DNA of 64,000 nucleotides from Nonomuraea dietziae (GTDB lineage: Bacteria; Actinomycetota; Actinomycetes; Streptosporangiales; Streptosporangiaceae): the NCBI RefSeq assembly GCF_014195505.1, contig NZ_JACIBV010000001.1:1674001-1738000 (forward strand). Reading direction: 5' to 3'. Under the pieces are notes generated by a model, which saw nothing but the letters and a program-made list of their open reading frames with translations, ran no database searches and was not told the DNA's origin. Positions 1 to 64,000 of the stretch are shown in pieces. How positions within the stretch are numbered: position 1 is the first letter of the stretch; every line of letters begins with the position of its first letter. Both the position numbers and the translations under genes were made by a program.

Positions 1-1127
1 AGGCCCATGATGGTCAGCGCGGTCAGGGACTTGCCGCAGCCCGACTCACCGACCAGGCCGAGCACCTCGCCTGGCCGTACCTCCAGCGAGATGCCGTCGA
101 CGATGTCGACCTCGTCGAAGGTGATCCTCAGCCCGGCGACCCGGAGGATCGGCTCGCCGGTCGGCAGCGGTCGGGCCCGTTCGGCCAGACGCCTGGCCGC
201 CTCGGCCAGGCCGGGCAGCGCGGTGAGCTCGCCAGGGGCGGCCTGCTCGAACGCCTTCCTCGTGGACGGCCGCGCGCGGGCGGCAGGAGCGGCCCACGCG
301 TCCGAGACGCCCTCGGAGAGGATGTTGAGCGCGAGCACGGTCAGGAGGATCAGCAGCCCGGGGAAGACCGTCGCCCACCAGCCGCCGAGCAGCACGAGGT
401 TCTTGCCGTCGGCGATGACGCTGCCCCACGAGGGGTTGGGCGGGCGCACGCCCGCTCCGATGAACGACAGCGACGCCTCGAAGACGATCGCGTCGGCGAC
501 CATGACCGTGCAGAACACCAGCACGGGCGCGGCGCAGTTGACCGCGACGTGCCTGATCAGGATGTACGGCGTGCGCGCCCCGATGATCCGCTCGGCCGCG
601 ACGTAGTCCTCGCCGTACTGGGCGAGCACGTTGGCCCGCACCACCCTGGCCACCGACGGCATGTACAGGAAGGCGATCGCCATCACCAGCACGGGGACGC
701 TGCCACCGAAGACCGCCACCAGGACCGCGGCCAGCGCGATGCCGGGGAAGGCCATGATCACGTCGAGGATCCGCATCACGGTCTCGTCGACGGCCTTGCG
801 GGAGGTGGCGGCGAAGGCTCCGATGATCGCCCCCGCCACCAGGGCCAGGGCGGTCGCGCCCAGCCCGATGAGGAGCGACCAGCGCGCGCCGTGCAGAAGC
901 CTGGACAGGATGTCGCGGTTGGCGCTGTCGAGGCCCATCCAGTGCGCCGCCGAGGGCCCGCCTCCCGCGGCCTGCTGGAAGTACGGCGAGTGCGGCGCCA
1001 GCCAGGGCGCGAGCACCGCGGCCAGGACGACCAGTGCGAGCACGCCCAGGGCGGCCCACGACAGCGGTGAGAGCCTGCGGAAGGCGACGCCGGGGCGGGA
1101 CAGCCGTTCGGTGAGTCCGTTTCTCAT
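1..1127 (-). CDS. Peptide ABC transporter permease-ATPase fusion (DppC-DppD type), 3' end cut by window
   Basis: One uninterrupted frame runs from ATG at 1127 off the window edge. Residues about 20-275 are a DppC-type permease: N-terminal membrane segment, extracellular stretch, then the cytoplasmic EAA-like region (SLSFIGAGVRPPNPSWG). After a charged linker of about 45 residues (TRKAFEQAAPGELTALPG...) the same frame continues into an ABC ATPase (EPILRVAGLRITFDEVDIVD), reaching the Walker A GESGCGKS at about residue 359, where the window ends. Permease and ATPase are normally separate polypeptides; fused forms are known in actinobacteria. The start overlaps the stop of the upstream permease (TGATG). 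It would import di/oligopeptides or similar ligands at the cytoplasmic membrane together with the next two genes. Substrate not determinable. Confidence 0.9.
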   Translation of the reverse strand, partial: MRNGLTERLSRPGVAFRRLSPLSWAALGVLALVVLAAVLAPWLAPHSPYFQQAAGGGPSAAHWMGLDSANRDILSRLLHGARWSLLIGLGATALALVAGAIIGAFAATSRKAVDETVMRILDVIMAFPGIALAAVLVAVFGGSVPVLVMAIAFLYMPSVARVVRANVLAQYGEDYVAAERIIGARTPYILIRHVAVNCAAPVLVFCTVMVADAIVFEASLSFIGAGVRPPNPSWGSVIADGKNLVLLGGWWATVFPGLLILLTVLALNILSEGVSDAWAAPAARARPSTRKAFEQAAPGELTALPGLAEAARRLAERARPLPTGEPILRVAGLRITFDEVDIVDGISLEVRPGEVLGLVGESGCGKSLTALTIMG

Positions 1128-2086
1128 CAGCCCGCGCTCCTGAGCCTGGGGTTGACCAGCAGGTAGAGGACGTCCACGGCCAGGTTGACGACCATGAAGC
1201 CGACCGCGATGGTCAGCACGACGCCCTGGACGACCGCGGGGTCTCCGTCGCGCACCGCGTTGATCATGAGCTGGCCCATGCCGGGCAGGCCGTAGATCTG
1301 CTCGATGACCACCGCGCCGCCGATCAGGTAGCCGATGCGCAGGCCGAGCACGGTCAACGGGTTGATCAGCGCGTTGCGCAGCACGTTGCGGCCGACGACC
1401 ACGACGGGAGGCAGGCCGCTGCCGATCGCGGTGCGCACGTAGTCGCGGTCGAGCTCCTCCACCATCGAGGTGCGGATGATCCTGGTCAGCTGGGCGGCCA
1501 CCGGCAGCGACAGCGACAGGGCGGGCAGCGTCATCGAGCGCAGCCATCCCGGCAGGGAGTCGGCGGGGTTGATGTAACCGCCGGTCGGGAAGAGGCCCTC
1601 CCCCACCGACAGCCACTGGATCATCAGCAGCGCCAGCCAGAAGGCGGGGGCGGCCACGCCGATCAGCGACACCATGCGGATGACCTGGTCGGGCCAGCGG
1701 TCGCGGAACAGCGCGCCGGTGACGCCGAAGACCAGCGCGAGCACGATCGCGACGCCGAGACCGAGGAAGGTGAGCTGCAGGGTGAGCGGCAGCGCGGTGA
1801 CGACCGACTCCAGCACCGGCTTCTTGGTGAGCACGCTGGTGCCGAGGTCGCCCTGGACCAGGTCGCCGACGAAGCGCACGTAGCGCAGCGGCAGCGGGTC
1901 GAGCAGGCCGTTCTCCAGTTGGAACTGGCGGATCTGCTCGGCGGTCGGGTTGGCGCCCTGGAAGTAGGCGTACTCCGGCTTGTTGTTGGAGAAGCGCATC
2001 ACGACGAAGACGAACGCGATCACGCCGAGCAGCAGCGGGATCAGGATGAGGACGCGCCGCGCCAGCATCCGCAGGACGACGGTCAT
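1127..2086 (-). CDS. Peptide ABC transporter permease (DppB type)
   Basis: 319-residue integral membrane permease of the DppB/OppB family. The N-terminal membrane segment (RRVLILIPLLLGVIAFVFVV) and the long periplasmic loop with QFQLENGLLDPLPLRYVRFV are typical, and the EAA-loop region IEQIYGLPGMGQLMINAV sits near the C-terminus. The ATG at 2086 overlaps the stop of the binding-protein gene by four bases, so the three genes are translationally coupled: binding protein, DppB, DppC-DppD fusion. It forms the heterodimeric channel with the permease half of the fusion. A long frame extending upstream of this start through the binding-protein gene is only a shadow. Confidence 0.92.
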   Translation of the reverse strand: MTVVLRMLARRVLILIPLLLGVIAFVFVVMRFSNNKPEYAYFQGANPTAEQIRQFQLENGLLDPLPLRYVRFVGDLVQGDLGTSVLTKKPVLESVVTALPLTLQLTFLGLGVAIVLALVFGVTGALFRDRWPDQVIRMVSLIGVAAPAFWLALLMIQWLSVGEGLFPTGGYINPADSLPGWLRSMTLPALSLSLPVAAQLTRIIRTSMVEELDRDYVRTAIGSGLPPVVVVGRNVLRNALINPLTVLGLRIGYLIGGAVVIEQIYGLPGMGQLMINAVRDGDPAVVQGVVLTIAVGFMVVNLAVDVLYLLVNPRLRSAG

Positions 2087-3687
2087 GCCCGCCTGGCCTG
2101 CAGCAGGCTGATGCCGGGGTAGGCCTGCGCCCTGATGCCCGAGAGCTTCTTCGGGTCCCACGCGGTCATGAGCTCGGTGTGGACGACCGGGTAGAGCACG
2201 GCCTGCTCGGCGATGACGTCGAGGTAGGAGTGGATCAGTTCGCGCCGCTTGGCCTGGTCGAGCTCCCTCGTCGCCTGGTCCATGAGCGCGAACAGCTTCT
2301 TGGCGTCGTCGCTCTCGGCCCACTTGGTGTACTTCATCCACACGCCGCCTGGCACGTAGTTGTAGTGCAGGATCAGGTCGGCGTCCATGCCGAACTGGTT
2401 GGGGTTGGACGCTGCGGCGACGACCTGGTAGTCCTGCGACTGGTCCATCTTGGTGAAGACGGCCGTGGTCTCCTGCGGCTCCAGGGTGGTCTTGACGCCG
2501 ATGGCCTCCCACGAGGCGGCGATGGTCGGCAGGCAGTCGACGATCCAGCTCACGTTGACCGACATCAGGTTGATCGACAGGTCCTTCACGCCCGCCTCCG
2601 CCAGCAGCGCCTTGGCCTTGGCGGGGTCGTGGTCGTAGACGGTGGCGGCCCGCCGGTGGTCGGGGTGCTGCTCGTTGAGGAAGGAGCTGGAGGCGCTGCC
2701 GTGACCCTTGAGCGCCACCTCGATCATCTTGCGTTTGTCGATGGCGTAGTGGAGCGCCTGCCGTACGCGGACGTCGTCGAAGGGTTTGGTGGCGGTGTTG
2801 AACATCAGGAACATGTGGTTCATGCCCTTGCCGCCCTCGACGGTCAGGCCCTGCTGCCTGAGCTGCTCGATGTTGGCGTAGGGGACGTTGTCGGCGATCT
2901 GCGCCTCCGCCGACGAGCCCGAGATCTTGGCGACCCTGGCCGAGGCGTCGACGATGGTCAGCCAGTTCATCTTCTTGGCCGTGGCGGGCCTGGGCCCGTT
3001 GTATCCGGCGTAGGCCTCGAAGGTGGTGTTCGACTTCGGGTTGTGCGCGGTCTGCCGGTAGGGCCCCGAGCCGACGGCCTTGCCGCCCTTGGCGGCGTCC
3101 CACGCTCCCGGCTGGGAGAAGACGTGCTTCGGCATGATCTTGGCGATCGACAGTCTCGGCGCCGCGTCGGGGAAGGGGAACTTGAAGACCAGCTCGACCG
3201 TGCGGTCGTCGACCTTCTTCACCTCCTCAAGGAACGGCCTGAAGAACGAGCCGGTCAGCACGTTGGCCTCGGGGTCGAGGATGCGCTGGAAGGTGAAGAC
3301 CACGTCGTCGGCCGTGACGGGCTTCCCGTCGTGCCAGGTGGCGCCCTGTCTGAGGGTGAAGGTCCAGCGCGTGGCGTTCACGTCGGACGGCAGCGCGGTC
3401 GCCAGCGCGGGATAGGGCTCCCTGGTGATCGGATCGGTCTCCAGCAGGCCCTCGTAGATGTGGTTGTTGGCGGCCATGGCGAAGGCGGAGGCCGTCTGCG
3501 TGGGGTCCCAGCTGCCGTCGTTGCCGTAACCGATGACGGCGGTGATCAGGTCGGTGTCGGAGCCCGCGCCCACCGATCCCGTCGAGGCGGGACCGCCGGA
3601 GCAGGCCGCGACCGTGGTCGCGATGAACGCCGCGGCGCCGGTCGCCCCGCTGTAGCGAAGGAAGTCGCGACGGCTCAACCTGGACAT
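2083..3687 (-). CDS. Peptide ABC transporter substrate-binding lipoprotein (SBP_bac_5)
   Basis: 534-residue extracellular solute-binding protein, family 5. The N-terminus has a twin-arginine motif (LSRRDFLRYSG) followed by a hydrophobic stretch and a lipobox-like TVAACSGG, so it is probably Tat-exported and lipid-anchored. Family features include WTFTLRQGATWHDGKPVTA and DDVVFTFQRI in the first third. It captures peptides or related ligands for the permeases downstream. First gene of the operon; a GGAG ribosome-binding site precedes the ATG. A promoter and a palindromic operator lie just upstream, facing the divergent GntR gene, so repression by that regulator is likely. Confidence 0.92.
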   Translation of the reverse strand: MSRLSRRDFLRYSGATGAAAFIATTVAACSGGPASTGSVGAGSDTDLITAVIGYGNDGSWDPTQTASAFAMAANNHIYEGLLETDPITREPYPALATALPSDVNATRWTFTLRQGATWHDGKPVTADDVVFTFQRILDPEANVLTGSFFRPFLEEVKKVDDRTVELVFKFPFPDAAPRLSIAKIMPKHVFSQPGAWDAAKGGKAVGSGPYRQTAHNPKSNTTFEAYAGYNGPRPATAKKMNWLTIVDASARVAKISGSSAEAQIADNVPYANIEQLRQQGLTVEGGKGMNHMFLMFNTATKPFDDVRVRQALHYAIDKRKMIEVALKGHGSASSSFLNEQHPDHRRAATVYDHDPAKAKALLAEAGVKDLSINLMSVNVSWIVDCLPTIAASWEAIGVKTTLEPQETTAVFTKMDQSQDYQVVAAASNPNQFGMDADLILHYNYVPGGVWMKYTKWAESDDAKKLFALMDQATRELDQAKRRELIHSYLDVIAEQAVLYPVVHTELMTAWDPKKLSGIRAQAYPGISLLQARRA

Positions 3688-3702
3688 GGGCGTCTCCTCT
3701 CC

Positions 3703-3721
3703 TAGGACGTGGGACGTCCTA
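3703..3721. promoter_or_regulatory. Palindromic operator, likely for the adjacent FadR-type GntR regulator
   Basis: Perfect 19-bp inverted repeat TAGGACGTGGGACGTCCTA (8-bp arms, GGG centre). Its core GTNNNAC is the half-site arrangement of FadR-subfamily GntR operators. It lies 15 bp upstream of the binding-protein start codon and downstream of the predicted promoter, a position where bound repressor would block transcription. Which protein binds is inferred from proximity. Confidence 0.65.
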
Positions 3722-3738
3722 CCAATAAGGTAAAGTGG

Positions 3739-3767
3739 AGGTTAGGCTCCATGAAGGTTCCGGTCAA
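3739..3767 (-). promoter_or_regulatory. Sigma70-like promoter for the peptide-transport operon
   Basis: On the minus strand TTGACC (3767-3762) is followed after 17 bp by TAACCT (3744-3739). Spacing is ideal for a housekeeping promoter, and the palindromic operator lies about 20 bp downstream of the -10, in the 5' leader. Confidence 0.55.
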
Positions 3768-3802
3768 GAGAAGGTTTCGCCAATGTTTCCTAGGATGCAC
3801 GC

Positions 3803-4492
3803 GTGAGACTGAGCCGCGCGGTCGAGGTCCAGCAGGCCGTCAAGGAGATCATCCTGAGCCGCAGGCTCGCGGCGGGCGATCCGCTGCCCACCGAGACCGA
3901 GCTCATGGAGGAGCTGGGCGCCAGCCGCAACTCCGTGCGTGAGGCGCTCAAGGCGCTGCAGGCGGTCGGCATCGTCGACATCCGCCATGGCTTCGGCATG
4001 TTCGTGGGCCGCATGTCGCTCAACGGCCTGGTCGACGAGCTCGCCTTCCACAGCCGCATCAGGATGCACGACGACGGCCCGCGCCAGCTCGGTCATCTCG
4101 TCGAGATCCGCGAGGTGCTCGAGGCCGGGCTGGTCGAGCGCCTCATCGACCTCGGCGGCGAGGCCGACCTGTCTCCCGTGGCCGAGGTGATGGCGAGGAT
4201 GAGCGCCGAGGCCGAGGTGGGGATCATCTCCCCCGAGACCGACAGACTCTTCCACGACGTGCTCTACAGGCCGCTGGGCAATCCGCTGGTGGGGCAGCTG
4301 CTCGGCGCGTTCTGGGACGTCTACCACCAGCTGCGCGACCATCTGGGCGCGCCGGACGAGTCGCCCGCCGACCTGGCCAGGCGTCACCGCGACATCTACA
4401 CCGCGGTCGCGGCGGGCGACAGGGCGGCGGCGGTGGCGGCCGTCCACGCCCACTTCGAGGGTGTCCGCAACCGCCTGGCCAGGCTCACCTAG
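3803..4492 (+). CDS. GntR family transcriptional regulator, FadR subfamily
   Basis: 229-residue regulator. Residues about 8-75 form the winged helix-turn-helix (PTETELMEELGASRNSVREA), and the rest is the all-alpha FCD ligand-binding domain, with acidic/His positions (HLVEIREVLEAGLVERLID, RHRDIYTAVAAGD) typical of metal and carboxylate binding. GTG start at 3803. Divergently transcribed from the peptide importer, so it most likely senses the imported compound or a metabolite and controls that operon through the palindrome at 3703-3721. The effector is unknown. Confidence 0.88.
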   Translation: MRLSRAVEVQQAVKEIILSRRLAAGDPLPTETELMEELGASRNSVREALKALQAVGIVDIRHGFGMFVGRMSLNGLVDELAFHSRIRMHDDGPRQLGHLVEIREVLEAGLVERLIDLGGEADLSPVAEVMARMSAEAEVGIISPETDRLFHDVLYRPLGNPLVGQLLGAFWDVYHQLRDHLGAPDESPADLARRHRDIYTAVAAGDRAAAVAAVHAHFEGVRNRLARLT

Positions 4493-4507
4493 CCAAGCCC
4501 GCGCGCA

Positions 4508-4678
4508 TCACACCCGCGCGGATGCAGCCTGCGCGTAGACGGGCCTCAGCCTGGCGGCGATGAGGCGGTGGGCCGCGATCAGCCTCGCCCTGTCATCGGC
4601 GCCCCGCACCTGGGCGGCGAGCCGGGCGACCAGGGGGTGGCCCCAGTCGAGGATGGGGGTGGCCTCGAGGGTCTTCAC
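4508..4678 (-). CDS. Small 56-residue protein, resembles the N-terminal segment of transglutaminase-like proteins
   Basis: Not obvious among longer frames: GTG at 4678 opens 56 codons ending at TGA 4510-4508. The sequence (LEATPILDWGHPLVARLAAQV...) looks to me like the first 50 residues of actinobacterial transglutaminase-domain proteins, which begin with a D-x-x-HP-x-V motif and a following helix. The catalytic Cys/His/Asp core is absent, so it is either a truncated remnant or an independent small protein. It is divergent from blaI. The family call is from memory and weak. Confidence 0.35.
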   Translation of the reverse strand: MKTLEATPILDWGHPLVARLAAQVRGADDRARLIAAHRLIAARLRPVYAQAASARV

Positions 4679-4689
4679 CCCTCGATTGT

Positions 4690-4703
4690 CCTACGATCGC
4701 AGG
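4690..4703. promoter_or_regulatory. Imperfect palindrome upstream of blaI, candidate BlaI operator
   Basis: CCTACGATCGCAGG is a 14-bp near-palindrome centred on GATC, 12 bp before the blaI-type start codon. The half-site CTACGATC recurs at 6030-6037, directly after the M56 gene. BlaI repressors usually autoregulate through short palindromes at this position. Confidence 0.45.
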
Positions 4704-4715
4704 TAGCATGAGCCC

Positions 4716-5090
4716 ATGGTGCGCGCTCTGGGTGACCTCGAATCCACGATCATGGACAGGATGTGGTCCTACCGCCGCCCCGCCTCCGTGCGTGACGTGC
4801 TCGAAGACCTGAGGCGCGAGCGCGAGATCGCCTACACCACGGTCATGACGGTGATGGACAAGCTCCACAAGAAGGGCCTGCTGCGCCGTCACCCCGTTGG
4901 CAAGGCCTACGTCTACGAGACCGTCAGCAGCAAGGAGGCCTACACCGCGGGCCTCATGCGCGAGACGCTGGCCAGCGGCGGCAACCAGGCCGCCACGCTC
5001 GTCCACTTCCTCGAGCGGCTGAGCCCCGAGGAGGCCGCCGCCCTGGAGTCGGCGCTGCGCGTCTACCCGCCGAAGGGCCGTCAGGAGTGA
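4716..5090 (+). CDS. BlaI/MecI/CopY family transcriptional repressor
   Basis: 124-residue winged-helix repressor. It starts LGDLESTIMDRMW and carries the recognition region AYTTVMTVMDKLHKKGLLRR, both characteristic of the BlaI/MecI family, followed by the short C-terminal dimerisation helices. Its stop overlaps the GTG start of an M56 peptidase gene, the usual partner that cleaves the repressor on receiving a signal. In actinobacteria such pairs respond to cell-wall or respiratory stress; no beta-lactamase gene is adjacent here. Confidence 0.93.
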   Translation: MVRALGDLESTIMDRMWSYRRPASVRDVLEDLRREREIAYTTVMTVMDKLHKKGLLRRHPVGKAYVYETVSSKEAYTAGLMRETLASGGNQAATLVHFLERLSPEEAAALESALRVYPPKGRQE

Positions 5091-6028
5091 CCGACGCCCT
5101 CATCCTCGCCGTCTACACCGTCGCCGCCTGCGCGCTGCTGGCGCGCCCGCTGTCGGCGGCGCGCTGGGCCGAGCGGGCGCCGCGGCTCGCGATCGCCATG
5201 TGGCTGTCGGCCTGCGCCTCCGTCGTCGGCTCCGCGCTGCTGGCCGTGCTGACCGCCACCGTGCCCGCCGACGCCGTCGGCCACGGGCTCGCCCGCCTGT
5301 TCGAGCTGTGCACCATGATGCTGGCCGAAGGGCCGGGGGCGTCCGCGTGGGCGGCGCTCGGCGTCTGCGCGATCACGCTGTCGCGGCTGGCGGCGAGCCT
5401 CGCCGCGGTGCTGGTGCGGGCCAGGAGGGAGCGGGGCAGGCACGCCGCGATGCTCGCCCTGCTGGGCCGTCCCGACAGGGCGCTGGGCGCGATCGTCGTC
5501 GACTACGCCGAGCCGCTGGTCTACTGCCTGCCGGGGCGCGCCGCCAAGACCGTGATCACCACCGCGGCGCTCCGCTCGCTCAGCACGTCCCAGGTGGCGG
5601 CGGTGCTGGCGCACGAACGGGCGCACGTGCGCGGCAGGCACCATCTGGTGCTGGCGGCCGGGGAGGCGTTCGCCAGGGCCTTCCCCTTCGTCCCGCTGTT
5701 CGACGTGGCCAGGCGGGAGGTGGCGCGCCTGATCGAGTTGCGCGCCGACGACGTGGCCGCCCGCCGCCATCCGCGCGCGCAGATCGCCGCCGCGCTGGTG
5801 GGCCTGGCCACGGGGCGGGTGCCCGCGTTCGTGATGGGCGCCGGCGGCCAGAGCGCGCTCACCAGGGTGCGCCGCATGCTGCGCCCCGCGGCGCCCCTGG
5901 CCAGGGGCGAGCGGCTGGCGGGCCTGGCCACCGTGGCGCTGCTGCTCGGCGGGCCCGCCGTCGTGGCCGCCGCGCCCGCGATGAGCGCGTTCATCGCCCA
6001 CCACTGTCACGCGCTCTCCCTGCTGTGA
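5087..6028 (+). CDS. M56 family (BlaR1-like) membrane metallopeptidase
   Basis: 313 residues with several membrane helices at both ends and a zinc-protease motif HERAH at residues 176-180, followed by ELRADDVA, which supplies the third ligand. There is no extracellular penicillin-binding sensor domain, as in the short actinobacterial BlaR-like proteins. It would inactivate the upstream BlaI repressor in response to an unknown signal. Start is the GTG at 5087 within the GTGA overlap. Confidence 0.92.
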   Translation: MTDALILAVYTVAACALLARPLSAARWAERAPRLAIAMWLSACASVVGSALLAVLTATVPADAVGHGLARLFELCTMMLAEGPGASAWAALGVCAITLSRLAASLAAVLVRARRERGRHAAMLALLGRPDRALGAIVVDYAEPLVYCLPGRAAKTVITTAALRSLSTSQVAAVLAHERAHVRGRHHLVLAAGEAFARAFPFVPLFDVARREVARLIELRADDVAARRHPRAQIAAALVGLATGRVPAFVMGAGGQSALTRVRRMLRPAAPLARGERLAGLATVALLLGGPAVVAAAPAMSAFIAHHCHALSLL

Positions 6029-6035
6029 ACTACGA

Positions 6036-6066
6036 TCCTTCGTCGTAGCTCCGTCTCGACGAAGGA
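6036..6066 (+). promoter_or_regulatory. Stem-loop masking the ribosome-binding site of the FhuF-like gene; overlaps BlaI-like half-sites
   Basis: TCCTTCGTCG (6036-6045) pairs perfectly with CGACGAAGGA (6057-6066) across an 11-nt loop. The right arm contains the GAAGGA ribosome-binding site of the gene starting at 6072. The flanking CTACGA (6030-6035) and TCGTAG (6043-6048) form a second inverted repeat related to the site before blaI. It could be a terminator, a translational switch or an operator; the sequence alone does not decide. Confidence 0.5.
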
Positions 6067-6071
6067 TTCAC

Positions 6072-6821
6072 ATGCACGACGTGTTCGCCAGGCTCGACGC
6101 CTTCGGCGAGCGTTACCGGCTCGAGCGCGGCCTGATCCCCCACGACGACTGGATCGACTGCTCGCGCCTGCTCGACCCCGGCTCGCCTGAGCTCACCCGC
6201 GTCCTGGAGGCGGAGCGGCACGCCAGCGGCCAGGTCTCCGACCACGCCACCGCGCTGACCGTCATCGCCGTCTACGCCGGCAGGGTCACCACGGCGGCGC
6301 TGCTGGCGTGGGCGCTGGAGGGCGTGCTCCTGGACATGCGCCCCTCGAACGTCGCCATCCGCCTGTCGGAGCACCACGGGTTCGAGGCGGTGGGCCTGCG
6401 GCAGCCGTCCGCCGTCGAGGGTCCGGTGGAGACGCTGGTCGCGTGGGTGCTGGAGGAGCACCTGCTGCCGCTGGCCGACGCGCTGCGCTCGCGCACGAGG
6501 GCGGGGCTGCGGCAGCTCCACGGCGGCATCGCGTACGGCTGCGCGGCGGCGTTCTGCTCGGCCAGCCTGCGCGGCGGCGACGTCGACCTGCTGGAGGCGG
6601 CCTACCACCGGTTCATGGCGGCGGCGGGCGGCGGGCTCGACCGGCTCGGCACGGTGGTGCGGCTGAGAGAGGGCGCGCGTGAGGGCCTGTTCTACCTGCG
6701 CGACACCTGCTGCCTCTACTACACCTCGGCCGAGAAGACGCTGTGCGCCAGCTGCTGCCTGGACACCAGCCAGGACAGGATCGCCGCCTACCGGGCGGTG
6801 CTGAGCGATCTGAGCCGATAG
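6072..6821 (+). CDS. FhuF-like (2Fe-2S) ferric-siderophore reductase family protein
   Basis: 249 residues. The C-terminus carries the FhuF iron-sulfur motif C-C-x10-C-x2-C exactly: Cys213, Cys214, Cys225 and Cys228 (CCLYYTSAEKTLCASCC). FhuF proteins bind an unusual [2Fe-2S] cluster and reduce iron in ferric siderophores in the cytoplasm. The upstream part is helical with no other recognised motif. No siderophore transporter is adjacent; instead the gene follows a BlaI/M56 pair and its ribosome-binding site lies in a hairpin. The family call is solid; the substrate is unknown. Confidence 0.85.
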   Translation: MHDVFARLDAFGERYRLERGLIPHDDWIDCSRLLDPGSPELTRVLEAERHASGQVSDHATALTVIAVYAGRVTTAALLAWALEGVLLDMRPSNVAIRLSEHHGFEAVGLRQPSAVEGPVETLVAWVLEEHLLPLADALRSRTRAGLRQLHGGIAYGCAAAFCSASLRGGDVDLLEAAYHRFMAAAGGGLDRLGTVVRLREGAREGLFYLRDTCCLYYTSAEKTLCASCCLDTSQDRIAAYRAVLSDLSR

Positions 6822-6918
6822 GGCCCCGGTCGGCGAGCCTGTCCAGCGGCGCGGGCTCGGCCACCACGCCGAGCACGGCGCCGCTGAAGACCTTCTCGCG
6901 CCTGCCGCGCCACACCTA

Positions 6919-6956
6919 GGTCTCGGCCACCGCTCTCCGTGACGTCGGCCGAGACC
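6919..6956. terminator. Bidirectional hairpin between convergent genes
   Basis: GGTCTCGGCC (6919-6928) pairs with GGCCGAGACC (6947-6956), 10-bp arms and an 18-nt loop, between the FhuF-like gene and the convergent small membrane protein. The minus strand of 6822-6915 also reads an open fragment beginning VWRGRREKVFSGAVLGVV, which I cannot assign and treat as a possible remnant. Confidence 0.5.
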
Positions 6957-7025
6957 CCGCCCCGGTACGGTCCCGGGACGGGGCAGATGATCCGTGGACG
7001 CCGGCGGGTCAGGCCGCGGGACGGG

Positions 7026-7301
7026 TCATCGGTTCAGGCCGCGCCTGCCGTACACCCCGGCGGTGACGAGGACGGCGACGGCGGCGACGATCACCTGCAG
7101 GACCAGCTCCATCCAGTCGACGCCGCGGGTCTCGGCGAGGCCGAAGGCGCCGGCGATGGCGGTGCCGACGAAGGCGGCCACGATGCCGACCACGATGGTC
7201 AGCCAGATCGGGATGTTCTGGCGTCCTGGTACGACCAGGCGGCCGAGCGCGCCGATGATGGCGCCGATAACGATGGCGGTGATGATGCCCGTAACCGTCA
7301 T
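7026..7301 (-). CDS. GlsB/YeaQ/YmgE (transglycosylase-associated) stress-response membrane protein
   Basis: 91 residues with three hydrophobic segments: VTGIITAIVIGAIIGALGRL, WLTIVVGIVAAFVGTAIAGA and LVLQVIVAAVAVLVTAGVYG. The conserved G-x-LGRLVVPG-x-Q motif follows the first helix. Start ATG at 7301 is preceded by AAGGAG; a longer frame upstream lacks coding character. Function of the family is not known in detail; members are often induced by stress. Confidence 0.88.
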   Translation of the reverse strand: MTVTGIITAIVIGAIIGALGRLVVPGRQNIPIWLTIVVGIVAAFVGTAIAGAFGLAETRGVDWMELVLQVIVAAVAVLVTAGVYGRRGLNR

Positions 7302-7535
7302 GTGCGGCTCCTTACTCAGCTCCGAATGGGGGGTGAAGCTGATCGCCGTGTGCCCGGCAGGAGCGGATGCACACCTCATCGCCGCCATTCGGTATCCACG
7401 CCGGCGGCGTTGCGCCGGCCGGACCGGACGGCCGGCACCTGTCCACCGAGGTCGCCCCCCGGCCCCCGAGCAGCCCGCCGCCATCACGGGCGCCAGGAGC
7501 ACGGGCACTGAGCGCATGCGGCGAATGTACTCCGG

Positions 7536-8429
7536 TCAGCGGACGACGGTCGGCGATGAGGCGTTCGCGACCAGCAGGCGGGGGGCGCCCGTGCCGTCGG
7601 CGGGCACCGCCCACACGTCGGGGCCCTTGGCGTACATGACGGTGCGGTCGTCGAGCCAGGCGGCCTGGTCGTCCACGTGGGCCGGCTCGGCGAGCGGGGT
7701 CTCCTTCATGCTCGCCAGGTCAAGGCCGTGCAGCCGCCACCGCCCTCCCGGCATGAGCTTCTTGAACACCAGCCGCCTGCCGTCCGGGGAGAGCGAGGGG
7801 CACTCGGCGTTCTCGCGCAGCACCCGCGCCTGCCACCTGCCGTAGTCGCCCTCCACGAGATAGGTTCTGCCCCGGGTGGAGACGGTGGCGTAGAAGCGGT
7901 TGTCGTCGCCGGCGAAGGTGACGCCCCAGTAGTTGACGTCGGCCGAGTGGTAGCGGCGGCCGTCCTTGGTCAGCGGGATCTCCTCCATGTTGGTGATCGC
8001 GTAACCGGTGCGGTTGTCGAGAATGCCGGTCCAGGTGGAGAAGCCGCCCTTGTTGTAGGAGTCGCCGGTCACGAAGACCGTCCACGAGATCATCCGCCCC
8101 GTGGGCGAGACCCTGGCGCGGCTCGGGATCCCCGCGATGTGCAGGCGCCTGGTCTGCTTCATGGTCCTGTCGACCACGACAGCGTAGGTCTTGGCGACCT
8201 CGGTGACCAGGCAGACCCCCGTTCCCGCCGCGGTGGCGAACCGCTCGCACCGGGTACGGCTGCCGCGCACGAAGCCGCTCGCGTGGTCCCTCACCACGAT
8301 CTGGCCCGGCCTGGCCAGGTCGAAGGCGGCCTCCTGCGCGGGGGCCACCCTGGCGGCGCGCACCGCGTAGAACAGCGCGCCACCGCCCAGCACGAGCAGC
8401 GTGACGGCGAGGATCAGCGCCTTCCTCAT
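7536..8429 (-). CDS. Membrane-anchored TolB/PD40-like beta-propeller protein
   Basis: 297 residues: a short cytoplasmic N-terminus, one membrane anchor (LILAVTLLVLGGGALFYAV), then repeated beta-propeller-like blades. CPSLSPDGRRLVFKKLMPGG and RARVSPTGRMISWTVFVTG are PD40/TolB-type repeats, and the end (DDQAAWLDDRTVMYAKG) is another blade. Probably an extracytoplasmic protein with a structural or binding role. ATG at 8429 overlaps the stop of the MFS gene, so the two are co-translated. No enzymatic motif seen. Confidence 0.75.
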   Translation of the reverse strand: MRKALILAVTLLVLGGGALFYAVRAARVAPAQEAAFDLARPGQIVVRDHASGFVRGSRTRCERFATAAGTGVCLVTEVAKTYAVVVDRTMKQTRRLHIAGIPSRARVSPTGRMISWTVFVTGDSYNKGGFSTWTGILDNRTGYAITNMEEIPLTKDGRRYHSADVNYWGVTFAGDDNRFYATVSTRGRTYLVEGDYGRWQARVLRENAECPSLSPDGRRLVFKKLMPGGRWRLHGLDLASMKETPLAEPAHVDDQAAWLDDRTVMYAKGPDVWAVPADGTGAPRLLVANASSPTVVR

Positions 8430-9607
8430 CGGACCACCTTCCAGAATGCGAGGCAGGCCACGATGCCCGCGCCCATCACGACCAGCCCCGGCACGGGGCC
8501 GAAGAACGTCCACGCGGCGCCGTACATGATCGAGCAGAGCATGCGGGCGACGGCCTGCCCGGTCTGCAGCAGCGCCAGCCCGCTGGTGCGCAGGTGCGCG
8601 GGCAGCAGCGGGCCCGCGGCGGCCATCAGCACGCCGTCGGTGGCGGCGTAGAAGAACCCGAAGACGCCCAGGACCAGCCAGTACGGCGCGCCGCCACCGA
8701 GGAGCGCGTAGACGCAGACCAGCGCGACGTGGCCGAGCATGAACACGGGCACGCGCCCCCACCTGTCGGCCAGCCGCCCGACAGGTACGGCCAGCAGCAG
8801 GTAGACGGCGGCCGTGCCGAGCGGCAGAAGGGGGAAGTGCTCGGGCGCGATGCCCGTGCCCTTCTGCAGCAGCAGGTAGACGAAGGGGTCGCTGACCGTG
8901 ACCAGGCCGAGCCCTGCGGCCAGCAGGCAGATCCCGCGGAAGCGGGGCTCGCGCAGCAGCGCCAGCGTGACCCGCGGGCGCACGGCGGGAACAGGCACGA
9001 CGACCGGCGGCTGCTCCCTGACGTAGAGGACCAGCAGCACGACACCGAGGACGGCGATCGCGAAGCTGACCACGAACACCACGTCGTAGGCGCCGGTCGC
9101 GCCCAGCACCGCGAAGGCGGCCAGCGGCCCGAGGAAGGCGCCGACGGTGTCCATCGCCCGGTGGACGCCGAAGGCCTGGCCCTGCGTATCGGGCGAGGCG
9201 CTGAGCGAGATCAGCGCGTCGCGGGGCGCGGTGCGCAGGCCCTTGCCCGTCCTGTCGGCGGCGACCACGGCGCCGAGCAGCCCGACCGAGCCGCCCGCCG
9301 CCATCAGGCCGAGCTTGCACACCGCCGACAGCGCGTAGCCGAGCCCCGCGACCAGCTTGCGGCGCTGCCAGCGGTCGGCGGCGTGCCCCGCGGCCAGCCG
9401 TACCACCGCGGTGACCCCGAAGTAGAGCCCGTCGAGCAGGCCGTAGGCCAGCGGGCTGAGCCCCAGCACGAGGACCGCGTAGTACGGCAGGACCGCGGTG
9501 ACCATCTCCGAGGAGATGTCGGTGACCAGGCTGACCATGCCCAGTGCCAGCACGTTGGCCGGCACGGCCATGGTCAGCCCGCGATACCGGAATCCCGAGA
9601 TGTACAT
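8426..9607 (-). CDS. MFS transporter
   Basis: About 393 residues and 12 predicted membrane helices. The first helix motif GMVSLVTDISSEMVTAVLPYY, the loop HAADRWQRRKLVAG and the motif DRTGKGLRTAPRDALI place it in the major facilitator superfamily, in a subgroup common in bacteria without assigned substrate. ATG at 9607 chosen; a TTG at 9610 is adjacent. It is coupled to the downstream PD40 protein by an ATGA overlap, which suggests a shared role in export or envelope function. Confidence 0.85.
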   Translation of the reverse strand: MYISGFRYRGLTMAVPANVLALGMVSLVTDISSEMVTAVLPYYAVLVLGLSPLAYGLLDGLYFGVTAVVRLAAGHAADRWQRRKLVAGLGYALSAVCKLGLMAAGGSVGLLGAVVAADRTGKGLRTAPRDALISLSASPDTQGQAFGVHRAMDTVGAFLGPLAAFAVLGATGAYDVVFVVSFAIAVLGVVLLVLYVREQPPVVVPVPAVRPRVTLALLREPRFRGICLLAAGLGLVTVSDPFVYLLLQKGTGIAPEHFPLLPLGTAAVYLLLAVPVGRLADRWGRVPVFMLGHVALVCVYALLGGGAPYWLVLGVFGFFYAATDGVLMAAAGPLLPAHLRTSGLALLQTGQAVARMLCSIMYGAAWTFFGPVPGLVVMGAGIVACLAFWKVVR

Positions 9608-9610
9608 CAA

Positions 9611-11282
9611 TCAGTGGCAGGTGTAGGTCGGGCTGGTGTCCTTGACCGCGCCGTCGACGCCGATCAGCTGCCAGGAGAAGGTGCTCTCACCGAGGCTGAG
9701 CTTCACCACGCCGAAGGTCCCCGACAGCCGCTTCTGGCTGTTGGGCTGCACGTTCTCGATGTTGTACGGCGGAGCGCCGCCCATCCCGCCGAGGATCTCG
9801 ACGATCCCGTTCGGGTCGGCCTGCGCGCTGGGGTTCTGCGGCCCGAAGCGCTCGTAGTGGTGGTCGTGGCCGTTGAGCACGAGGTCGGCCCGCTTGTCGT
9901 AGAGGGCCTGCCAGACCGGCCTGCTGACGGGGTCGTTGCCGTGCTCGCCCGAGCTGAACAGCGGGTGGTGCCAGTAGGCGGCCACGCAGCGCTTGGTGTT
10001 CGCGGCCAGGTCGGCCTTCAGCCAGTTGATCTGCGCGCTCTGGTCGAAGGCGTTGGAGTCGAGGGCGACGAAGTGCCAGTTGCCGTGGTCGTAGCTGTAG
10101 TAGCTCTTGCCGTTGGGGTAGGCGATCGAGCCGAAGTACGACTTGTAGCCCGCCAGCGAGCCCGCCGGGTCGTAGGTCTCGTGGTTGCCGGGCACGGGCC
10201 TGGTCTTGCTCTTGAACGAGCCCCACGTCTTGTCGTAGTAGGCGGTGAAGTCCTGCAGCCTGGCGTCGTCGTACTGGTTGTCGCCCATCGTGATGACGAA
10301 CTCGGGGTTCATCGACTTGACCACGTTGGCGGTCTTGGGGTGCATGCACGAGCTCGAACTGGCGGTGCACTGGTCGGCGATGTCGCCGGCGGGCCGCCAC
10401 CACGAACGAGCCGCCGCCTGTGGCGGGGCCGACCGTGAGCTTGTCCAGGTTCGGACCGCCAGTCGCTGCCGTGGCGGTGGCGCGGACGGTGTTGGCGCCC
10501 GCGTTCAGTGTCGCGGTGAGCGTGACGTCGGCCCAGGTGCTCCATGCGCCGGTGCCGGGGAAGTCGCGGTTGACGGTGACGCCGTTGACCGCGACGGCCA
10601 GCGGGCGGTTGGCCGTGGTGCCGTTGGCGTAGCGCAGGGTCAGGTTGTGGGCGCCCGCGGTGGCCGCGGTGACCGTCCACTCGACGTAGCCGCCCGCCAC
10701 GTTGACGTAGTCGACGAAGCCGCTGCCGGTGAAGCCCGCGTGGTTGGCGGCCACGCTCGCCTGGGAGAGGGTGGCGTTCTCGGCCTGGTAGTCGGGGCCG
10801 GGGTTGCCCGGGCCGCCCTCGCCGTAGACCTGCATCTCGTACAGGGAGTAGCCGTAGGCGGTGCCGCGGGCGGTGCCGTACATGCGGACGTAGCGGCCCG
10901 AGCCCGACACGGTCAGGTCGTCGGTGCCGCCGTCGCCGGTGGAGGTGGAGTAGAGGGTGGTCCACGCGGCCCCGTCGTTGGAGGCCTGGATCTGGTAGGC
11001 CTTGCCGTAGGCGGCCTCCCAGGTCAGCTTGACGCGGGTGAGCGGGGTGACGGCGCCAAGGTCGACCTGGAGCCATTCGGGGTCGTGGCCCTCGACCGAG
11101 GCCCATCGGGTGGTGGTGAGATCGCCGTCGAAGGCGCTCGCGGCGCCCAGGGTGGCGTCCTCGACGGAGGAGGCGGTCGCCGGCTTGCCCTGGGAGAGCA
11201 GGGATTCGGCTGCGGTGGCGGCGGCGGGGCCGACGAGCAGCCCTGCCAGGAGGATGAGGGATAACAGCAGCGCACGCGGCAT
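9611..11282 (-). pseudogene. Secreted metallophosphoesterase with two carbohydrate-binding modules, frameshifted
   Basis: ATG at 11282 (GGAG ribosome-binding site) gives a Sec signal peptide (LLLSLILLAGLLVGPAAATA), an F5/8 type C-like (CBM32) module (about residues 25-150) and a CBM6/35-like module (about 165-290). The frame then breaks. In the next frame a calcineurin-type phosphoesterase continues with GDIADQC, GDNQYDD, GNHE and GHDHHYE metal-binding motifs to the stop at 9611. Removing one G from the GGG run at 10391-10393 restores a single protein of about 557 residues (...FVVAAAGDIADQC...). It is either an inactive gene or a sequencing/assembly error; all family residues are otherwise intact. 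It would act outside the cell on phosphorylated or glycosylated material. Confidence 0.85.
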
Positions 11283-11421
11283 CGAGGGCTCCAAGGCATG
11301 GGGGAACTACTCACGACGCACGGCCGGGGCAGAAAGATCACTGAGCGCGTCACGTCGTCGCCGACGCCGCGCCAAGCCGCTTAATCGGCATCCTGGCAAG
11401 CGGTTCGGGCGGCTGTCAAGG

Positions 11422-11444
11422 AAGTTAGGAAACCTTCCTAACTT
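11422..11444. promoter_or_regulatory. Perfect 10-bp inverted repeat upstream of the secreted phosphoesterase
   Basis: AAGTTAGGAA (11422-11431), ACC, TTCCTAACTT (11435-11444). It is AT-rich against a GC-rich background and sits between the antiporter stop (11448) and the phosphoesterase start (11282). I recall similar palindromes upstream of secreted carbohydrate-active genes in actinobacteria, where they suggest a LacI/ROK-type operator. It could instead terminate the antiporter gene. Confidence 0.55.
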
Positions 11445-11447
11445 GAA

Positions 11448-13034
11448 TCAGCGCAGGCTTCTGACATCCAGCTCGCGCAGCACCCTGTCGACCACCTCAG
11501 GGTCGACGCCGGGCTCCTTGCGCGCGGCGAGCACGGCCTGGCGCGAGGCCGACAGCATCTCCTCCTGGACCCGGCGCACCCGTCGTCCGCGCTCGACCCG
11601 CTGCGCGACGGCCGCCCGCCGCTCCTCGTCGGCCATGTCGGGGCTGATCCGCACCCCCATGTCGAAGGCCCGTCTGACCAGCAGCTCCCTCACCTCCTCA
11701 GGCAGCTCCTCCGCCGCGTCGATCTCCTCGAGGCGGCGCCTGGCCGCGCGGGTGGCGCGGATGGCGAGCTCCCGCTCGAGCGACTTCTCCGCCTCGGTGT
11801 CGGCGCGCACGCCGAGCCTGCTCACCAACCAGGGCAGGGTCAGCCCCTGCAGGACGAGCGTGGCGAGGATGACGACGAAGGCGATGAAGACGATCTCGTC
11901 GCGAGCGGGGAAGGGCGAGCCGTCCTCGGTCTCGAACGGGATGGCCAGGGCCAGCGCCACCGAGGCCACGCCACGCATGCCCGCCCACCACATGACGATC
12001 GTCTCGCGCAGGCTGCCGGGGATCTCGGGGTGGTTGTGCGTCGCCTCGCGGATCTTCCTGGCCGCCCACGCGGCGGGCAGGAGCCAGGCCAGCCGTACGA
12101 ACACGACCACGGCGACGACCGCGGCGCCCCAGCCGAGCATCTGCCACGCCCGCCCCTCGGAGGTGCCGAAGACGGTGTGCAGCTCGAGCCCGATCAGGCC
12201 GAAGGCGATGCCCGTGACGAGCGTGTCGACGATCTCCCAGAACGTCGCTCCCGCGAGCCTGCCGGAGACGTCGTCGGGGTTGGCCGTCCGCTCCGACAGG
12301 TGGAACGCCGTGGTCAGCACGGCCAGCACCCCCGAGCCCCGCAGCTGGTCGGCCAGCGCGTAGCTGACGAACGGCACCAGCAGCGACAGGCCGATCTGCA
12401 GGGTGGCGTCGGCGACGAAGCCCATGAGCCTGCCGGCCGTCCAGGCGACCGCCACGCCGACCACGACCGCGACCACCGCCGACAGCACCAGCTCCCCCAC
12501 CGCGCCCGTCCAGGTGAACGTGCCGGTGACGGCGGCGGCGATCGCCACGTGGTACAGCACGATGGCGGTGACGTCGTTGAAGAGCCCCTCGCCCTCCAGG
12601 ATCGACACCATGCGCCTGGGCAGGCCGAGCCTGCCCGCCACCGCGGTCGCCGCCACCGGGTCGGGCGGGGCGACCAGGGCGCCGAGCGCGGCGGCCGCGG
12701 CCAGCGGCAGCCCCGGCACGATGGCGTGCGCCACGGCCGCCACCGCCGCGGTCGTGACGAACACCAGCGCGACGGCCAGCAGGAAGATGGGCTGCCAGTT
12801 GGCCGCGAACTGCCGCCACGAGGTCCGCTGCACCGAGGCGTACAGCAGAGGGGGCAGCACCAGCGGCAGCACCAGTTCGGGCGGGACGTCCACGTTCGGC
12901 ACGAACGGCAGCAGCGCCATGACGATCCCGAACAGCGTCATCAGCACCGGCGCGGGCAGCCCGAGCCGCTCGCCCAGCGGTACGGTCACCACCGCGCCGA
13001 GCAACAGCAGGAACAGGAGCACGAGCTGGTCCAC
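11448..13034 (-). CDS. Na+/H+ antiporter, CPA1/NhaP type
   Basis: 528 residues. About 12 membrane helices in the first 400 residues contain the CPA1 hallmarks APPDPVAATAV and LEGEGLFNDVTAIVLY (the paired-acid transport site) and the re-entrant region WWAGMRGVASVALALAIPF. A charged cytoplasmic tail of about 120 residues follows (EAEKSLERELAIRATRAARR). It exchanges cytoplasmic Na+ or K+ for protons for pH and salt homeostasis. Stands alone, with no partner gene. Confidence 0.92.
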   Translation of the reverse strand: MDQLVLLFLLLLGAVVTVPLGERLGLPAPVLMTLFGIVMALLPFVPNVDVPPELVLPLVLPPLLYASVQRTSWRQFAANWQPIFLLAVALVFVTTAAVAAVAHAIVPGLPLAAAAALGALVAPPDPVAATAVAGRLGLPRRMVSILEGEGLFNDVTAIVLYHVAIAAAVTGTFTWTGAVGELVLSAVVAVVVGVAVAWTAGRLMGFVADATLQIGLSLLVPFVSYALADQLRGSGVLAVLTTAFHLSERTANPDDVSGRLAGATFWEIVDTLVTGIAFGLIGLELHTVFGTSEGRAWQMLGWGAAVVAVVVFVRLAWLLPAAWAARKIREATHNHPEIPGSLRETIVMWWAGMRGVASVALALAIPFETEDGSPFPARDEIVFIAFVVILATLVLQGLTLPWLVSRLGVRADTEAEKSLERELAIRATRAARRRLEEIDAAEELPEEVRELLVRRAFDMGVRISPDMADEERRAAVAQRVERGRRVRRVQEEMLSASRQAVLAARKEPGVDPEVVDRVLRELDVRSLR

Positions 13035-13167
13035 GATCCGCAGCCTGGCACAACGGGCTCCGCGTGATCGCCAGGCGGAAACACCCGATCAGGAAACAAT
13101 CCCTCTTCTTGGGGGAGACATGTCGTCGCGACCGACCGACGCCCTGCGCGATCTTCCCCGGCTCGGA

Positions 13168-13743
13168 CTAGGCCAGACCCTTGCCCGTGCCCAGGCCCCG
13201 CAGCAGGGTGTCGACCAGGCGCGTGGCCAGGGTGTCGGCGTCGCCGTCGTGGCTCTGCGCCGCCTCGTGGATCAGCGCGTAGTAGACGCGCCTGGCCCAG
13301 TCAGGGTCGACGTCGGCGCGGAGCACTCCTGCGGCCTGGGCGCCGCGGAAGAGCCGGTCGCACCGCGCCTCCACCTCCGCGTGCACCCTGCCCACCTCGG
13401 GGTCGGACGACAGCGCCCTGCTCATCGCGAACCCCCAGTCGATCTTCACTCGCAGCACGTTCGCCGTGACCTGGTAGAGCGCGACCAGCGGAGGCGTGGT
13501 CTCGGGATGCGCGGCCTCCACGGCCGCGGCGAACTGCTTGGTCGCCCATCCCGCCATCGCGTCGACCAGCGCGTCCCTGGAGGCGAAGCGCCGGTGGACG
13601 GTCGTGCGCGCCACCCCCGCGGCCTCGGCGATCTGCTCCATGCTGGCCGCCGGGTTCTTGCTGAGCACCCGCTCGGCCGCCTCCAGGATCGTCCGTACGG
13701 TTCGCTCCGCGTCGGACCGCAGCGCACGCGTCGTCTCACTCAC
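13168..13743 (-). CDS. TetR family transcriptional regulator
   Basis: 191 residues. Helix-turn-helix at about residues 33-57 (SMEQIAEAAGVARTTVHRRF), and a helical ligand-binding C-terminal domain. Divergent from an SDR gene 111 bp away, with an inverted repeat between them, so it most likely represses that oxidoreductase and itself. The inducer is unknown. Confidence 0.9.
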   Translation of the reverse strand: MSETTRALRSDAERTVRTILEAAERVLSKNPAASMEQIAEAAGVARTTVHRRFASRDALVDAMAGWATKQFAAAVEAAHPETTPPLVALYQVTANVLRVKIDWGFAMSRALSSDPEVGRVHAEVEARCDRLFRGAQAAGVLRADVDPDWARRVYYALIHEAAQSHDGDADTLATRLVDTLLRGLGTGKGLA

Positions 13744-13779
13744 ACCCCTGATGTTACGTCATCGTGGCCAGTCAATTCG

Positions 13780-13805
13780 AACTTGCGTCATCGGTGTTGC
13801 AAGTT
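13780..13805. promoter_or_regulatory. Candidate TetR operator between regulator and SDR
   Basis: AACTTGC (13780-13786) and GCAAGTT (13799-13805) form an inverted repeat with a 12-bp spacer in the divergent intergenic region. GTCATCG occurs twice in the same region as a direct repeat. Placement fits a TetR operator; binding is inferred. Confidence 0.4.
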
Positions 13806-13854
13806 GTACGTTAACGGCATCGACATTGACGCAGCTAAGAGAGGTTTCACGACC

Positions 13855-14643
13855 ATGGATATGCGACTGTCCGGCAAGACCGCCGTCGTCACCGGCGCGA
13901 GCAGGGGCCTTGGCCTGGCCATCGTCAAGGCGCTGACCGGCGAGGGGATGCGGGTCGTGGCCGCCGCGCGGACGATCTCACCCGCGCTCGAGGAGAGCGG
14001 GGCGAGCGTGGTGGCGGTGGACCTGTCGACCGCGCGGGGGCCCGCCGAGCTGATCGACCAGGCGCTGGCCGAACTGGGCGACATCGATCTGCTGGTCAAC
14101 AACGTGGGCGGCGGCGACGTGGGCGAGGGCCAGCTCGACGGCTTCCTCGGCTTCGGCGACGAGCAATGGCAGCAGGCCTACGAGCTGAACTTCCTCAGCG
14201 CCGTGCGCGCCACGAGGGCCGCCATGCCGAGCCTGCTGCGCCGGCGCGGCTCGGTCGTCACCATCTCCTCCAACGGCGCCCGCATGCCGCACGCGGGACC
14301 GATCACCTACACCACCGCCAAGGCGGCGCTGACCGCGTTCGGCAAGGCGCTGGCCGAGGAGTTCGGCCCGCGCGGGGTACGGGTCAACACGATCTCGCCG
14401 GGCGCGGCGCGCACCTCGATGTGGGAGGACCCCGACGGCTACGGCGCCGCGCTCGCCGCCTCGCTCGGTCTCGAACACGACCAGCTCCTGGCGGCGCTGC
14501 CGTCGAGCACGGGGATGACGACAGGCCGGTTCGTCGAACCGGAGGAGGTCGCCGCACTGGTGACCTACCTGGCCTCACCGCACGCGGGAAGCGTCAACGG
14601 CGCCGACTACGTCATCGACGGCGGCGCCATCAAAACGGTCTGA
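13855..14643 (+). CDS. Short-chain dehydrogenase/reductase (SDR)
   Basis: 262 residues. Classical SDR features: nucleotide-binding TGASRGLG at about residues 14-21, NNVGG (an NNAG variant), active-site Ser in VTISSNGA, Y-T-T-A-K catalytic Tyr/Lys (ITYTTAKAAL), and the C-terminal VNGADYVIDGG. NAD(P)H-dependent oxidation or reduction of an unknown alcohol or ketone. Start ATG at 13855 follows an AGAGAGG site; an open frame extending further upstream is not coding. Partner of the divergent TetR gene. Confidence 0.9.
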   Translation: MDMRLSGKTAVVTGASRGLGLAIVKALTGEGMRVVAAARTISPALEESGASVVAVDLSTARGPAELIDQALAELGDIDLLVNNVGGGDVGEGQLDGFLGFGDEQWQQAYELNFLSAVRATRAAMPSLLRRRGSVVTISSNGARMPHAGPITYTTAKAALTAFGKALAEEFGPRGVRVNTISPGAARTSMWEDPDGYGAALAASLGLEHDQLLAALPSSTGMTTGRFVEPEEVAALVTYLASPHAGSVNGADYVIDGGAIKTV

Positions 14644-14755
14644 GCCGCGAGAGGCTGCGCGGGGGATGCCGGCCCCCGGGCGCGCCCCACGCCCGCGCGC
14701 CCCATGCCCACGCGCCCCGCGCCCCATGCCCACGCGCCCGGCGCCCGGCGCATCC

Positions 14756-14796
14756 CGGCGACAGAGCCGGCGCCAGGGCCGGCGGCTCTGTCGCCG
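14756..14796. terminator. Strong bidirectional hairpin between convergent SDR and PIG-L genes
   Basis: Perfect 14-bp arms (14756-14769 and 14783-14796) with a 13-nt loop, ending exactly at the stop codon of the convergent gene. The preceding 70 bp (about 14680-14750) is low-complexity, with GCGCCCCATGCCCAC-like units repeated. Confidence 0.7.
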
Positions 14797-15615
14797 CTAG
14801 CCGCGCAGGCCCGCGAACAGGTCGTCCTCGTGATCGGGTGCGGGGACCTTGCAGACCTTCCGCACGAAGGCCTCCGTGGAGAAGACGCGGTGCTGGGCCT
14901 CCTGCGGCATCTGCAGCAGGAAGATGCTGTCGCCCTGGCTGGCGTGCGCGCGCAACGCCTTCACCTTGTGCTCGACGTACGGCGAGACGTCGGCCACCGT
15001 GGTGATCAGCTCGTCGGGGGTGCCGAAGTCTTCGGGCAGCTCCAGCTCGTCCATCTCCATGCCCGAGGCCCGCATGTAGTCGAACATCTCCTGGACCCCC
15101 TTCCTCGACACGGCCGTGTAGTAGAGCTTGTCGGGGATGCCCGTCGACTCGGTGGCCGCCACCGCGATCCTGTGCGCCTGGATGTGGTCGGGGTGGCCGT
15201 AGCCGCCCTTCTCGTCGTAGGTGACCACCACCTGCGGCCTGTAGCGCTCCATCAACTCCGCCAACCTGGCCGCCGCGCGCTCCACCGGCACGTTCCAGAA
15301 GGAGTCGGGGTGGGCGTTGCCCTCCCAGCCGTCCATGCCCGAGTCGCGGTAGCCGAGCAGCTCGAGATGCTCGATGCCCAGGTGCGCCACCGACTCGCGC
15401 AGCTCGGTCAGCCTGCGCTCGGCGACGGCGGCGTCGTCGTGGGCGGGGTCGCCCGGCTTCACCCCGCCAGGCCCGTCACCCTGCTCACCGTTGGTGCAGG
15501 TGACCAGGACGGTCCTGATCCCCTCGGCGGCGTAGCGGGCGAGGATGCCGCCGGTGCCGATCACCTCGTCGTCGGGGTGGGCGTGCACGGCCATCACTGT
15601 CAACTGTCGATCCAT
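14797..15615 (-). CDS. PIG-L family (LmbE-like) deacetylase, possibly mycothiol-related
   Basis: 272 residues. Zinc-binding AHPDDE at residues 12-17 and the distal YGHPDHIQAH motif define the PIG-L family, which removes N-acetyl groups from GlcNAc-type sugars or cleaves mycothiol conjugates (MshB, Mca). Length and the motif order fit Mca/MshB-like enzymes, but I cannot separate these from other family members by eye. Start ATG at 15615 is chosen because the family motif follows immediately; the frame extends upstream without coding character. Confidence 0.85.
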   Translation of the reverse strand: MDRQLTVMAVHAHPDDEVIGTGGILARYAAEGIRTVLVTCTNGEQGDGPGGVKPGDPAHDDAAVAERRLTELRESVAHLGIEHLELLGYRDSGMDGWEGNAHPDSFWNVPVERAAARLAELMERYRPQVVVTYDEKGGYGHPDHIQAHRIAVAATESTGIPDKLYYTAVSRKGVQEMFDYMRASGMEMDELELPEDFGTPDELITTVADVSPYVEHKVKALRAHASQGDSIFLLQMPQEAQHRVFSTEAFVRKVCKVPAPDHEDDLFAGLRG

Positions 15616-15775
15616 CCCTGCATTCAACCTCACGACGCCGACATTTCCCCGGCAGGAGGGGTGCGCATTGGGAGTTCCCGCATTTCCCGGAAAAAGTGCG
15701 GAGCCGTCCGTATCGTTCATCTCACTGTGGAGTCGCACCGCCACAGAGGGTGATCGCGAGCCAGGGGAGGGCCGC

Positions 15776-16201
15776 ATGGTGGGTGGCTCAGGGCGTCACG
15801 GACCAGCGGGGCCGTACGCGGATGTCGTCCAGGACCGGAGGTTCCGCCTTCTCAGAACACGCTTCCGCCGTCTGGCGATCGGCATCGTCGCCTCCTTCCT
15901 CGGCTGGTACTTCCTCTACATCGCACTGTCGGCCTTCGCCCGCGACTTCATGGCCTATCCGGCCATCGGCAACATCAACGTCGCGCTGCTGCTCGGCATC
16001 CTGCAGTTCGTCTCCACCTTCGTCCTGGCCTGGCGCTACACCCGCTACGCGCGCAGAATGCTCGACCCGCTGTCGGCGCAGCTGCGCCAGGAGGCCGAGC
16101 AGCGCCAGGCCGACCTCGAGCGGCACGAGCAGATCCTGGCCGAACGCAGGCGCATCGAGAACTGGACACCCCAGCCGCGGCACGGAAGGCGGCGCCGATG
16201 A
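15776..16201 (+). CDS. DUF485 membrane protein, partner of the acetate symporter
   Basis: 141 residues: a hydrophilic N-terminus, two membrane helices (LAIGIVASFLGWYFLYIAL and INVALLLGILQFVSTFVLAW) and a charged tail rich in Glu/Arg that probably forms a coiled coil. DUF485 proteins are encoded immediately before SSS-family acetate permeases (YjcH-ActP arrangement). GGGGAGG precedes the ATG, and the stop overlaps the symporter start. Confidence 0.85.
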   Translation: MVGGSGRHGPAGPYADVVQDRRFRLLRTRFRRLAIGIVASFLGWYFLYIALSAFARDFMAYPAIGNINVALLLGILQFVSTFVLAWRYTRYARRMLDPLSAQLRQEAEQRQADLERHEQILAERRRIENWTPQPRHGRRRR

Positions 16202-17865
16202 GCGGGACGGTGCTGACCTTCGGCCTGTTCATCCTCTTCATCGTCATCACCCTCGTGGTCACGTTCTGGGTCAGGGGCAACACCCGCAGCGCCGAAGACT
16301 TCTACGCGGGCGGCAGGGCCTTCTCCGGGCCGCAGAACGGCCTGGCGCTGGCCGGCGACTACATGTCGGCCGCCTCCTTCCTCGGCATCGCGGGCATCAT
16401 CGCGCTGTCGGGCTACGACGGCTTCCTCTACTCGATCGGCTTCCTGGTCGCGTGGCTGCTGACGCTGCTGCTGGTGGAGCTGATGCGCAACGCGGGCAGG
16501 TTCACGATGGCCGACGTCCTGTCCTATCGCGTACGGCAGCAGCCGAGGGTCCGCGTGGCGGCGGTCGTGTCCACGGTCACCGTCTCGGTCTTCTACCTGC
16601 TGGCCCAGATGGTGGGCGCGGGCGCGCTGGTGTCGCTGCTGCTGGGCGTCTCCACCGACACCGCCAAGGTCGTCACGATCGTCGCGGTCGGCGCGATGAT
16701 GATCTTCTATGTGATGTTCGGCGGCATGAAGGGCACCACCTGGGTGCAGATCATCAAGGCCGTGCTGCTGATGTCGGGCACGATCGTGCTGACGGTGCTG
16801 GTGCTGGGCAGGTTCGGGTTCAACCTGAGCGAGATGCTGGGCGCCGCCGCCAAGGCCAGCGGCCAGCCCGACTTCCTGCGGCCCGGGGTCAGGTTCGGCC
16901 AGGACGTCGAGGGCGATCCCGTCAGGACGCTGCTGAACAAGCTCGACTTCATCAGCCTCGCCCTGGCGCTGGTCCTGGGCACGGCGGGCCTGCCGCACAT
17001 CGTCACCAGGTTCTTCACCGTGCCCGACGCCCGCGCCGCCCGCGCCTCGGTCAACTGGGCGATCGGCCTGGTCGGCGTCTTCTACCTGATGACGCTGGCG
17101 CTGGGCTTCGGCGCCACCGCCCTGGTCGGGCGCGAGGCGATCACCGCGCAGGACCCCGCGGGCAACACCGCCGCCCTGCAGCTGGCGCAGGTGCTGGGCG
17201 AGTACGTCGGAGGGCCCGTCGGCGGCGACCTGATGCTCGCCTTCATCGGCGCGGTCGCCTTCGCCACCATCCTCGCGGTGGTCTCGGGCCTGGTCATGGC
17301 CTCCTCCACCTCCCTCGCCCACGACTACTTCGGCCACGTGCTGATGTTCGGCAGGCCGAGAGAGTCGCAGGAGGTCGGGGTTGCGCGCCTGTCCGCCCTG
17401 GTGATCGGGCTGCTGGCGGTCGTGCTCGCGGTGGTCGCCCGGCACCAGAACGTCGCCTTCCTGGTGGCGCTGGCCTTCGCGATGGCGGCCTCGGCGAACC
17501 TGCCCGCGATCGTGCTGTCGTTGTTCTGGAAGAGGTTCAACTCCACCGGCGTCGTCGCGGGGGTGTACGGCGGGCTGTCCGGGTCGCTGCTGCTGGTGTT
17601 CTTCTCCCCCGTCGTGTCGGGGAAGGTCGACCCGGTCACCGGGGCCAGCCTGTCGCTACTCCCCCGTGGCGTCGATTTCGCCTTCTTCCCGATGGAGAAC
17701 CCCGGCCTGGTGTCGATCCCGCTCGGCTTCGTCTGCGCGGTCGCCGGAGCGTTGCGGAGCAGGGAGCAGCCCGACACCGACAGGTTCGACGAGCTGTCGG
17801 TCCGCTCCCTCACGGGGACCGGCGCGCACCGGGCCCCGACGAGGGGAACACGGCGGCAGCACTAG
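16198..17865 (+). CDS. actP: Cation/acetate symporter (SSS family, ActP-like)
   Basis: 555 residues, 13 or so membrane helices. Family motifs include RSAEDFYAGGRAFSGPQNGL, GDYMSAASFLGIAG, the helix LGTAGLPHIVTRFFTVPDAR and the later SLFWKRFNSTG. Na+- or H+-coupled uptake of acetate or similar short carboxylates. The start overlaps the DUF485 gene (ATGA). The stop codon TAG lies within the CTAG at the left edge of the IS982-type element; the same CTAG stands at the other edge, so insertion did not change the protein. Confidence 0.92.
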   Translation: MSGTVLTFGLFILFIVITLVVTFWVRGNTRSAEDFYAGGRAFSGPQNGLALAGDYMSAASFLGIAGIIALSGYDGFLYSIGFLVAWLLTLLLVELMRNAGRFTMADVLSYRVRQQPRVRVAAVVSTVTVSVFYLLAQMVGAGALVSLLLGVSTDTAKVVTIVAVGAMMIFYVMFGGMKGTTWVQIIKAVLLMSGTIVLTVLVLGRFGFNLSEMLGAAAKASGQPDFLRPGVRFGQDVEGDPVRTLLNKLDFISLALALVLGTAGLPHIVTRFFTVPDARAARASVNWAIGLVGVFYLMTLALGFGATALVGREAITAQDPAGNTAALQLAQVLGEYVGGPVGGDLMLAFIGAVAFATILAVVSGLVMASSTSLAHDYFGHVLMFGRPRESQEVGVARLSALVIGLLAVVLAVVARHQNVAFLVALAFAMAASANLPAIVLSLFWKRFNSTGVVAGVYGGLSGSLLLVFFSPVVSGKVDPVTGASLSLLPRGVDFAFFPMENPGLVSIPLGFVCAVAGALRSREQPDTDRFDELSVRSLTGTGAHRAPTRGTRRQH

Positions 17866-18870
17866 ATGAATGAGTCCAAGGCGTAGCTGCGGAGATAGGG
17901 CGAGGGCGCCCACCCTCAGTTTGTGACGACCAAGTTGGACACCCTCGCAACCGCACTGTATGTGAAGGTCGATGATCTACTGAAGGCCTCACCAGGCCTG
18001 GCCCCGTGGCGGCCGAAGACAGGTATCGGGCCCACGCTCAGCGACGCCGAACTGGTGACCTTGGCGGTCATGTCAGCGTTGCTGGGCTTCGTCTCCGAAC
18101 GACGCTGGCTGCGCTATGCCCACGCCGAACTGGGCGGGATGTTCCCTTACCTGCCCGGACAGTCGGGGTACGGCAAACGGCTACGGAAGGCATCGGGGCT
18201 GGTCCTGCACATCATCAGGATGTTGGCCGCCGACACCACGCTGTGGAGCGACGATGTGTGGGTCGTCGACTCCACCCCGGTGGAGTGCGGCCGCTCCCGC
18301 GATACCGCTCGGCGCAGTGACCTGGCCGGGTGGGCCGAGTACGGCTACTGCGCCAGTCACTCCCGCTATTTCTGGGGGCTGCGGTTACATCTGCTGTGCA
18401 CCCTGGGCGGGCTGCCGGTGATGTTCGCCCTCACCGGCGCCAAGGCCGATGAGCGCCACACCCTGCTCGGGATGCTCGATGCCGCTCCCGAGGTGGTGGC
18501 CGGCCATCCGGGCCAGTCGATCATCGCCGACCGGCAGTACTACGGGCGGGACTTCGAGCACGCGCTGACCGAGCGTGATCTGCGCCTGCTGCGACCGGCC
18601 CGCCAGGGCGAAAGCGAGCGGGCCGGAGCGCGGCTGTTCAAACCGCTACGCCAGACCATCGAATCGATCAACCAAACCTTCAAGGGCCAGCTCGACCTGG
18701 AACGCCACGGGGGCCGGACCCCAGCCGGCGTCCTCATCCGCGTGCTGTCCAGGATCCTCGCGCTGACCACCGTGATCTGGCACAACGACAAGACCAGCCA
18801 GCCGATCAAACGATCCCTGATCGCCTACGACCACTGAACGTGACCATACGCCTTGGACTCATTCATCTAG
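17862..18870 (+). mobile_element. Intact IS982-family insertion sequence
   Basis: About 1.0 kb. Perfect terminal inverted repeats at 17862-17885 and 18847-18870 (24 bp including an outer CTAG at each end; 20 bp without it). One transposase gene fills the element. The two CTAG copies may be a 4-bp target duplication or part of the palindromic ends; they cannot be told apart because CTAG is self-complementary. Identical ends and an open transposase suggest recent insertion. Confidence 0.92.
17923..18837 (+). CDS. IS982 family transposase
   Basis: 304 residues and complete. N-terminal LSDAELVTLAVMSALLGF and FPYLPGQSGYGKRLRK are hallmarks of IS982-family DDE transposases. Catalytic Asp in WVVDSTPVECGRS, a second acidic motif at IIADRQYYGRDF and the Glu in ESINQTFKGQLDLERHGGRT. 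It would catalyse movement of its own element. Flanked by the perfect terminal repeats. Confidence 0.95.
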   Translation: MTTKLDTLATALYVKVDDLLKASPGLAPWRPKTGIGPTLSDAELVTLAVMSALLGFVSERRWLRYAHAELGGMFPYLPGQSGYGKRLRKASGLVLHIIRMLAADTTLWSDDVWVVDSTPVECGRSRDTARRSDLAGWAEYGYCASHSRYFWGLRLHLLCTLGGLPVMFALTGAKADERHTLLGMLDAAPEVVAGHPGQSIIADRQYYGRDFEHALTERDLRLLRPARQGESERAGARLFKPLRQTIESINQTFKGQLDLERHGGRTPAGVLIRVLSRILALTTVIWHNDKTSQPIKRSLIAYDH

Positions 18871-18929
18871 CCCGTCGGCGTTCCAGATCCTAGGTTTCCC
18901 TTGAGTGCTTCTCGATCAAGGGAGACAGC

Positions 18930-19556
18930 ATGACGGAACTCGCCGAGCGGATGCATCGGACCTTCTTCCGGATGATGTCCCTGCTCTCCCCTCGGGGGCA
19001 GGGCGTCTTCCTGCGCCGTTACTTCGACTGGTGGCACCGCACGCCCGATCCGTGGAGGCTCGGGAGCGACGCCTACGAGCGGCACAAGTACGCCATGACG
19101 CTGGAGGCGGTTCCCCGCCTGCCGTACCGGCGGATTCTGGAGGTGGGGTGCGCGGAGGGGGTGTTCACCGACGCTCTGGCGCGGCGCTTCCCCGACGCCG
19201 AGATCGTCGGTATCGACATCTCCACGCGGGCCCTGCAGCGGGCCAGGCAGCGGACGGAGAAGGCCAGGTTCGTCCATGCCGACCTCCTGAGCCATCCTCT
19301 TGAAGAGCGGTTCGACCTGGTCTTCTGCGCGGAGACGCTCTACTACGTGGGCAGGTCGGGACGGCTTCGCCAGGCCTCGCAGCGGCTGGCGGGGCTGCTG
19401 GCCGAAAACGGGGTGCTGGTGCTGGTGCATCCGTGGCCCGAGGCGGCGAGCCTGCACAGGTTCGCCGACGCCGACCGCTCACTGTCGCCCGTGACCGACC
19501 GGGTCGACACCGGCACCCATCGGCCCTTCGCCGTCGCCGTCTATCGCAAGGCCTGA
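18930..19556 (+). CDS. Class I SAM-dependent methyltransferase, NodS-like
   Basis: 208 residues. The phrase DPWRLGSDAYERHKYAMTLE before motif I, and motif I itself (ILEVGCAEGVFTDALA), match the NodS-like N-methyltransferase group; motif II is VGIDISTRALQRARQR and motif IV FDLVFCAETLYYV. Soluble enzyme, acceptor unknown. Not linked to nodulation genes here, so the NodS resemblance is only at family level. Located just right of the IS982 element. Confidence 0.85.
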   Translation: MTELAERMHRTFFRMMSLLSPRGQGVFLRRYFDWWHRTPDPWRLGSDAYERHKYAMTLEAVPRLPYRRILEVGCAEGVFTDALARRFPDAEIVGIDISTRALQRARQRTEKARFVHADLLSHPLEERFDLVFCAETLYYVGRSGRLRQASQRLAGLLAENGVLVLVHPWPEAASLHRFADADRSLSPVTDRVDTGTHRPFAVAVYRKA

Positions 19557-19560
19557 AGGT

Positions 19561-19755
19561 CACCTGCCGCCGGTGAAGGCCGGCTCGCCGGGCTTCGGCG
19601 CCCAGACGAGGCGGCGTCGTCGGCGGAGACGAGGGCCACGGCGGCCTCCTGCGGGCCGGCCGCCTCGCGCACGCCGTCGGGCAGGGGCTCGACGAGGGCG
19701 CGCCGGTCGGGGTGGGAGATCCACAGGAGCCGCGCCCTGCTTGACGAGCAGCTAG
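19561..19755 (-). pseudogene. Short coding remnant with a frameshift, unknown family
   Basis: On the minus strand one frame reads LLWISHPDRRALVEPL...AAVALVSADDAA and a second frame continues RLVWAPKPGEPAFTGGR then stop. Together they look like the C-terminal 60 residues of a protein with one frameshift. No family recognised. Confidence 0.3.
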
Positions 19756-19774
19756 TCGGCGGTGGTTCTGGTGG

Positions 19775-20326
19775 TCACTTCGGCTCCGTGGAGTAGACGA
19801 GGGAGAGGACGCCGGTCTCGAAGGTGGTGGAGGAGACGAGCTTGAGCGGGATCTGGCCGGTGCCCTCGAACAGTCGCTGGCCGGCGCCGACGACGATCGG
19901 GTGAACCATCAGGTAGAGCTCGTCGAGCAGGTCGTGCTCGAGCAGCGATCTGACCAGGGTGGCGCTGCCGCTCATCGCGATGGTGCCGCCGTCCTGCCGC
20001 TTGAGCGCGGTGAGCTCCTCGACGAAGGAGTCTCCCTTGATCAGCGTGCTGTTGGTCCAGTCGGCCGAGTCGAGCGTGTTCGAGACGACGTACTTCTTGA
20101 CGTTGTTGATGTGGTCGGCGAAGACGTCGCCCTGGCCGCTCTTGCTGGGCCAGTAGGCGGCCCACTCCTCGTAGTTGACGCGGCCCATGAGCATGGCGTC
20201 GGACTCGGCCATCTGCGCGCCGATCGCGGCGCCCATCTCGTCGTTGAAGTAGGGGAAGTGCCACTGGTCGGGAGACTCGACGACGCCGTCGAGGGAGATG
20301 AAGAAGGCAGCCGTGATCTTTCGCAT
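19775..20326 (-). CDS. Dihydrofolate reductase family (RibD C-terminal-like) protein
   Basis: 183 residues. Starts MRKITAAFFISLDGVVESPD and carries MGRVNYEEWAAYWP and GSATLVRSLLEHDLLDELYL, the standard pattern of the DHFR/RibD-C family of small NADPH-dependent reductases common in actinobacteria. Substrate unknown. Stands alone with its own upstream region (20327-20431). Confidence 0.9.
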   Translation of the reverse strand: MRKITAAFFISLDGVVESPDQWHFPYFNDEMGAAIGAQMAESDAMLMGRVNYEEWAAYWPSKSGQGDVFADHINNVKKYVVSNTLDSADWTNSTLIKGDSFVEELTALKRQDGGTIAMSGSATLVRSLLEHDLLDELYLMVHPIVVGAGQRLFEGTGQIPLKLVSSTTFETGVLSLVYSTEPK

Positions 20327-20431
20327 GTCGTCTCCTCATGTTCCTTGCGGTGTGGCTCCAGCCTCGCACCGACAACTTTTCTTGTCAAGAGTGCCGGTGT
20401 CACTCCGACGGCCGCCGCGAAGCGCCACGTC

Positions 20432-20740
20432 TCAGGGGCGGAAGCCGGGCAGGTGCGCTCGCAGGTAGGGGGCGGTGCGGCTGCCTGGGACGGCGGCCAC
20501 CTCCTCGGGCGTGCCCTGGGCGACGATCGTGCCGCCCTGCTCGCCGCCGCCCGGCCCCAGGTCGATGACGTGGTCGGCGGCCAGGATGACGTCGAGATCG
20601 TGCTCGACGACGACCACAGTGGCGCCGCCGTCCACGAGGGCGCCGAGCTGGCGCATCAGCACCTCGGTGTCGGCGGGGTGCAGCCCCGCGGTCGGCTCGT
20701 CCAGCAGGTAGAGGGTGCTGGCCCGCTCGGTCCCCGACGG
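20432..20740 (-). pseudogene. C-terminal fragment of a UvrA-like ABC ATPase
   Basis: About 100 residues containing the UvrA C-terminal Walker B region ([20 protein letters not shown]), the switch [20 protein letters not shown] and the G-rich end [20 protein letters not shown], ending at the natural stop 20434-20432. Everything N-terminal of this is missing: at about 20740 the sequence changes to a resolvase fragment on the opposite strand. A matching UvrA N-terminal piece on the same strand lies 7 kb upstream (27661-27852). Consistent with a drug-resistance-type UvrA paralogue that was disrupted. Confidence 0.85.
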
Positions 20741-20991
20741 TTCGAGGCCGACCTGCTGAAGATGCGCACCCGCGAGGGCATGGCAATCGCCCGCTCGCGC
20801 GGCAAACTCAAGGGCAGGCAACCCAAACTCACCGCCCGCCAGCAAGCCGAACTGGTCCGGATGCACGCCACCAGCAGCTACACCATCGCCGACCTGATGG
20901 AGCTCTTTCCGTCGGCCGCGCCGCCGTCTACCGCGTCCTGGACCCCCCGGGCCGACCCGACGAACAACTCGACAATCAGGCAGTGTCGTGA
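20741..20991 (+). pseudogene. C-terminal fragment of a serine recombinase (Tn3-type resolvase/invertase), frameshifted
   Basis: The plus strand reads FEADLLKMRTREGMAIARSRG, KLKGRQPKLTARQQAELVRM and YTIADLMELF, the end of the serine-recombinase domain and the linker to the DNA-binding helix-turn-helix. One missing T near 20909 shifts the frame; the helix-turn-helix then continues in another frame (VGRAAVYRVLDPPGRPDEQL...) to TGA at 20989-20991. The catalytic N-terminal domain is absent. It marks the left edge of the inserted region in the UvrA-like gene. Confidence 0.85.
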
Positions 20992-21400
20992 ACACCTCGC
21001 TCGATCCAACCGCACGGTCATCGTCGTGGTGATGGTGGCGTCTTGGGGTTGCTGGTGCCTCGATAGAGGGACGGCGTAAATAGGCCTTTGACCTGCCCGT
21101 AACTACGGGTGGATACTTCCCTGCGGGCGCGGTCCACGAGTCCACGGCACGGCAATGAGGGCCGGCCGTCACCTATGATCGATATCGCTCGAACGTCCGT
21201 CGTCGACTCGTTCCACGTCCCCGGCTGGGATGCGCGGCGCCGCCCCGACGGGTCGGCGCATATGTCTTTGGCGGAGCGGGCTCCAGAGCGCCCGAGCCGC
21301 CGCAGGGGAACGAGGTGGTAAGGGTGCCGCAGCGCACGGTCGTACCGACAGGCGGGCACGCTCCGGTCGGTGAATCCTACGTTGTCTCCCTAGGCGGAGC
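20992..21400. other. Intergenic region before the histidine kinase
   Basis: No credible gene on either strand; the open frames here have poor codon character. The stretch probably holds the promoter of the histidine kinase at 21401, but I see no clear -35/-10 pair or terminator. Confidence 0.4.
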
Positions 21401-22798
21401 ATGAGGCGACCACGAGGATTCAGGGGCCCGCGACTGGGACTGACGCGCCTCACGATTGCGGCGAGTGCGGTGCTCGCCTTGTTGATAGGTGTCGCGTTCG
21501 CGGTCCTGCTGTGGGCGATCGCTGACGCCAACAGCTCCACATCGGCGAGACGGGCTTCTCGGACGGCTCTCGTCGAAGTCGGCAATCTGGAACAACTGGT
21601 CCTCGACCTCGAGACAGGGCAGCGCGGCTTCCTGATCACCAAGCGTGAGGAGTTTCTCCAGCCGTGGCAGGCGGCGCGCAAGGAGTTCCCGGCGCAGGCG
21701 CGGAGGTTCACCGAAACCGCTACCTCCCCCGAACAGCGGCGCATCGCCGAACAGATCACGCACGGCGCCGACTCGTTGGTGAGCGACTACTCGGTTCCGC
21801 TGGTGGAGGCGGTGCGGCGAGGGGATCCCGCCGCATCCGGTCTGGCGGCGACGGCCGAGGGCAAGCGGCGCGTCGATGCCCTGCGCGCTCAGTTCGACCA
21901 GTACACGGCGGGCGAACGCGCCCAGCTCGCGGCGCGTGAAGACACCGCAATGGCCAACGGGCGGCGGGCGGTGATTGCGGCAGGTGCGGGGCTGGCGGCA
22001 TCGACCGCGCTGGTGGCCGCGTTCACGGTGCTCCAGCACCGGGCCGTCGTGCGGCCCGTCCGGGGGGCGGCTGCCGCGGCGGAGCGGCTCGCCGACGGGG
22101 ACCTCGGAGTGCGGATCGTCCCGAGCAAGGTGGCGGAGATCGGCGCGTTGGGCACGTCCTTCAACTCCATGGCGGCCTCATTGCAGGACAGCCGCAGGCG
22201 CATCATGGAAAGCGTCGAGGAGGTACACCGACGCACGGCTCGGGACCTGCACGACGGGGCGCAGCAACGACTCGTCAGCCTGATGATCGGGCTCCGGCTT
22301 GTACGGGAGCTGGTCCCCGATGCGGAACCGTCCACCACCGAGCTGCTGGACCAGTCGATCGCCGACGCGCAGACGGCGATCGATGAGCTGAGGGAGCTGG
22401 CGTCGGGGATCTACCCTCTCGTGCTGACGGTGAAGGGGCTGGTGGCGGCGGTGCAGGACCTGGCGTCCCGCAGTCCGATCCCCGCCGTCGTCGAAAGCGA
22501 CTTTGACCAGAGGATTCCCGCGGCCGTTGAATCGAACGCCTATTTCGTCGTGGCGGAAGCCGTGACGAACGCGGTCAAGCACGCCCAGGCATCCCGGATC
22601 GACATCTTCCTGGAGTTCGGAGAGGCACTGCAGATTCGGGTCGTCGACGACGGCGTCGGCGGTGTGAACGCCGCCACCGCCGGCAGCGGCCTGACCGGGC
22701 TGGCCGATCGGCTGGCCGCCTTCGATGGCACGTTGACCATCGAGTCGCCCCTGGGCGGCGGCACGACGATCCTGGCGCAGATCCCGATACCGCCCTGA
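21401..22798 (+). CDS. Sensor histidine kinase with CHASE3 sensor and HisKA_3 core
   Basis: 465 residues. Membrane helix at about 15-40, extracellular CHASE3-like domain (LEQLVLDLETGQRGFLITKR) to about 185, a second helix (VIAAGAGLAASTALVAAFTV), a HAMP-like linker (RLADGDLGVRIVPSKVAEIG), the HisKA_3 phosphoacceptor His284 in ARDLHDGAQQRLVSL, and a HATPase domain (ESNAYFVVAEAVTNAVKHA, VVDDGVGG). NarL-type two-component sensor. The following gene encodes a receiver-only protein and the convergent gene a NarL regulator, so the three may form one circuit. Codon usage looks less GC-extreme than most of the window. Confidence 0.93.
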   Translation: MRRPRGFRGPRLGLTRLTIAASAVLALLIGVAFAVLLWAIADANSSTSARRASRTALVEVGNLEQLVLDLETGQRGFLITKREEFLQPWQAARKEFPAQARRFTETATSPEQRRIAEQITHGADSLVSDYSVPLVEAVRRGDPAASGLAATAEGKRRVDALRAQFDQYTAGERAQLAAREDTAMANGRRAVIAAGAGLAASTALVAAFTVLQHRAVVRPVRGAAAAAERLADGDLGVRIVPSKVAEIGALGTSFNSMAASLQDSRRRIMESVEEVHRRTARDLHDGAQQRLVSLMIGLRLVRELVPDAEPSTTELLDQSIADAQTAIDELRELASGIYPLVLTVKGLVAAVQDLASRSPIPAVVESDFDQRIPAAVESNAYFVVAEAVTNAVKHAQASRIDIFLEFGEALQIRVVDDGVGGVNAATAGSGLTGLADRLAAFDGTLTIESPLGGGTTILAQIPIPP

Positions 22799-22817
22799 GG
22801 CCGCTTAAGGACGAACC

Positions 22818-23231
22818 GTGGGGTTGGCCCCATGGCCTGCACGTGCTCCCGTCGGAGACGCTGGTTTGGTGCCAGTCAACGTGGTGGTCGTCGACGACGA
22901 CCCCGGATTCCGTCGCATCGCCAGGGCTCTGCTGGCCGCGCGAGGGCTGCGGGTCGTCGCCGAGTCGCCGGACGGGGCATCGGCGATCGCGGCGGTCCGA
23001 GAACACCGCCCTGACGGCGTGCTGCTCGATCTTCATCTTCCGGGCGAGGACGGGCTGTCCGTCGCCCGAGCGCTCACCCGAGAGGGGCAATCGCTGAGGA
23101 TCGTGCTGACCTCCACCGACTCTTGGACGTGGTCGGAGGAGGAACTGGCCAGTGCCGGAATCCTGCGCTTCGTGGCCAAGGACCGGCTGTTCGACACCGA
23201 CCTGATCGCTCTGTTCTCGCCTACCGCTTGA
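22818..23231 (+). CDS. Receiver-domain-only response regulator
   Basis: About 137 residues, one REC domain and no output domain. VVVVDDDPGF supplies the acidic pocket, Asp71 in LLDLHLPGEDG is the phosphoacceptor, and ILRFVAKDRL contains the conserved Lys. GTG at 22818 is chosen because AAGGA lies 6 bases upstream; GTG at 22869, directly before the domain, is the alternative. 19 bp after the histidine kinase, so probably cotranscribed. Could act as a phosphate sink or through protein-protein contacts. Confidence 0.85.
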   Translation: MGLAPWPARAPVGDAGLVPVNVVVVDDDPGFRRIARALLAARGLRVVAESPDGASAIAAVREHRPDGVLLDLHLPGEDGLSVARALTREGQSLRIVLTSTDSWTWSEEELASAGILRFVAKDRLFDTDLIALFSPTA

Positions 23232-23880
23232 GGTAGCGCAGCACGGCGAGAACACGGCGGTGCTGTGAGTATTCGGTCTGCTGCAAGCCCAGCTTGAGGA
23301 AAATGCCGGTCACGTGGCGCTCCACCGCCGGAACCGTCACCACAAGCTTGTCGGCGATGCCGGAGTTGGAATGCCCCTCGGCCATCAACGCCAGGACCTC
23401 ACGCTCCCGGGGAGTCAACCTCTCCAGCGGGTCCGCGGCGCGCCGGCGGCTGACGAGCGTGGCGATGACGTCCGGGTCGAGCGCCGAACCGCCGGCGATG
23501 ACCCGCTGCACCGCGTCCATGAGGACCTGCGGGCTGGCGACCTTCTCCTTGAGCAGGTAACCGACGCCACTCGGATCGTCTCCGACGAGATCGAGGGCGA
23601 AGGAGGCTTCCAGGAACTGCGACAGCACGATCACCGGCGTGCCCGGCCGCTCCGCCCGGATCCGGCGCGCCGCCTGAAGTCCGTCGTCGGCCAGGTTTGG
23701 CGGCATCCGGATGTCGGCGATCACCACGTCCGGCTTGTGCTCCGCGGCGGCGCTGACCAGTTCCACGGCGTTGGAGACCGACGCGACGACCTCGACGCCG
23801 GACCGCTTCAGCATGGCCGTGATGCCCTCACGGACGATTGGCTGGTCTTCTCCGAGCACTGCACGCAGGGGCCCGCTCAT
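23221..23880 (-). CDS. NarL/LuxR family response regulator
   Basis: 219 residues. REC domain with acidic pocket GEDQ and phosphoacceptor Asp56 (VVIADIRMPP), then a LuxR-type helix-turn-helix (LTPREREVLALMAEGHSNSG, VPAVERHVTGIFLKLGL). DNA-binding output partner for a HisKA_3 kinase, most plausibly the one at 21401. Convergent with the receiver-only gene, overlapping its 3' end by 11 bp. Confidence 0.92.
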   Translation of the reverse strand: MSGPLRAVLGEDQPIVREGITAMLKRSGVEVVASVSNAVELVSAAAEHKPDVVIADIRMPPNLADDGLQAARRIRAERPGTPVIVLSQFLEASFALDLVGDDPSGVGYLLKEKVASPQVLMDAVQRVIAGGSALDPDVIATLVSRRRAADPLERLTPREREVLALMAEGHSNSGIADKLVVTVPAVERHVTGIFLKLGLQQTEYSQHRRVLAVLRYLKR

Positions 23881-24106
23881 GCAGGCATCCTAGTCGGCGG
23901 CGCCGACCCGGTCGGATCGGGCGGGGACGCCGGTTCCTCTCAGGCGCACCGTGGGGTTTTCCCCAGGGACGGTCTCGGGGTGGCCGACACAGGGTTTGAA
24001 GGCGGCTCGACAGCCGTCCGGATAGCCCCTGACCAGACTGGAAGGCATCCAAGGCGGCTCCCTGCAGAGCTCCGTTCAGTCGTCGCCCCTTTAGTGGAGG
24101 AGCATC

Positions 24107-24340
24107 ATGTCTGTGACGTTCACGCCGGTCACCGCCCGTACGAGCGGCCGCGGCGGCCGTGAGCGCTGCACCTCGATGCACTTCGTGCAGGGAGTTGGTT
24201 GTGGAGGCGTGACTCCACAACTGTGGCTGGCCGTGCTTTCCGTACCGCCCTCCGGCGCTCGCCGCGCGTACAACCAGTGCGCCGAACTCGTGCTGTCCGG
24301 AGAGCACACAGTCCGTGCTGCGTCACGCCCCAAGGCGTGA
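24107..24340 (+). CDS. Possible 77-residue leader ORF upstream of two alpha/beta hydrolases
   Basis: ATG at 24107 is preceded by GGAGGAG at good spacing. The product (MSVTFTPVTARTSGRGG...) resembles nothing I know, and codon bias is weak. Its stop lies inside a strong hairpin at 24321-24342, directly upstream of the hydrolase operon. The rest of the gap from 23881 shows no gene. It may be a leader peptide or chance. Confidence 0.3.
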   Translation: MSVTFTPVTARTSGRGGRERCTSMHFVQGVGCGGVTPQLWLAVLSVPPSGARRAYNQCAELVLSGEHTVRAASRPKA

Positions 24341-24342
24341 CG
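24321..24342 (+). terminator. Strong hairpin in the leader of the hydrolase operon
   Basis: CGTCACGCC (24321-24329), loop CCAA, GGCGTGACG (24334-24342): perfect 9-bp stem with a tetraloop, 40 bp before the hydrolase start codon and spanning the stop of the small upstream ORF. It could terminate the upstream transcript or act as an attenuator. No U-tract follows. Confidence 0.5.
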
Positions 24343-24381
24343 GTTCAAGGCTCGACCCAAGGTCTCAAGAAAGGGATATTT

Positions 24382-25098
24382 ATGTCCGAGACTCCCACTA
24401 TCGTGCTTGTGCACGGCGCCTTCGCCGATGGCGCCAGCTGGGCGCCCGTGACGCTGCGGCTGCTCGACCAGGGCTACAAGGTTCTCGTACCCCCCGTCTT
24501 CAACCGCAGCCTGTCCGGCGACTCGGCTTACATCAAGTCGTTCGTCGAGCAGATCGATGGGCCGGTCATCCTCGCCGGCCACTCCTACGGGGGCGCCGTC
24601 ATCACGGTCGCTGGTGTCGCCGACAACGTCGTCGGGCTGGTCTACGTGTCTGGGTACGCCCTCGAGGAGGGCGAGAGCCTGGGACAACTGCAGGGCGGAT
24701 TCCCCGATTCTGAGCTCGCGGCGAACCTCGCCTACTCTCCCTACCCGATCGAGAGCGGCGAGCCCGGCACGGATGTGTCGGTGAACATCGACGCCTTCCC
24801 CGCCGTGTTCGCCGCCGGTGTCAACACAGACAAGGCGAAGGTGCTCGCGGTATCGCAGCGGCCTCTATCGGCGATCGCGTTCGGAGAGCCCGCATCAGTG
24901 GCCGCGTGGAAGACCAAGCCGGGCTGGGGGATTGTCTCCAGCGCCGACCGCACCATCAATCCCGATGTCGAGCGCTTCGGTTACACGCGGGCCGGCTTGC
25001 GGAAGGTGATCGAGATCGACGCCCCTCACCTGGTGATGCAGACCCACTCGGCCGAGGTGGCGACGTTCATCACCGACGCGATCGCCGAACTCGGCTGA
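24382..25098 (+). CDS. Alpha/beta hydrolase (esterase/haloperoxidase-like)
   Basis: 238 residues. Oxyanion loop VLVHGAFADGASW, nucleophile elbow GHSYGG with Ser68, and a late His in IEIDAPHLVMQTHSAEV. It matches the common alpha/beta fold hydrolases related to EstC/salicylate esterases. ATG at 24382 follows AAAGGGA. Codon usage has more A/T at third positions than neighbouring chromosomal genes, in keeping with an acquired segment. 34 bp before a second hydrolase gene. Confidence 0.9.
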   Translation: MSETPTIVLVHGAFADGASWAPVTLRLLDQGYKVLVPPVFNRSLSGDSAYIKSFVEQIDGPVILAGHSYGGAVITVAGVADNVVGLVYVSGYALEEGESLGQLQGGFPDSELAANLAYSPYPIESGEPGTDVSVNIDAFPAVFAAGVNTDKAKVLAVSQRPLSAIAFGEPASVAAWKTKPGWGIVSSADRTINPDVERFGYTRAGLRKVIEIDAPHLVMQTHSAEVATFITDAIAELG

Positions 25099-25132
25099 CA
25101 TCCAACCTGACACAGAAGGAGTAAAGGCGATC

Positions 25133-26095
25133 ATGGCAGGAAACCCCTTGGGCATCTCGCTTGAGAAGGCGGCACAGGAGTTCGTCGATGCGACCTCGGA
25201 GCCCCCATTTCTCTACCAGCTTGCTCCAGAGGCGGGCCGCAAGGCCGTCGACGGAGTGCAGGACAGTCCGATCTTCAAACCTGAGATCGACGAAGAGTGG
25301 ATCACCGTCGACGGCGGCCCCACCGGTTCGGTGAAGGTCCGCATCGTCAAGCCCCGAGGCGCCGTCGGAACCCTCCCGGTGATCATCTACACCCACGGCG
25401 CAGGCTGGGTGTTCGGCGACGCGCACACCCACGACCGCCTCGTCCGTGACCTGGCTGTCGGCGCGAACGCGGCCGTGGTCTTTCCCGAGTACGACCGTTC
25501 CCCAGACGTGCACTACCCGGTCGCGAACGAGCAGTCCTACCGCGTAGCTCAGTGGGTCACCACCGATGGCGTCGGGAAGGGGCTGGACTCTTCAAAGATC
25601 GCTATTGCCGGCGACTCGGTCGGCGGCAACATGGCCATCGCATTGACGCTTATGGCGAAAGAGCGCGGTGACGTCTCGTTCGTGCAGCAGGTGCTGTTCT
25701 ACCCCGTGACCGACGCCAACTTTGACACCGCTTCGTACGCGGAGTTCGCCGAAGGGTACTTCCTCACCCGCGAGGGGATGAAGTGGTTCTGGGACCAGTA
25801 CACCACCAGTGAGCAGGACCGCGCACAGATCACGGCCTCGCCACTGCGCGCTACCACCGAGCAGTTGACCGGCCTGCCGCCCGCACTGATCATCAACGCG
25901 GAAGCTGACGTTCTGCGGGACGAGGGGGAAGCGTTCGCAGGCAAGCTGCGCGAGGCGGGCGTTCCCGTCACACAGGTTCGGTACGCGGCGATCATTCACG
26001 ACTTCGTGATGGTCAACTCCATGCATGACACTCACGCCGCCAAGGCTGCCATCGCGCAGGCCGTCGCCGTGCTCAAGGAAGCCCTGCACGGCTGA
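25133..26095 (+). CDS. Alpha/beta hydrolase fold-3 (HSL-type esterase/acetylhydrolase)
   Basis: 320 residues. Oxyanion motif HGAGW at 88-92 (a variant of HGGGW) and nucleophile motif GDSVGGN with Ser162 define the hormone-sensitive-lipase family. The acid residue is in NAEADVLRDEGE and the His in AAIIHDFVMVNSM. Hydrolyses esters of unknown nature in the cytoplasm. AGAAGGAG precedes the ATG, and the gene forms an operon with the hydrolase upstream, ended by a strong terminator at 26103-26139. Confidence 0.92.
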   Translation: MAGNPLGISLEKAAQEFVDATSEPPFLYQLAPEAGRKAVDGVQDSPIFKPEIDEEWITVDGGPTGSVKVRIVKPRGAVGTLPVIIYTHGAGWVFGDAHTHDRLVRDLAVGANAAVVFPEYDRSPDVHYPVANEQSYRVAQWVTTDGVGKGLDSSKIAIAGDSVGGNMAIALTLMAKERGDVSFVQQVLFYPVTDANFDTASYAEFAEGYFLTREGMKWFWDQYTTSEQDRAQITASPLRATTEQLTGLPPALIINAEADVLRDEGEAFAGKLREAGVPVTQVRYAAIIHDFVMVNSMHDTHAAKAAIAQAVAVLKEALHG

Positions 26096-26102
26096 CTCAC
26101 AC

Positions 26103-26139
26103 GTCAGTGCCGGGTCGACATCGCCGTCCCGGCACTGAC
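26103..26139 (+). terminator. Terminator hairpin after the hydrolase pair
   Basis: GTCAGTGCCGGG (26103-26114) pairs with CCCGGCACTGAC (26128-26139), perfect 12-bp arms and a 13-nt loop, 8 bp after the stop codon. Confidence 0.75.
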
Positions 26140-26706
26140 TCCACCATTCCCGGCGACGCCGGGACGGCTGTCCTCTCGTTCCTCGACCCCGGCATTGGAG
26201 CCGCTGTGGCGTCGAACGATCCGCATCGCGCAGGAGCAGACCAATGACCGTGTGGGGCGTCGCCTGGTCACGTCTTCGTGACGGACAGCACCCCGTAGCC
26301 ACGGGATCGTCATCGGCCTGGGTGGCTTGGTCGGTCTGGTAGGCGCGGTGGTCGCGTTACGCCGTACCCTGCCGTTGCCCGGCCTGGACGTCCGGCCTGG
26401 ACGTCCGGCCTGGCCTGGCCGCGTCGACCAACCCGGCCGGCGCGGCGACTGCCGAAGAACGGTCGCCGGTTCGGCTGGTGTCGCTGCCGCGACGGTCTGC
26501 CCGCAGCTTCGTCGGCCGCCAGGACGCGATCTCGGCCAGCCGCGCGGCACCGCCTGCGCGTCGTGCACTGCGCTGCGAGCGCCCAGCAGCACCTGTACGG
26601 GCACGGACAGCTCACGCACCTACTCGTCGGTATAGGTGGGCGGCATGGGCAGCCGCCGGCGGAAAGACCGGCCGGAGGCTCCCGCCTCCGTCGTGCGGAG
26701 GCGGGA
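26140..26706. other. Gene-poor stretch with decayed coding fragments
   Basis: No intact gene. The minus strand around 26480-26620 reads VPVQVLLGARSAVHDAQAV, then in another frame RLAEIASWRPTKL, which resembles the tail of an alpha/beta hydrolase with a frameshift. The plus strand near 26310-26370 reads a hydrophobic stretch (VIGLGGLVGLVGAVVALRRT). GGCCTGGACGTCC is tandemly repeated at about 26380-26410. The whole looks like scar DNA next to the IS256 remnant. Confidence 0.4.
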
Positions 26707-27390
26707 TCAGATGGTCTCGATCGCCTGCGGCAGCCCCTTCAGACCGTCGCAGACCACCATCAGCGCATCACCGACGCCGCGGTTCTTGATCTCGGTCAGC
26801 ACGTGCAGCCAGAACGTCGCGCCCTCACCGCCATCGCCGGCCCACAGCCCGAGGATGTCGCGCTCGCCGTCGACGGTGACCGCCATGGCCAGGTAGATGG
26901 GCCGGTTGGCGACCTGGCCGTCGCGCAGCTTGACGTGCACGGCGTCGATGAAGATCACCGGGTAGACGGCATCCAGCGGCCGGTTCTGCCACTCGGCCAT
27001 CCCCTCTAGGACCTTGTCGGTGATGGTGGAGATGGCCTGCTTGGACACCTCGGCACCGTAGACCTTGGCCAAATACGCGGAGATCTCCCCGATGGTCAGC
27101 CCCTTGGCGGCCAGAGAGATGACCATCTCGTCCACGCTGGACAGCCGGCGTTGCCGCTTGCGGACGATCTTCGGCTCGAAGCTGCCGTCCCGATCGCGGG
27201 GCACGCTGATCTCCACCGGCCCCACATCGGTGAGCACGGTCTTGGCCCTGCTGCCGTTGCGCGAGTTACCCGCCCCGCGACCAGCCGGATCGTGCTTGTC
27301 GTGGCCGAGATGGTCGGTGATCTCGCCTTCCAGCGCTGCGCCGCATGGGCCATGAGCCCTGCCAGGACGGCCACGGTCAGATGAGAGCAT
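26707..27390 (-). pseudogene. IS256 (Mutator) family transposase, truncated
   Basis: 227-residue open frame against about 400 for a full enzyme. It retains ALEGEITDHLGHDKHDPAG, NSRNGSRAKTVLTDVGPVEI, the first catalytic Asp region YPVIFIDAVHVKLRDGQV and the second near ALMVVCDGLKGLPQAIE, then stops where the family normally continues with the third catalytic region. The N-terminal 50-80 residues are also missing or out of frame. No terminal repeats found. Inactive remnant. Confidence 0.88.
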
Positions 27391-27399
27391 TGCCGCGGC

Positions 27400-27655
27400 T
27401 CATCGGTAGGCGAGGCGGCGCAGCAGGATCTCCGCAGGCCCCCGGTAGCCGGCTCGGCGCATGAACTCGGCGAGAGCGACGGACACCACCCAGGTGGCCG
27501 CGGCCACCCCCGTGGCGCCGGCCAGCCCGAGGTCGTCCTGCAACGCGAACCCGTACGGGTAGAAGACCAGGACGAACACCACGGACTGGAAGAGATAGAG
27601 GCTCACCGAGCGCCGGCCGAGCGCCTGGACGGCGGTGGTGAAACGGTTCGGCCGC
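27400..27655 (-). pseudogene. C-terminal fragment of a DUF418 membrane protein
   Basis: About 85 residues: FTTAVQALGRRSVSLYLFQS, two membrane segments and the end GPAEILLRRLAYR, typical of the C-terminus of DUF418 proteins. The N-terminal three quarters is missing; just upstream the sequence switches to a UvrA-like Walker A fragment on the same strand. Not expected to be functional. Confidence 0.75.
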
Positions 27656-27660
27656 CCGAC

Positions 27661-27852
27661 TCGGCGTAGAGGGTGCCGAAGGCCAGCGACGACTTGCCCG
27701 AGCCCGACACGCCGGTCGGCCGGCCGGGATCGCGATCAGCCCTCCAGGTAGCGGCGGAAGGCGACCAGGGCGTCGCGCGGCATGACGACGTCCACGCCAC
27801 GCAGGTTGTGCACCCTCGCGCCGCGTACCCGGACGTACTGGTCAGGCTCCAT
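27661..27852 (-). pseudogene. N-terminal fragment of a UvrA-like ABC ATPase
   Basis: ATG at 27852 reads MEPDQYVRVRGARVHNLRG and VDVVMPRDALVAF, the canonical UvrA N-terminus, then RRYLEG and a stop (27738-27736). After about 20 more bases the Walker A region continues, TGVSGSGKSSLAFGTLYAE, at 27717-27661, out of register. So about 40 foreign bases interrupt the gene between DALVAF and TGVSG, and the gene ends altogether at 27660. The missing middle and a C-terminal piece (20432-20740) suggest one disrupted gene. Confidence 0.85.
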
Positions 27853-27960
27853 GCGCACGACGTTACCGGGCCCCGTCCAAGATTCTTCCAAGATTTTTCC
27901 GGCCGGATGTCGAGAAAGGGGCCCCGGTTTCTACGTCTCCTGTGAAAAGGAGGAACAGTG

Positions 27961-28758
27961 ATGGAAACGCTGGTCAGTGGGGGCGCGTTCTTCGAGGGGG
28001 CGCGCTGGCACGAGGGGCGCCTGTGGGTCTCGGACTTCTGGCGCTACCAGGTCTTCGCGATCTCGATGGACGGCACGGCCGAGCCCGTCGCCGAGGTGCC
28101 CGGCGCGCCGTCCGGTCTCGGGTGGCTGCCCGACGGCGACCTGCTCGTGGTCTCGATGATGGACAACAAGCTCCTCAGGGTGAGCGAGGGCAAGGCGGTG
28201 GAGTACGCCGACCTGTCGCCGTACAGCACGCAGTTCAGCAACGACCTGGTGATGGACGGCCACGGCCGCGCCTACGTCGGGACCATCGACTTCGCCGGGC
28301 CCGACACCGTCCTGCTGCGGGTCGACCAGGACGGCTCGGTCACGGTGGTCGCGGAGGGGATGCGCTTCCCCAACGGCATGGTCATCACCGACGGGGGCGC
28401 GACGCTGGTCGTCGCCGAGTCGTGGGCGGGGCGGCTGACCGCCTTCGACCTCGCCCCCGACGGATCGCTGGGCGGCAGGCGCACGTGGGCGCAGCTGCCC
28501 GAGGGCAGCGCGCCCGACGGCCTGGCGCTCGACGCGGACGGCACGATCTGGGCGGCCGACGCGGGCGGCAACAGAGCCGTCAGGGTCCGTGAGGGCGGCG
28601 AGATCGTCGACGAGGTCAGCGCGGGCGAGCTCGGCGTCTTCGCCTGCGCGCTGGGCGGGGGCGACGGGCGCACGCTGTTCCTGTGCACGGCGCCCGACGC
28701 GAACAAGGCCGCCGAGCAGCGCGAGGGGAGGATCCTGTCGGTGCGGACGCGGCCATGA
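27961..28758 (+). CDS. SMP-30/gluconolactonase/LRE family protein
   Basis: 265 residues, six-bladed beta-propeller. Metal-ligand Glu in FFEGARWHEGRLWVSD, Asn/Asp positions in FSNDLVMDGHGRAYVG, FPNGMVITDGGATLVVAES and SAPDGLALDADGTIWAA fit the SMP-30 lactonase family. Probably hydrolyses a sugar or other lactone, or acts on a related substrate. AAGGAGG at 27947-27953 precedes the ATG. Stands alone right of the UvrA N-terminal fragment. Confidence 0.9.
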   Translation: METLVSGGAFFEGARWHEGRLWVSDFWRYQVFAISMDGTAEPVAEVPGAPSGLGWLPDGDLLVVSMMDNKLLRVSEGKAVEYADLSPYSTQFSNDLVMDGHGRAYVGTIDFAGPDTVLLRVDQDGSVTVVAEGMRFPNGMVITDGGATLVVAESWAGRLTAFDLAPDGSLGGRRTWAQLPEGSAPDGLALDADGTIWAADAGGNRAVRVREGGEIVDEVSAGELGVFACALGGGDGRTLFLCTAPDANKAAEQREGRILSVRTRP

Positions 28759-28770
28759 CGGTCCGCCGGC

Positions 28771-29892
28771 TCAGCGCTTGACGGCGCGCAGGACGACGAA
28801 CTTCGGGTCGCTGGCGACGACCTCGCAGTTGCCGAAGAGCCTGCGCAGCTTGGCGTGGTAGCCGAGGTGCCTGTTGCCGATCACCCACAACTCGCCGCCC
28901 CTGCGCAGCGCCGTACGGGATCCGGTGAACATCCGCCAGGCCGTGTCGTCGGTGGTGGCGCGGTGGGTGTGGAAGGGCGGGTTGTTGAGCACCAGGTCGA
29001 CCGAGCCCGGCTCGACGTCCGCCATGCCGTCGCCCGTCGCGAAGCGGGCGGCGGCCCCGGCCTGGGATCCGAGGTTGGCCTGGTAGGTGGCCCGCGCCGA
29101 GGCGACCGCCTGGTGCGACTCGTCGACGAACAGCGCCTCGGCCTCGGGGTTGGCCAGCGCCATGGACAGGCCCACCACGCCGTTGCCGCAGCCGAGGTCC
29201 ACGACGCGCTCCGGGCCCCTGCTGCCCGGCAGGTGGCGCAGCAGGAACCTGGTGCCGATGTCGAGGCGGTCGGCGCAGAAGATGCCGGCGTGGTTGACGA
29301 CGGTGCGCCCCGAGGCGGGGCCGACGTCGTCGGGCAGGGCGTAGCTGACCGGCCACGGGCTCGGCGTTCTCGGCAGCGAGGGGTCTGGGGCGCAGAAGAT
29401 GAGGCGCGCCTTGCGCTCGGCCAGGGAGGTCCTGGTGGGGCCGAGGATACGCTCGAAGGCCCGCAGGGTCGAGGTGTGGATCTCGGTGACCATGCCGGCG
29501 CCGACCACGACCGTGCCCTCGTGGACGGCGGGCGCCAGGCGGTGCAGCTGGTCCTCCAGCAGCGCGAGGTTCTTGGGCACCCGCACCAGCAGCGCGTCGA
29601 CGCGGTCGGGCGGGGTGTCCCTGGTGGACAGCAGGCGCACCTGTCCCTCGTCGATCCCGTTGCGCTTCAGGTTGGCCCTGGTGGCCTCCTGGGTGAGGAA
29701 GGAGTCGGTGATCTGGGTGGGCCGGTGGGCGGCCAGCGCGGTGACCAGCGCTCCCCACCGGTCGCCGAACACGACCACGTCGCCGTGGAGGGTGTCGCCG
29801 AGGTGCCGCAGGAGGTACTCGTCGGCGGCGTCCCACGCGCGCAGCTGGTCGCGGGGGTTGGCGGGGTAGCGGGTCAGGTCGAGCTCGTTCAT
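28771..29892 (-). CDS. RlmG/RsmC-type rRNA (guanine-N2)-methyltransferase
   Basis: 373 residues with the RlmG layout: a catalytically silent N-terminal Rossmann domain (DVVVFGDRWGALVTALA), then the active C-terminal domain with motif I VVDLGCGNGVVGLSMA and NNPPFH at residues 303-308, the N-PP-F/Y signature of base-amino methyltransferases. Length matches the E. coli enzymes. It methylates a guanine N2 in rRNA. ATG at 29892 is chosen; upstream in-frame sequence overlaps the divergent SDR gene. Confidence 0.88.
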   Translation of the reverse strand: MNELDLTRYPANPRDQLRAWDAADEYLLRHLGDTLHGDVVVFGDRWGALVTALAAHRPTQITDSFLTQEATRANLKRNGIDEGQVRLLSTRDTPPDRVDALLVRVPKNLALLEDQLHRLAPAVHEGTVVVGAGMVTEIHTSTLRAFERILGPTRTSLAERKARLIFCAPDPSLPRTPSPWPVSYALPDDVGPASGRTVVNHAGIFCADRLDIGTRFLLRHLPGSRGPERVVDLGCGNGVVGLSMALANPEAEALFVDESHQAVASARATYQANLGSQAGAAARFATGDGMADVEPGSVDLVLNNPPFHTHRATTDDTAWRMFTGSRTALRRGGELWVIGNRHLGYHAKLRRLFGNCEVVASDPKFVVLRAVKR

Positions 29893-29953
29893 CGCGCCCC
29901 AGGGTAGCCGAGCAGGTGGAGAGGGACGCCGCCCGCTAGAGTTCGTGTCCACC

Positions 29954-30706
29954 ATGATCGAACGAACCGGTTCCGTCGCGCTGGTGACGGGAGCCTCCAG
30001 AGGACTCGGCGCCGCTCTCGCCAGGCGACTGGCCGCCGACGGTTGGACGGTGGCCGTCAACTATCGTTCGGGCGCCGAGGCGGCTCGAGCGGTGGTCGAG
30101 GAGATCAGGCGAAAGGGCGGCGCCGCCGAGGCGTTCGCCGCCGACGTCACTGACGAGGAGTCGGTCACGACACTGTTCGCCGAGGTCGGCAGGGCGCTGG
30201 GCCCCGTGGAGGTCGTCGTCGCCAACGCCACGGGCCCGCAGCCGAGCATCACGGTCGAGGAGCTCACCTGGCAGGGGCACCTGGACCAGCTGCTGTTCTT
30301 CGTCAAGAGTCCGACCCTGCTGCTGCGCGCCGCGCTGCCCGCGATGAAGGCGAGAGGGCGGGGACGGCTGATCCAGATCGGCTCCGACAGTTTCGCTCGC
30401 GCCCTGCCCGGCATGTCGGCCTACGTCGCCGCCAAGGGGGCGCAGCTCGGCCTGACCAGGTCGTGGGCGCGCGAGCTTGGCCCCCACGGCATCACCGTCA
30501 ACCTCGTGGCGCCCGGCTGGATCCCGGTCGAGCGGCACGCGGACCTGCCCGCCGATGAGCTGGCCGCCTACGTCGCGGAGACGCCGGTGCGCAGGACGGG
30601 CACCCCTGAGGACGTGGCCGCGGTGGTCTCCTTCCTCGCCTCCGACGCGGCGGGGTTCGTCAACGGCGAGCAGATCACCGTCAACGGCGGTCACACCGTC
30701 ACCTGA
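29954..30706 (+). CDS. Short-chain dehydrogenase/reductase (FabG-like)
   Basis: 250 residues. TGASRGLG dinucleotide motif at 12-19, ANATG in place of NNAG, catalytic Ser in QIGSDSF, Tyr/Lys in SAYVAAKGAQ, and the C-terminal FVNGEQITVNGGHT. NAD(P)-dependent oxidoreductase resembling 3-oxoacyl-ACP reductases. ATG at 29954 is used; GTG at 29945 is an alternative. 26 bp upstream of the 2H/MazG/Nudix gene, so possibly cotranscribed. Confidence 0.88.
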   Translation: MIERTGSVALVTGASRGLGAALARRLAADGWTVAVNYRSGAEAARAVVEEIRRKGGAAEAFAADVTDEESVTTLFAEVGRALGPVEVVVANATGPQPSITVEELTWQGHLDQLLFFVKSPTLLLRAALPAMKARGRGRLIQIGSDSFARALPGMSAYVAAKGAQLGLTRSWARELGPHGITVNLVAPGWIPVERHADLPADELAAYVAETPVRRTGTPEDVAAVVSFLASDAAGFVNGEQITVNGGHTVT

Positions 30707-30731
30707 CCGCGCGAGGAGAGGAGCGAACGGC

Positions 30732-32015
30732 GTGGAGCGCTTCGAGGTGGGCCAGACGGCCCTGGTGGTGAACGTGCCCGCGGCCGAACCCGTCGTGGGG
30801 CGCTGGCGCGGGCTCTACGACTCCTCCGCCCGCTACGGCGTGGGCGCGCACGTCACGGTCCTCTACCCGTTCCTGACGCTCGGGCGGATCGACGCAGGGG
30901 TGCGCGACGAGCTCGCACGCCTGTTCGCGGCCCGCAGGGCGTTCGACCTGACCTTCCGCGCGACCGGCCGCTTCCCCGGCGTGCTCTACCTGGCCCCCGA
31001 GCCCTCCGGGCCGCTGCGCGAGCTCACCGAGGCGGTCACCGCCCGCTGGCCCGAGGCCCGGCCGTACGGCGGGCGCCACCCGGACGTGGTCCCCCACCTG
31101 ACGGTCGCCGACGGCGCGGAGGCCGACGTCATGGCGCGGATCGAGGCCGACCTGGTCACGCGGCTACCCTTCACCGCCCAGGTGGGAGGGGTCACGCTGG
31201 CGACCTTCGACGGCACGACGTGGCGGGCCGAGCAGTTCTTCCCCCTCGGCGACGGCGACTACGGGATGCCGGGCTCGTTGGCCGCTGTGCTGGCCGACGT
31301 GGCCGCCGAGCGGGTGGCACAGGACGCGATGTGGGGCGTCCAGGAACTCCCCGACGGCACGGGCCCCGAGCGCACCGCGGCGGCGGCCCAGGCCAGGGCC
31401 GAGCTCGAGGCGGCCGCGAGGCAGGGCGAGCACACCTGGCGGCACGTGCTGCTCGAGGAGGTCATGGAGGCCTTCGCCGAGGACGACCCCGACCTGCTGC
31501 GCGCCGAGCTGGTGCAGGTCGCGGCCGTGGCGGTGAAGTGGGCTCAGGCGCTGGAGCGGCGCGGCGGGGCGGTCGCGCCACACGAGGTGAAGAGGGCCAG
31601 GTTCAGGACGATCGTGGACGTGCACGTGCTGTTCGTCCGCGAGGGGCGGGTCCTGCTCGGACGGCGCGCGAACACCGGCTACGCCGACGGCCTGTGGCAC
31701 CTGCCCTCAGGACATCTGGAGGAGGGCGAATCGGCGCTCGAGGCCGCGGTACGGGAGGCCAGGGAGGAGGTAGGCGTGGTGATCGACCCCGCCGACCTGA
31801 CCTTCGCGCACGCCATGCACCGGGCGCCCGACAGGATGGGGCTGTTCTTCCGCGCCGAGCGGTGGACCGGCGAGCCGTACAACGCCGAGCCGGGAAAGTG
31901 CGCCGCGCTCGACTGGCATCCGCTGGACGCGCTGCCCGACGCCCTGGTGCCCTACCCGCAGGCGGCGCTCCTGGCGATCCTGCGCGGCGAGCCGTTCGCG
32001 CAGTTCGACTTCTGA
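30732..32015 (+). CDS. Three-domain protein: 2H phosphoesterase, MazG-like, Nudix hydrolase
   Basis: 427 residues from GTG at 30732 (AGGAGAGGAG upstream). Residues 1-165 form a 2H phosphoesterase / 2'-5' RNA ligase-like domain with paired motifs H-V-T (His40, HVTVLYPF) and H-L-T (His122, HLTVAD). Residues about 185-275 are a helical MazG-like segment (WRHVLLEEVMEAFAEDDPDL with acidic metal-binding positions). Residues about 290-427 are a Nudix hydrolase with the complete box at 327-349 (GHLEEGESALEAAVREAREE VG). All three activities act on nucleotides or RNA ends, so a nucleotide-sanitising or RNA-repair role is plausible. The combination in one chain is unusual to me. Confidence 0.88.
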   Translation: MERFEVGQTALVVNVPAAEPVVGRWRGLYDSSARYGVGAHVTVLYPFLTLGRIDAGVRDELARLFAARRAFDLTFRATGRFPGVLYLAPEPSGPLRELTEAVTARWPEARPYGGRHPDVVPHLTVADGAEADVMARIEADLVTRLPFTAQVGGVTLATFDGTTWRAEQFFPLGDGDYGMPGSLAAVLADVAAERVAQDAMWGVQELPDGTGPERTAAAAQARAELEAAARQGEHTWRHVLLEEVMEAFAEDDPDLLRAELVQVAAVAVKWAQALERRGGAVAPHEVKRARFRTIVDVHVLFVREGRVLLGRRANTGYADGLWHLPSGHLEEGESALEAAVREAREEVGVVIDPADLTFAHAMHRAPDRMGLFFRAERWTGEPYNAEPGKCAALDWHPLDALPDALVPYPQAALLAILRGEPFAQFDF

Positions 32016-32049
32016 CGGATTAGGACCGCGACGGAGCCGGGCCCCACTG

Positions 32050-32097
32050 ACCGGGGCTCCGACCGACCGGGGCTCCGACCGATCGGGGTTCCGACAG
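32050..32097. repeat. Three tandem 16-bp repeats
   Basis: ACCGGGGCTCCGACCG occurs twice in direct succession, followed by a third copy with four changes, between the Nudix-fusion gene and the decayed methyltransferase. Confidence 0.8.
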
Positions 32098-32110
32098 GGA
32101 GGAGGCGCGG

Positions 32111-32470
32111 GTGCTCGACTACGACAGTGAGGCGGCCCACTACGACGCCACGCGCGAAGGAGAGGTCAGGGGCGCGGGCGGCGGCGGAGGCGGTCGAGAG
32201 ACTCCTTCCCGGCTCGGCGGCGGTGATCGCCGATGTGGCCTGCGGGATCGGTATCGTCACCGCCCTGCTCAGGCGCCTGGGACGGTGGATCGTGGGCGTC
32301 GACAGCTCGCCCGGCATGGCGCGGGTGGCCGCCTCCCGCCTGGAGGCGTCCGTGGTGATCGGCGACGCGCGGCGGTGCGCGCCCGGCCGAGCTGGAGGAG
32401 CTCGACGCCCTGCCGGCCGCGCTGCCCGAGCAGGATCGCCCGCGTCCCGACCCCGTCTACGCTGATCGCG
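32111..32470 (+). pseudogene. Decayed class I SAM methyltransferase
   Basis: Frame 1 reads LDYDSEAAHYDATREGEV; an extra G near 32170 shifts it, and frame 2 carries RAAAEAVERLLPGSAAVIAD, motif I VACGIGIVTALLRRLG and VGVDSSPGMARVAASRLEAS. After GDARR the central part is deleted and a third frame ends with AELEELDALPAALPEQDRPR PDPVYA. At least two frameshifts and an internal deletion, about 120 of an expected 220-250 residues. Non-functional. It sits where pcaIJ or a regulator might be expected upstream of pcaF. Confidence 0.75.
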
Positions 32471-32534
32471 CTGGCTTCCACTCACCGGAAGCCGGTGCGT
32501 GCGGGCGGGGCGATCGCGCCCTAGCGTCGTCGCT

Positions 32535-33680
32535 GTGAACGAGGTCTTCGTCGTGGACGCGGTCCGCACGCCCATCGGCAGGTACGGCGGGGCGCTGTCC
32601 GGCGTCCGCCCCGACGATCTGGCCGCGCACGTCATCAAGGAGCTGCTGGCCCGCTCCCCCGCCCTCGACCCCGCCGCGATCGGCGACGTGGTGTTCGGCA
32701 ACGCCAACGGCGCGGGCGAGGACAACCGCAACGTCGCCAGGATGGCCTCGCTGCTGGCGGGGCTGCCGGTCGGCGTGCCCGGCGCGACGGTCAACAGGCT
32801 GTGCGGCTCCGGGATGGAGGCGGTGATCCAGGCCTATCGCGCCATCGCCCTCGGCGACGCCTCGGTGGTGGTCGCGGGCGGCGTCGAGTCGATGAGCCGC
32901 GCTCCGTGGGTGCTGCCCAAGCCTTCGCGCGCCTTCCCCGCGGGCAACCAGGAGCTGGTCTCCACCACACTGGGCTGGCGCCTGGTCAATCCGCGCATGG
33001 CCCCCGAGTGGACGGTCTCCCTCGGCGAGGGCGCCGAGCTGGTCGCCGACAGGCACGGCGTCTCGAGGCAGGCGCAGGACGCCTACGCGCTGGCCAGCCA
33101 CCAGAAGGCGGCCGAGGCCGATTTCGGCGCCGAGGTGGTGGCCGTCGGCGAGGTCGTCAGGGACGAGTCCATCCGCGAGGACACCTCGCTGGAGGCGCTG
33201 GCCAGGCTGAAGCCCGCCTTCCGCGAGGGCGGCACGGTAACGGCGGGAAACTCCTCCCCGCTCAACGACGGCGCCGCCGCGCTGCTGCTGTGCGACGCGG
33301 ACGGCCTGGCCGCCGTCGGGCGTGAGCCGCTGGCCAGGATCACCGGCAGCGCGGTCAGCGCGATCGAGCCGCAGTACTTCGGCCTCGGCCCCGTCGAGGC
33401 GATGAGAAAGGCGCTGAGGGGACGCGAGCCGTCCGTCGTCGAGCTGAACGAGGCCTTCGCCGCCCAGGTGCTGGGGTGCCTGGCCGAGCTGCCCGACCTC
33501 GACCCCTCGATCGTCAACCCGCGCGGCGGGGCCATCGCCCTCGGCCATCCGCTCGGGGCCTCGGGCGCGCGCATCACCGGCGCCGTCGCCCACCAGCTGG
33601 CCTCCGCGGGCTCGGGCCTCGGCCTCGCGGCGTTGTGCATCGGCGTCGGCCAGGGCCTGGCCGTCGTCCTGGAGCGCTGA
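32535..33680 (+). CDS. pcaF: Beta-ketoadipyl-CoA thiolase
   Basis: 381 residues, thiolase fold. Nucleophilic Cys90 in NRLCGSGMEA, NEAFAAQ, the His in GGAIALGHPLGASGARITGA, and the C-terminal Cys in LCIGVGQGLAV. Thiolase family assignment is clear. Position at the head of pcaHGBL supports the specific role: cleaving beta-ketoadipyl-CoA to succinyl-CoA and acetyl-CoA, the last step of the protocatechuate branch. GTG start at 32535; the open frame extending back to 32499 is not needed. 7 bp separate it from pcaH. Confidence 0.9.
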   Translation: MNEVFVVDAVRTPIGRYGGALSGVRPDDLAAHVIKELLARSPALDPAAIGDVVFGNANGAGEDNRNVARMASLLAGLPVGVPGATVNRLCGSGMEAVIQAYRAIALGDASVVVAGGVESMSRAPWVLPKPSRAFPAGNQELVSTTLGWRLVNPRMAPEWTVSLGEGAELVADRHGVSRQAQDAYALASHQKAAEADFGAEVVAVGEVVRDESIREDTSLEALARLKPAFREGGTVTAGNSSPLNDGAAALLLCDADGLAAVGREPLARITGSAVSAIEPQYFGLGPVEAMRKALRGREPSVVELNEAFAAQVLGCLAELPDLDPSIVNPRGGAIALGHPLGASGARITGAVAHQLASAGSGLGLAALCIGVGQGLAVVLER

Positions 33681-33687
33681 GGAATTC

Positions 33688-34428
33688 ATGACCCAAGAAC
33701 GCATTTCCGCCGAGATCGCCGACCTGCACGAGGCGTACCTGAAGGAGGGGGTCGAGCGGCACCATGCCGCCCGCGACTTCGCCCCCTACCGCAGCAGCGC
33801 CCTGCGTCACCCGCACCAGCCGCTCGTGGTGGTGGACGACCCCGAGGCCGCCGAGCTGACCGGCCCGGTCTTCGGCGTCACGGACGTGACCGCCCTCGAC
33901 GCCGACCTCACCCGTCAGCATCAGGGTCAGCCGCTCGGCGAGCGCATCACGGTGACCGGAAGGGTCCTCGACAGGGCGGGGCGCCCCGTACGCGGCCAGC
34001 TGGTCGAGGTGTGGCAGGCCAACGCCTCGGGACGCTATCTCCACCAGCGCGACGACCATCCGGCGCCGCTCGACCCCAATTTCACCGGCGTCGGCCGCTG
34101 CCTGACCGACGACGAGGGCCGCTACGCGTTCACGACGGTTAGGCCCGGCGCCTACCCGTGGCGCAACCACCGCAACGCCTGGCGGCCCGCGCACATCCAC
34201 TTCTCGCTGTTCGGCACGGCCTTCGCGCAGCGGTTGATCACGCAGATGTACTTTCCCGGCGATCCGCTGTTCCCCTACGACCCGATCTTCAACTCCGTCC
34301 TGGACGAGCGGGCCAGGCAGCGGATGATCGCGGCCTACGACCACGACCTGTCGGTTCCCGAGTGGTCGCTCGGCTACCGGTGGGACATCGTGCTGGACGG
34401 CCCCTCCGCGACCTGGATGGAATCATGA
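33688..34428 (+). CDS. pcaH: Protocatechuate 3,4-dioxygenase beta subunit
   Basis: 246 residues. N-terminal region with YRSSALRHPHQPLVVVDDPE; the intradiol dioxygenase core has VEVWQANASGRYLHQRDDHP and the Fe(III) ligands Tyr and His near YPWRNHRNAWRPAHIHFSLFG. It carries the catalytic non-haem iron and opens protocatechuate between the hydroxyls to give 3-carboxy-cis,cis-muconate. Overlaps pcaG by four bases. Confidence 0.95.
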   Translation: MTQERISAEIADLHEAYLKEGVERHHAARDFAPYRSSALRHPHQPLVVVDDPEAAELTGPVFGVTDVTALDADLTRQHQGQPLGERITVTGRVLDRAGRPVRGQLVEVWQANASGRYLHQRDDHPAPLDPNFTGVGRCLTDDEGRYAFTTVRPGAYPWRNHRNAWRPAHIHFSLFGTAFAQRLITQMYFPGDPLFPYDPIFNSVLDERARQRMIAAYDHDLSVPEWSLGYRWDIVLDGPSATWMES

Positions 34429-34961
34429 TCAAACCCACTCCTTCGCAGACCGTCGGCCCGTTCTACGGCTACGCGCTGCCGTTCGCGGGCGGCGGCGACC
34501 TGGCCCACGGCGGCATCGTGCTCCACGGCAGGGTCTACGACGGAGCGGGCGAGCCCGTCCCCGACGCGCTGCTGGAGTTCTGGCAGTCCGACCCCGACGG
34601 CGGGCTGCGCGGCGCGCCCGGCTCGCTGCGGCGTGATCCGGTGACGGGGGCGATCATCGGCAGGCACGGCCTCGACTTCACCGGCTTCGGCAGGGTCGCC
34701 ACCGACGCCGACGGGCGCTGGATGCTGCGCACGCTGATGCCTGGACTGCCCTACATCTCGGTCTGTGTCTTCGCGCGCGGCCTGGGCCACCACCTCTACA
34801 CTCGCGCCTATCTGCGTGACGAGCCCGGCGACCGGCTGCTGGCCGCCCTCGAGCCCGGCCGCAGGGCGACGCTGATGGCGGCCGAGGAACGGGAGGGTGT
34901 GTACGTGTTCGACGTGCGCCTGCAGGGTGAGCAGGAGACGGTCTTCCTTGACTTCGGCTGA
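34425..34961 (+). CDS. pcaG: Protocatechuate 3,4-dioxygenase alpha subunit
   Basis: 178 residues. KPTPSQTVGPFYGYALPF at the start and LLEFWQSDPDGG, FTGFGRVATDADGRWMLRTL mark the alpha subunit, which lacks the iron ligands and pairs with PcaH in the (alpha-beta-Fe) holoenzyme. ATG at 34425 in the ATGA overlap with pcaH. Its last 14 bases overlap the next gene if that starts at TTG 34948. Confidence 0.95.
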   Translation: MIKPTPSQTVGPFYGYALPFAGGGDLAHGGIVLHGRVYDGAGEPVPDALLEFWQSDPDGGLRGAPGSLRRDPVTGAIIGRHGLDFTGFGRVATDADGRWMLRTLMPGLPYISVCVFARGLGHHLYTRAYLRDEPGDRLLAALEPGRRATLMAAEEREGVYVFDVRLQGEQETVFLDFG

Positions 34962-36474
34962 TCTCGGGCTGCTGTCGGCGGGCCACGCGGGCTCGGCGGT
35001 GGCGGCCGCGACCAGCGACGAGGCCTTCCTCCAGGCGCTGCTCGACGCTGAGGCGGCGCTCACCAGGGCGTGGGCGTCGCTCGCCGGAGGCGGCTTCCAC
35101 GTCCCTGAGCAGGCGGGGCTCTGGGTGACCGAGGCCGCCCGTGCGGAGCGTTTCGACCTGCCCTCGCTGGTTCTGCGCGCCCGCGAGGGCGGCAACCCGG
35201 TGATCCCCCTGGTCGCCGACCTGACCGCCGCGGTCGGCGACAGGGCGGCGCCGTACGTGCATCTCGGCGCGACCAGCCAGGACATCATGGACACCGCGCT
35301 GATGCTCGTCGCCCACCGCGCGCTCGGCGCCGTCCTGTCCGACCTGGCCCGTACGGCGGGCGCGCTCGCCGTCCTGGCCGCCGAGCACCGCGACACGCCG
35401 ATGCCGGGGCGGACGCTGACCCAGCACGCCGTCCCGACCACGTTCGGGCTCAAGGCGGCGGGGTGGCGGGCGCTGGCCCTGGACGCCCACGACCGGCTGC
35501 TGGCCGTACGACGCTCCCTCCCCGCCCAGCTCGGCGGCGCGGCCGGCACCATGGCCGCCTTCTCCGCCATCTCGCAAGCCCCTGCGACGTCGGCGGTGCC
35601 GCCTGGTTCGCCGGGACCCGCCGTCGTGGAGGTTCCGGAGAGCTCGAAGTCCTCGCAAGGCCCGGGCGGCCCGGGCGGCTCGGAAGGCTCGGCGGGGTCG
35701 GGCAGTTCGGAAGGCTCGGCGGGGTCGGGCGGCTCGGAAGGCTCGGCGGGGTCGGGTGGGGAGCCTGCTGGGGTGGGGCCGTCGCTGGTCGCCGGGTTCG
35801 CTCGCGAGACCGGGTTGGCCGAGCCCGTCCTGCCATGGCACGTGCTGCGCACGCCGGTCGCCGACCTCGGCGGCGCGCTCGCCTTCACCGCGGGCGCCCT
35901 CGGCAAGATGGCCGCCGACGTGCTGGTGCTCTCGCGTACCGAGATCGGCGAGGTGAGCGAGGCGGCGGGGGGCGGCTCGTCGGCCATGCCGCACAAGAGC
36001 AACCCGGTGCGCGCCACCTGGATCGCCGCCGCCGTGCGCAGGGCCCCCGCGCTGGCCGCCGTCCTCTACGGCTCGCTGGCCGCCGAGGACGAGCGTCCCT
36101 CGGGGGCGTGGCATGCCGAGTGGCAGACCCTGCGTGACCTGCTGCGCCTGGTCGGCGGCGCGGCGAGGGACGCCGCCGACCTGGTGGAGGGGCTGCGGGT
36201 CGATCGGGAGCGGATGCGCGCGAACCTCGACCTGACGGGCGGCCTCATCGTCTCTGAACGTCTCGCCGCCGCGCTGACCCCTGTGCTCGGCAAGGAACGC
36301 GCCAGGGCCCTGCTCGCCGGGGCATCCCCCGGTCAGGGGCTCAGGGAGGCGCTCGAGCAGGCGGTGGGCGACCGGCTCGCCCTGGACGACCTGCTCGACC
36401 CGACTCACTACCTCGGCTCGGCGCCCGCCCTCGTCGATCGAGCCCTGCGCCGCACCCCAGGACAGACCCCGTGA
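34948..36474 (+). CDS. pcaB: 3-carboxy-cis,cis-muconate cycloisomerase with a repeat-derived insert
   Basis: About 508 residues from TTG 34948, against roughly 450 in the family. Fumarase/aspartase superfamily: YVHLGATSQDIMDTA, the second region TLTQHAVPTTFGLKAA, and the signature GGGSSAMPHKSNPV. Converts 3-carboxymuconate to 4-carboxymuconolactone. Residues about 206-275 are a Gly/Ser/Pro/Glu-rich low-complexity insert including GGSEGSAGS repeats, placed between LGGAAGTMAAF and SLVAGFARETGL, where homologues have a short loop. The insert is in frame and all core motifs remain, so activity is likely retained. Confidence 0.93.
   Translation: MTSADLGLLSAGHAGSAVAAATSDEAFLQALLDAEAALTRAWASLAGGGFHVPEQAGLWVTEAARAERFDLPSLVLRAREGGNPVIPLVADLTAAVGDRAAPYVHLGATSQDIMDTALMLVAHRALGAVLSDLARTAGALAVLAAEHRDTPMPGRTLTQHAVPTTFGLKAAGWRALALDAHDRLLAVRRSLPAQLGGAAGTMAAFSAISQAPATSAVPPGSPGPAVVEVPESSKSSQGPGGPGGSEGSAGSGSSEGSAGSGGSEGSAGSGGEPAGVGPSLVAGFARETGLAEPVLPWHVLRTPVADLGGALAFTAGALGKMAADVLVLSRTEIGEVSEAAGGGSSAMPHKSNPVRATWIAAAVRRAPALAAVLYGSLAAEDERPSGAWHAEWQTLRDLLRLVGGAARDAADLVEGLRVDRERMRANLDLTGGLIVSERLAAALTPVLGKERARALLAGASPGQGLREALEQAVGDRLALDDLLDPTHYLGSAPALVDRALRRTPGQTP
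35676..35756 (+). repeat. Three tandem 27-bp repeats inside pcaB
   Basis: A 27-bp unit (CGG C/A G/T T CGGAAGGCTC..., encoding nine residues GSEGSAGSG) occurs three times in direct succession and in frame, inside the low-complexity insert of PcaB. Confidence 0.85.
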
Positions 36475-36571
36475 CCCGCCCCGCCACCACGCCTCGCCGT
36501 ACCCGAGAGAAGTCTGTGAGCCGCCGTGCCGTCGGCGGGACCGTGAGCCGCCGCACCCTCGGGGAGAGCGC

Positions 36572-37669
36572 GTGAGTCTGCCGCATCATCGTCTGGACGG
36601 CGGGGAGGGCGGTGTCCCGCTGATCCTCGGGCCCTCGCTCGGCACCTCGCTGCGCGTATGGGAGCCGCAGATGGGGGCGCTCGCGCTGCGTCACCGCGTG
36701 CTCCGCTTCGACCTGCCCGGGCACGGCGGGTCGGAGCCAGGCGAGGTGGCGACCGTCGGCGGCCTGGCCGAGCTGGTGCTGCGCCTGGCCGACGCCCAGG
36801 GATGGGACGACTTCCACTACGCGGGCATCTCGCTCGGCGGCGCGATCGGCGCGCACCTCGCGCTCCATCACCCTTCGCGGGTGAGGTCGCTGGCCATGGT
36901 GTGCTCGTCCGCGCGTTTCGGCGAAGGGCAGCCCTGGCTGGAGCGGGCCGCGCTGGTGCGCGACAAGGGCACCGCCCCGCTGCTGGAGGGCGCGCGGTCG
37001 CGATGGTTCGCGGGCGAGCCCTCCCCCGCCCTCCTCGACGACCTCGCGACCACCGATCCCCTGTCGTACGCGGCCTGCTGCGAGGCGCTCGCCCGCTACG
37101 ACCTGCGCGCCGACCTCGGTGAGATCCTTCAGCCCGTCCTGGTCGTCGCGGGCCGCGACGACCCCGCCACCCCACCCTCCCATGGCAGGGAGCTGGCCGA
37201 CGGGCTGCCCGACGCCACGCTCATGGAGATCCCCTCGGCGGCCCACCTGGCCAACGTGGACAGGCCCGCGGCCGTCACGGCCGCCCTCGAGGCGCACCTG
37301 CGCGCGCCTGTCACCGGCATGAGCGTACGGCGGGACGTCCTCGGCGACGCCCACGTCGACAGGGCGATCGCGGCGACCACGCCGTTCACCCGCGACTTCC
37401 AGGACCTCATCACCCGCTACGCGTGGGGCGAGATCTGGACCAGGCCAGGGCTCGACCGCCGCACCCGCAGCTGCATCACCCTCACCGCCCTGGTCGCGCA
37501 CGGTCACCTCGACGAGCTGGCCATGCACGTGCGGGGCGCGCTGCGCAACGGGCTCACCCCCGACGAGATCGGCGAGGTGCTGCTCCAGACGGCCGTCTAC
37601 TGCGGCGTGCCGGCCGCCAACTCCGCCTTCGCGGTCGCCCAGCGGGTGCTGAGGGAAGAGGGGCGCTGA
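36572..37669 (+). CDS. pcaL: Fused 3-oxoadipate enol-lactonase / 4-carboxymuconolactone decarboxylase
   Basis: 365 residues. N-terminal PcaD half (1-245): alpha/beta hydrolase with LGPSLGTSLRVWEPQM, nucleophile Ser87 in GISLGG, VVAGRDDPATPP and the His in IPSAAHLANVD. C-terminal PcaC half: RRDVLGDAHVDRAIA, WGEIWTRPGLDRRTRSCITL, VYCGVPAANSAFAVA. It catalyses decarboxylation of 4-carboxymuconolactone and hydrolysis of the enol-lactone to beta-ketoadipate. The fused pcaL is typical of actinobacteria. 97 bp after pcaB, with a duplicated GTGAGCCGCCG between them. Confidence 0.95.
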   Translation: MSLPHHRLDGGEGGVPLILGPSLGTSLRVWEPQMGALALRHRVLRFDLPGHGGSEPGEVATVGGLAELVLRLADAQGWDDFHYAGISLGGAIGAHLALHHPSRVRSLAMVCSSARFGEGQPWLERAALVRDKGTAPLLEGARSRWFAGEPSPALLDDLATTDPLSYAACCEALARYDLRADLGEILQPVLVVAGRDDPATPPSHGRELADGLPDATLMEIPSAAHLANVDRPAAVTAALEAHLRAPVTGMSVRRDVLGDAHVDRAIAATTPFTRDFQDLITRYAWGEIWTRPGLDRRTRSCITLTALVAHGHLDELAMHVRGALRNGLTPDEIGEVLLQTAVYCGVPAANSAFAVAQRVLREEGR

Positions 37670-37670
37670 C

Positions 37671-37692
37671 CCGCCCGTCTCCACGCGGGCGG
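37671..37692 (+). terminator. Hairpin after pcaL
   Basis: CCGCCCG (37671-37677) pairs with CGGGCGG (37686-37692) across 8 nt, 2 bp after the pcaL stop. Modest stem; plausible operon terminator. Confidence 0.4.
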
Positions 37693-37793
37693 CCACTGAC
37701 CCGCCCAGCCGCCGCCCGGGCGTCCCGCCAAGGCGGTCGGTGCAGCACCGCCACCTCATGACGCCGCACATGGAGACTCACACACAATCCGAC

Positions 37794-37805
37794 TTTAGCG
37801 CTTAA
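37794..37805. promoter_or_regulatory. LacI-type operator candidate, copy 1
   Basis: TTTAGCGCTTAA, a near-palindrome with the LacI-like central GCGC; it runs into the perfect 8-bp palindrome GCTTAAGC. It matches the element at 45574-45585 in TTNNGCGCTTAA. It lies 20 bp upstream of the predicted promoter of the secreted hydrolase gene. The LacI gene of the same locus is the natural candidate. Confidence 0.55.
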
Positions 37806-37825
37806 GCAATTTAGCGAACAAGTCG

Positions 37826-37854
37826 TTGACATCTCGTGAATGTTTCGTCATCGT
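37826..37854 (+). promoter_or_regulatory. Promoter for the secreted GH50-like hydrolase gene
   Basis: TTGACA (37826-37831), 17-bp spacer, CATCGT (37849-37854). Perfect -35 and acceptable -10. About 145 bp of leader precede the chosen start codon; nothing else is seen in the 37693-38000 stretch. Confidence 0.5.
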
Positions 37855-38000
37855 GACGTCTGCAAGAAGCAGGCCACCCAGGTGTACGCACCGGCGACTA
37901 GCGCGGATGAGCAGCGGGAACAGAGAAACACTCGGGGGAGGTCCTGCCATTTTCCGATGAAGCCCCGATGCGGAGCCACAGCACTGAAGGGTTTCAGCTC

Positions 38001-40898
38001 GTGTTATCCAGGCTTCTGACCGCACTTCTCGTGCTCGTCGTCCCGCTGCTGGTCTCCCTGCCCGCGCGGGCCCAGCCCCAGCCCGCTCTGACCACCGGCG
38101 CCTACGCCTACGACCAGGCGCCCGACTCCGGCGCGGGCCCCGACCTCAACCAGAGCGGGCTGCTGGCCTTCGGCCATGGCGCGCTGGCCGACGCGTCGGT
38201 CACCACCAGGGCCCAGTGGGCCGGCGACGGCTCGGCCAGGTACAAAGAGGTCTCCATCGTCATCGACCTGCTGAGAGACCACCCGCTCGAACAGATCACG
38301 ATCGTCAGCAACGCCCCCAACCGCTACTTCGGCATCGCCGCCGTGTCCGTCCGCACCCGCGCCGAGGCCGACGACGACTACACCTCGATCAAAGCCCAGC
38401 CCTGGTACGGCACCGCCAGCCCGCTGCCCGCGGGCGTGCCGCTGAACAACACCCTCACCGTGGACCTGGGAAACCGTACCGCCCGCCTGGTCATCGTCAC
38501 GATCACGCGCCTGCACGAGTACCAGCACATGGCGCTGAACGAGATCTCCGTCCACCCGGGCACCGGCGAGCCGGGGGCCTCCCCCGCGCCGCCGTTCTCG
38601 GCGGACGCGCTGCGCACGGAGATCACCAAGCCCGTCAGGCAGATCCCGCGCCCGGGGATGGTGGACGCCGGCAACTACTACGCCGAGGTCACCCCGCACG
38701 ACGGCGTGCCGGACAACGGCGGAGGGGTCGTGCCGTTCAGCCACGGCGAGCTGTTCGACCGCGACCTGGCCCGCTACGTGGGATGGCGAGGCAGCGCCAG
38801 TGCGCCCAAGACGGTGTCGGTGGTCTTCGACCTGCTGGCCGACCACCCGCTGGACACGATCAAGATCTTCAGCAAGGCGCCGAACCAGTTCTGGGGCTTC
38901 GACGAGATCACCGTCACCTACCGGGCCGAGGCGGAGACCACCTATCGGATCGCCACCCGCGGGGTACGGGCCCGCACCGAGCTCGACTACCGGCTCGAGA
39001 TCCCGATGACCGGCAGGTCGGCCCGCTTCCTTCGGATCCAGCTCAGCAGAGGCAACCAGTACCTGCACATCCCGCTCTCGGAGATCGAGCTGACCAGGGG
39101 CAGCGGACAGACGGGCCCGAACCCCGCGCCGCCGCTGGACGCCGACGGACTGCGGCACGAGCTGAGCCGCCACACCAAGCTGGCCGACCAGTACGGCCAG
39201 TACCTGTACGAGGACTGGCCGGGCAAGGTGACCTCCGACGCCCGGCTGAGCGAAGACCGCGAGCAGGAGTGGGAGCGGCTGGAGGAGGTGTCCCTGGACC
39301 GGGCCGTCCACGACCGGTACGGAGGCGTCAAGGCGCTGGGCAAGCAGCCCGCCGAAGGGTTCTTCCGGCTCAGGAAGATCGAGGGGAAGTGGTGGTTCGT
39401 CACCCCCGACGGCTACCCGTTCCTGCTCAAGGGCGTCGACTCGGTCTCCCACGACGAGTGGGGGTACGGCACGCTGTACAAGGAGCCGGGCGGCGGCCCG
39501 CGTGAGGTGTTCGAGTCGCTGCCCGACCCCGTGCGCTACAGGCAGGCCTACGCCACGACCGAGCGCGGCGACGTGGTGAGCTTCGTCAAGGCCAACCTCA
39601 TGCGCAAGTACGGGCGAGGCTGGGAGCGCGAGTGGCGGAAGGTCACCACCCGGCGGCTGGTCGACTGGGGGTTCAACGGGCTGAGCAAGTGGGCCCGCGA
39701 TCCGGGGCTGCGCCTGCCGTACATCGACCAGGTTCCCGCCCCCGCCGATGTGATCAAGGTGTTGTGGGCGATCGACCCGTTCGACCCCGAGTTCGCCGCC
39801 AAACTCGACCGGCACATCGCCGCCCGCGGCCTGGCAGCGCGGAGCACCGATCCCTGGCTGATCGGCTACTTCTTCGACAACGAGCGGGGCTGGAACGCCG
39901 ACGTGGTCAAGGAGATCCTGCTGAAGGACGCCACGCTCCCGGCCAAGCGTGCCTTCGCGACCTACATGGCCGGCGCCTACGGGCAGGACCTGGCGCGGGT
40001 CAACGCGGTCCTCGGCGTGACCGCCGACTCCTTCGAGGCGCTGGCGGCGACCCCGATCGACGTCGCCAAGCTGCCCGCGCAGGACATGAAGGGGTTCATC
40101 CGCCTGGCGTCCAAGACCTACTACACCGCTGTGCGCACCGCCATCAGGAAGCAGGATCCCCATCACCTGTTCCTGGGCTCCGCGCTGGTTCCCACCTGGC
40201 GGACCAGCCTCGACTGGAACATCGGCGGCATCGACCAGTTGGACGCGGTGTCACTGGACGTCTACAGCGACAGCGCCGCTTACCTGTCCGAATACGAGGC
40301 GCTCGACAAGCCGGTGCTCAACCTCGAGTACTCCTTCAGCACCACCGAGCGCGGCCTGCGGGCGATCAACGCCTCCACCCGCTCAGCGACGATCGCCGAG
40401 CGCGGCGCCAAGTACCGCTCCTTCGTCGAGGCGCAGGCAGCCAGCCCGGTCTTCGTCGGCTCAGGCTGGTTCGTCTACTACGACCAGGCCGTCACCGGAC
40501 GGCCCGGCGACGGCGAGAGCTTCAACTTCGGCCTGCTCAACCAGCAGGACCAGCCCTACACCGAGATGACCGACGTCATGCGGGACGCCAACCTCACGCT
40601 GGAACTGGTGCACCTGCACGGCACCCGTGAGCTCACCGCCCCGATGGTCGCCGGCTCCATCACCCGGCTCGGGCCGGTGACCGGCGGGCACGAGCCCGCG
40701 CTGACCCTGCCGCGGCTGCCGCGGGCGTTCACCCTGGAGATCGCCTCCTCCAGCAGGCCCGACATCGTCGCACCGGACGGGACGGTCCGGCTTCCCTCCC
40801 GCGCCACCACCGTCACCCTCGTCCTCAAGGTCAGCGGCACGAGCGGCGGCGGCACGGCCACGACCGCGCCGCTGCGGGTGAAGGTGCCGCGACGGTAG
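38001..40898 (+). CDS. Secreted GH50/agarase-like glycoside hydrolase with two N-terminal beta-sandwich modules
   Basis: About 965 residues. GTG at 38001 (GAAGGG 9 bases upstream) gives a compact signal peptide LSRLLTALLVLVVPLLVSLPARA; ATG at 37968 is the alternative. Residues about 30-190 and 205-375 are two copies of an unannotated discoidin-like module (FDLLADHPLDTIKIFSKAPN against IDLLRDHPLEQITIVSNAPN). From 391 a clan GH-A-type barrel: WWFVTPDGYPFLLKGVDSV, NLMRKYG, YFFDNERGW with putative acid/base Glu628, and NLEYSFS with putative nucleophile Glu776. Ends in a beta-domain. The catalytic part is paralogous to the gene at 49858. GH50-like is my reading; substrate unknown. Confidence 0.85.
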   Translation: MLSRLLTALLVLVVPLLVSLPARAQPQPALTTGAYAYDQAPDSGAGPDLNQSGLLAFGHGALADASVTTRAQWAGDGSARYKEVSIVIDLLRDHPLEQITIVSNAPNRYFGIAAVSVRTRAEADDDYTSIKAQPWYGTASPLPAGVPLNNTLTVDLGNRTARLVIVTITRLHEYQHMALNEISVHPGTGEPGASPAPPFSADALRTEITKPVRQIPRPGMVDAGNYYAEVTPHDGVPDNGGGVVPFSHGELFDRDLARYVGWRGSASAPKTVSVVFDLLADHPLDTIKIFSKAPNQFWGFDEITVTYRAEAETTYRIATRGVRARTELDYRLEIPMTGRSARFLRIQLSRGNQYLHIPLSEIELTRGSGQTGPNPAPPLDADGLRHELSRHTKLADQYGQYLYEDWPGKVTSDARLSEDREQEWERLEEVSLDRAVHDRYGGVKALGKQPAEGFFRLRKIEGKWWFVTPDGYPFLLKGVDSVSHDEWGYGTLYKEPGGGPREVFESLPDPVRYRQAYATTERGDVVSFVKANLMRKYGRGWEREWRKVTTRRLVDWGFNGLSKWARDPGLRLPYIDQVPAPADVIKVLWAIDPFDPEFAAKLDRHIAARGLAARSTDPWLIGYFFDNERGWNADVVKEILLKDATLPAKRAFATYMAGAYGQDLARVNAVLGVTADSFEALAATPIDVAKLPAQDMKGFIRLASKTYYTAVRTAIRKQDPHHLFLGSALVPTWRTSLDWNIGGIDQLDAVSLDVYSDSAAYLSEYEALDKPVLNLEYSFSTTERGLRAINASTRSATIAERGAKYRSFVEAQAASPVFVGSGWFVYYDQAVTGRPGDGESFNFGLLNQQDQPYTEMTDVMRDANLTLELVHLHGTRELTAPMVAGSITRLGPVTGGHEPALTLPRLPRAFTLEIASSSRPDIVAPDGTVRLPSRATTVTLVLKVSGTSGGGTATTAPLRVKVPRR

Positions 40899-40941
40899 GG
40901 CTCGGCCCGCGGTCACAACGAACCTGAAAGGAGCGGGAGCG

Positions 40942-40976
40942 GGACAGGGCGGCGCCGATCCGGCGCCGCCCTGTCC
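40942..40976. terminator. Very strong bidirectional terminator hairpin
   Basis: Perfect 16-bp arms (40942-40957 and 40961-40976) with an ATC loop, between the convergent hydrolase and lacI genes. The right arm merges with a tandem repeat array. Confidence 0.8.
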
Positions 40977-41113
40977 TTCAGCGGTTCTGTCCTTCGGCGG
41001 TTCTGTCCTTCGGCGGTTCTGTCCTCAGCCGCCCTGTCCTTCAGCGGTTCTGTCCTTCGGCGGTTCTGCCCTCAGCCGCCCTGTCCTCCAGCGGTCCTGT
41101 CCTCAGCGGTCCT
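40972..41113. repeat. Array of about nine 15/16-bp tandem repeats
   Basis: Units of the form GTCCTTCAGCGGTTCT or GTCCTCAGCCGCCCT follow one another from the terminator into the last codons of the lacI gene. Units vary by single bases and by one base in length. No spacers, so not CRISPR. It extends the 3' end of the LacI transcript. Confidence 0.85.
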
Positions 41114-42125
41114 GAGCCAGCGGGCCCGTGCTGCCCCGTGGGGCGAGCTGGGCCGGTTCGGTCTCCAGGTCGGAGACCGTCTCCCCTCCGATGAGCGACA
41201 GCAGCAGGCGGGCCGCGGCCGTGCCGAGGGCGGGCACGTCGCGCCGCATCGCGGTCAGGGCCGGCCGTACCACCTGCGCCAGCTGCGAGTCGTCCCACGC
41301 GACCAGGGACAGGTCGTCGGGCACGCGCAGGCGCATCTCCTGCGCCACCGACAGGCCGGCCACCGCCATGATGTCGTTGTCGTAGACGATCGCGGTCGGC
41401 CGCGTGGGGGAGCTGATCAGGCGCCGGGTGGCGCGCGCTCCCTCCTCGCCGGTGTAGTCGGTGTGCAGGGTGGCGCATTCCTCCAGGCCCAGCCTGGCGC
41501 AGGCCTCGGCGAAGGCCTCGTCCCTCACCTTGGTGTGCACGAGGTGGGGAAGGCCTGCCACGCGGGCGATCCTGCGATGGCCCAGCGCGGCGAGGTACTG
41601 CACCGTCTCGTGCACAGGCGCGCTCTCGTCCGAGCGCACGGACACCAGCGAGCCGCTGCCCGGCAGCCCGCCGATCACCACGGCGGGCATGCCGAGCGCC
41701 TCGAGCACCGGGGTGCGGCGGTCGGCGACGTGCACCTCCACCACGATGGCGCCGTCGATGCGGCCCTCCGCCCACCAGCGGCGGTAGACCTCGATCTCGG
41801 CGTCCTGGTCGTCGGCCATCTGCACCATCAGCGCGTAGGACTGGGGCTTCAGCGCTGTCTCGATCCCGCTGAACAGCTCCATGAAGAACGGCTCGGCGCC
41901 GAGGACGCTCGGCGGTCTGGACAGCACCAGGCCGATGGCGCCGGAGTGGGCGCCGGTGAGGGCGCGGGCCGCGGCGCTGGGCCGCCAGCCCAGTTCGTCG
42001 GCGACCTTCAGCACCCGTGCTCGTGTCGCCTCCGACACGCCGGGGCGGCCGTTGAGGGCGTAGGACACCGCGCCCTGGGAGACCCCCACCCGCTGGGCGA
42101 TGTCGGCGATGGTCGGCCGCTTCAC
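41103..42125 (-). CDS. LacI family transcriptional regulator
   Basis: 340 residues. Helix-turn-helix RPTIADIAQRVGVSQGAVSY with hinge RPSAAARALTG, then a periplasmic-binding-like sugar domain (DGAIVVEVHVADRRTPVLEA, TAIVYDNDIMAVAGLSVAQE). It most likely represses the surrounding polysaccharide locus until a sugar from the degraded polymer binds. 67 bp upstream of... the importer genes transcribed in the same direction lie before it (ending 42193), so it may be the last gene of that operon. Operator candidates are at 37794 and 45574. Confidence 0.92.
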   Translation of the reverse strand: MKRPTIADIAQRVGVSQGAVSYALNGRPGVSEATRARVLKVADELGWRPSAAARALTGAHSGAIGLVLSRPPSVLGAEPFFMELFSGIETALKPQSYALMVQMADDQDAEIEVYRRWWAEGRIDGAIVVEVHVADRRTPVLEALGMPAVVIGGLPGSGSLVSVRSDESAPVHETVQYLAALGHRRIARVAGLPHLVHTKVRDEAFAEACARLGLEECATLHTDYTGEEGARATRRLISSPTRPTAIVYDNDIMAVAGLSVAQEMRLRVPDDLSLVAWDDSQLAQVVRPALTAMRRDVPALGTAAARLLLSLIGGETVSDLETEPAQLAPRGSTGPLAQDR

Positions 42126-42192
42126 GCTCGCACCTTACCCGCTGGTACGGCGGGCCTGGCGCCGGCCCGCCGTACGGGAGCGATCACTCCGG

Positions 42193-43062
42193 TCACCCCT
42201 TGAGCCCGGTGAAACCGATGCCGCGGATGATGTGCCGCTGGAAGACCAGGAAGAGCAGCACCGGCGGCACGATCGCGACGAGCATGCCGGCGATCACCTG
42301 GTTCTGCTCGGCCGTCTCGGCCAGCCTGGGCAGCGCGACAGCCAGCGGGTGCGCCTCGGCGTCGGAGATGGCGACCATCGGCCACAGGAAGTCCTTCCAC
42401 GCGTCCATCACCGCCAGCAGCGACACTACCGCCAGGATGGGCCGCGACATCGGCAGGACGATCTGCCAGAACAGCCGGAATGGACCCGCCCCGTCGACCT
42501 GGGCGGCCTGGTACAGCTCCCGCGGCAGCGCGTCGAAGAACTGCTTCATGATCAGCACGTTGAAGGCGTGCGCGCCCGCGGGCAGCCACACCGCCCACGG
42601 GGTGTCCACCAGAGACAGGTCGAGCACCGTCAGGTACAGCGCCACCAGCGACACGGTGGACGGGACGAAGAGGGTGACCAGCACCGCGCCGTAGATCAAC
42701 CGGCCGAACCTGGGCCTGAGCACGGAGAGCGCGAACGCCCCGGTGGCGGCCACGAACAGCTGGACGAACCACGAGCCGCCGACCAGGACGACGGTGTTCA
42801 GCAGGTAGTGGCCGACTCTCAGCTCCGTCCAGGCCGCCGCCAGGTTCTCCCACCGGACATCGGAGGGCCACAGCCGCAGCGGCTCGCGCAACAGCTCCTG
42901 GGTGGAGGACAGCGCCCCCTTCGCGGTCCACAGGATCGGCCCCAGCCCGACCACCAGTGTGGCCAGCAGCAGCACGCCCTGGGTCAGCCGCAGGGACCAG
43001 CGCATGGCGGGCCGCCGCCGGTCGAGGTCGGAGACGATGCCCCGGCCGCGGTCGTCACTCAT
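42193..43062 (-). CDS. Sugar ABC transporter permease (CUT1, MalG type)
   Basis: 289 residues, six membrane helices. EAA motif region ELYQAAQVDGAGPFRLFWQI followed by VLPMSRPILAVVSLLAVMDA is diagnostic for the MalG-type permease. ATG at 43062 overlaps the upstream permease stop. Imports oligosaccharides released by the secreted hydrolases together with the MalF-type permease and binding protein. No ATPase gene is present; CUT1 systems commonly share an MsiK-type ATPase encoded elsewhere. Confidence 0.92.
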   Translation of the reverse strand: MSDDRGRGIVSDLDRRRPAMRWSLRLTQGVLLLATLVVGLGPILWTAKGALSSTQELLREPLRLWPSDVRWENLAAAWTELRVGHYLLNTVVLVGGSWFVQLFVAATGAFALSVLRPRFGRLIYGAVLVTLFVPSTVSLVALYLTVLDLSLVDTPWAVWLPAGAHAFNVLIMKQFFDALPRELYQAAQVDGAGPFRLFWQIVLPMSRPILAVVSLLAVMDAWKDFLWPMVAISDAEAHPLAVALPRLAETAEQNQVIAGMLVAIVPPVLLFLVFQRHIIRGIGFTGLKG

Positions 43063-44012
43063 GCACGGCTCCATTTCCTGGTCAGACGCAGGTAGACGGC
43101 GGAGACGACGCCGAGCGCGATCGCCAGCAGGACGCCGAGCGCGGCGGCCGTGCCGTAGTCGCCGTAGATGAACGCGTAGCGGTAGATCAGCAGCAGGATC
43201 GTCACCGTGGAGTCCTCGGGCCCGCCGTCGGTGAGCACGAACGGCTCGGTGAAGACCCGGAAGGTCCCGATGATCTGCAGCAGCAGCATGATGAGCAGGA
43301 CGCCCCTCAGGTGCGGGAGGGTCACGTGCCACAGCCGCCGCCAGATGGAGGCGCCGTCCATCTCGGCCGCCTCGTACAGCTCACCCGGCACCGAGGTGAG
43401 CGCCGCCAGGTAGATCAGCACGGTCGAGCCCGCGGCGGCCCAGGTGGCCTCCAGCACCAGGCTCGGCATCGCGGTGGTGGTGTCCTGCAGCCAGAGGAAG
43501 GGGCCCAGCCCGATCGTGGCCAGAGCCTGGTTGAACAGACCGTGGTCCGGATCGTAGAACCACTTCCACATCAGCACCGCCACCACGGGCGGGACCGCCA
43601 CCGGCAGGTAGACCAGCACCCGGAACAGGCCGCCGAACCTGCGCAGTTCCGACATCACCACGGCCAGCAGGATCGGCAGCGGGAAGCCCAGGATCAGCGC
43701 CAGCCCGACGAACCAGAGCGTGTTGCGGACCGTGATCCACAGCAGCGGGTCGGCCAGCAGCGCGGCGAAATTGTCCGCCCCCACCCACACGGGGGCCTCC
43801 ACCAGGTTGGTGCGCTGGAAGCTCAGCACGGCGCCGCGCACGATCGGCCACCACGCGAAGCATCCGAACACCGCCACCATGGGCAGCACGAACAACCAGC
43901 CCGCCGGACGCGGCCGGCGGCGCGGCAGGCCGAGCCTGCGGCCGTCCCGTACGGGACCGGCCGACGCCTCCCGCGGCCGATCCCGTGCGGGGCGCCGGTG
44001 CAGCGTCGTCAT
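43059..44012 (-). CDS. Sugar ABC transporter permease (CUT1, MalF type)
   Basis: 317 residues. A basic N-terminus of 35 residues precedes the first helix (WLFVLPMVAVFGCFAWWPIV); the EAA motif is ELYEAAEMDGASIWRRLWHV. Pairs with the MalG-type permease downstream (ATGA overlap). 19 bp after the binding-protein gene. Confidence 0.92.
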   Translation of the reverse strand: MTTLHRRPARDRPREASAGPVRDGRRLGLPRRRPRPAGWLFVLPMVAVFGCFAWWPIVRGAVLSFQRTNLVEAPVWVGADNFAALLADPLLWITVRNTLWFVGLALILGFPLPILLAVVMSELRRFGGLFRVLVYLPVAVPPVVAVLMWKWFYDPDHGLFNQALATIGLGPFLWLQDTTTAMPSLVLEATWAAAGSTVLIYLAALTSVPGELYEAAEMDGASIWRRLWHVTLPHLRGVLLIMLLLQIIGTFRVFTEPFVLTDGGPEDSTVTILLLIYRYAFIYGDYGTAAALGVLLAIALGVVSAVYLRLTRKWSRA

Positions 44013-44031
44013 CGGCGCTCCCGTCCTGCGG

Positions 44032-45415
44032 TCACTGCCGGGCCCGATCCAGCGCGGCGGCGGCCTTGTCCTGGGCCTTGCGCAGCTCCTCGGCCGGCTC
44101 GGCGTCCTCGCGCGTCAGGATCGCCTGCACCGCTGTGTCCAGCGCCGCGTACATGTCCTGGCCCGCGACGGCAGGCTCGGTGACGAACTCCTGGGCGGCC
44201 ACGCCCTTCTCGTACGGCTCGAAGTTGGCGACCGGCACGTTGGCGTGCTCGCGCTCGGCTCGCAGGACGGGGTCCGCGACCGCGGGGCCGTACAGGGAGA
44301 CGTAGGGGAAGCCGACAGGGACGTCGTCGGCGGCCTTGGCGGCGGCGACCGTCGCCGCGGCCTTGGTGTCGTATCGCGGCTTGAGGAAGAAGAAGTCGAT
44401 CCACTTCACCGCGGCGGCCCCGCTCGGCCGCGGTGGCCTTGGGGCTGACCACGGCCACCTTGCCGCCGAGCAGCGTCGCTGGCGTGCCGGCCGAGGGAAG
44501 CGCGGCCATGCCGAACACCTCGGCGGCGCCGCCGAACTGGGTCGCGAACTCGGTGTAGGAGCTGGGCGTGGCGATCATCATGGCGACCTTGCCCGCGGCG
44601 AAGTTCTTGGCCAGATCGGCCGCGTTGCGCAGGTGCTGGGTGCCCATGGAGCCGTCGGTCCAGCGCATCCCCTTGAGCAGGCCGAGGACGGCGCGGGACT
44701 GTTCGGTGTCGAGCGTGGCGACGGCCTTGCCGCCACTGTCCTGCTGGACGCGGCCGCCGTAGGTGTAGGTCATCGTGGTGAAGATCCAGCCGCCGGTGTT
44801 GTTGGTGGCCGGTACGCCGAAGCCGGGCACGCCGGTCTTGTCGGTGATCGTCTTGGCCGCCGCGCGGACCTCGTCCCAGGTCGTCGGCGGCTTGGCGACG
44901 TCGAGGCCCGCCTTGTCGAACAGCTGCCTGTTGTAGACGAGGCCGAGGGCGAACTGGCTGGTGGGCAGGCCGTAGATGCGGCCGGCCTGGTCGGTCGCGG
45001 GCGCCAGCGCGCGCTTGTCGAACGTGGCGGCATGCGGCAGCGCGCTGACCTCACCGCTGATGTCGGCGACCTGGCCCCGCTTGATCAGCCCCTGCGGCTC
45101 GGTGAGCGGGACCTGGAAGACCGTCTCCACCTGGCCTCCGGCCAGGCGGGTGGCGAAGGTCTTGGCCTCCCACTTGGACTCGCGCGGTTCGATGTCGATG
45201 TCGGGGTTGGCCTTCTCGAAGGCCGCGACCTGGTTGAGAAACTGCTGGCGCACGTTCTGCTGGGTCGTGGGCGGCAGGTCCGCGACGGTGATCCGGGTCC
45301 GCCCGCCCGCGGCGGGCTCGGCGGGTCCACCCGAGCAGCCGGCGACGGCGGTGAGGGCAGCGCCGGCGAGCGCGGTGAGGGCGGCGGCGTACAGGCCCGG
45401 CGGTCGTTCTCGCAT
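44032..45415 (-). pseudogene. Sugar ABC transporter substrate-binding lipoprotein, frameshifted
   Basis: ATG 45415 (GGAG upstream) gives a lipoprotein signal ending AVAGCSGG and an SBP_bac_1 domain (YGLPTSQFALGLVYNRQLFD, GKVAMMIATPSSYTEF). After SPKATAAER the frame breaks. The continuation KWIDFFFLKPRYDTKAAA... runs in another frame to the stop at 44032. One extra base in the CCCC run at 44418-44421 explains it; removal restores about 460 residues (...AERAAAVKWIDFFF...). Either a dead gene, which would disable import of the locus's sugar, or a sequence error. Everything else in the operon looks intact, which favours error. Confidence 0.85.
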
Positions 45416-45444
45416 GAGAGCTCCGTTCAAGGGGGTGGGCCGTC

Positions 45445-45474
45445 ACTATGGGTGGCAATCCGCCCCGTTGTCAA
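45445..45474 (-). promoter_or_regulatory. Promoter of the importer operon
   Basis: On the minus strand TTGACA (45474-45469), an 18-bp spacer, CATAGT (45450-45445), 30 bp before the binding-protein start. Two AAGCGC half-sites at 45484-45502 lie just upstream and may belong to the LacI operator set. Confidence 0.55.
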
Positions 45475-45535
45475 TACTTCGCTGAAGCGCCTCATAAAGC
45501 GCGATCACGGATCGCATGCCAGCTCGATTACGGTA

Positions 45536-45564
45536 TTGACCTGAAGGAGCGGCGGCCATATCGT
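45536..45564 (+). promoter_or_regulatory. Promoter of the GH2 / GH50-like operon
   Basis: TTGACC (45536-45541), 17 bp, TATCGT (45559-45564). The predicted start of transcription falls at the LacI-like operator 45574-45585, a classical repression position. Confidence 0.55.
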
Positions 45565-45573
45565 CCCCATTGC

Positions 45574-45585
45574 TTATGCGCTTAA
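45574..45585. promoter_or_regulatory. LacI-type operator candidate, copy 2
   Basis: TTATGCGCTTAA, near-palindromic with GCGC centre, identical in ten of twelve positions to the element at 37794-37805. It sits 10 bp after the predicted -10. Confidence 0.55.
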
Positions 45586-45605
45586 GTGCATCCAGAGGAG
45601 ACCAT

Positions 45606-47996
45606 GTGAGTGTGTACCGACCGCTGGATCACGGGTGGACCGTGACCGCAGTCTCGTCCGAGGTGGCCATCGAGAACGTGCCCGCCACCGTTCCCGGCTG
45701 CGTGCACACCGACCTGCTCGCGGCTGGGCTCATCGCTGACCCCTACCTGGACGACAACGAGGACGGACTGGCCTGGATCGGCCGTACGGCCTGGCGGTAC
45801 GAGACCGACTTCGCCGTCGACGGCGACGACTTCGACCGCGCCGACCTGGCCTTCGACGGTCTGGACACCGTCGCCACGGTGACCCTGAACGGCGAGCGGG
45901 TCGGCGCGGTCGCCAACATGCACCGCTCCTACCGCTTCCCCGTCCGCGAGCTGCTGCGTCAGGGCCGCAACACGCTGGCCGTGGAGTTCGAGTCCCCGTA
46001 CCACCACGCCGAGGCGCAACGGGCCGTCAGCGGCGGACGCCCGAGCCCTTATCCCGAGCCCTACCAGTTCATCAGGAAGATGGCCTGCAACTTCGGCTGG
46101 GACTGGGGCCCCACCCTCGTCACCTCCGGCATCTGGCGGCCGGCCGCCCTGCACACCTGGAGCACCGCCCGCCTCGCCCAGGTCCGCCCGGAGGTCACCC
46201 TCGACGGGCGCGACGGCCTGGTGCGGGTCCACGTCTCGGTGGAACGCGCCGCAGACGTCCCGATCACGCTGACCGCCACCGTCGCAGGGGCCTTCGCCCG
46301 GGCACGGCTGGCGCCGGGCGCGTGCGAGGCGGTCCTGGAGATGCGCGTGAACGAGCCCGACCTGTGGTGGCCCCGCGGCTACGGCCCGCAGCCGCTCAGC
46401 CCGCTCACCGTCGTGCTCGAGGAGACGGGACAGACCTGGCGGCGCGACGTCGGCTTCCGCTCGATCCGGCTGGACACCACCGCTGACGAGCAAGGATCGG
46501 CTTTCACCCTCGTCGTCAACGACGTGCCGGTGTTCGTGCGCGGCGCCAACTGGATCCCCGACGACTGCTTTCCCGCAGGCGTGACCCGCGAGCGCCTGGC
46601 CGAGCGGTTCGCCCAGGCCTGCGAGGCCAACGTCAACCTGCTGCGGGTGTGGGGCGGCGGCCTGTACGAAAGTGACGACTTCTACGACCTGGCCGACGAG
46701 CTCGGCCTCCTGGTCTTCCAGGACTTCCTGTTCGCCTGCGCCGCCTACCCCGAGGACGACCCCCTGGCCGCCGAGGTCGCCGCCGAGGCCCGCGAGCAGG
46801 TGGTCCGTCTGGCGCCGCACCCCAGCCTGGTGCTGTGGATCGGCAACAACGAGAACTTCATGGGCCACGCCGACTGGGGCTGGCGCGAGCAGCTGGCGGA
46901 CCGCAGCTGGGGCGCGGGCTACTACCTGGACGTGCTGCCCGGCATCGTCGCCGAGCTCGACCCCTGCAGGCCGTACTGGCCGGGCACGCCGTACTCGGGC
47001 GACGACAGCCGCCATCCCAACGCGCCCGAGCACGGCACCGTCCACATCTGGGACGTCTGGAACGAGCGCGACTACACCGGCTACGCCGACTGGCGGCCAC
47101 GCTTCGTCGCCGAGTTCGGCTTCCAGGGCCCTCCCACCCACGCCACCCTGCGCCGCTCCGTCACGCACGGCCCCCTCACCGCTGACTCCTCCCACCAGAA
47201 GGCGGTCGACGGTCAGCGCAAGCTGCTGCGCGGCCTGGACGGGCACCTGCCGCCGCCCGCCACCTTCGACGACTGGCACTTCCTCACCCAGCTCAACCAG
47301 GCCAGGGCGGTGAGCTTCGGCGTCGAGAGGTTCCGCTCGCTCATGCCGTCCTGCATGGGCACGATCGTCTGGCAGCTCAACGACTGCTGGCCGGTCACCT
47401 CCTGGTCCGCGATCGACGGCGACGGGCGCCGCAAACCCCTCTGGTACGCGCTGCGCCGCGCCTACGCCGACCGCCTGCTGACCGTCCAGGACGGCGCCCT
47501 CGTCGCCGTCAACGACAGCCCCGAGCCGTGGTCGGGCGAGCTGGAGCTGGTGCGCCGCAGCCTCACAGGCGAGCCGCTGGCCAAGGAGTCGGCGCGGGTG
47601 CGGGTGCCGCCGAGGAGCGTGAGCAGGATCGCCCTGCCTCCTCACGTGGCCACCGCCGCCGACCCGTCGGCCGAGCTGCTGGTGGCCGCCATGGACGAGA
47701 CGCGCGTCATCCGGTTCTTCGCCGAGGACGTCGACCTGGCGCTTCCCTCCGCAGGCTTCGAGGCGGGCGTGCGGCCCGTGGCCGACGGCTACCTCGTCAC
47801 CGTCACCGCCAGCACCCTGCTGCGCGACCTGACGCTCCTGCCCGACAGGCTCGATCCGGACGCCACCGTGGACGACATGATGATCACGCTGCTGCCTGGC
47901 GAGCGAGCCGTCTTCCACGTCCGCAGCTCCCGCGACCTCGATCCCGCGTCGCTGATCTGCGCCCCGGTGCTGCGCTGCGTCAACGACGGGAGGTAG
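45606..47996 (+). CDS. GH2 family beta-mannosidase-like glycosidase
   Basis: 796 residues, no signal peptide, so cytoplasmic. N-terminal jelly-roll (VPGCVHTDLLAAGLI, DLAFDGLDTVATVTLNGERV), the beta-mannosidase phrase MACNFGWDWGPTLVTSGIW, a TIM barrel with acid/base Glu416 (LWIGNNENF) and nucleophile Glu503 (FVAEFGFQG), then C-terminal beta domains. Cleaves terminal beta-linked residues, most likely mannose, from imported oligosaccharides. Start GTG at 45606 follows AGAGGAG; the frame open upstream contains the promoter and operator. 5 bp before the next gene. Confidence 0.93.
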   Translation: MSVYRPLDHGWTVTAVSSEVAIENVPATVPGCVHTDLLAAGLIADPYLDDNEDGLAWIGRTAWRYETDFAVDGDDFDRADLAFDGLDTVATVTLNGERVGAVANMHRSYRFPVRELLRQGRNTLAVEFESPYHHAEAQRAVSGGRPSPYPEPYQFIRKMACNFGWDWGPTLVTSGIWRPAALHTWSTARLAQVRPEVTLDGRDGLVRVHVSVERAADVPITLTATVAGAFARARLAPGACEAVLEMRVNEPDLWWPRGYGPQPLSPLTVVLEETGQTWRRDVGFRSIRLDTTADEQGSAFTLVVNDVPVFVRGANWIPDDCFPAGVTRERLAERFAQACEANVNLLRVWGGGLYESDDFYDLADELGLLVFQDFLFACAAYPEDDPLAAEVAAEAREQVVRLAPHPSLVLWIGNNENFMGHADWGWREQLADRSWGAGYYLDVLPGIVAELDPCRPYWPGTPYSGDDSRHPNAPEHGTVHIWDVWNERDYTGYADWRPRFVAEFGFQGPPTHATLRRSVTHGPLTADSSHQKAVDGQRKLLRGLDGHLPPPATFDDWHFLTQLNQARAVSFGVERFRSLMPSCMGTIVWQLNDCWPVTSWSAIDGDGRRKPLWYALRRAYADRLLTVQDGALVAVNDSPEPWSGELELVRRSLTGEPLAKESARVRVPPRSVSRIALPPHVATAADPSAELLVAAMDETRVIRFFAEDVDLALPSAGFEAGVRPVADGYLVTVTASTLLRDLTLLPDRLDPDATVDDMMITLLPGERAVFHVRSSRDLDPASLICAPVLRCVNDGR

Positions 47997-48001
47997 GGCG
48001 G

Positions 48002-49813
48002 ATGCGACTCGAGGAGTACGTGGCCGAGCTCGACGCGCGATACGACGCCGACGTGCGGATGCCCTGGTCGCCCGCCACCGGGCCCGGCTATCACACCCGC
48101 GTCCCCGAGGGCGCCCGGGCGCACCAGACCAAGCTGGCCGCCGACTACGCCATCGCGCTGCTGCGGCTGGGCAGGGCCGATCGCGCGGGCGAGGTGCTCG
48201 ACGCCCTGGCCGACCTGCAGGTGACCGACCCGCTGTCGGCTCACTACGGGATCTGGGGATGGTTCATGGAGGAGCCGCCCGAGCAGATGAACCCGGCCGA
48301 CTGGAACTGGGCCGATTTCATCGGGGTACGGCTGGCGCAGGTCCTCGCCGTCCACGGCCGGCTGCTCGAGCCTCGCGTGCGGCGGCGGGTGCGGGCCGCG
48401 CTCCACCACGCGGCGATGTCCGTCTTCCGCCGCAACGTCGATCCCGGCTACACCAACATCGCGGTGATGGGCGCCGTGACGGCCGCCGCGGCCGGACAGC
48501 TGCTGCGCCCCGGGCCTCCCCAGGCCCCTGCCTCCGCTCCCCGTGACGTCGACGACGCCCTGGAGTTCGTGGATGGCGAGCTGCTGCTGGATTTCGGCAG
48601 GCGGCGGCTGCGCGCGGTACTCGCCCTGCACAACGAGGCCGGCGGGTTCACCGAGTACAACTCCCCCGCCTACGGGAGGGTCGTGCTGGAGGAGCTGGAG
48701 CGGGCCGCGCTGATCGTGACCGATCCCGCTTTCAGGGCCGTCGCCGAGCAGCTGAGGGAGCTCACGTGGGCGGCGCTGGCCGAGCGGTTCCATCCCGGCA
48801 CCGGCCAGCTCGCCGGCCCGATGAGCCGCGCCTACCACGACAGGATCCAGCCGGACCTGGCCGCGTACCTTCGCGCGCAGACGGGCGCGCCCGTCGTGGC
48901 GGCCGGGCAGTCGGGCCGCCAGGCCGAGCCGCACGTGCCGTCGCAGGAAGGGCCGTCGCAGGAAGGGCCGTCGCAGGAAGGGCCGATCCAGGAGCGGCCA
49001 CCGCAGGCGCCACCGCCGGTGGTCGCGTCGGTGGTCGCGCCGCTGCTGGTGCCGCCGCTGCCCTGCCCGCGGCCCATCGCCGAACGCTTCCGCGCCCTGC
49101 CCTCGGTGCCCTACCAGGTGCGCACCCGATTCAGCTCCGACACGACCGGCACGTCCTGGTTCGCCGAGGACGCCTGCCTCGGCTCCGCCGACGAGGAGTT
49201 CGCCTGGGTCCAGCGCCGCCCCCTGCTCGGCTACTGGCGCACCCCCGACGACCCGGCCGTGGTCCTGCGGGCCCGGATGTCGCTCAACGGCCACGACCTG
49301 AGCGCCGCCTGGTGCCGCCAGCATCAGGAAGGCCCGCGCGTGCTGTCGGCCTGGTGGCTCAGCTACGACTCCGGCGACTTCCACCCCGTGCTCGACCGGC
49401 CCGCCGGCAGCGTCTTCCACGTCGGCGACCTGCGACTGAGCGTGACCCTGCGGGGCCGCGGGGTGGAGGCCCGCGAGCTGGGCGACGGCGTGTTCGCCCT
49501 GCGCGCAGGGGAGCGGCAGGCGGTCGTGCACACCGCTCCCGCGCGCTTCCTCGACCGGACCAGAACCTGGCAGGCCGTCAACGACGACGGCGAGGCGCGG
49601 GTCGAGGTGCGGCTGCACCAGGGGCCGAGCACGCCGCTCGACTTCCACCAGGCCAGGCTGCGGGCCGCCTTCGCCCTGGAACTGCTCGCCCCCGGCGAGC
49701 GGCCAGGCACCGCCGCCGTGACCGGCGACCACGACGGCGACGGCCTGCTGCGCTGGCGCTGGGACGGCCTGCGGGTGAGCTCACCGGCCGAACCCACGCC
49801 CTTCGACAGGTAA
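48002..49813 (+). CDS. Uncharacterised 603-residue protein with alpha-toroid-like N-domain, part of polysaccharide locus
   Basis: No signal peptide. Residues 1-310 are helical, with paired motifs reminiscent of alpha/alpha-toroid lyases or hydrolases (KLAADYAIALLRLGRADRAG, FRRNVDPGYTNIAVMGAVTA, GGFTEYNSPAYGRVVLEELE). A Pro/Gln/Glu-rich linker with repeats (about 310-360) separates a beta-rich C-domain (LGYWRTPDDPAVVLRARMSL, RVLSAWWLSYDSGDFHPVL). I know no family for it. Position between a GH2 enzyme and a GH50-like enzyme, in one operon, suggests a glycan lyase, unsaturated-sugar hydrolase or isomerase acting on the same polymer; that is inference. Confidence 0.8.
   Translation: MRLEEYVAELDARYDADVRMPWSPATGPGYHTRVPEGARAHQTKLAADYAIALLRLGRADRAGEVLDALADLQVTDPLSAHYGIWGWFMEEPPEQMNPADWNWADFIGVRLAQVLAVHGRLLEPRVRRRVRAALHHAAMSVFRRNVDPGYTNIAVMGAVTAAAAGQLLRPGPPQAPASAPRDVDDALEFVDGELLLDFGRRRLRAVLALHNEAGGFTEYNSPAYGRVVLEELERAALIVTDPAFRAVAEQLRELTWAALAERFHPGTGQLAGPMSRAYHDRIQPDLAAYLRAQTGAPVVAAGQSGRQAEPHVPSQEGPSQEGPSQEGPIQERPPQAPPPVVASVVAPLLVPPLPCPRPIAERFRALPSVPYQVRTRFSSDTTGTSWFAEDACLGSADEEFAWVQRRPLLGYWRTPDDPAVVLRARMSLNGHDLSAAWCRQHQEGPRVLSAWWLSYDSGDFHPVLDRPAGSVFHVGDLRLSVTLRGRGVEARELGDGVFALRAGERQAVVHTAPARFLDRTRTWQAVNDDGEARVEVRLHQGPSTPLDFHQARLRAAFALELLAPGERPGTAAVTGDHDGDGLLRWRWDGLRVSSPAEPTPFDR
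48938..48982 (+). repeat. Three tandem 15-bp repeats in the linker of the 603-residue protein
   Basis: CCGTCGCAGGAAGGG three times in direct succession and in frame (encoding PSQEG), followed by a degenerate copy. Lies in the linker between the two halves of the protein. Confidence 0.9.
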
Positions 49814-49857
49814 CTCCAGGACACGTTTCACTCCCCCACAAGAAGGAGTCCACACCC

Positions 49858-51423
49858 ATGTCCCCGATATCACGACGACGCCTGCTCCTGGGCGTACCAG
49901 CCCTCGCCGCGGCCGGCGTGCTCGCCGAAGGCCGGGCGGCCACGGCGGCACCGGCGAACGCTGCCGGCACCGCGCTCGTCGACCGCTACGGCCAGTACCT
50001 CCACCAGAGCTGGCCAGGCAAGGTCACCTCGGACGAGCAACTGCGGCGCGAGTACGCCGAGGAGGCGGCGCGGCTGGCCGACGTCGCCTTCGACACCACC
50101 ACCTATGACGCCTACGGCGGCCTGAAGCGGCTGGGGCGGCGCGAGGCGACCGGATACTTCCGCCTGGAGAAGGTCGAGGGCCGCTGGTGGTTCGTCACCC
50201 CCGACGGCCACCTGTTCTTCCTCAAGGGCGTCGACGCCTTCTCCGCGGAGGAGTGGGGCTACGGCACCCTGTACCTCAACGCCGACGGCAGCCCTCGCGA
50301 GCTGTTCGAGGAGCTGCCCGACCGTGACCGGTTCGCCGCCGCGTACGCCGTCGTCGAGCAGGGGCTGCACACGGTGAGCTTCCTGAAGGCGAACCTGATG
50401 CGCAAGTACGGCGACGACTACAAGGACAGGTGGCGCGACATCAGCCGGCGCCGGATGATCGACTGGGGGTTCAACGCCCAGGGCAAGTGGCACAGGGACC
50501 CAGCCGTCGTCATGCCCTACATCGAGCGGGCGCCGACGCCCACCGACGTCATCAAGGTGGGCTGGGGCATCGACCCGTTCGACCGTGACTTCTCCGCCAA
50601 GCTCGATCGCGCCTTCGGCGACTTCGGCATGCGCAGGATGCGCGACGACCCGTGGCTCATCGGCTACTTCTTCGAGAACGAGCGGGGCTGGAACAGGGAG
50701 ATCGTGGCCCAGGTGGTGCGGAGAGGTTCTGACCTGCCGGCCAAGAGGGCTTTCGTGCGCCACCTCGAGCAGGCCTACGGCGCGGATCTCGCCCGCGTCA
50801 ACGAGATCCTGGGCACTGATGCCCGCTCCTTCCGCGCGCTGGCCGACGAGGTGATCGACATCGGCAGGGTGCCGGACGGCGACGTGCGGGCCTTCATCAC
50901 CCAGGCCTCCGCGACCTACTTCCGCAAGGTGCGCCAGGCGATCAAACGGCACGACCCGCACCACCTGTTCCTCGGATCCTCCCTGGTGCCGACCTGGCGG
51001 ACGAGCCCGGAGTGGAACGTCGGCGGCATCGAGCACCTGGACGCGATCTCCTTCGACTGGTACTCCGACAGCGCCGACTACCTGCGGCAGTACGAGACCC
51101 ACGACAAGCCGATCATCAACATCGAGTTCTCCTTCTGCTACCCCGACCGCGGCCTCACCTCCCACAACCCCTCGATCACTGCCACCGGCATCGCCGACAG
51201 GGGCGAGAAGTTCAAGGCGTTCGTCGAGGCGCAGGCCAAGAGCCCGGTCTTCGTGGGCTACGCCTGGTTCGTCTACTACGACCAGGCGGTGACCCGCAAA
51301 CCCGGCGCCACCGAGGCCTTCAACATGGGCCTGGCCAACCAGCAGGACCAGCCCTATCACGAGATGACCGACATCATGCGCGCGACGAACAGGAACGTCG
51401 AAGCGGTCCACCTGAACGGCTAG
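49858..51423 (+). CDS. Tat-exported GH50/agarase-like glycoside hydrolase
   Basis: 521 residues. Twin-arginine signal (SPISRRRLLLGVPALAAAGV) then a GH-A-type barrel paralogous along its whole length to the C-terminal half of the protein at 38001: YGQYLHQSWPGKVTSDEQL, WWFVTPDGHLFFLKGVDAFS, YFFENERGW with putative acid/base Glu275, NIEFSFC with putative nucleophile Glu423, and GLANQQDQPYHEMTDIMRA. Lacks the two N-terminal modules of the paralogue. Good AAGGAG ribosome-binding site. Probably an extracellular enzyme with a different chain-length or linkage preference on the same polymer. Confidence 0.87.
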   Translation: MSPISRRRLLLGVPALAAAGVLAEGRAATAAPANAAGTALVDRYGQYLHQSWPGKVTSDEQLRREYAEEAARLADVAFDTTTYDAYGGLKRLGRREATGYFRLEKVEGRWWFVTPDGHLFFLKGVDAFSAEEWGYGTLYLNADGSPRELFEELPDRDRFAAAYAVVEQGLHTVSFLKANLMRKYGDDYKDRWRDISRRRMIDWGFNAQGKWHRDPAVVMPYIERAPTPTDVIKVGWGIDPFDRDFSAKLDRAFGDFGMRRMRDDPWLIGYFFENERGWNREIVAQVVRRGSDLPAKRAFVRHLEQAYGADLARVNEILGTDARSFRALADEVIDIGRVPDGDVRAFITQASATYFRKVRQAIKRHDPHHLFLGSSLVPTWRTSPEWNVGGIEHLDAISFDWYSDSADYLRQYETHDKPIINIEFSFCYPDRGLTSHNPSITATGIADRGEKFKAFVEAQAKSPVFVGYAWFVYYDQAVTRKPGATEAFNMGLANQQDQPYHEMTDIMRATNRNVEAVHLNG

Positions 51424-51440
51424 GAGAGTCCAGGCTCACG

Positions 51441-51470
51441 CGGGCGCACCGGCACGCGCCGGTGCGCCCG
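51441..51470. terminator. Bidirectional terminator hairpin
   Basis: Perfect 13-bp arms (51441-51453, 51458-51470) with loop ACGC, between the convergent hydrolase and SDR genes; ends the polysaccharide operon. Confidence 0.75.
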
Positions 51471-51488
51471 GCCCCCCGGCGCCGGTGT

Positions 51489-52130
51489 TCAGGAGCCCTC
51501 GTGTACGACCTCGTGCTCCCACTGCTCGCGGGGCTGGGTGTGCAGCCGCCAGTAGTGCTCGGCGATGTCGTCGGGGTCGAACGCGGTGCCGGGGGCGACG
51601 GCCCCCGCCACGGTGACGCCTGCCACGTGCACGCCCGCGGCGCCGTACTCCTGGTCGAGCAGGCTCACCAGCGTCCTGACCCCCGCCTTGCCCAGCGACA
51701 GGCTCACGTAGGCCGCCTTCGGCTGCGGCATGCCCCCGGTGATGAGGATGGAGCCGCTGCCGCGCCGTGCCATCGCGGGCGCGACGTGGCCGGCGGCGGT
51801 GAGCGCGCCCACCACGTTGACCGCCCATGCGTCCAGGTGGGCGCGCGCGGGCAGCTCGCCCGGCCTGTCGGCCTGGATGATCGCGGCGTTGTACACCACC
51901 ACGTCCGGCAGGCCGAACTCGTCTGCCGCCCTGTCGAGCGCGGCGCGCAGCGCGACCTCGTCGGTGCTGTCGGCCGTCAGGGCGAGCACGGGCACCCCGC
52001 CCGGCTCGGCGCCCTTCAGCGTCCCTGCCCCTCGCGCGATCAGCGTGACCGGCATGCTCTCCCTGGCGAATCTGCGCGCGACCGCCTGCCCGATCCCCGG
52101 TCCCGCTCCGATGACCACCGCTCCTGCCAC
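51489..52130 (-). CDS. Short-chain dehydrogenase/reductase, atypical
   Basis: 213 residues from GTG 52130 (CCTCC complement, GGAGG, 4 bases away); a longer open frame to 52163 lacks a site. Nucleotide-binding motif VVIGAGPGIGQAVARRFA uses GAGPGIG, and the active-site Tyr/Lys motif is degenerate: AAYVSLSLGKAGVRTLV has Tyr-x5-Gly-Lys rather than Tyr-x3-Lys. Family membership is clear, activity less so. Divergent partner region with a TetR gene immediately upstream in the same direction. Confidence 0.85.
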   Translation of the reverse strand: MAGAVVIGAGPGIGQAVARRFARESMPVTLIARGAGTLKGAEPGGVPVLALTADSTDEVALRAALDRAADEFGLPDVVVYNAAIIQADRPGELPARAHLDAWAVNVVGALTAAGHVAPAMARRGSGSILITGGMPQPKAAYVSLSLGKAGVRTLVSLLDQEYGAAGVHVAGVTVAGAVAPGTAFDPDDIAEHYWRLHTQPREQWEHEVVHEGS

Positions 52131-52195
52131 CTTGCCTCCTCCGTTCGTCCAGATTCGCGACAACGGGAGGTTAAAGCGTCACATCGGTGTGAGGG

Positions 52196-52780
52196 TCAAC
52201 CGCGCGCGCCGGGACGGTGGCCCGCCTGCCTGAGCACCGCGGCGAGAAAGGCCTTGATGTCGGCGGCGCTCGTGGTGTCGGGGTAGGAGCCGAGGTGGTG
52301 CAGCACCGCCCCATTGAGCACCTGCTGGAGGATGTCGAGGTCCGTGTCGGCGGGCAGCTCGCCGCTGTCGCGCGCGGCGGCCAGCGTGGCGCGCTCGGCC
52401 GCCGCCCTGCGCAGGCCGTTGGCGCCGCGGTAGGCCTGGAGCAGTTCGGGGTGGTCGTCCACGGCGCCGTACAGGCGGCGCAGCATGCGGCGGTTGCGCG
52501 GCTCGCTCAGGTAGAGGGCCCAGTCGTCGAGCATGCTGGCGATGTCGGGCCAGTCGATGGCGCCTGGCTCGTGGTCCTGGTGGACCGACTCGATCGCCTG
52601 GACCAGCAGCGCAGTCTTGCCGGTGAAGCGCCGGTAGACGGTGGCCCTGGTCACCCCCGCCCGCTGGGCGACCTGCTCGATGCTGGTCTGGCTGGCGCCG
52701 TACTCGATCAGCAGGTCGAGGGCGGCGGCGAGCACGGCCGCGTCCACCTCCTGGCTGCGCGGCCGTCCCGGCGCCCTCAC
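52196..52780 (-). CDS. TetR family transcriptional regulator
   Basis: 194 residues. Helix-turn-helix at about 32-56 (TSIEQVAQRAGVTRATVYRR F) and a TetR_C-like domain (DPDILQQVLNGAVLHH region). Transcribed in the same direction as, and 65 bp upstream of, the SDR gene, which it probably controls. GTG start at 52780. The upstream stretch to 53034 shows only a weak open fragment ending in a GTGA overlap with this start (LIVHVTAGRATGVATTAAGQ), which I do not call. Confidence 0.88.
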   Translation of the reverse strand: MRAPGRPRSQEVDAAVLAAALDLLIEYGASQTSIEQVAQRAGVTRATVYRRFTGKTALLVQAIESVHQDHEPGAIDWPDIASMLDDWALYLSEPRNRRMLRRLYGAVDDHPELLQAYRGANGLRRAAAERATLAAARDSGELPADTDLDILQQVLNGAVLHHLGSYPDTTSAADIKAFLAAVLRQAGHRPGARG

Positions 52781-52988
52781 CGCTGTCCCGCGGCGGTGGT
52801 GGCGACGCCCGTCGCGCGGCCGGCGGTCACGTGCACGATCAGCCCCCTCGGTCGATCCCGGTCGGGGGCGCGACGAGGCCGGAGAGGATCCGGGCCCGCC
52901 TCGCGGCGCGCCCCCGCAGGTAGCCGACAGGGTAGCGCGGCCGCGGCCGGCCCGCGCCTTGGTGATCGCGCACTGCCGGCCTCAGCCG

Positions 52989-53016
52989 CCGCCACGGCCC
53001 TTCGCGGGCCGGTGGC
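52989..53016 (-). terminator. Hairpin after the glycerol importer operon
   Basis: CGCCACGGCCC and GGGCCGGTGGCG pair with one bulge around a TTCG-type loop, about 20-45 bp beyond the stop of the binding-protein gene on the minus strand. Confidence 0.45.
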
Positions 53017-53034
53017 GCCGAGGCCGGGCGGCCG

Positions 53035-54795
53035 TCAGTCGGTGCCCTTCCACTGGGCGAGCAGCTTGTCGTAGTCGAGCGTCTCCGGCTTGCCTCTCTC
53101 GTCGGCGAGCTTCGGCGCGGGGGCGCCGGGCTGGTCCAGCCAGTACTGGGCATCCCTCTCCTGGTTCAGCTTCGGCGCGCACTCCCCGCCGTAGCCCCGC
53201 CGCTCCAGCCTGGACAGGATGTCGTCCTGCTGCTTGGCCAGGTTGTCCATCGACTGCTGGGCCGTCGTCTCTCCCGTGACCGCGGTGGCGACGTTCTGCC
53301 ACCACAGCTGGGCCAGCTTCGGGTAGTCGGGGACGTTGGTGCCCGTCGGGGTCCACTGCTTGCGGGCGGGCGAGCGGTAGAACTCGATGAGCCCGCCGTA
53401 CTTGGCGGCGTTCTCGGTGAAGTAGTCGCTCCTGATGTCGGAGTCGCGGATGAAGGTGAGGCCCGTGATGGACTTCTTCAGCGAGACCGTCTTGGACGTG
53501 ACGAACTGGGCGTACAGCCACGCCGCCGCCCGCCGCTCCTGGGGGGTGTTCTTCAGCAACGTCCAGGCGCCGGCGTCCTGGTAACCCAGCTTGTTGCCGT
53601 CCTTCCAGTACGCGCCGTGCGGGCTGGGGGCCATGCGCCACTTCGGCGTGCCGTCCGCGTTGACCACGGGCAGGCCCTCCTTGGCCAGGTCCGCGGTGAA
53701 GGCGGTGTACCAGAAGATCTGCTGCGCGATGGCGCCCTGCGCGGGCACGGGCCCCGACTCGCTGAAGTTCATGCCCGCCGCCTCCTTCGGGGCGTATTTC
53801 TTCAGCCAGTCGACGTACTTGTTGAGCGCGTAGACGGCCGCGGGGCCGTTGGTGTCGCCGCCGCGGGTCACCGACGAGCCGACGGGGCGGCAGTTCTCCA
53901 CCCTGATGCCCCAGTCGTCCACCGGCAGCCCGTTGGGGATGCCCGCGTCGCCGTTGCCCGCCATGGACAGCCAGGAGTCGGTGAAGCGCCAGCCCAGCGA
54001 CGGGTCCTTGCGGCCGTAGTCCATGTGGCCGTAGACCTTCTTGCCGTCGATCGTGCCGTCGCCGTTCACCTTGTTGGTGAAGAAGTCGGCGATGTCCTCG
54101 TAGGCCGCCCAGTTGACGGGGACGCCTAGGTCGTAGCCGTAGGCGTCCTTGAACTGCTTCTTGATCTTCTCGTCGGTGAACCAGTCGTAGCGGAACCAGT
54201 AGAGGTTGGCGAACTGCTGGTCGGGAAGCTGGTAGAGCTTCTTGTCCGGGCCTGTCGTGAAGCTGATGCCGATGAAGTCCTGCAGGTCGAGCGTGGGCGA
54301 GGTGACGGCCTTGCCCTCTCCCGCCATGTAGTCCGACAGGGGGAAGACGTAGTCGCCGCGGGAGTGGGTGCCGATGAGGTCGGAGTCGTTGACGTAGGCG
54401 TCGTAGATGTTCTGGTTGCCCTGGATCTGGGTCTGCAGCTTCTCGACGACGTCACCCTCCTGGATCAGGTCGTGCTTGAGCCTGATGCCGGTGATCTCGC
54501 TGAAGGCCTTGGCGAGCTTCTGCGACTCGTACTCGTGGGTGGTGATCGTCTCGGAGACCACGTTGATCTCCATTCCGCGGTACGGCGCGGCCGCCTTGAT
54601 GAACCAGTCCATCTCCGCCAGTTGCTGGTCGCGGGAGAGCGTGCTGGGCGTGAACTCCTCGCTGACCCATCGGCGGGCGGCGGCCTTGCCGTCCTCCTCC
54701 CTGAAGTCACTCGTGCCCCCACCTCCCCCGCCGGTGCTGCAGCCCGCCACCAGCAGGATGAGTACGGCACCTGCCCGTTTGAGCGTTGACGACAT
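53035..54795 (-). CDS. glpV: Glycerol ABC transporter substrate-binding lipoprotein
   Basis: 586 residues, lipoprotein signal ending LVAGCSTGG. Compared from memory with rhizobial GlpV, long stretches look nearly identical: GMEINVVSETITTHEYESQK, HDLIQEGDVVEKLQTQIQGN, YQLPDQQFANLYWFRYDWFT and RMAPSPHGAYWKDGNKLGYQ. Length also fits the unusually large GlpV type. It captures glycerol (or a related small polyol) outside the membrane. Last gene of the operon glpS-T-P-Q-DUF2160-V. Such conservation across phyla suggests lateral spread or strong constraint. Confidence 0.87.
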   Translation of the reverse strand: MSSTLKRAGAVLILLVAGCSTGGGGGGTSDFREEDGKAAARRWVSEEFTPSTLSRDQQLAEMDWFIKAAAPYRGMEINVVSETITTHEYESQKLAKAFSEITGIRLKHDLIQEGDVVEKLQTQIQGNQNIYDAYVNDSDLIGTHSRGDYVFPLSDYMAGEGKAVTSPTLDLQDFIGISFTTGPDKKLYQLPDQQFANLYWFRYDWFTDEKIKKQFKDAYGYDLGVPVNWAAYEDIADFFTNKVNGDGTIDGKKVYGHMDYGRKDPSLGWRFTDSWLSMAGNGDAGIPNGLPVDDWGIRVENCRPVGSSVTRGGDTNGPAAVYALNKYVDWLKKYAPKEAAGMNFSESGPVPAQGAIAQQIFWYTAFTADLAKEGLPVVNADGTPKWRMAPSPHGAYWKDGNKLGYQDAGAWTLLKNTPQERRAAAWLYAQFVTSKTVSLKKSITGLTFIRDSDIRSDYFTENAAKYGGLIEFYRSPARKQWTPTGTNVPDYPKLAQLWWQNVATAVTGETTAQQSMDNLAKQQDDILSRLERRGYGGECAPKLNQERDAQYWLDQPGAPAPKLADERGKPETLDYDKLLAQWKGTD

Positions 54796-54805
54796 CGTCC
54801 CTCCT

Positions 54806-55081
54806 TCATCCCCATATGCCGATGACCAGTGCCACCAGCAGCGCGCAGCCCAGCGCCAGCCACATCGACAGGTCGGTGAGGGCGATCCACCCGGCCAGCA
54901 CGACGGCCGCGCTGATCAGCCCGATGTACAGGCGGTCGCCCCTGTCGGTCTCGATGCGCAGGAATCCGCGGCGCGCGACGGGAGGCGAGAGCCTGCCCCA
55001 CACCGCCATCCCGGTCAGCAGCAGGACCAGCCCCGCGAACACCAGTGCCGTGGGCGGGGTCCACACCATCCACTCGAGCAC
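54806..55081 (-). CDS. DUF2160 small membrane protein of the glycerol transporter operon
   Basis: 91 residues: EWMVWTPPTALVFAGLVLLL, a short loop with PVARRGFLRIETDRGDRLYI and two further hydrophobic segments. DUF2160 proteins are encoded with the GlpSTPQV importer. GTG at 55081 lies 2 bp after the permease stop and 10 bp separate its stop from glpV. Role in transport not established. Confidence 0.85.
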   Translation of the reverse strand: MLEWMVWTPPTALVFAGLVLLLTGMAVWGRLSPPVARRGFLRIETDRGDRLYIGLISAAVVLAGWIALTDLSMWLALGCALLVALVIGIWG

Positions 55082-55083
55082 GG

Positions 55084-55883
55084 TCAGACCCTCCCCATGG
55101 AGAAGCCCTTGGCTATGTAGTTCCTGACGAACCAGATGACGATCGCACCCGGGATGATCGTCAGCACGCCCGCCGCGGCCAGCAGTCCCCAGTCGACGCC
55201 CGCCGCGCTCACCGTCCTGGTCATGGTGGCCGCGATGGGCTTGGCGTCGACGGAGGTGATGGTCCTGGCGATGAGCAGTTCGACCCAGCTGAACATGAAG
55301 CAGAAGAAGGCGGTGACGCCGATCGCCGAGCGGATCATCGGCAGGAAGATGCGGATGAAGAAGCGCGGCAGCGAATAGCCGTCGATGGCCGCCGTCTCGT
55401 CGATCTCGCGCGGAATTCCCGACATGAAGCCTTCGAGGATCCATACGGCGAGCGGCACGTTGAAGAGCATGTGCGCGATGGCGACCCCGAGGTGCGTGTC
55501 GAAAAGGCCGACGCTCTGGTAGATCTGGAAGAAGGGCAGCAGGAAGACGGCGGGCGGCGCCATCCTGTTGGTCAGCAGCCAGAAGAACAGGTGTTTGTCA
55601 CCGGCGAACCTGAAGCGTGAGAACGCGTACGCCGCGGGAAGCGCCACGATCAGCGACATGACCGCGTTCATGGACGTGTAGAGAATCGAGTTGAGATAGC
55701 TCGAATACCACACGTCGTTGGTGAAGAACGTCTCGTAGTTCTCCAGCGTCACCCGCTGCGGAATGAGCGAGAAACTGCCGAGGATGTCCTCGTTCGGCCT
55801 GATGGACATCCCGAACATCCACAGCAGCGGCAGCATGAGGGTGGCGGCGTACAGCCAGAACACCGTGCGCGCCCATGGCAGCC

Positions 55884-55887
<4 letters not shown>
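55084..55887 (-). CDS. glpQ: Glycerol ABC transporter permease (MalG-like)
   Basis: 267 residues, six helices. NEDILGSFSLIPQRVTLENY, NSILYTSMNAVMSLIVALPA and the EAA motif EIDETAAIDGYSLPRFFIRI are typical. Partner of the permease encoded just upstream (ATGA overlap). Confidence 0.87.
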
Positions 55888-56815
<928 letters not shown>

Positions 56816-56819
<4 letters not shown>

Positions 56820-57910
56820 GCTCCCTGGCCCCCTTCGAGCGGCGCTATGGACCCGCACCTCACCTCGTCCCTGAACAGGAACGCCCCGTCGGCGGCGAAG
56901 TGGAAGAACTCGACCGCGCCAGGCGTGTGGTGGGAGCCCGCGTCCACCTTGGCGACCAGGTCGTGGCCGTCCACGTCGGCGCGGACCAGGTGGTAGGCGC
57001 CCATGCGGTCCACGCCCTTCACCCGCGCCTTCACGCCGGGCGTCTCCCGCGCGGCGCTGACGCGCACGAACTCGGGCCTGACGCCGACGCGCACGGGACC
57101 TGGCGGCAGCTCGCCGACCGCCCTGCCGATCACCGCCTCCCCCACTCTGACCAGCCCGCCGGCGACCTCGGCCGGCAGCACGTTCATGCCGGGCGATCCG
57201 ATGAAGTGGCCGACGAACTCGTGGGCGGGCGACAGGAACAGCTCGGCGGGCGTGCCTGACTGGACGACCTCTCCGTCCTTGAGCACCACCACCTCGTCGG
57301 CGAAGGTCAGCGCCTCGGTCTGGTCGTGCGTGACGTAGATGAGCGTGTGGCCGGTGTCGCGGTGGATCTCCTTCAGCTTGCTGCGCAGGGTCCACTTCAG
57401 CGCGGGGTCGATCACCGTGAGCGGCTCGTCGAGCAGCACGGCGGCGACCTCGGAGCGGACCAGGCCCCTGCCCAGGCTGACGATCTGCTGCCGGCCCGGA
57501 TCCAGCCTGCGCGACCTGCGGTGGAGATGCTCGTCGAGCCCCAGCAGCTGCGACACCCTGCGGACGCGCTGGTCGATCTCCGCCTTGGGATACCTGCGGT
57601 TGCGCAGCGGGAAGGCGAGGTTGTCGTAGACCGACATCTGCTCGTACAGCACGGGGAACTGGAAGACCTGCGCGATGTTGCGGCCCGCCGTCGGCACCGA
57701 GGTCACGTCGCGGTCGCCGAACCAGATCCGCCCCACGGTCGGGGAGAGCAGGCCGGAGACGATGTTCAGCAGGGTGGTCTTGCCGCACCCGCTCGGCCCG
57801 AGCAGGGCGTAGGCCCTGGCCTCCCGCCAGGTCCAGGTCATCGGCTTGAGCGCCCAGGTTCTGCCGCCGTCGTAGCTGTGTCCCACGCCCTCGAGGCGGA
57901 TGTCAGCCAT
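56816..57910 (-). CDS. glpT: Glycerol ABC transporter ATPase with degenerate signature motif
   Basis: 364 residues. Walker A GPSGCGKTT, Walker B VLLDEPL, H-loop YVTHDQTEAL and a C-terminal TOBE/OB region. The ABC signature, normally LSGGQ, reads LDPGRQQIVSLGRG, so its composite ATP site is probably weakened. GlpS upstream has a normal LSGGQQQR, giving an asymmetric heterodimer. Overlaps glpS by 8 bp. Confidence 0.88.
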
Positions 57911-58994
57911 GCAGATCGACCTCCGCCGTCGACGAGGCCAGCAGGTCCCCGCCGGCCTCGTCGAAGACCAGGACGTGGGCGGGGTCGACGTAGGCGGTCG
58001 CCTGCTGGCCGGGGGTGAACAGCCGGGTGCCCGGCAGCTGGGCGACGAGGTGGGTGCCGCCCCGCAGCAGCAGGTGCAGGAAGGTCGCGCTGCCGGTCAC
58101 CTCTGCCAGGCGGATCTCCGCCGGGAAGGCGAGCGCGCCGGGCCCGGCCCCCTCGATGCTCACCTGGTGCGGGCGGACGCCGAGGACGACGCGCTCGGCC
58201 CGGGCGTGCGCCCGCGGAGCTTCGAAGGAGGCGCCCATGCACTCGATCCATCCGTCGCGCACGACGCCGGGCAGGAGGTTCAGCGGCGGATCGCTGAGCG
58301 TCGCGGCGACGGCCAGCGTGGGCGGCCTGTCGTACATGTCCGCGGCATCGCCGACGTGCCGTACCCGGCCCTCGCCGAGGACCACCGTGGGCGCCGCGAA
58401 GCCGAGCGCCTCCGCGGGATCGGACGTCGAGTAGAGCACCACGCCCTTCGACTGCCCGAACATGCTCTTGAGGTCGCCCCTGAGCTGCTCCCTGAGCTTG
58501 TAGTCGAGGTTGGCGAGCGGCTCGTCGAGCAGCAGCACGTCCACGGGCCTGGCCAGCGCCCTGGCGATGGCGGTGCGCTGCTGCTGGCCGCCCGACAGCT
58601 CGGACGGCCTGCGTGGCAGCAGGTCGCCGATGCCCATGAGCTCGGCGACCTCGCCCACCCGCCGGTCGACCTGGTCCTTGGGAAAGGCGCGGTCGAGACG
58701 CAGCGGGGAGGCGATGTTCTCGTGGACCGTCAGCGAGGGGTAGTTGATGAACTGCTGGTAGACGAAGGCCACGGAGCGTTTTCGCACCGAGATCGAGGCG
58801 ACGTCTTTTCCGTCGACAATGACCCGGCCCGCACCCGGCGGGTGCAGGCCTGCCACGACCCGCATCAGCGTCGTTTTCCCCGCGCCCAGCGGGCCGATGA
58901 GCACGGTCATTCCGCTGGATAATTCGAGGTTTATGTCGTCGAGCCAGATCTCGTCACGTTGTCGTACGCAAACACCGTCAAGAACCAGCGCCAT
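57903..58994 (-). CDS. glpS: Glycerol ABC transporter ATPase
   Basis: 363 residues. Walker A GPLGAGKTT, signature LSGGQQQRTAIARAL, Walker B VLLLDEPLANLD, D-loop and TOBE region. The H-loop position reads YSTSDPAEALGF: the switch His of the usual THDQ/THDP motif is replaced by Ser. With GlpT, whose signature is degenerate but whose H-loop is intact, this gives complementary lesions. ATG at 58994 follows AGAGGACC. First gene of the importer operon; the 110 bp to 59104 is the only non-coding space before the sugar operon. Confidence 0.88.
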   Translation of the reverse strand: MALVLDGVCVRQRDEIWLDDINLELSSGMTVLIGPLGAGKTTLMRVVAGLHPPGAGRVIVDGKDVASISVRKRSVAFVYQQFINYPSLTVHENIASPLRLDRAFPKDQVDRRVGEVAELMGIGDLLPRRPSELSGGQQQRTAIARALARPVDVLLLDEPLANLDYKLREQLRGDLKSMFGQSKGVVLYSTSDPAEALGFAAPTVVLGEGRVRHVGDAADMYDRPPTLAVAATLSDPPLNLLPGVVRDGWIECMGASFEAPRAHARAERVVLGVRPHQVSIEGAGPGALAFPAEIRLAEVTGSATFLHLLLRGGTHLVAQLPGTRLFTPGQQATAYVDPAHVLVFDEAGGDLLASSTAEVDLHG

Positions 58995-59104
58995 CGAGCC
59001 CGGTCCTCTCTCCCGGTGCAAGATTGTTTACTGGGTGCCGCTCCTCCATCTAACATGACAAGCAAGTGCGTGCCTAGAGTAAATGTCTGGCGCGAAATCT
59101 CCGG

Positions 59105-60133
59105 TTAACTGAGCCGGAATACCTCCGGGTTGGCGCAGTGGGCGAGCGGCTCTCCGCGCAGGTAGCGGCCTACTTCGGCGGCCACGATGCGGGCGGCGTT
59201 GCCCGCCGTCTCCTTGCTCGCCCCCGCCAGGTGCGGCGTCATGACCACGTTCGGCGCGGTGAGCAACCTGGAGTCCTTCGGCAGCGGCTCCTCGGGGAAG
59301 ACGTCGAACGCCGCGGCGAACAGCTGTCCCGACTCCAGCGCGTCGCACACCGCCTCGTAGTCGACCAGGCTGCCCCTCGCGCAGTTGACCAGCACCGATC
59401 CTCTGGGCATGACGGCCAGCTGCCTCGCGCCGATCATGCCGGCGGTCTCGGGGGTGGCCCTGGCGTGCAACGACACCACCAGCGACCTCGACAGCAGCTC
59501 CTCCAGCGACGCGACCCGCTCGGCCGGGCCGTCCAGCTCGGCGTAGGGGTCGAAGACCAGCACCCGCGCGCCGAACCCGGCCAGCATCCTGGCCACCCTG
59601 CGGCCGATGGCGCCGTAGCCGACCAGGCCGACCGTCGCGCCTTCCAGCTCGGGGCCGACGCTGTCGTAGGTGTAGTAGTCGCCGCGCCAGACGCCGGAGA
59701 CGAGCTCGCCGTGGGTGGCGGGGATGCGCCGGATCGCGGCGAGGATCATGCCCATCGTGTGCTCGGCCGTGGCGGTGGCGTTGCGGCCCGGGGCGTAGCA
59801 GACGGCGACGCCGTGCCTGGTGGCCGCCTCCAGGTTGGCGTTGACCGGCCCGCCTCTCCCCACGCAGAACAGGCGCAGCTCCGGTGAGGCGGCGAGGATC
59901 CGCTCGGTCAGCGGCGCCATCTGGGTGAGGCAGATCTCCACCCCGCGCAGCGCCTCGATGAGCTCCTCCTCGCCTCCCGACGCCTCGCGCACCTCGGCGA
60001 CCGGGCCGAACGGCTCGACCGGCCACGGCAGGGTCAGCTCGGAGATCTCCAGGTCGCCGACGCCTTGGAGAGCTTCGGAAAACAGGCGGTTGAGGACGAA
60101 GTGGTCGCCTGCGGCGAGGACACGGGTGGTCAT
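59105..60133 (-). CDS. D-isomer-specific 2-hydroxyacid dehydrogenase family protein
   Basis: 342 residues. NAD-binding VGLVGYGAIGRRVARML, catalytic Arg/Glu/His set in NCARGSLVD, FDVFPEEPLPKDS and MTPHLAGASKETAG. Reversible oxidation of a D-2-hydroxyacid; the substrate is probably an acid derived from the sugar or polyol handled by the operon (tetronate or pentonate type). Start ATG 60133 overlaps the phosphatase stop. Confidence 0.9.
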   Translation of the reverse strand: MTTRVLAAGDHFVLNRLFSEALQGVGDLEISELTLPWPVEPFGPVAEVREASGGEEELIEALRGVEICLTQMAPLTERILAASPELRLFCVGRGGPVNANLEAATRHGVAVCYAPGRNATATAEHTMGMILAAIRRIPATHGELVSGVWRGDYYTYDSVGPELEGATVGLVGYGAIGRRVARMLAGFGARVLVFDPYAELDGPAERVASLEELLSRSLVVSLHARATPETAGMIGARQLAVMPRGSVLVNCARGSLVDYEAVCDALESGQLFAAAFDVFPEEPLPKDSRLLTAPNVVMTPHLAGASKETAGNAARIVAAEVGRYLRGEPLAHCANPEVFRLS

Positions 60134-60735
60134 GAGAGGGCTCCGTTGAACTGGAGGAGGGCGATGTCGCCGTCGCGGAGGGCGATCTCGGTCAGGGCCC
60201 CGTTGCTCAGGAACGGGAACAGCCGCCGGTACTCGCGCAGCGGCACCCCGATGAGCCCGCACAGCGCCAGCCTGATGATCGTGGTGTGCGCGACCACCAG
60301 CACGCGGCCCTCGGGATGCTCGGCGGCGATGTCGTGCAGGCATTCGGTGAAGCGCTGGGCGGCCTTGACGGGGTCCTCGCCGCCCGGCAGGTGGTGGGCG
60401 ACGGGGTCGGTGGTGAACGCCTCGCGCGCCTGCGGGAAGCGGCTGCTCATCTCGGCGGCCGTGAGCCCCTCGGCCTCGCCGAAGGCCAGCTCGCGCAGCC
60501 GCTCGTCGACGCGCAGCGGGACACCGACCGCCTCGGCGCACGGCTCGGCCGTGAGCCTGGAGCGCGACAGCGTGGAGGCCCACACCGCCGACAGCTGCGC
60601 GCCCCCGGCCCATGCGGCGAGCCTGGCGGCCTGCCGTACGCCCAGCGGGGTCAGCGCGATGTCACTGATGCCCGCGTAGCGGTTCTCGGCGTGCCACACC
60701 GACTCTCCATGACGGACCAGGACCAGGCGGGTCAT
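60130..60735 (-). CDS. Histidine phosphatase family protein
   Basis: 201 residues. Phosphoacceptor His in LVRHGESVW, RSRLTAEPCAEAVG, ERLRELAFGEAEGLTAAEM and the second His in VLVVAHTTIIRLAL: the phosphoglycerate-mutase-like (GpmB/CobC-type) fold. Probably removes phosphate from a sugar phosphate made by the neighbouring kinases. ATGA overlaps at both ends show tight coupling. Confidence 0.9.
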   Translation of the reverse strand: MTRLVLVRHGESVWHAENRYAGISDIALTPLGVRQAARLAAWAGGAQLSAVWASTLSRSRLTAEPCAEAVGVPLRVDERLRELAFGEAEGLTAAEMSSRFPQAREAFTTDPVAHHLPGGEDPVKAAQRFTECLHDIAAEHPEGRVLVVAHTTIIRLALCGLIGVPLREYRRLFPFLSNGALTEIALRDGDIALLQFNGALS

Positions 60736-62195
60736 CGGGTTGTCCTCTCGTGTGCGTGCGCGGCGACCTCGGCGGGCAGCCACTGTCTGCGCGCCAGCTC
60801 GTCGACCAGGCGCAGGTAGGCCTCGTCGAAGCGGTCGGCAGAGCCGGGGCGGGGGTCGATCGTGTCGCGGACGCGGACCATCTCCGCGGCCACGTCGGCG
60901 ACCCTGCGGCCTGGCGAGGCGGCCAGCACCGCCATGCCGAGCGCGGGTTCGGCGTTCTCGGGGAGCGTGACCTGCCTGCCCAGCACGTCGGCGCGCAGCT
61001 GACACCAGTACGCGCTGCGCGTCGCGCCGCCCGTCAGGGTGAGCGCGCCGTCCACGGGAGCGCCGAGCTGGTCCAGGTAGTCGAAGCAGAGCCGTTCGAC
61101 GAAGGCGACACCCTGCAACAACGCCGCGAAGTGCTCGGCCTCGTCGGCCACCTCGCCGAGGAGGAACTCTCTGGCCTGCGGCGCGACGAAGGGGAAGCGC
61201 TCCCCTGCCGAGACGAGCGGGTAGGCGAGCGGCCCGGCCGGTTCGCGTCCTGCGGCCGCGGCGCTCAGCTCGTCGAGGTCGCGGCCGGGGAAGTCACGGG
61301 CGATCGCGCCCGAGCCCGTGCTCGACGCGCCGCCCGGCAGCCAGGCGCCGTCGGGGGCCCTGTGCGAGTAGACCGCGCCCAGAGGGTCGCGGACCAGCTC
61401 GCGGGTCACCCCCTTGATCACCAGGGTGGTGCCGAGCACGGAGTTCCAGCTGCCGGGGGTGAGCGCGCCCGCGCCGAGCTGGGCGGCGCAGCCGTCGGTC
61501 GCCCCCGCGATGACGGGGGTGCCCTCGGGCAGGCCGGTGAGCTCGGCCGCGGCGGCGCAGACCGTGCCGAGAACCGTGCCCGAACGGACCAGGAAGGGCA
61601 GCGTCTCGCCCGGCACACCGAGGGTGGCGAGCACGTCCGAAGGCCAGTCCTCCTCGATCAGGTGCGCTCCTGTCTTGAGCGCGCTGCTGAGGTCGGTGGG
61701 CACCTCGTGGCCGACCAGGCGGCGGTTGACGAAGTCGCTCTGGTGCAGCAGCCTGACGCCGCTCCAGCCGTACTCGTCGAGCAGCCAGAGCAGTTTCGGC
61801 AGCGCCCACGCGGCCTGCATGCGGCGGTAGCCGAGCTGGGACCAGACATGGCCGCCCACCTCGTTGATCTTGTCCACCTGGGCGGCGGCGCGGGTGTCGT
61901 CGTACATCAGGCCGGGCGTGAGCGGGCGGCCCTGCGTGTCGGCGAGCAGGACGGTGCCGGAGGTCGCGTCCACCGCCACGCCGCGCACCTCGGCGTCCGG
62001 CACGTCGGCCAGCGCCTCGGCGCAGGCCAGCGCGGTCGCGTGCCACCACTGCTCGGGGTCCTGCTCGTGCCGCTCGCCTTCGCGGTGGCTGGTCAGCTTG
62101 CGCGTGCCCATGCCCGCGACCCTGCCCTCGCCCGTGACGGCGAGCGCCCTGACGCTCTGCGTGCCGAGATCCAGCCCGACCCAGACGCCGCTCAC
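60732..62195 (-). CDS. FGGY family kinase, D-ribulokinase-like
   Basis: 487 residues. VGLDLGTQSVRALAV phosphate-1 motif, GVAVDATSGTVLLAD, LLHQSDFVNRRLVGHEVPTD, TDGCAAQLGAGALTPGSWNS and VYSHRAPDGAWLPGGASSTG. This pattern, with DATSGT and H-Q-S/A-D, matches the D-ribulose kinases of cyanobacteria and plants (AtXK-1 type) rather than xylulokinase or glycerol kinase. Would phosphorylate D-ribulose or a close ketose. GTG at 62195 overlaps the upstream kinase stop. Confidence 0.85.
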   Translation of the reverse strand: MSGVWVGLDLGTQSVRALAVTGEGRVAGMGTRKLTSHREGERHEQDPEQWWHATALACAEALADVPDAEVRGVAVDATSGTVLLADTQGRPLTPGLMYDDTRAAAQVDKINEVGGHVWSQLGYRRMQAAWALPKLLWLLDEYGWSGVRLLHQSDFVNRRLVGHEVPTDLSSALKTGAHLIEEDWPSDVLATLGVPGETLPFLVRSGTVLGTVCAAAAELTGLPEGTPVIAGATDGCAAQLGAGALTPGSWNSVLGTTLVIKGVTRELVRDPLGAVYSHRAPDGAWLPGGASSTGSGAIARDFPGRDLDELSAAAAGREPAGPLAYPLVSAGERFPFVAPQAREFLLGEVADEAEHFAALLQGVAFVERLCFDYLDQLGAPVDGALTLTGGATRSAYWCQLRADVLGRQVTLPENAEPALGMAVLAASPGRRVADVAAEMVRVRDTIDPRPGSADRFDEAYLRLVDELARRQWLPAEVAAHAHERTTR

Positions 62196-63619
62196 CTGCC
62201 GCTCCTGACGCTCTCCCTGACGCGCAGGAACCGGTCGAACAGCTCGTCGTACGGCCCCGCGGCCGGGTCGAGCGCCTGCCGTACCCGGGGTTCGGGCACC
62301 TTGGCCAGCGCACCGGTGGCCAGGCCGCCCATGACGTAGGCGCCTCTGGCGCCGGCCTCCTCGTCGGCCGTGCGGAGCACGGGCAGGCCCGTGACGTCGG
62401 CGATGAGCCGCGTCCACACCTCGCTGGCCGCGCCGCCTCCGCAGACGCGCAGCTCGGTGGGTCTGACGTGGGAGGCGGTGAGGCAGTCTCTGATGACCAT
62501 GCTGAGGCCTTCCATGACCGCGCGGGCCAGATGCTCGCGGCGGTGCTCGAAGGAGAGGCCGACGAACGCGCCTCTCGCGAACGGATCGAGGAAGGGGGCG
62601 CGCTCTCCGGCGGGCGACAGATAGGGAAGGAACACCAGACCCTCCGCGCCCGCGGGCGCCAGGGTGGCCAGCTCGCCGAGGTCGGCGGGATGGCTCAGGC
62701 CGAGCATCTCGCAGGCCCAGCCGATCACCTCGCCGCCCGCCAGCGTGGGGAAGGCCCGCAGGTGGAGCCCGGGCAGCCCGAGTGCGACGGTCAGGCCCGA
62801 GGCCCGCTCCCCCAGCTCCACCCGGTCGGTGACGATCTCCGTGCACAGCGTCGTGCCGAGGATCGTGCACGCCTGACCTGGGGTGACGGCGCCGACGCCG
62901 ACCGCGGTGGAGGCGATGTCGTAGGAGGACAGCACGACGGGGGTGCCCGCGGGCAGGCCCAGCCCCTGTGCGGTCAGCGGCGCGGCCCTGTCCTCGTCGT
63001 CGAGCTGCTCGGGCAGCAGCGGGGCGGCCCACTCCAGGTCGTAGAGGGCCAGCAGCTCGGCGGAGTAGCGCCCCGTGGCCAGGTCGGTGAAAGGCGCGGA
63101 GGCGTCGGAGCTGTCGACCGCGACCCTGCCGGTGAGTTTGGAGAACAGCCAGCCGCCGCAGGTCAGCGCGGTCGCCGAGCGGTCGAGCCGCTCCGGGTCG
63201 TGCAGGCGCAGCCACGCCAGCACGGCGTTGGGCAGCCCTGCGAAGGTCAGCGAACCGTTGCGGTGAAAGGCCCGCTTCAGCACGCCCGCCTCGGTCCAGT
63301 CCGCGACGAAGGCGGCCGCGCGGGCGTCGTTCCAGAGGATGGCGGGCCCCGTCGGCTCGCCGTCGGGGCCGACCAGCCAGCAGCCGTCGCCCTGCGCGGT
63401 GACCGCGACGTAGTCGACGGGCCCGGCCATGCCCTCGACCACCTCGCGCACGCAGGAGACGACCGCCTCCCACACCGCGTTCATGTCCTGCTCGGCCCAG
63501 CCGGGACGGGGCCTGGTCACGGTGGTGGCCCTGCGCGCCACCACGGCCTCGGCGCCCTCCTCGTCGTAGCCGACCGCCTTGATCATCGTGGTGCCGGCGT
63601 CGACACAGACCACTGCCAT
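62192..63619 (-). CDS. FGGY family kinase, erythritol kinase/LyxK-like
   Basis: 475 residues. VDAGTTMIKAVGYDEEG, GWAEQDMNAVW, VAVTAQGDGCWLVGPDGEPT, ILWNDARAAAFV, FLPYLSPAGERAPFLDP and a C-terminal LRVCGGGAASEVWTRLIADV. The AQGDG...W-x-DAR pattern resembles EryA-type polyol kinases and LsrK. Likely phosphorylates a tetritol, pentitol or ketose. First complete gene of the operon here, 14 bp after an RbsC-like permease. Confidence 0.83.
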   Translation of the reverse strand: MAVVCVDAGTTMIKAVGYDEEGAEAVVARRATTVTRPRPGWAEQDMNAVWEAVVSCVREVVEGMAGPVDYVAVTAQGDGCWLVGPDGEPTGPAILWNDARAAAFVADWTEAGVLKRAFHRNGSLTFAGLPNAVLAWLRLHDPERLDRSATALTCGGWLFSKLTGRVAVDSSDASAPFTDLATGRYSAELLALYDLEWAAPLLPEQLDDEDRAAPLTAQGLGLPAGTPVVLSSYDIASTAVGVGAVTPGQACTILGTTLCTEIVTDRVELGERASGLTVALGLPGLHLRAFPTLAGGEVIGWACEMLGLSHPADLGELATLAPAGAEGLVFLPYLSPAGERAPFLDPFARGAFVGLSFEHRREHLARAVMEGLSMVIRDCLTASHVRPTELRVCGGGAASEVWTRLIADVTGLPVLRTADEEAGARGAYVMGGLATGALAKVPEPRVRQALDPAAGPYDELFDRFLRVRESVRSGR

Positions 63620-63633
63620 CGCTCGCTCCCCCC

Positions 63634-64000
63634 CTACGCCCTGCCGTGGGAGACCCGCGACCTGCGAGCCACCGAGTCCACGGCCACCGCGAGCAGCAGG
63701 ACGGCGCCGGTGACCATGAAGCGGAAGGAGGAGTCGAGGTTGAGCAGGGTCAGCCCGCTGGAGATGGACTGGATCACCACGATGCCCAGCAGCGCGGCGA
63801 AGGCCGTACCCCTGCCGCCGAACAGGCTGGTGCCGCCGATGACGGCGGCCGCGATGGCGTTGAGGTTGACGTCGCCGCCTCCGCTGCTCTGGTTGACCGC
63901 CGCGAGCCTGGCCGCGGCCAGCACGCCGCCGACGGCGGCGAGCGTCGTGCACAGCACGAACGCGGAGGTGTAGACGGCCCTGACGTTGATGCCCGCGCGC
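63634..64000 (-). CDS. Sugar ABC transporter permease (RbsC type), N-terminus beyond window
   Basis: The C-terminal 121 residues of a ribose/xylose-type (CUT2) permease: LAAARLAAVNQSSGGGDVNL, LNAIAAAVIGGTSLFGGRGT and the last two helices, ending RRSRVSHGRA. The binding-protein and ATPase genes presumably lie beyond the window. It would import the sugar or polyol used by the two FGGY kinases. Confidence 0.88.
   Translation of the reverse strand, partial: RAGINVRAVYTSAFVLCTTLAAVGGVLAAARLAAVNQSSGGGDVNLNAIAAAVIGGTSLFGGRGTAFAALLGIVVIQSISSGLTLLNLDSSFRFMVTGAVLLLAVAVDSVARRSRVSHGRA

Follow-up and report, generated by a model that had tools for sequence, protein, structure and literature searches.

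The window (the whole stretch of 64,000 nucleotides of Nonomuraea dietziae DNA that was analysed) contains two collinear end stubs of the same UvrA2-like gene with other genes between them (Table 1), which raises the question of how the gene lost its centre and how the intervening DNA arrived. Relative to an intact homologous frame of 865 aa (L106), the stubs cover residues ∼77–128 and ∼754–864, with about 630 residues lost between them, bearing out both the collinear split and the missing centre ('600 or so' residues) of the original prediction. The gene is without its middle, and its ends flank a patchwork of DNA that, as we hold with moderate confidence, was caught by illegitimate end joining and not brought by one transposon.

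Table 1. Features of the split gene and of the sequence between its ends, in window coordinates
Feature	Position	Strand	Basis or remark
UvrA2-like C-terminal stub, end of second nucleotide-binding domain	20432..20718	-	pairwise matches
Recombinase (resolvase-type), 3' part without start	20740..20942	+	DNA matches annotated recombinase; adjoins C-terminal stub
CHASE3-HAMP-HisKA_3 sensor histidine kinase, frame intact	21401..22798	+	Pfam
Single-domain response regulator	22818..23231	+	Response_reg
NarL/LuxR-type response regulator	23221..23880	-	Response_reg and GerE
Alpha/beta hydrolase 1	24379..25098	+	Abhydrolase_6
Alpha/beta hydrolase 2	25133..26095	+	Abhydrolase_3
IS256 transposase, internal slice, both ends missing	26708..27336	-	profile positions 36–242 of 379
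DUF418 gene, 3' end	27396..27656	-	DUF418 profile; flush with UvrA N-terminal stub
UvrA2-like N-terminal stub, second piece, including Walker A	27657..27716	-	91% aa over 23 residues, L101 and L102
40-bp insert	27717..27756	-	splits N-terminal stub in two; shifts frame
UvrA2-like N-terminal stub, first piece, including start codon	27757..27852	-	66–83% aa to four best relatives

A Pfam search gave no match for either stub, both being too short, and their identity rests on pairwise matches. The similarity of the C-terminal stub, starting at 20432, runs inward to 20718 against the syntenic gene of G001 (the closest genome searched) and to 20725 against L106; it differs from the G001 gene at 27 of 255 nt (89% identity), and its residues 8–102 match G290 at 76% on the amino acid level. 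At the other end, the DNA of 27757–27879 is 92% identical to G001. Neither copy is an intact open frame (246 aa in the window, 429 aa in G001); stop-to-stop frames of at least 782 aa were present at 28 of the 30 loci matched by the homologue search, and two lower entries of the homologue list were also short (G148, 508 aa; G304, 383 aa). The UvrA2-like function has likely been lost.

Compared with 12 proteins (seven relatives picked through the C-terminal stub and five paralogues from the same genome), all three stub pieces had an identical set of four at the top, with small margins for the short N-terminal pieces. This speaks against stubs from different UvrA subfamilies. Loss of the centre of a single UvrA paralogue, with DNA of other origin now in its place, is supported as had been proposed. 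A 32-row tree, which placed the C-terminal stub only (the N-terminal pieces being too short), grouped it with G001 at support 99/94, in a clade without the five paralogues. The similarity scores give no backing to the proposed 'drug-resistance type'. Three intact relatives (L106, L101 and L102; limit of 1e–6 for the latter two) have the UvrA DNA-binding domain PF17755 and lack the UvrB-interaction domain PF17760, whereas both domains are present in L048, the UvrA that this genome encodes on contig C2. For an intact homologue (1083 bits to 2vf7) as for the half-gene of G001 (557 bits), the best solved relative is UvrA2 of Deinococcus radiodurans, the protein of structures 2vf7 and 2vf8 according to PMC10192343. 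Like that UvrA2, the intact homologues are without the UvrB-interaction domain; unlike it, the gene is broken in the window and in G001. Ecm16 (7sh1) and DrrC are described as UvrA-like self-resistance proteins in PMC10192343 and PMC10413001, and Ecm16 shares with the intact homologues a UvrA fold without the UvrB-binding domain (PMC10192343), but the similarity is lower, at 468 bits to 7sh1.

Between the stubs, Pfam and DNA matches recovered all of the predicted contents: resolvase, IS256 and DUF418 fragments, a kinase, two regulators and two hydrolases. The order of the edge fragments needs correcting, in that DUF418 and then IS256 are met going inward from the N-terminal stub. The recombinase piece, without a match in the Pfam search, is 81% identical in DNA to a plasmid of Streptomyces sp. 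NBC_00376, with several more matches annotated 'recombinase family protein' and a 73% match on the genome's own contig C3. The kinase block (21080–24157) is 88% identical to DNA of Thermocatellispora tengchongensis; among 54 genomes of the genus at E ≤ 1e–70, a close copy of the kinase occurs only in G018 (85%), and none in G001. A single-domain regulator also comes after the kinase in L084, L085, L086 and L099, the NarL/LuxR-type regulator has a 93% aa match in L084, and hydrolase 2 belongs to the block in relatives too (72% aa in L084; NCBIfam LipP1 at 281 bits, below the cut-off of 350). Hydrolase 1 is missing from the block in L084–L086, and window positions 24157 and 25177 adjoin each other in L084, although the exact edge is unsure; this hydrolase, which is 74.5–75.5% identical to DNA of Arthrobacter and Deinococcus plasmids, is likely a separate insertion. 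The IS256 slice is 93.6% identical to part of an intact 440-aa frame on contig C3, and the DUF418 tail 80% identical to Nonomuraea gerenzanensis DNA. A 47-bp stretch (26145–26191) matches sequence directly 3' of another recombinase fragment (L051), from which the kinase block could have landed inside a recombinase-bearing piece. The captured kinase, regulator and hydrolase frames may be functional.

Base composition agrees with the predicted difference of the cargo from its surroundings. Third-position GC is 0.74–0.88 in the five cargo genes and 0.895–0.976 in seven neighbouring genes; it is 0.846 in the transposase of a nearby IS. Tetranucleotide distances, a check that had been proposed, lie beyond those of all overlapping flank stretches of the same size, both for 21080–26070 (0.246 versus at most 0.220 in 78 stretches) and for 20740–27640 (0.219 versus at most 0.179 in 70). 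Several of the pieces between the stubs are likely foreign.

Some joints can be read closely. The insert within the N-terminal stub (27852–27657) begins with 15 bases that read as RRYLE codons, which directly follow LYAEAQ or VYAEAQ in three relatives; the exact 15-mer stands at the homologous place in L105, L106 and L107, and at that position the bases match sequence of the gene itself from 3' of the break. At a BLAST E value of 0.027, this match counts as support because of its place rather than its E value, and another part of the insert matches L091 at 18 of 19 bases, no worse than the 15-mer. Thirty-one insert bases occur once in the genome itself, and the remaining 25 of the 40 bases had no convincing source among the sequences compared. 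Two joints are flush: UvrA/DUF418 in the window, and UvrA with a glyoxalase block in G001. Stretches for which no source was found (20943–21079, 26096–26707 and 27337–27395, and likewise the unassigned 20719–20739) adjoin the remaining joints, and most joints are thus not established as flush. A Ku gene is present in both genomes, though Ku by itself is no proof of the pathway.

Alignment with relatives, as the original prediction had advised, located shared synteny in G001, with homologues of both stubs between the same neighbours, but not the intact copy hoped for. What is new here is that the gene is interrupted in the sister as well, at a similar 5' position and by other cargo (best match between the two cargos E = 0.014 over 67 bp), an arrangement different from that of the window. 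In gene coordinates the left joint lies at nt 129 in G001 and nt 156 in the window, so that both fall in the 160 nt at the 5' end of a gene ∼2300 nt long, as expected for two random places in ∼0.5% of cases; one old break would be a possible reason. Over 85 shared codons, the C-terminal stubs differ by 19 synonymous and 8 nonsynonymous changes (w 0.134; Fisher P = 1.1e–6); the 4 synonymous and 3 nonsynonymous codons among 28 of the N-terminal stub are too few to establish constraint. Since unrelated pieces interrupt the sister's gene at nearly the same 5' position, and since the C-terminal stub shows such constraint, the gene was probably lost twice, separately, with capture probably after the split of the two species. 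Synonymous change in the C-terminal stub (27%) exceeds that pooled from four flanking genes (14%; P = 0.009), and the histories of the two copies may therefore differ. This comparison is of two genomes, no other searched genome having the locus: of nine genomes with an rsmC match, only N. dietziae and G001 kept it, and no C-stub relative at E ≤ 1e–15 appeared in the seven other rsmC regions or in six methyltransferase regions (from 40 genomes with a match). An SMP-30 gene was rejected as synteny anchor, as the relatives that it gave (G015, G038, G019, G017 and G033) were not syntenic.

The original prediction had a single transposon or integrative element, with kinase and hydrolase cargo, replacing the gene centre and then decaying. 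We now consider this improbable, even with a recombinase piece at one edge, an IS256 piece towards the other and cargo of deviant composition between them, because the nearest relatives differ from piece to piece, in three relatives the kinase block sits in a larger cluster that also holds LysR and SDR genes, and the sister has other cargo. No intact recombinase remains, the IS256 being an internal slice cut at both ends and the recombinase lacking its start. Nor do enclosing inverted repeats appear: the longest that lies no more than 40 bases from the segment's outer edges is 7 bp, reached in 173 of 300 shuffles, and G001 likewise gave 7 bp (112 of 300), whereas the IS control gave 24 bp (0 of 300). 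This control is an intact IS at 17866–18866 that G001 lacks; its inverted ends are 20 bp long, and it carries a duplication of 4 bp, CTAG. A direct repeat of 11 bp close to both edges of the segment (a length reached in 3 of 300 shuffles; 6 bp in G001, at chance level with 266 of 300) could be read as a target duplication, but both of its sides are uvrA coding sequence, at the start of the C-terminal stub and within the N-terminal stub, where relatives have 7–10 of 12 bases common to the two places; it may be microhomology. The direct-repeat test also missed the CTAG duplication of that control IS and is weakened further by the lost gene centre.

Somewhat doubtful, if possible, is one old break near the Walker A codons that predates the split of the two species, with each lineage later exchanging and enlarging the insert. 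Two random places would fall as close as the two left joints in ∼2.4% of cases, and the first half beyond the break point is missing from both copies, observations that this account would explain; yet the copies have no joint or cargo in common, their small N-terminal lesions differ (the 40-bp insert, missing from G001 by sequence comparison, against a 1-bp deletion there), and the C-terminal stub is strongly constrained. That the patchwork is an assembly error is very improbable indeed: no point in its support was found, the genome is in 3 contigs and 99% complete, and the sister's different patchwork lies within a 9.57-Mb contig. Under repeated end joining, our preferred reading, chromosome breaks within the UvrA2-like gene would have been the start, illegitimate end joining the repeated entry route of the pieces, and loss would have been separate in each of the two species.

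On this reading, the locus is a clear natural case of a process already known, DNA capture at repaired breaks. In Streptomyces ambofaciens, healed breaks carried inserts measuring between 30 bp and 18.8 kb; those of 42 and 83 bp stemmed from nearby sequence, and one of 30 bp was part of a transposase gene. The authors speculated on foreign DNA entry through break repair (PMC5869714). The window resembles these cases in inserts whose lengths span tens of bases up to many kb, in a short insert that may derive in part from nearby sequence and in a transposase-gene slice, but those breaks were made by I-SceI with inserts drawn from the same genome, whereas here the event is natural, the pieces look foreign, and one gene is affected in two sister species. 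Among the papers listed by our literature search, none dealt with this locus. It is rather unlikely that the 5' P-loop segment is a recurrent break-and-capture hotspot, at which a DNA-repair gene breaks again and again and picks up foreign DNA through end joining, and sister species each load new regulatory or catabolic cargo without mobile-element machinery. If the favored reading is true, the locus would be a natural capture case in which the same gene took up different pieces in two sister species, with scars readable to base level at some joints. It would also illustrate how a UvrA2-type gene was likely lost in parallel, and offer a site for testing how the chromosomes of actinomycetes acquire genes when neither transposons nor phages bring them.

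Both ends of the broken UvrA2-like gene can be read from the sequence as had been predicted, the N-stub in two pieces (MEPDQYVRVRGARVHNLRGVDVVMPRDALVAF, 40 other bases, then TGVSGSGKSSLAFGTLYAES) and the C-stub with its protein read through to SRTAPYL. The stubs proved to be of the same UvrA subfamily: four UvrA2-like relatives (L101, L102, L106 and L107) ranked top for all three pieces in a panel of 12 UvrA-family proteins, comprising seven relatives picked via the C-stub and five own proteins. In a 32-row tree, which leaves out L102 and 9 of 28 further loci and in which the C-stub occupies 26% of columns, the C-stub pairs (99/94) with the syntenic gene of the closest genome searched (the sister, G001) within the UvrA2-like clade, with G040 nearest to them (94/96); all five own paralogues fall outside that clade. 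Intact relatives, for which the most similar solved structure is 2vf7, carry the UvrA DNA-binding domain but no UvrB-interaction domain; both domains are present in an own UvrA encoded on contig C2. This protein (L048) is the sole own UvrA with the UvrB-interaction domain among those fetched, and because it sits there C2 (0.917 Mb) may be a chromid or chromosome piece rather than a dispensable plasmid. The genome spans 10.24 Mb in three contigs, the window lying within C1 (8.95 Mb).

When 341 family genomes were searched with the C-stub, the top match outside the own genome was G001 (85% amino acid identity). The two genomes share the gene order nud (2'-5' RNA ligase plus NUDIX), rsmC (MTS), uvrA, RibD_C, methyltransferase, actP (SSF), where labels come from Pfam and short names are ours, and the neighbour proteins are 86-96% identical. 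The G001 uvrA is broken too: its N-stub, with a 1-base deletion, ends in the Walker A codons and is followed by 2.45 kb of unrelated DNA, after which the gene picks up again with its second half (347 codons). The window and G001 are the exceptions among the 30 C-stub-search loci listed, the other 28 having frames of at least 782 aa; further down the same match list are short frames in G148 (508 aa) and G304 (383 aa). The cargoes of the window and G001 (table) had no common sequence beyond a best match at E 0.014.

Features of the window, from the left, and of the G001 cargo (locus L100)
Feature	Position	Remarks
Control IS	17866-18866	Intact; DDE_Tnp_1 transposase, 20-bp inverted ends, CTAG duplication; missing in G001
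UvrA C-stub	20432-20718, minus	
11-bp repeat, C-stub copy	20708-20718	At C-stub start
Recombinase tail		81% to Streptomyces plasmid
Kinase-regulator-regulator-hydrolase block	21080 to about 26070	
Stretch between block and IS256 slice		0.6 kb
Hairpin	26680-26706	Perfect, 11-bp arms, 5-base loop; in 0.6-kb stretch, abutting 3' edge of IS256 slice
Internal IS256 slice		629 bp; intact relative at 93.6% on own contig C3
Stretch between IS256 slice and DUF418 tail		59 bases
DUF418 tail		80% to N. gerenzanensis
UvrA N-stub	27852-27657, minus	Two pieces
11-bp repeat, N-stub copy	27666-27676	Ten bases off DUF418 joint
SMP-30 gene	27880-28752	Single-gene segment missing in G001; 2 bases between flanks there
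SDR gene	29908-30727	Single-gene segment missing in G001; 59 bases of other sequence there
Lowest GC in window	25001-26000; 54001-56000	0.63-0.65
G001 glyoxalase gene		In 537-bp stretch, 95.3% identity to Embleya plasmid
G001 frame		Without Pfam match
G001 TetR/ABM pair		78% identity to Streptomyces atratus
G001 inverted repeat	L100:9282-9313	Perfect, 14 bp, between ABM and TetR genes; possibly an operator

Several pieces have a relative in Nonomuraea gerenzanensis. Blocks related to the kinase block occur in Thermocatellispora tengchongensis and two Streptomyces (L084, L085 and L086), where they lie between a LysR gene and SDR genes, with other frames intervening in L085; the window block is without these flanking genes and contains a second hydrolase missing from the three relatives. 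A cluster of LysR, CHASE3 kinase, two response regulators, hydrolase and SDR recurs around 8700-16700 of those loci. The kinase was found (E ≤ 1e-70) in 9 of the 54 genus genomes, namely the own genome, G018 (85%) and seven others (43-48%); G001 had no match at that threshold. The block is most simply read as horizontally gained.

The original prediction attributed the patchwork to one transposon or integrative element that replaced the centre of the gene and then decayed. A single transposon is unlikely: the inverted pairs listed for the segment are all short and none is placed at its ends, and inverted matches less than 40 bases from its outer edges reach no more than 7 bp in either the window or G001, which is chance level, versus 24 bp at the IS control.

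Bases 1-15 of the 40-base insert are identical to the RRYLE codons as spelled in three relatives, a match weak by score (E 0.027, equalled by an 18-of-19 match to L091). In the intact gene RRYLE directly follows the second N-stub piece, and the order in the window would therefore be scrambled, in a way that fits copied filler, or local duplication plus deletions. The 11-bp sequence common to the C-stub start and the N-stub encodes TLY of the UvrA2-like gene at both edges; the two places agree at 11 of 12 bases in the window versus 7-10 in seven intact relatives. This repeat may have served as microhomology, and is less likely a target duplication because the N-stub continues as uvrA sequence beyond it.

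Across the 85 C-stub codons common to the window and G001, 19 changes are synonymous and 8 nonsynonymous (w 0.134), on par with actP (0.148) and tighter than rsmC, RibD_C, methyltransferase and nud (0.26-0.38). A gene already dead in the common ancestor should be less constrained, and we therefore favor two later losses, although the left joints of the two genomes lie at most 28 nt apart and synonymous change in the C-stub exceeds that of four flanking genes (p 0.009), both of which count against them. The N-stub, with 4 synonymous versus 3 nonsynonymous changed codons of 28, is uninformative on constraint. The rsmC-actP gap probably gained genes earlier too, since the matches are 135 bp apart in G015, with no room for other genes, and about 4 kb of other genes separate them in G051; the remaining five genomes carrying an rsmC relative had no actP match within the 18 kb fetched.

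The window locus resembles inserts at healed breaks in Streptomyces ambofaciens, where, in the experiments of PMC5869714, inserts ranged from 30 bp to 18.8 kb, two (42 and 83 bp) derived from nearby sequence and one consisted of 30 bp from a transposase gene; its authors speculate that foreign DNA could become integrated the same way. Likewise, a chromosome break here would have been healed with DNA pieces joined in; Ku is encoded in both genomes. What happened at the window locus is, in kind, a known sort of event. The broken UvrA2-like gene is real, and the locus is more telling than the original prediction held, because the sister species repeats the breakage with other cargo.
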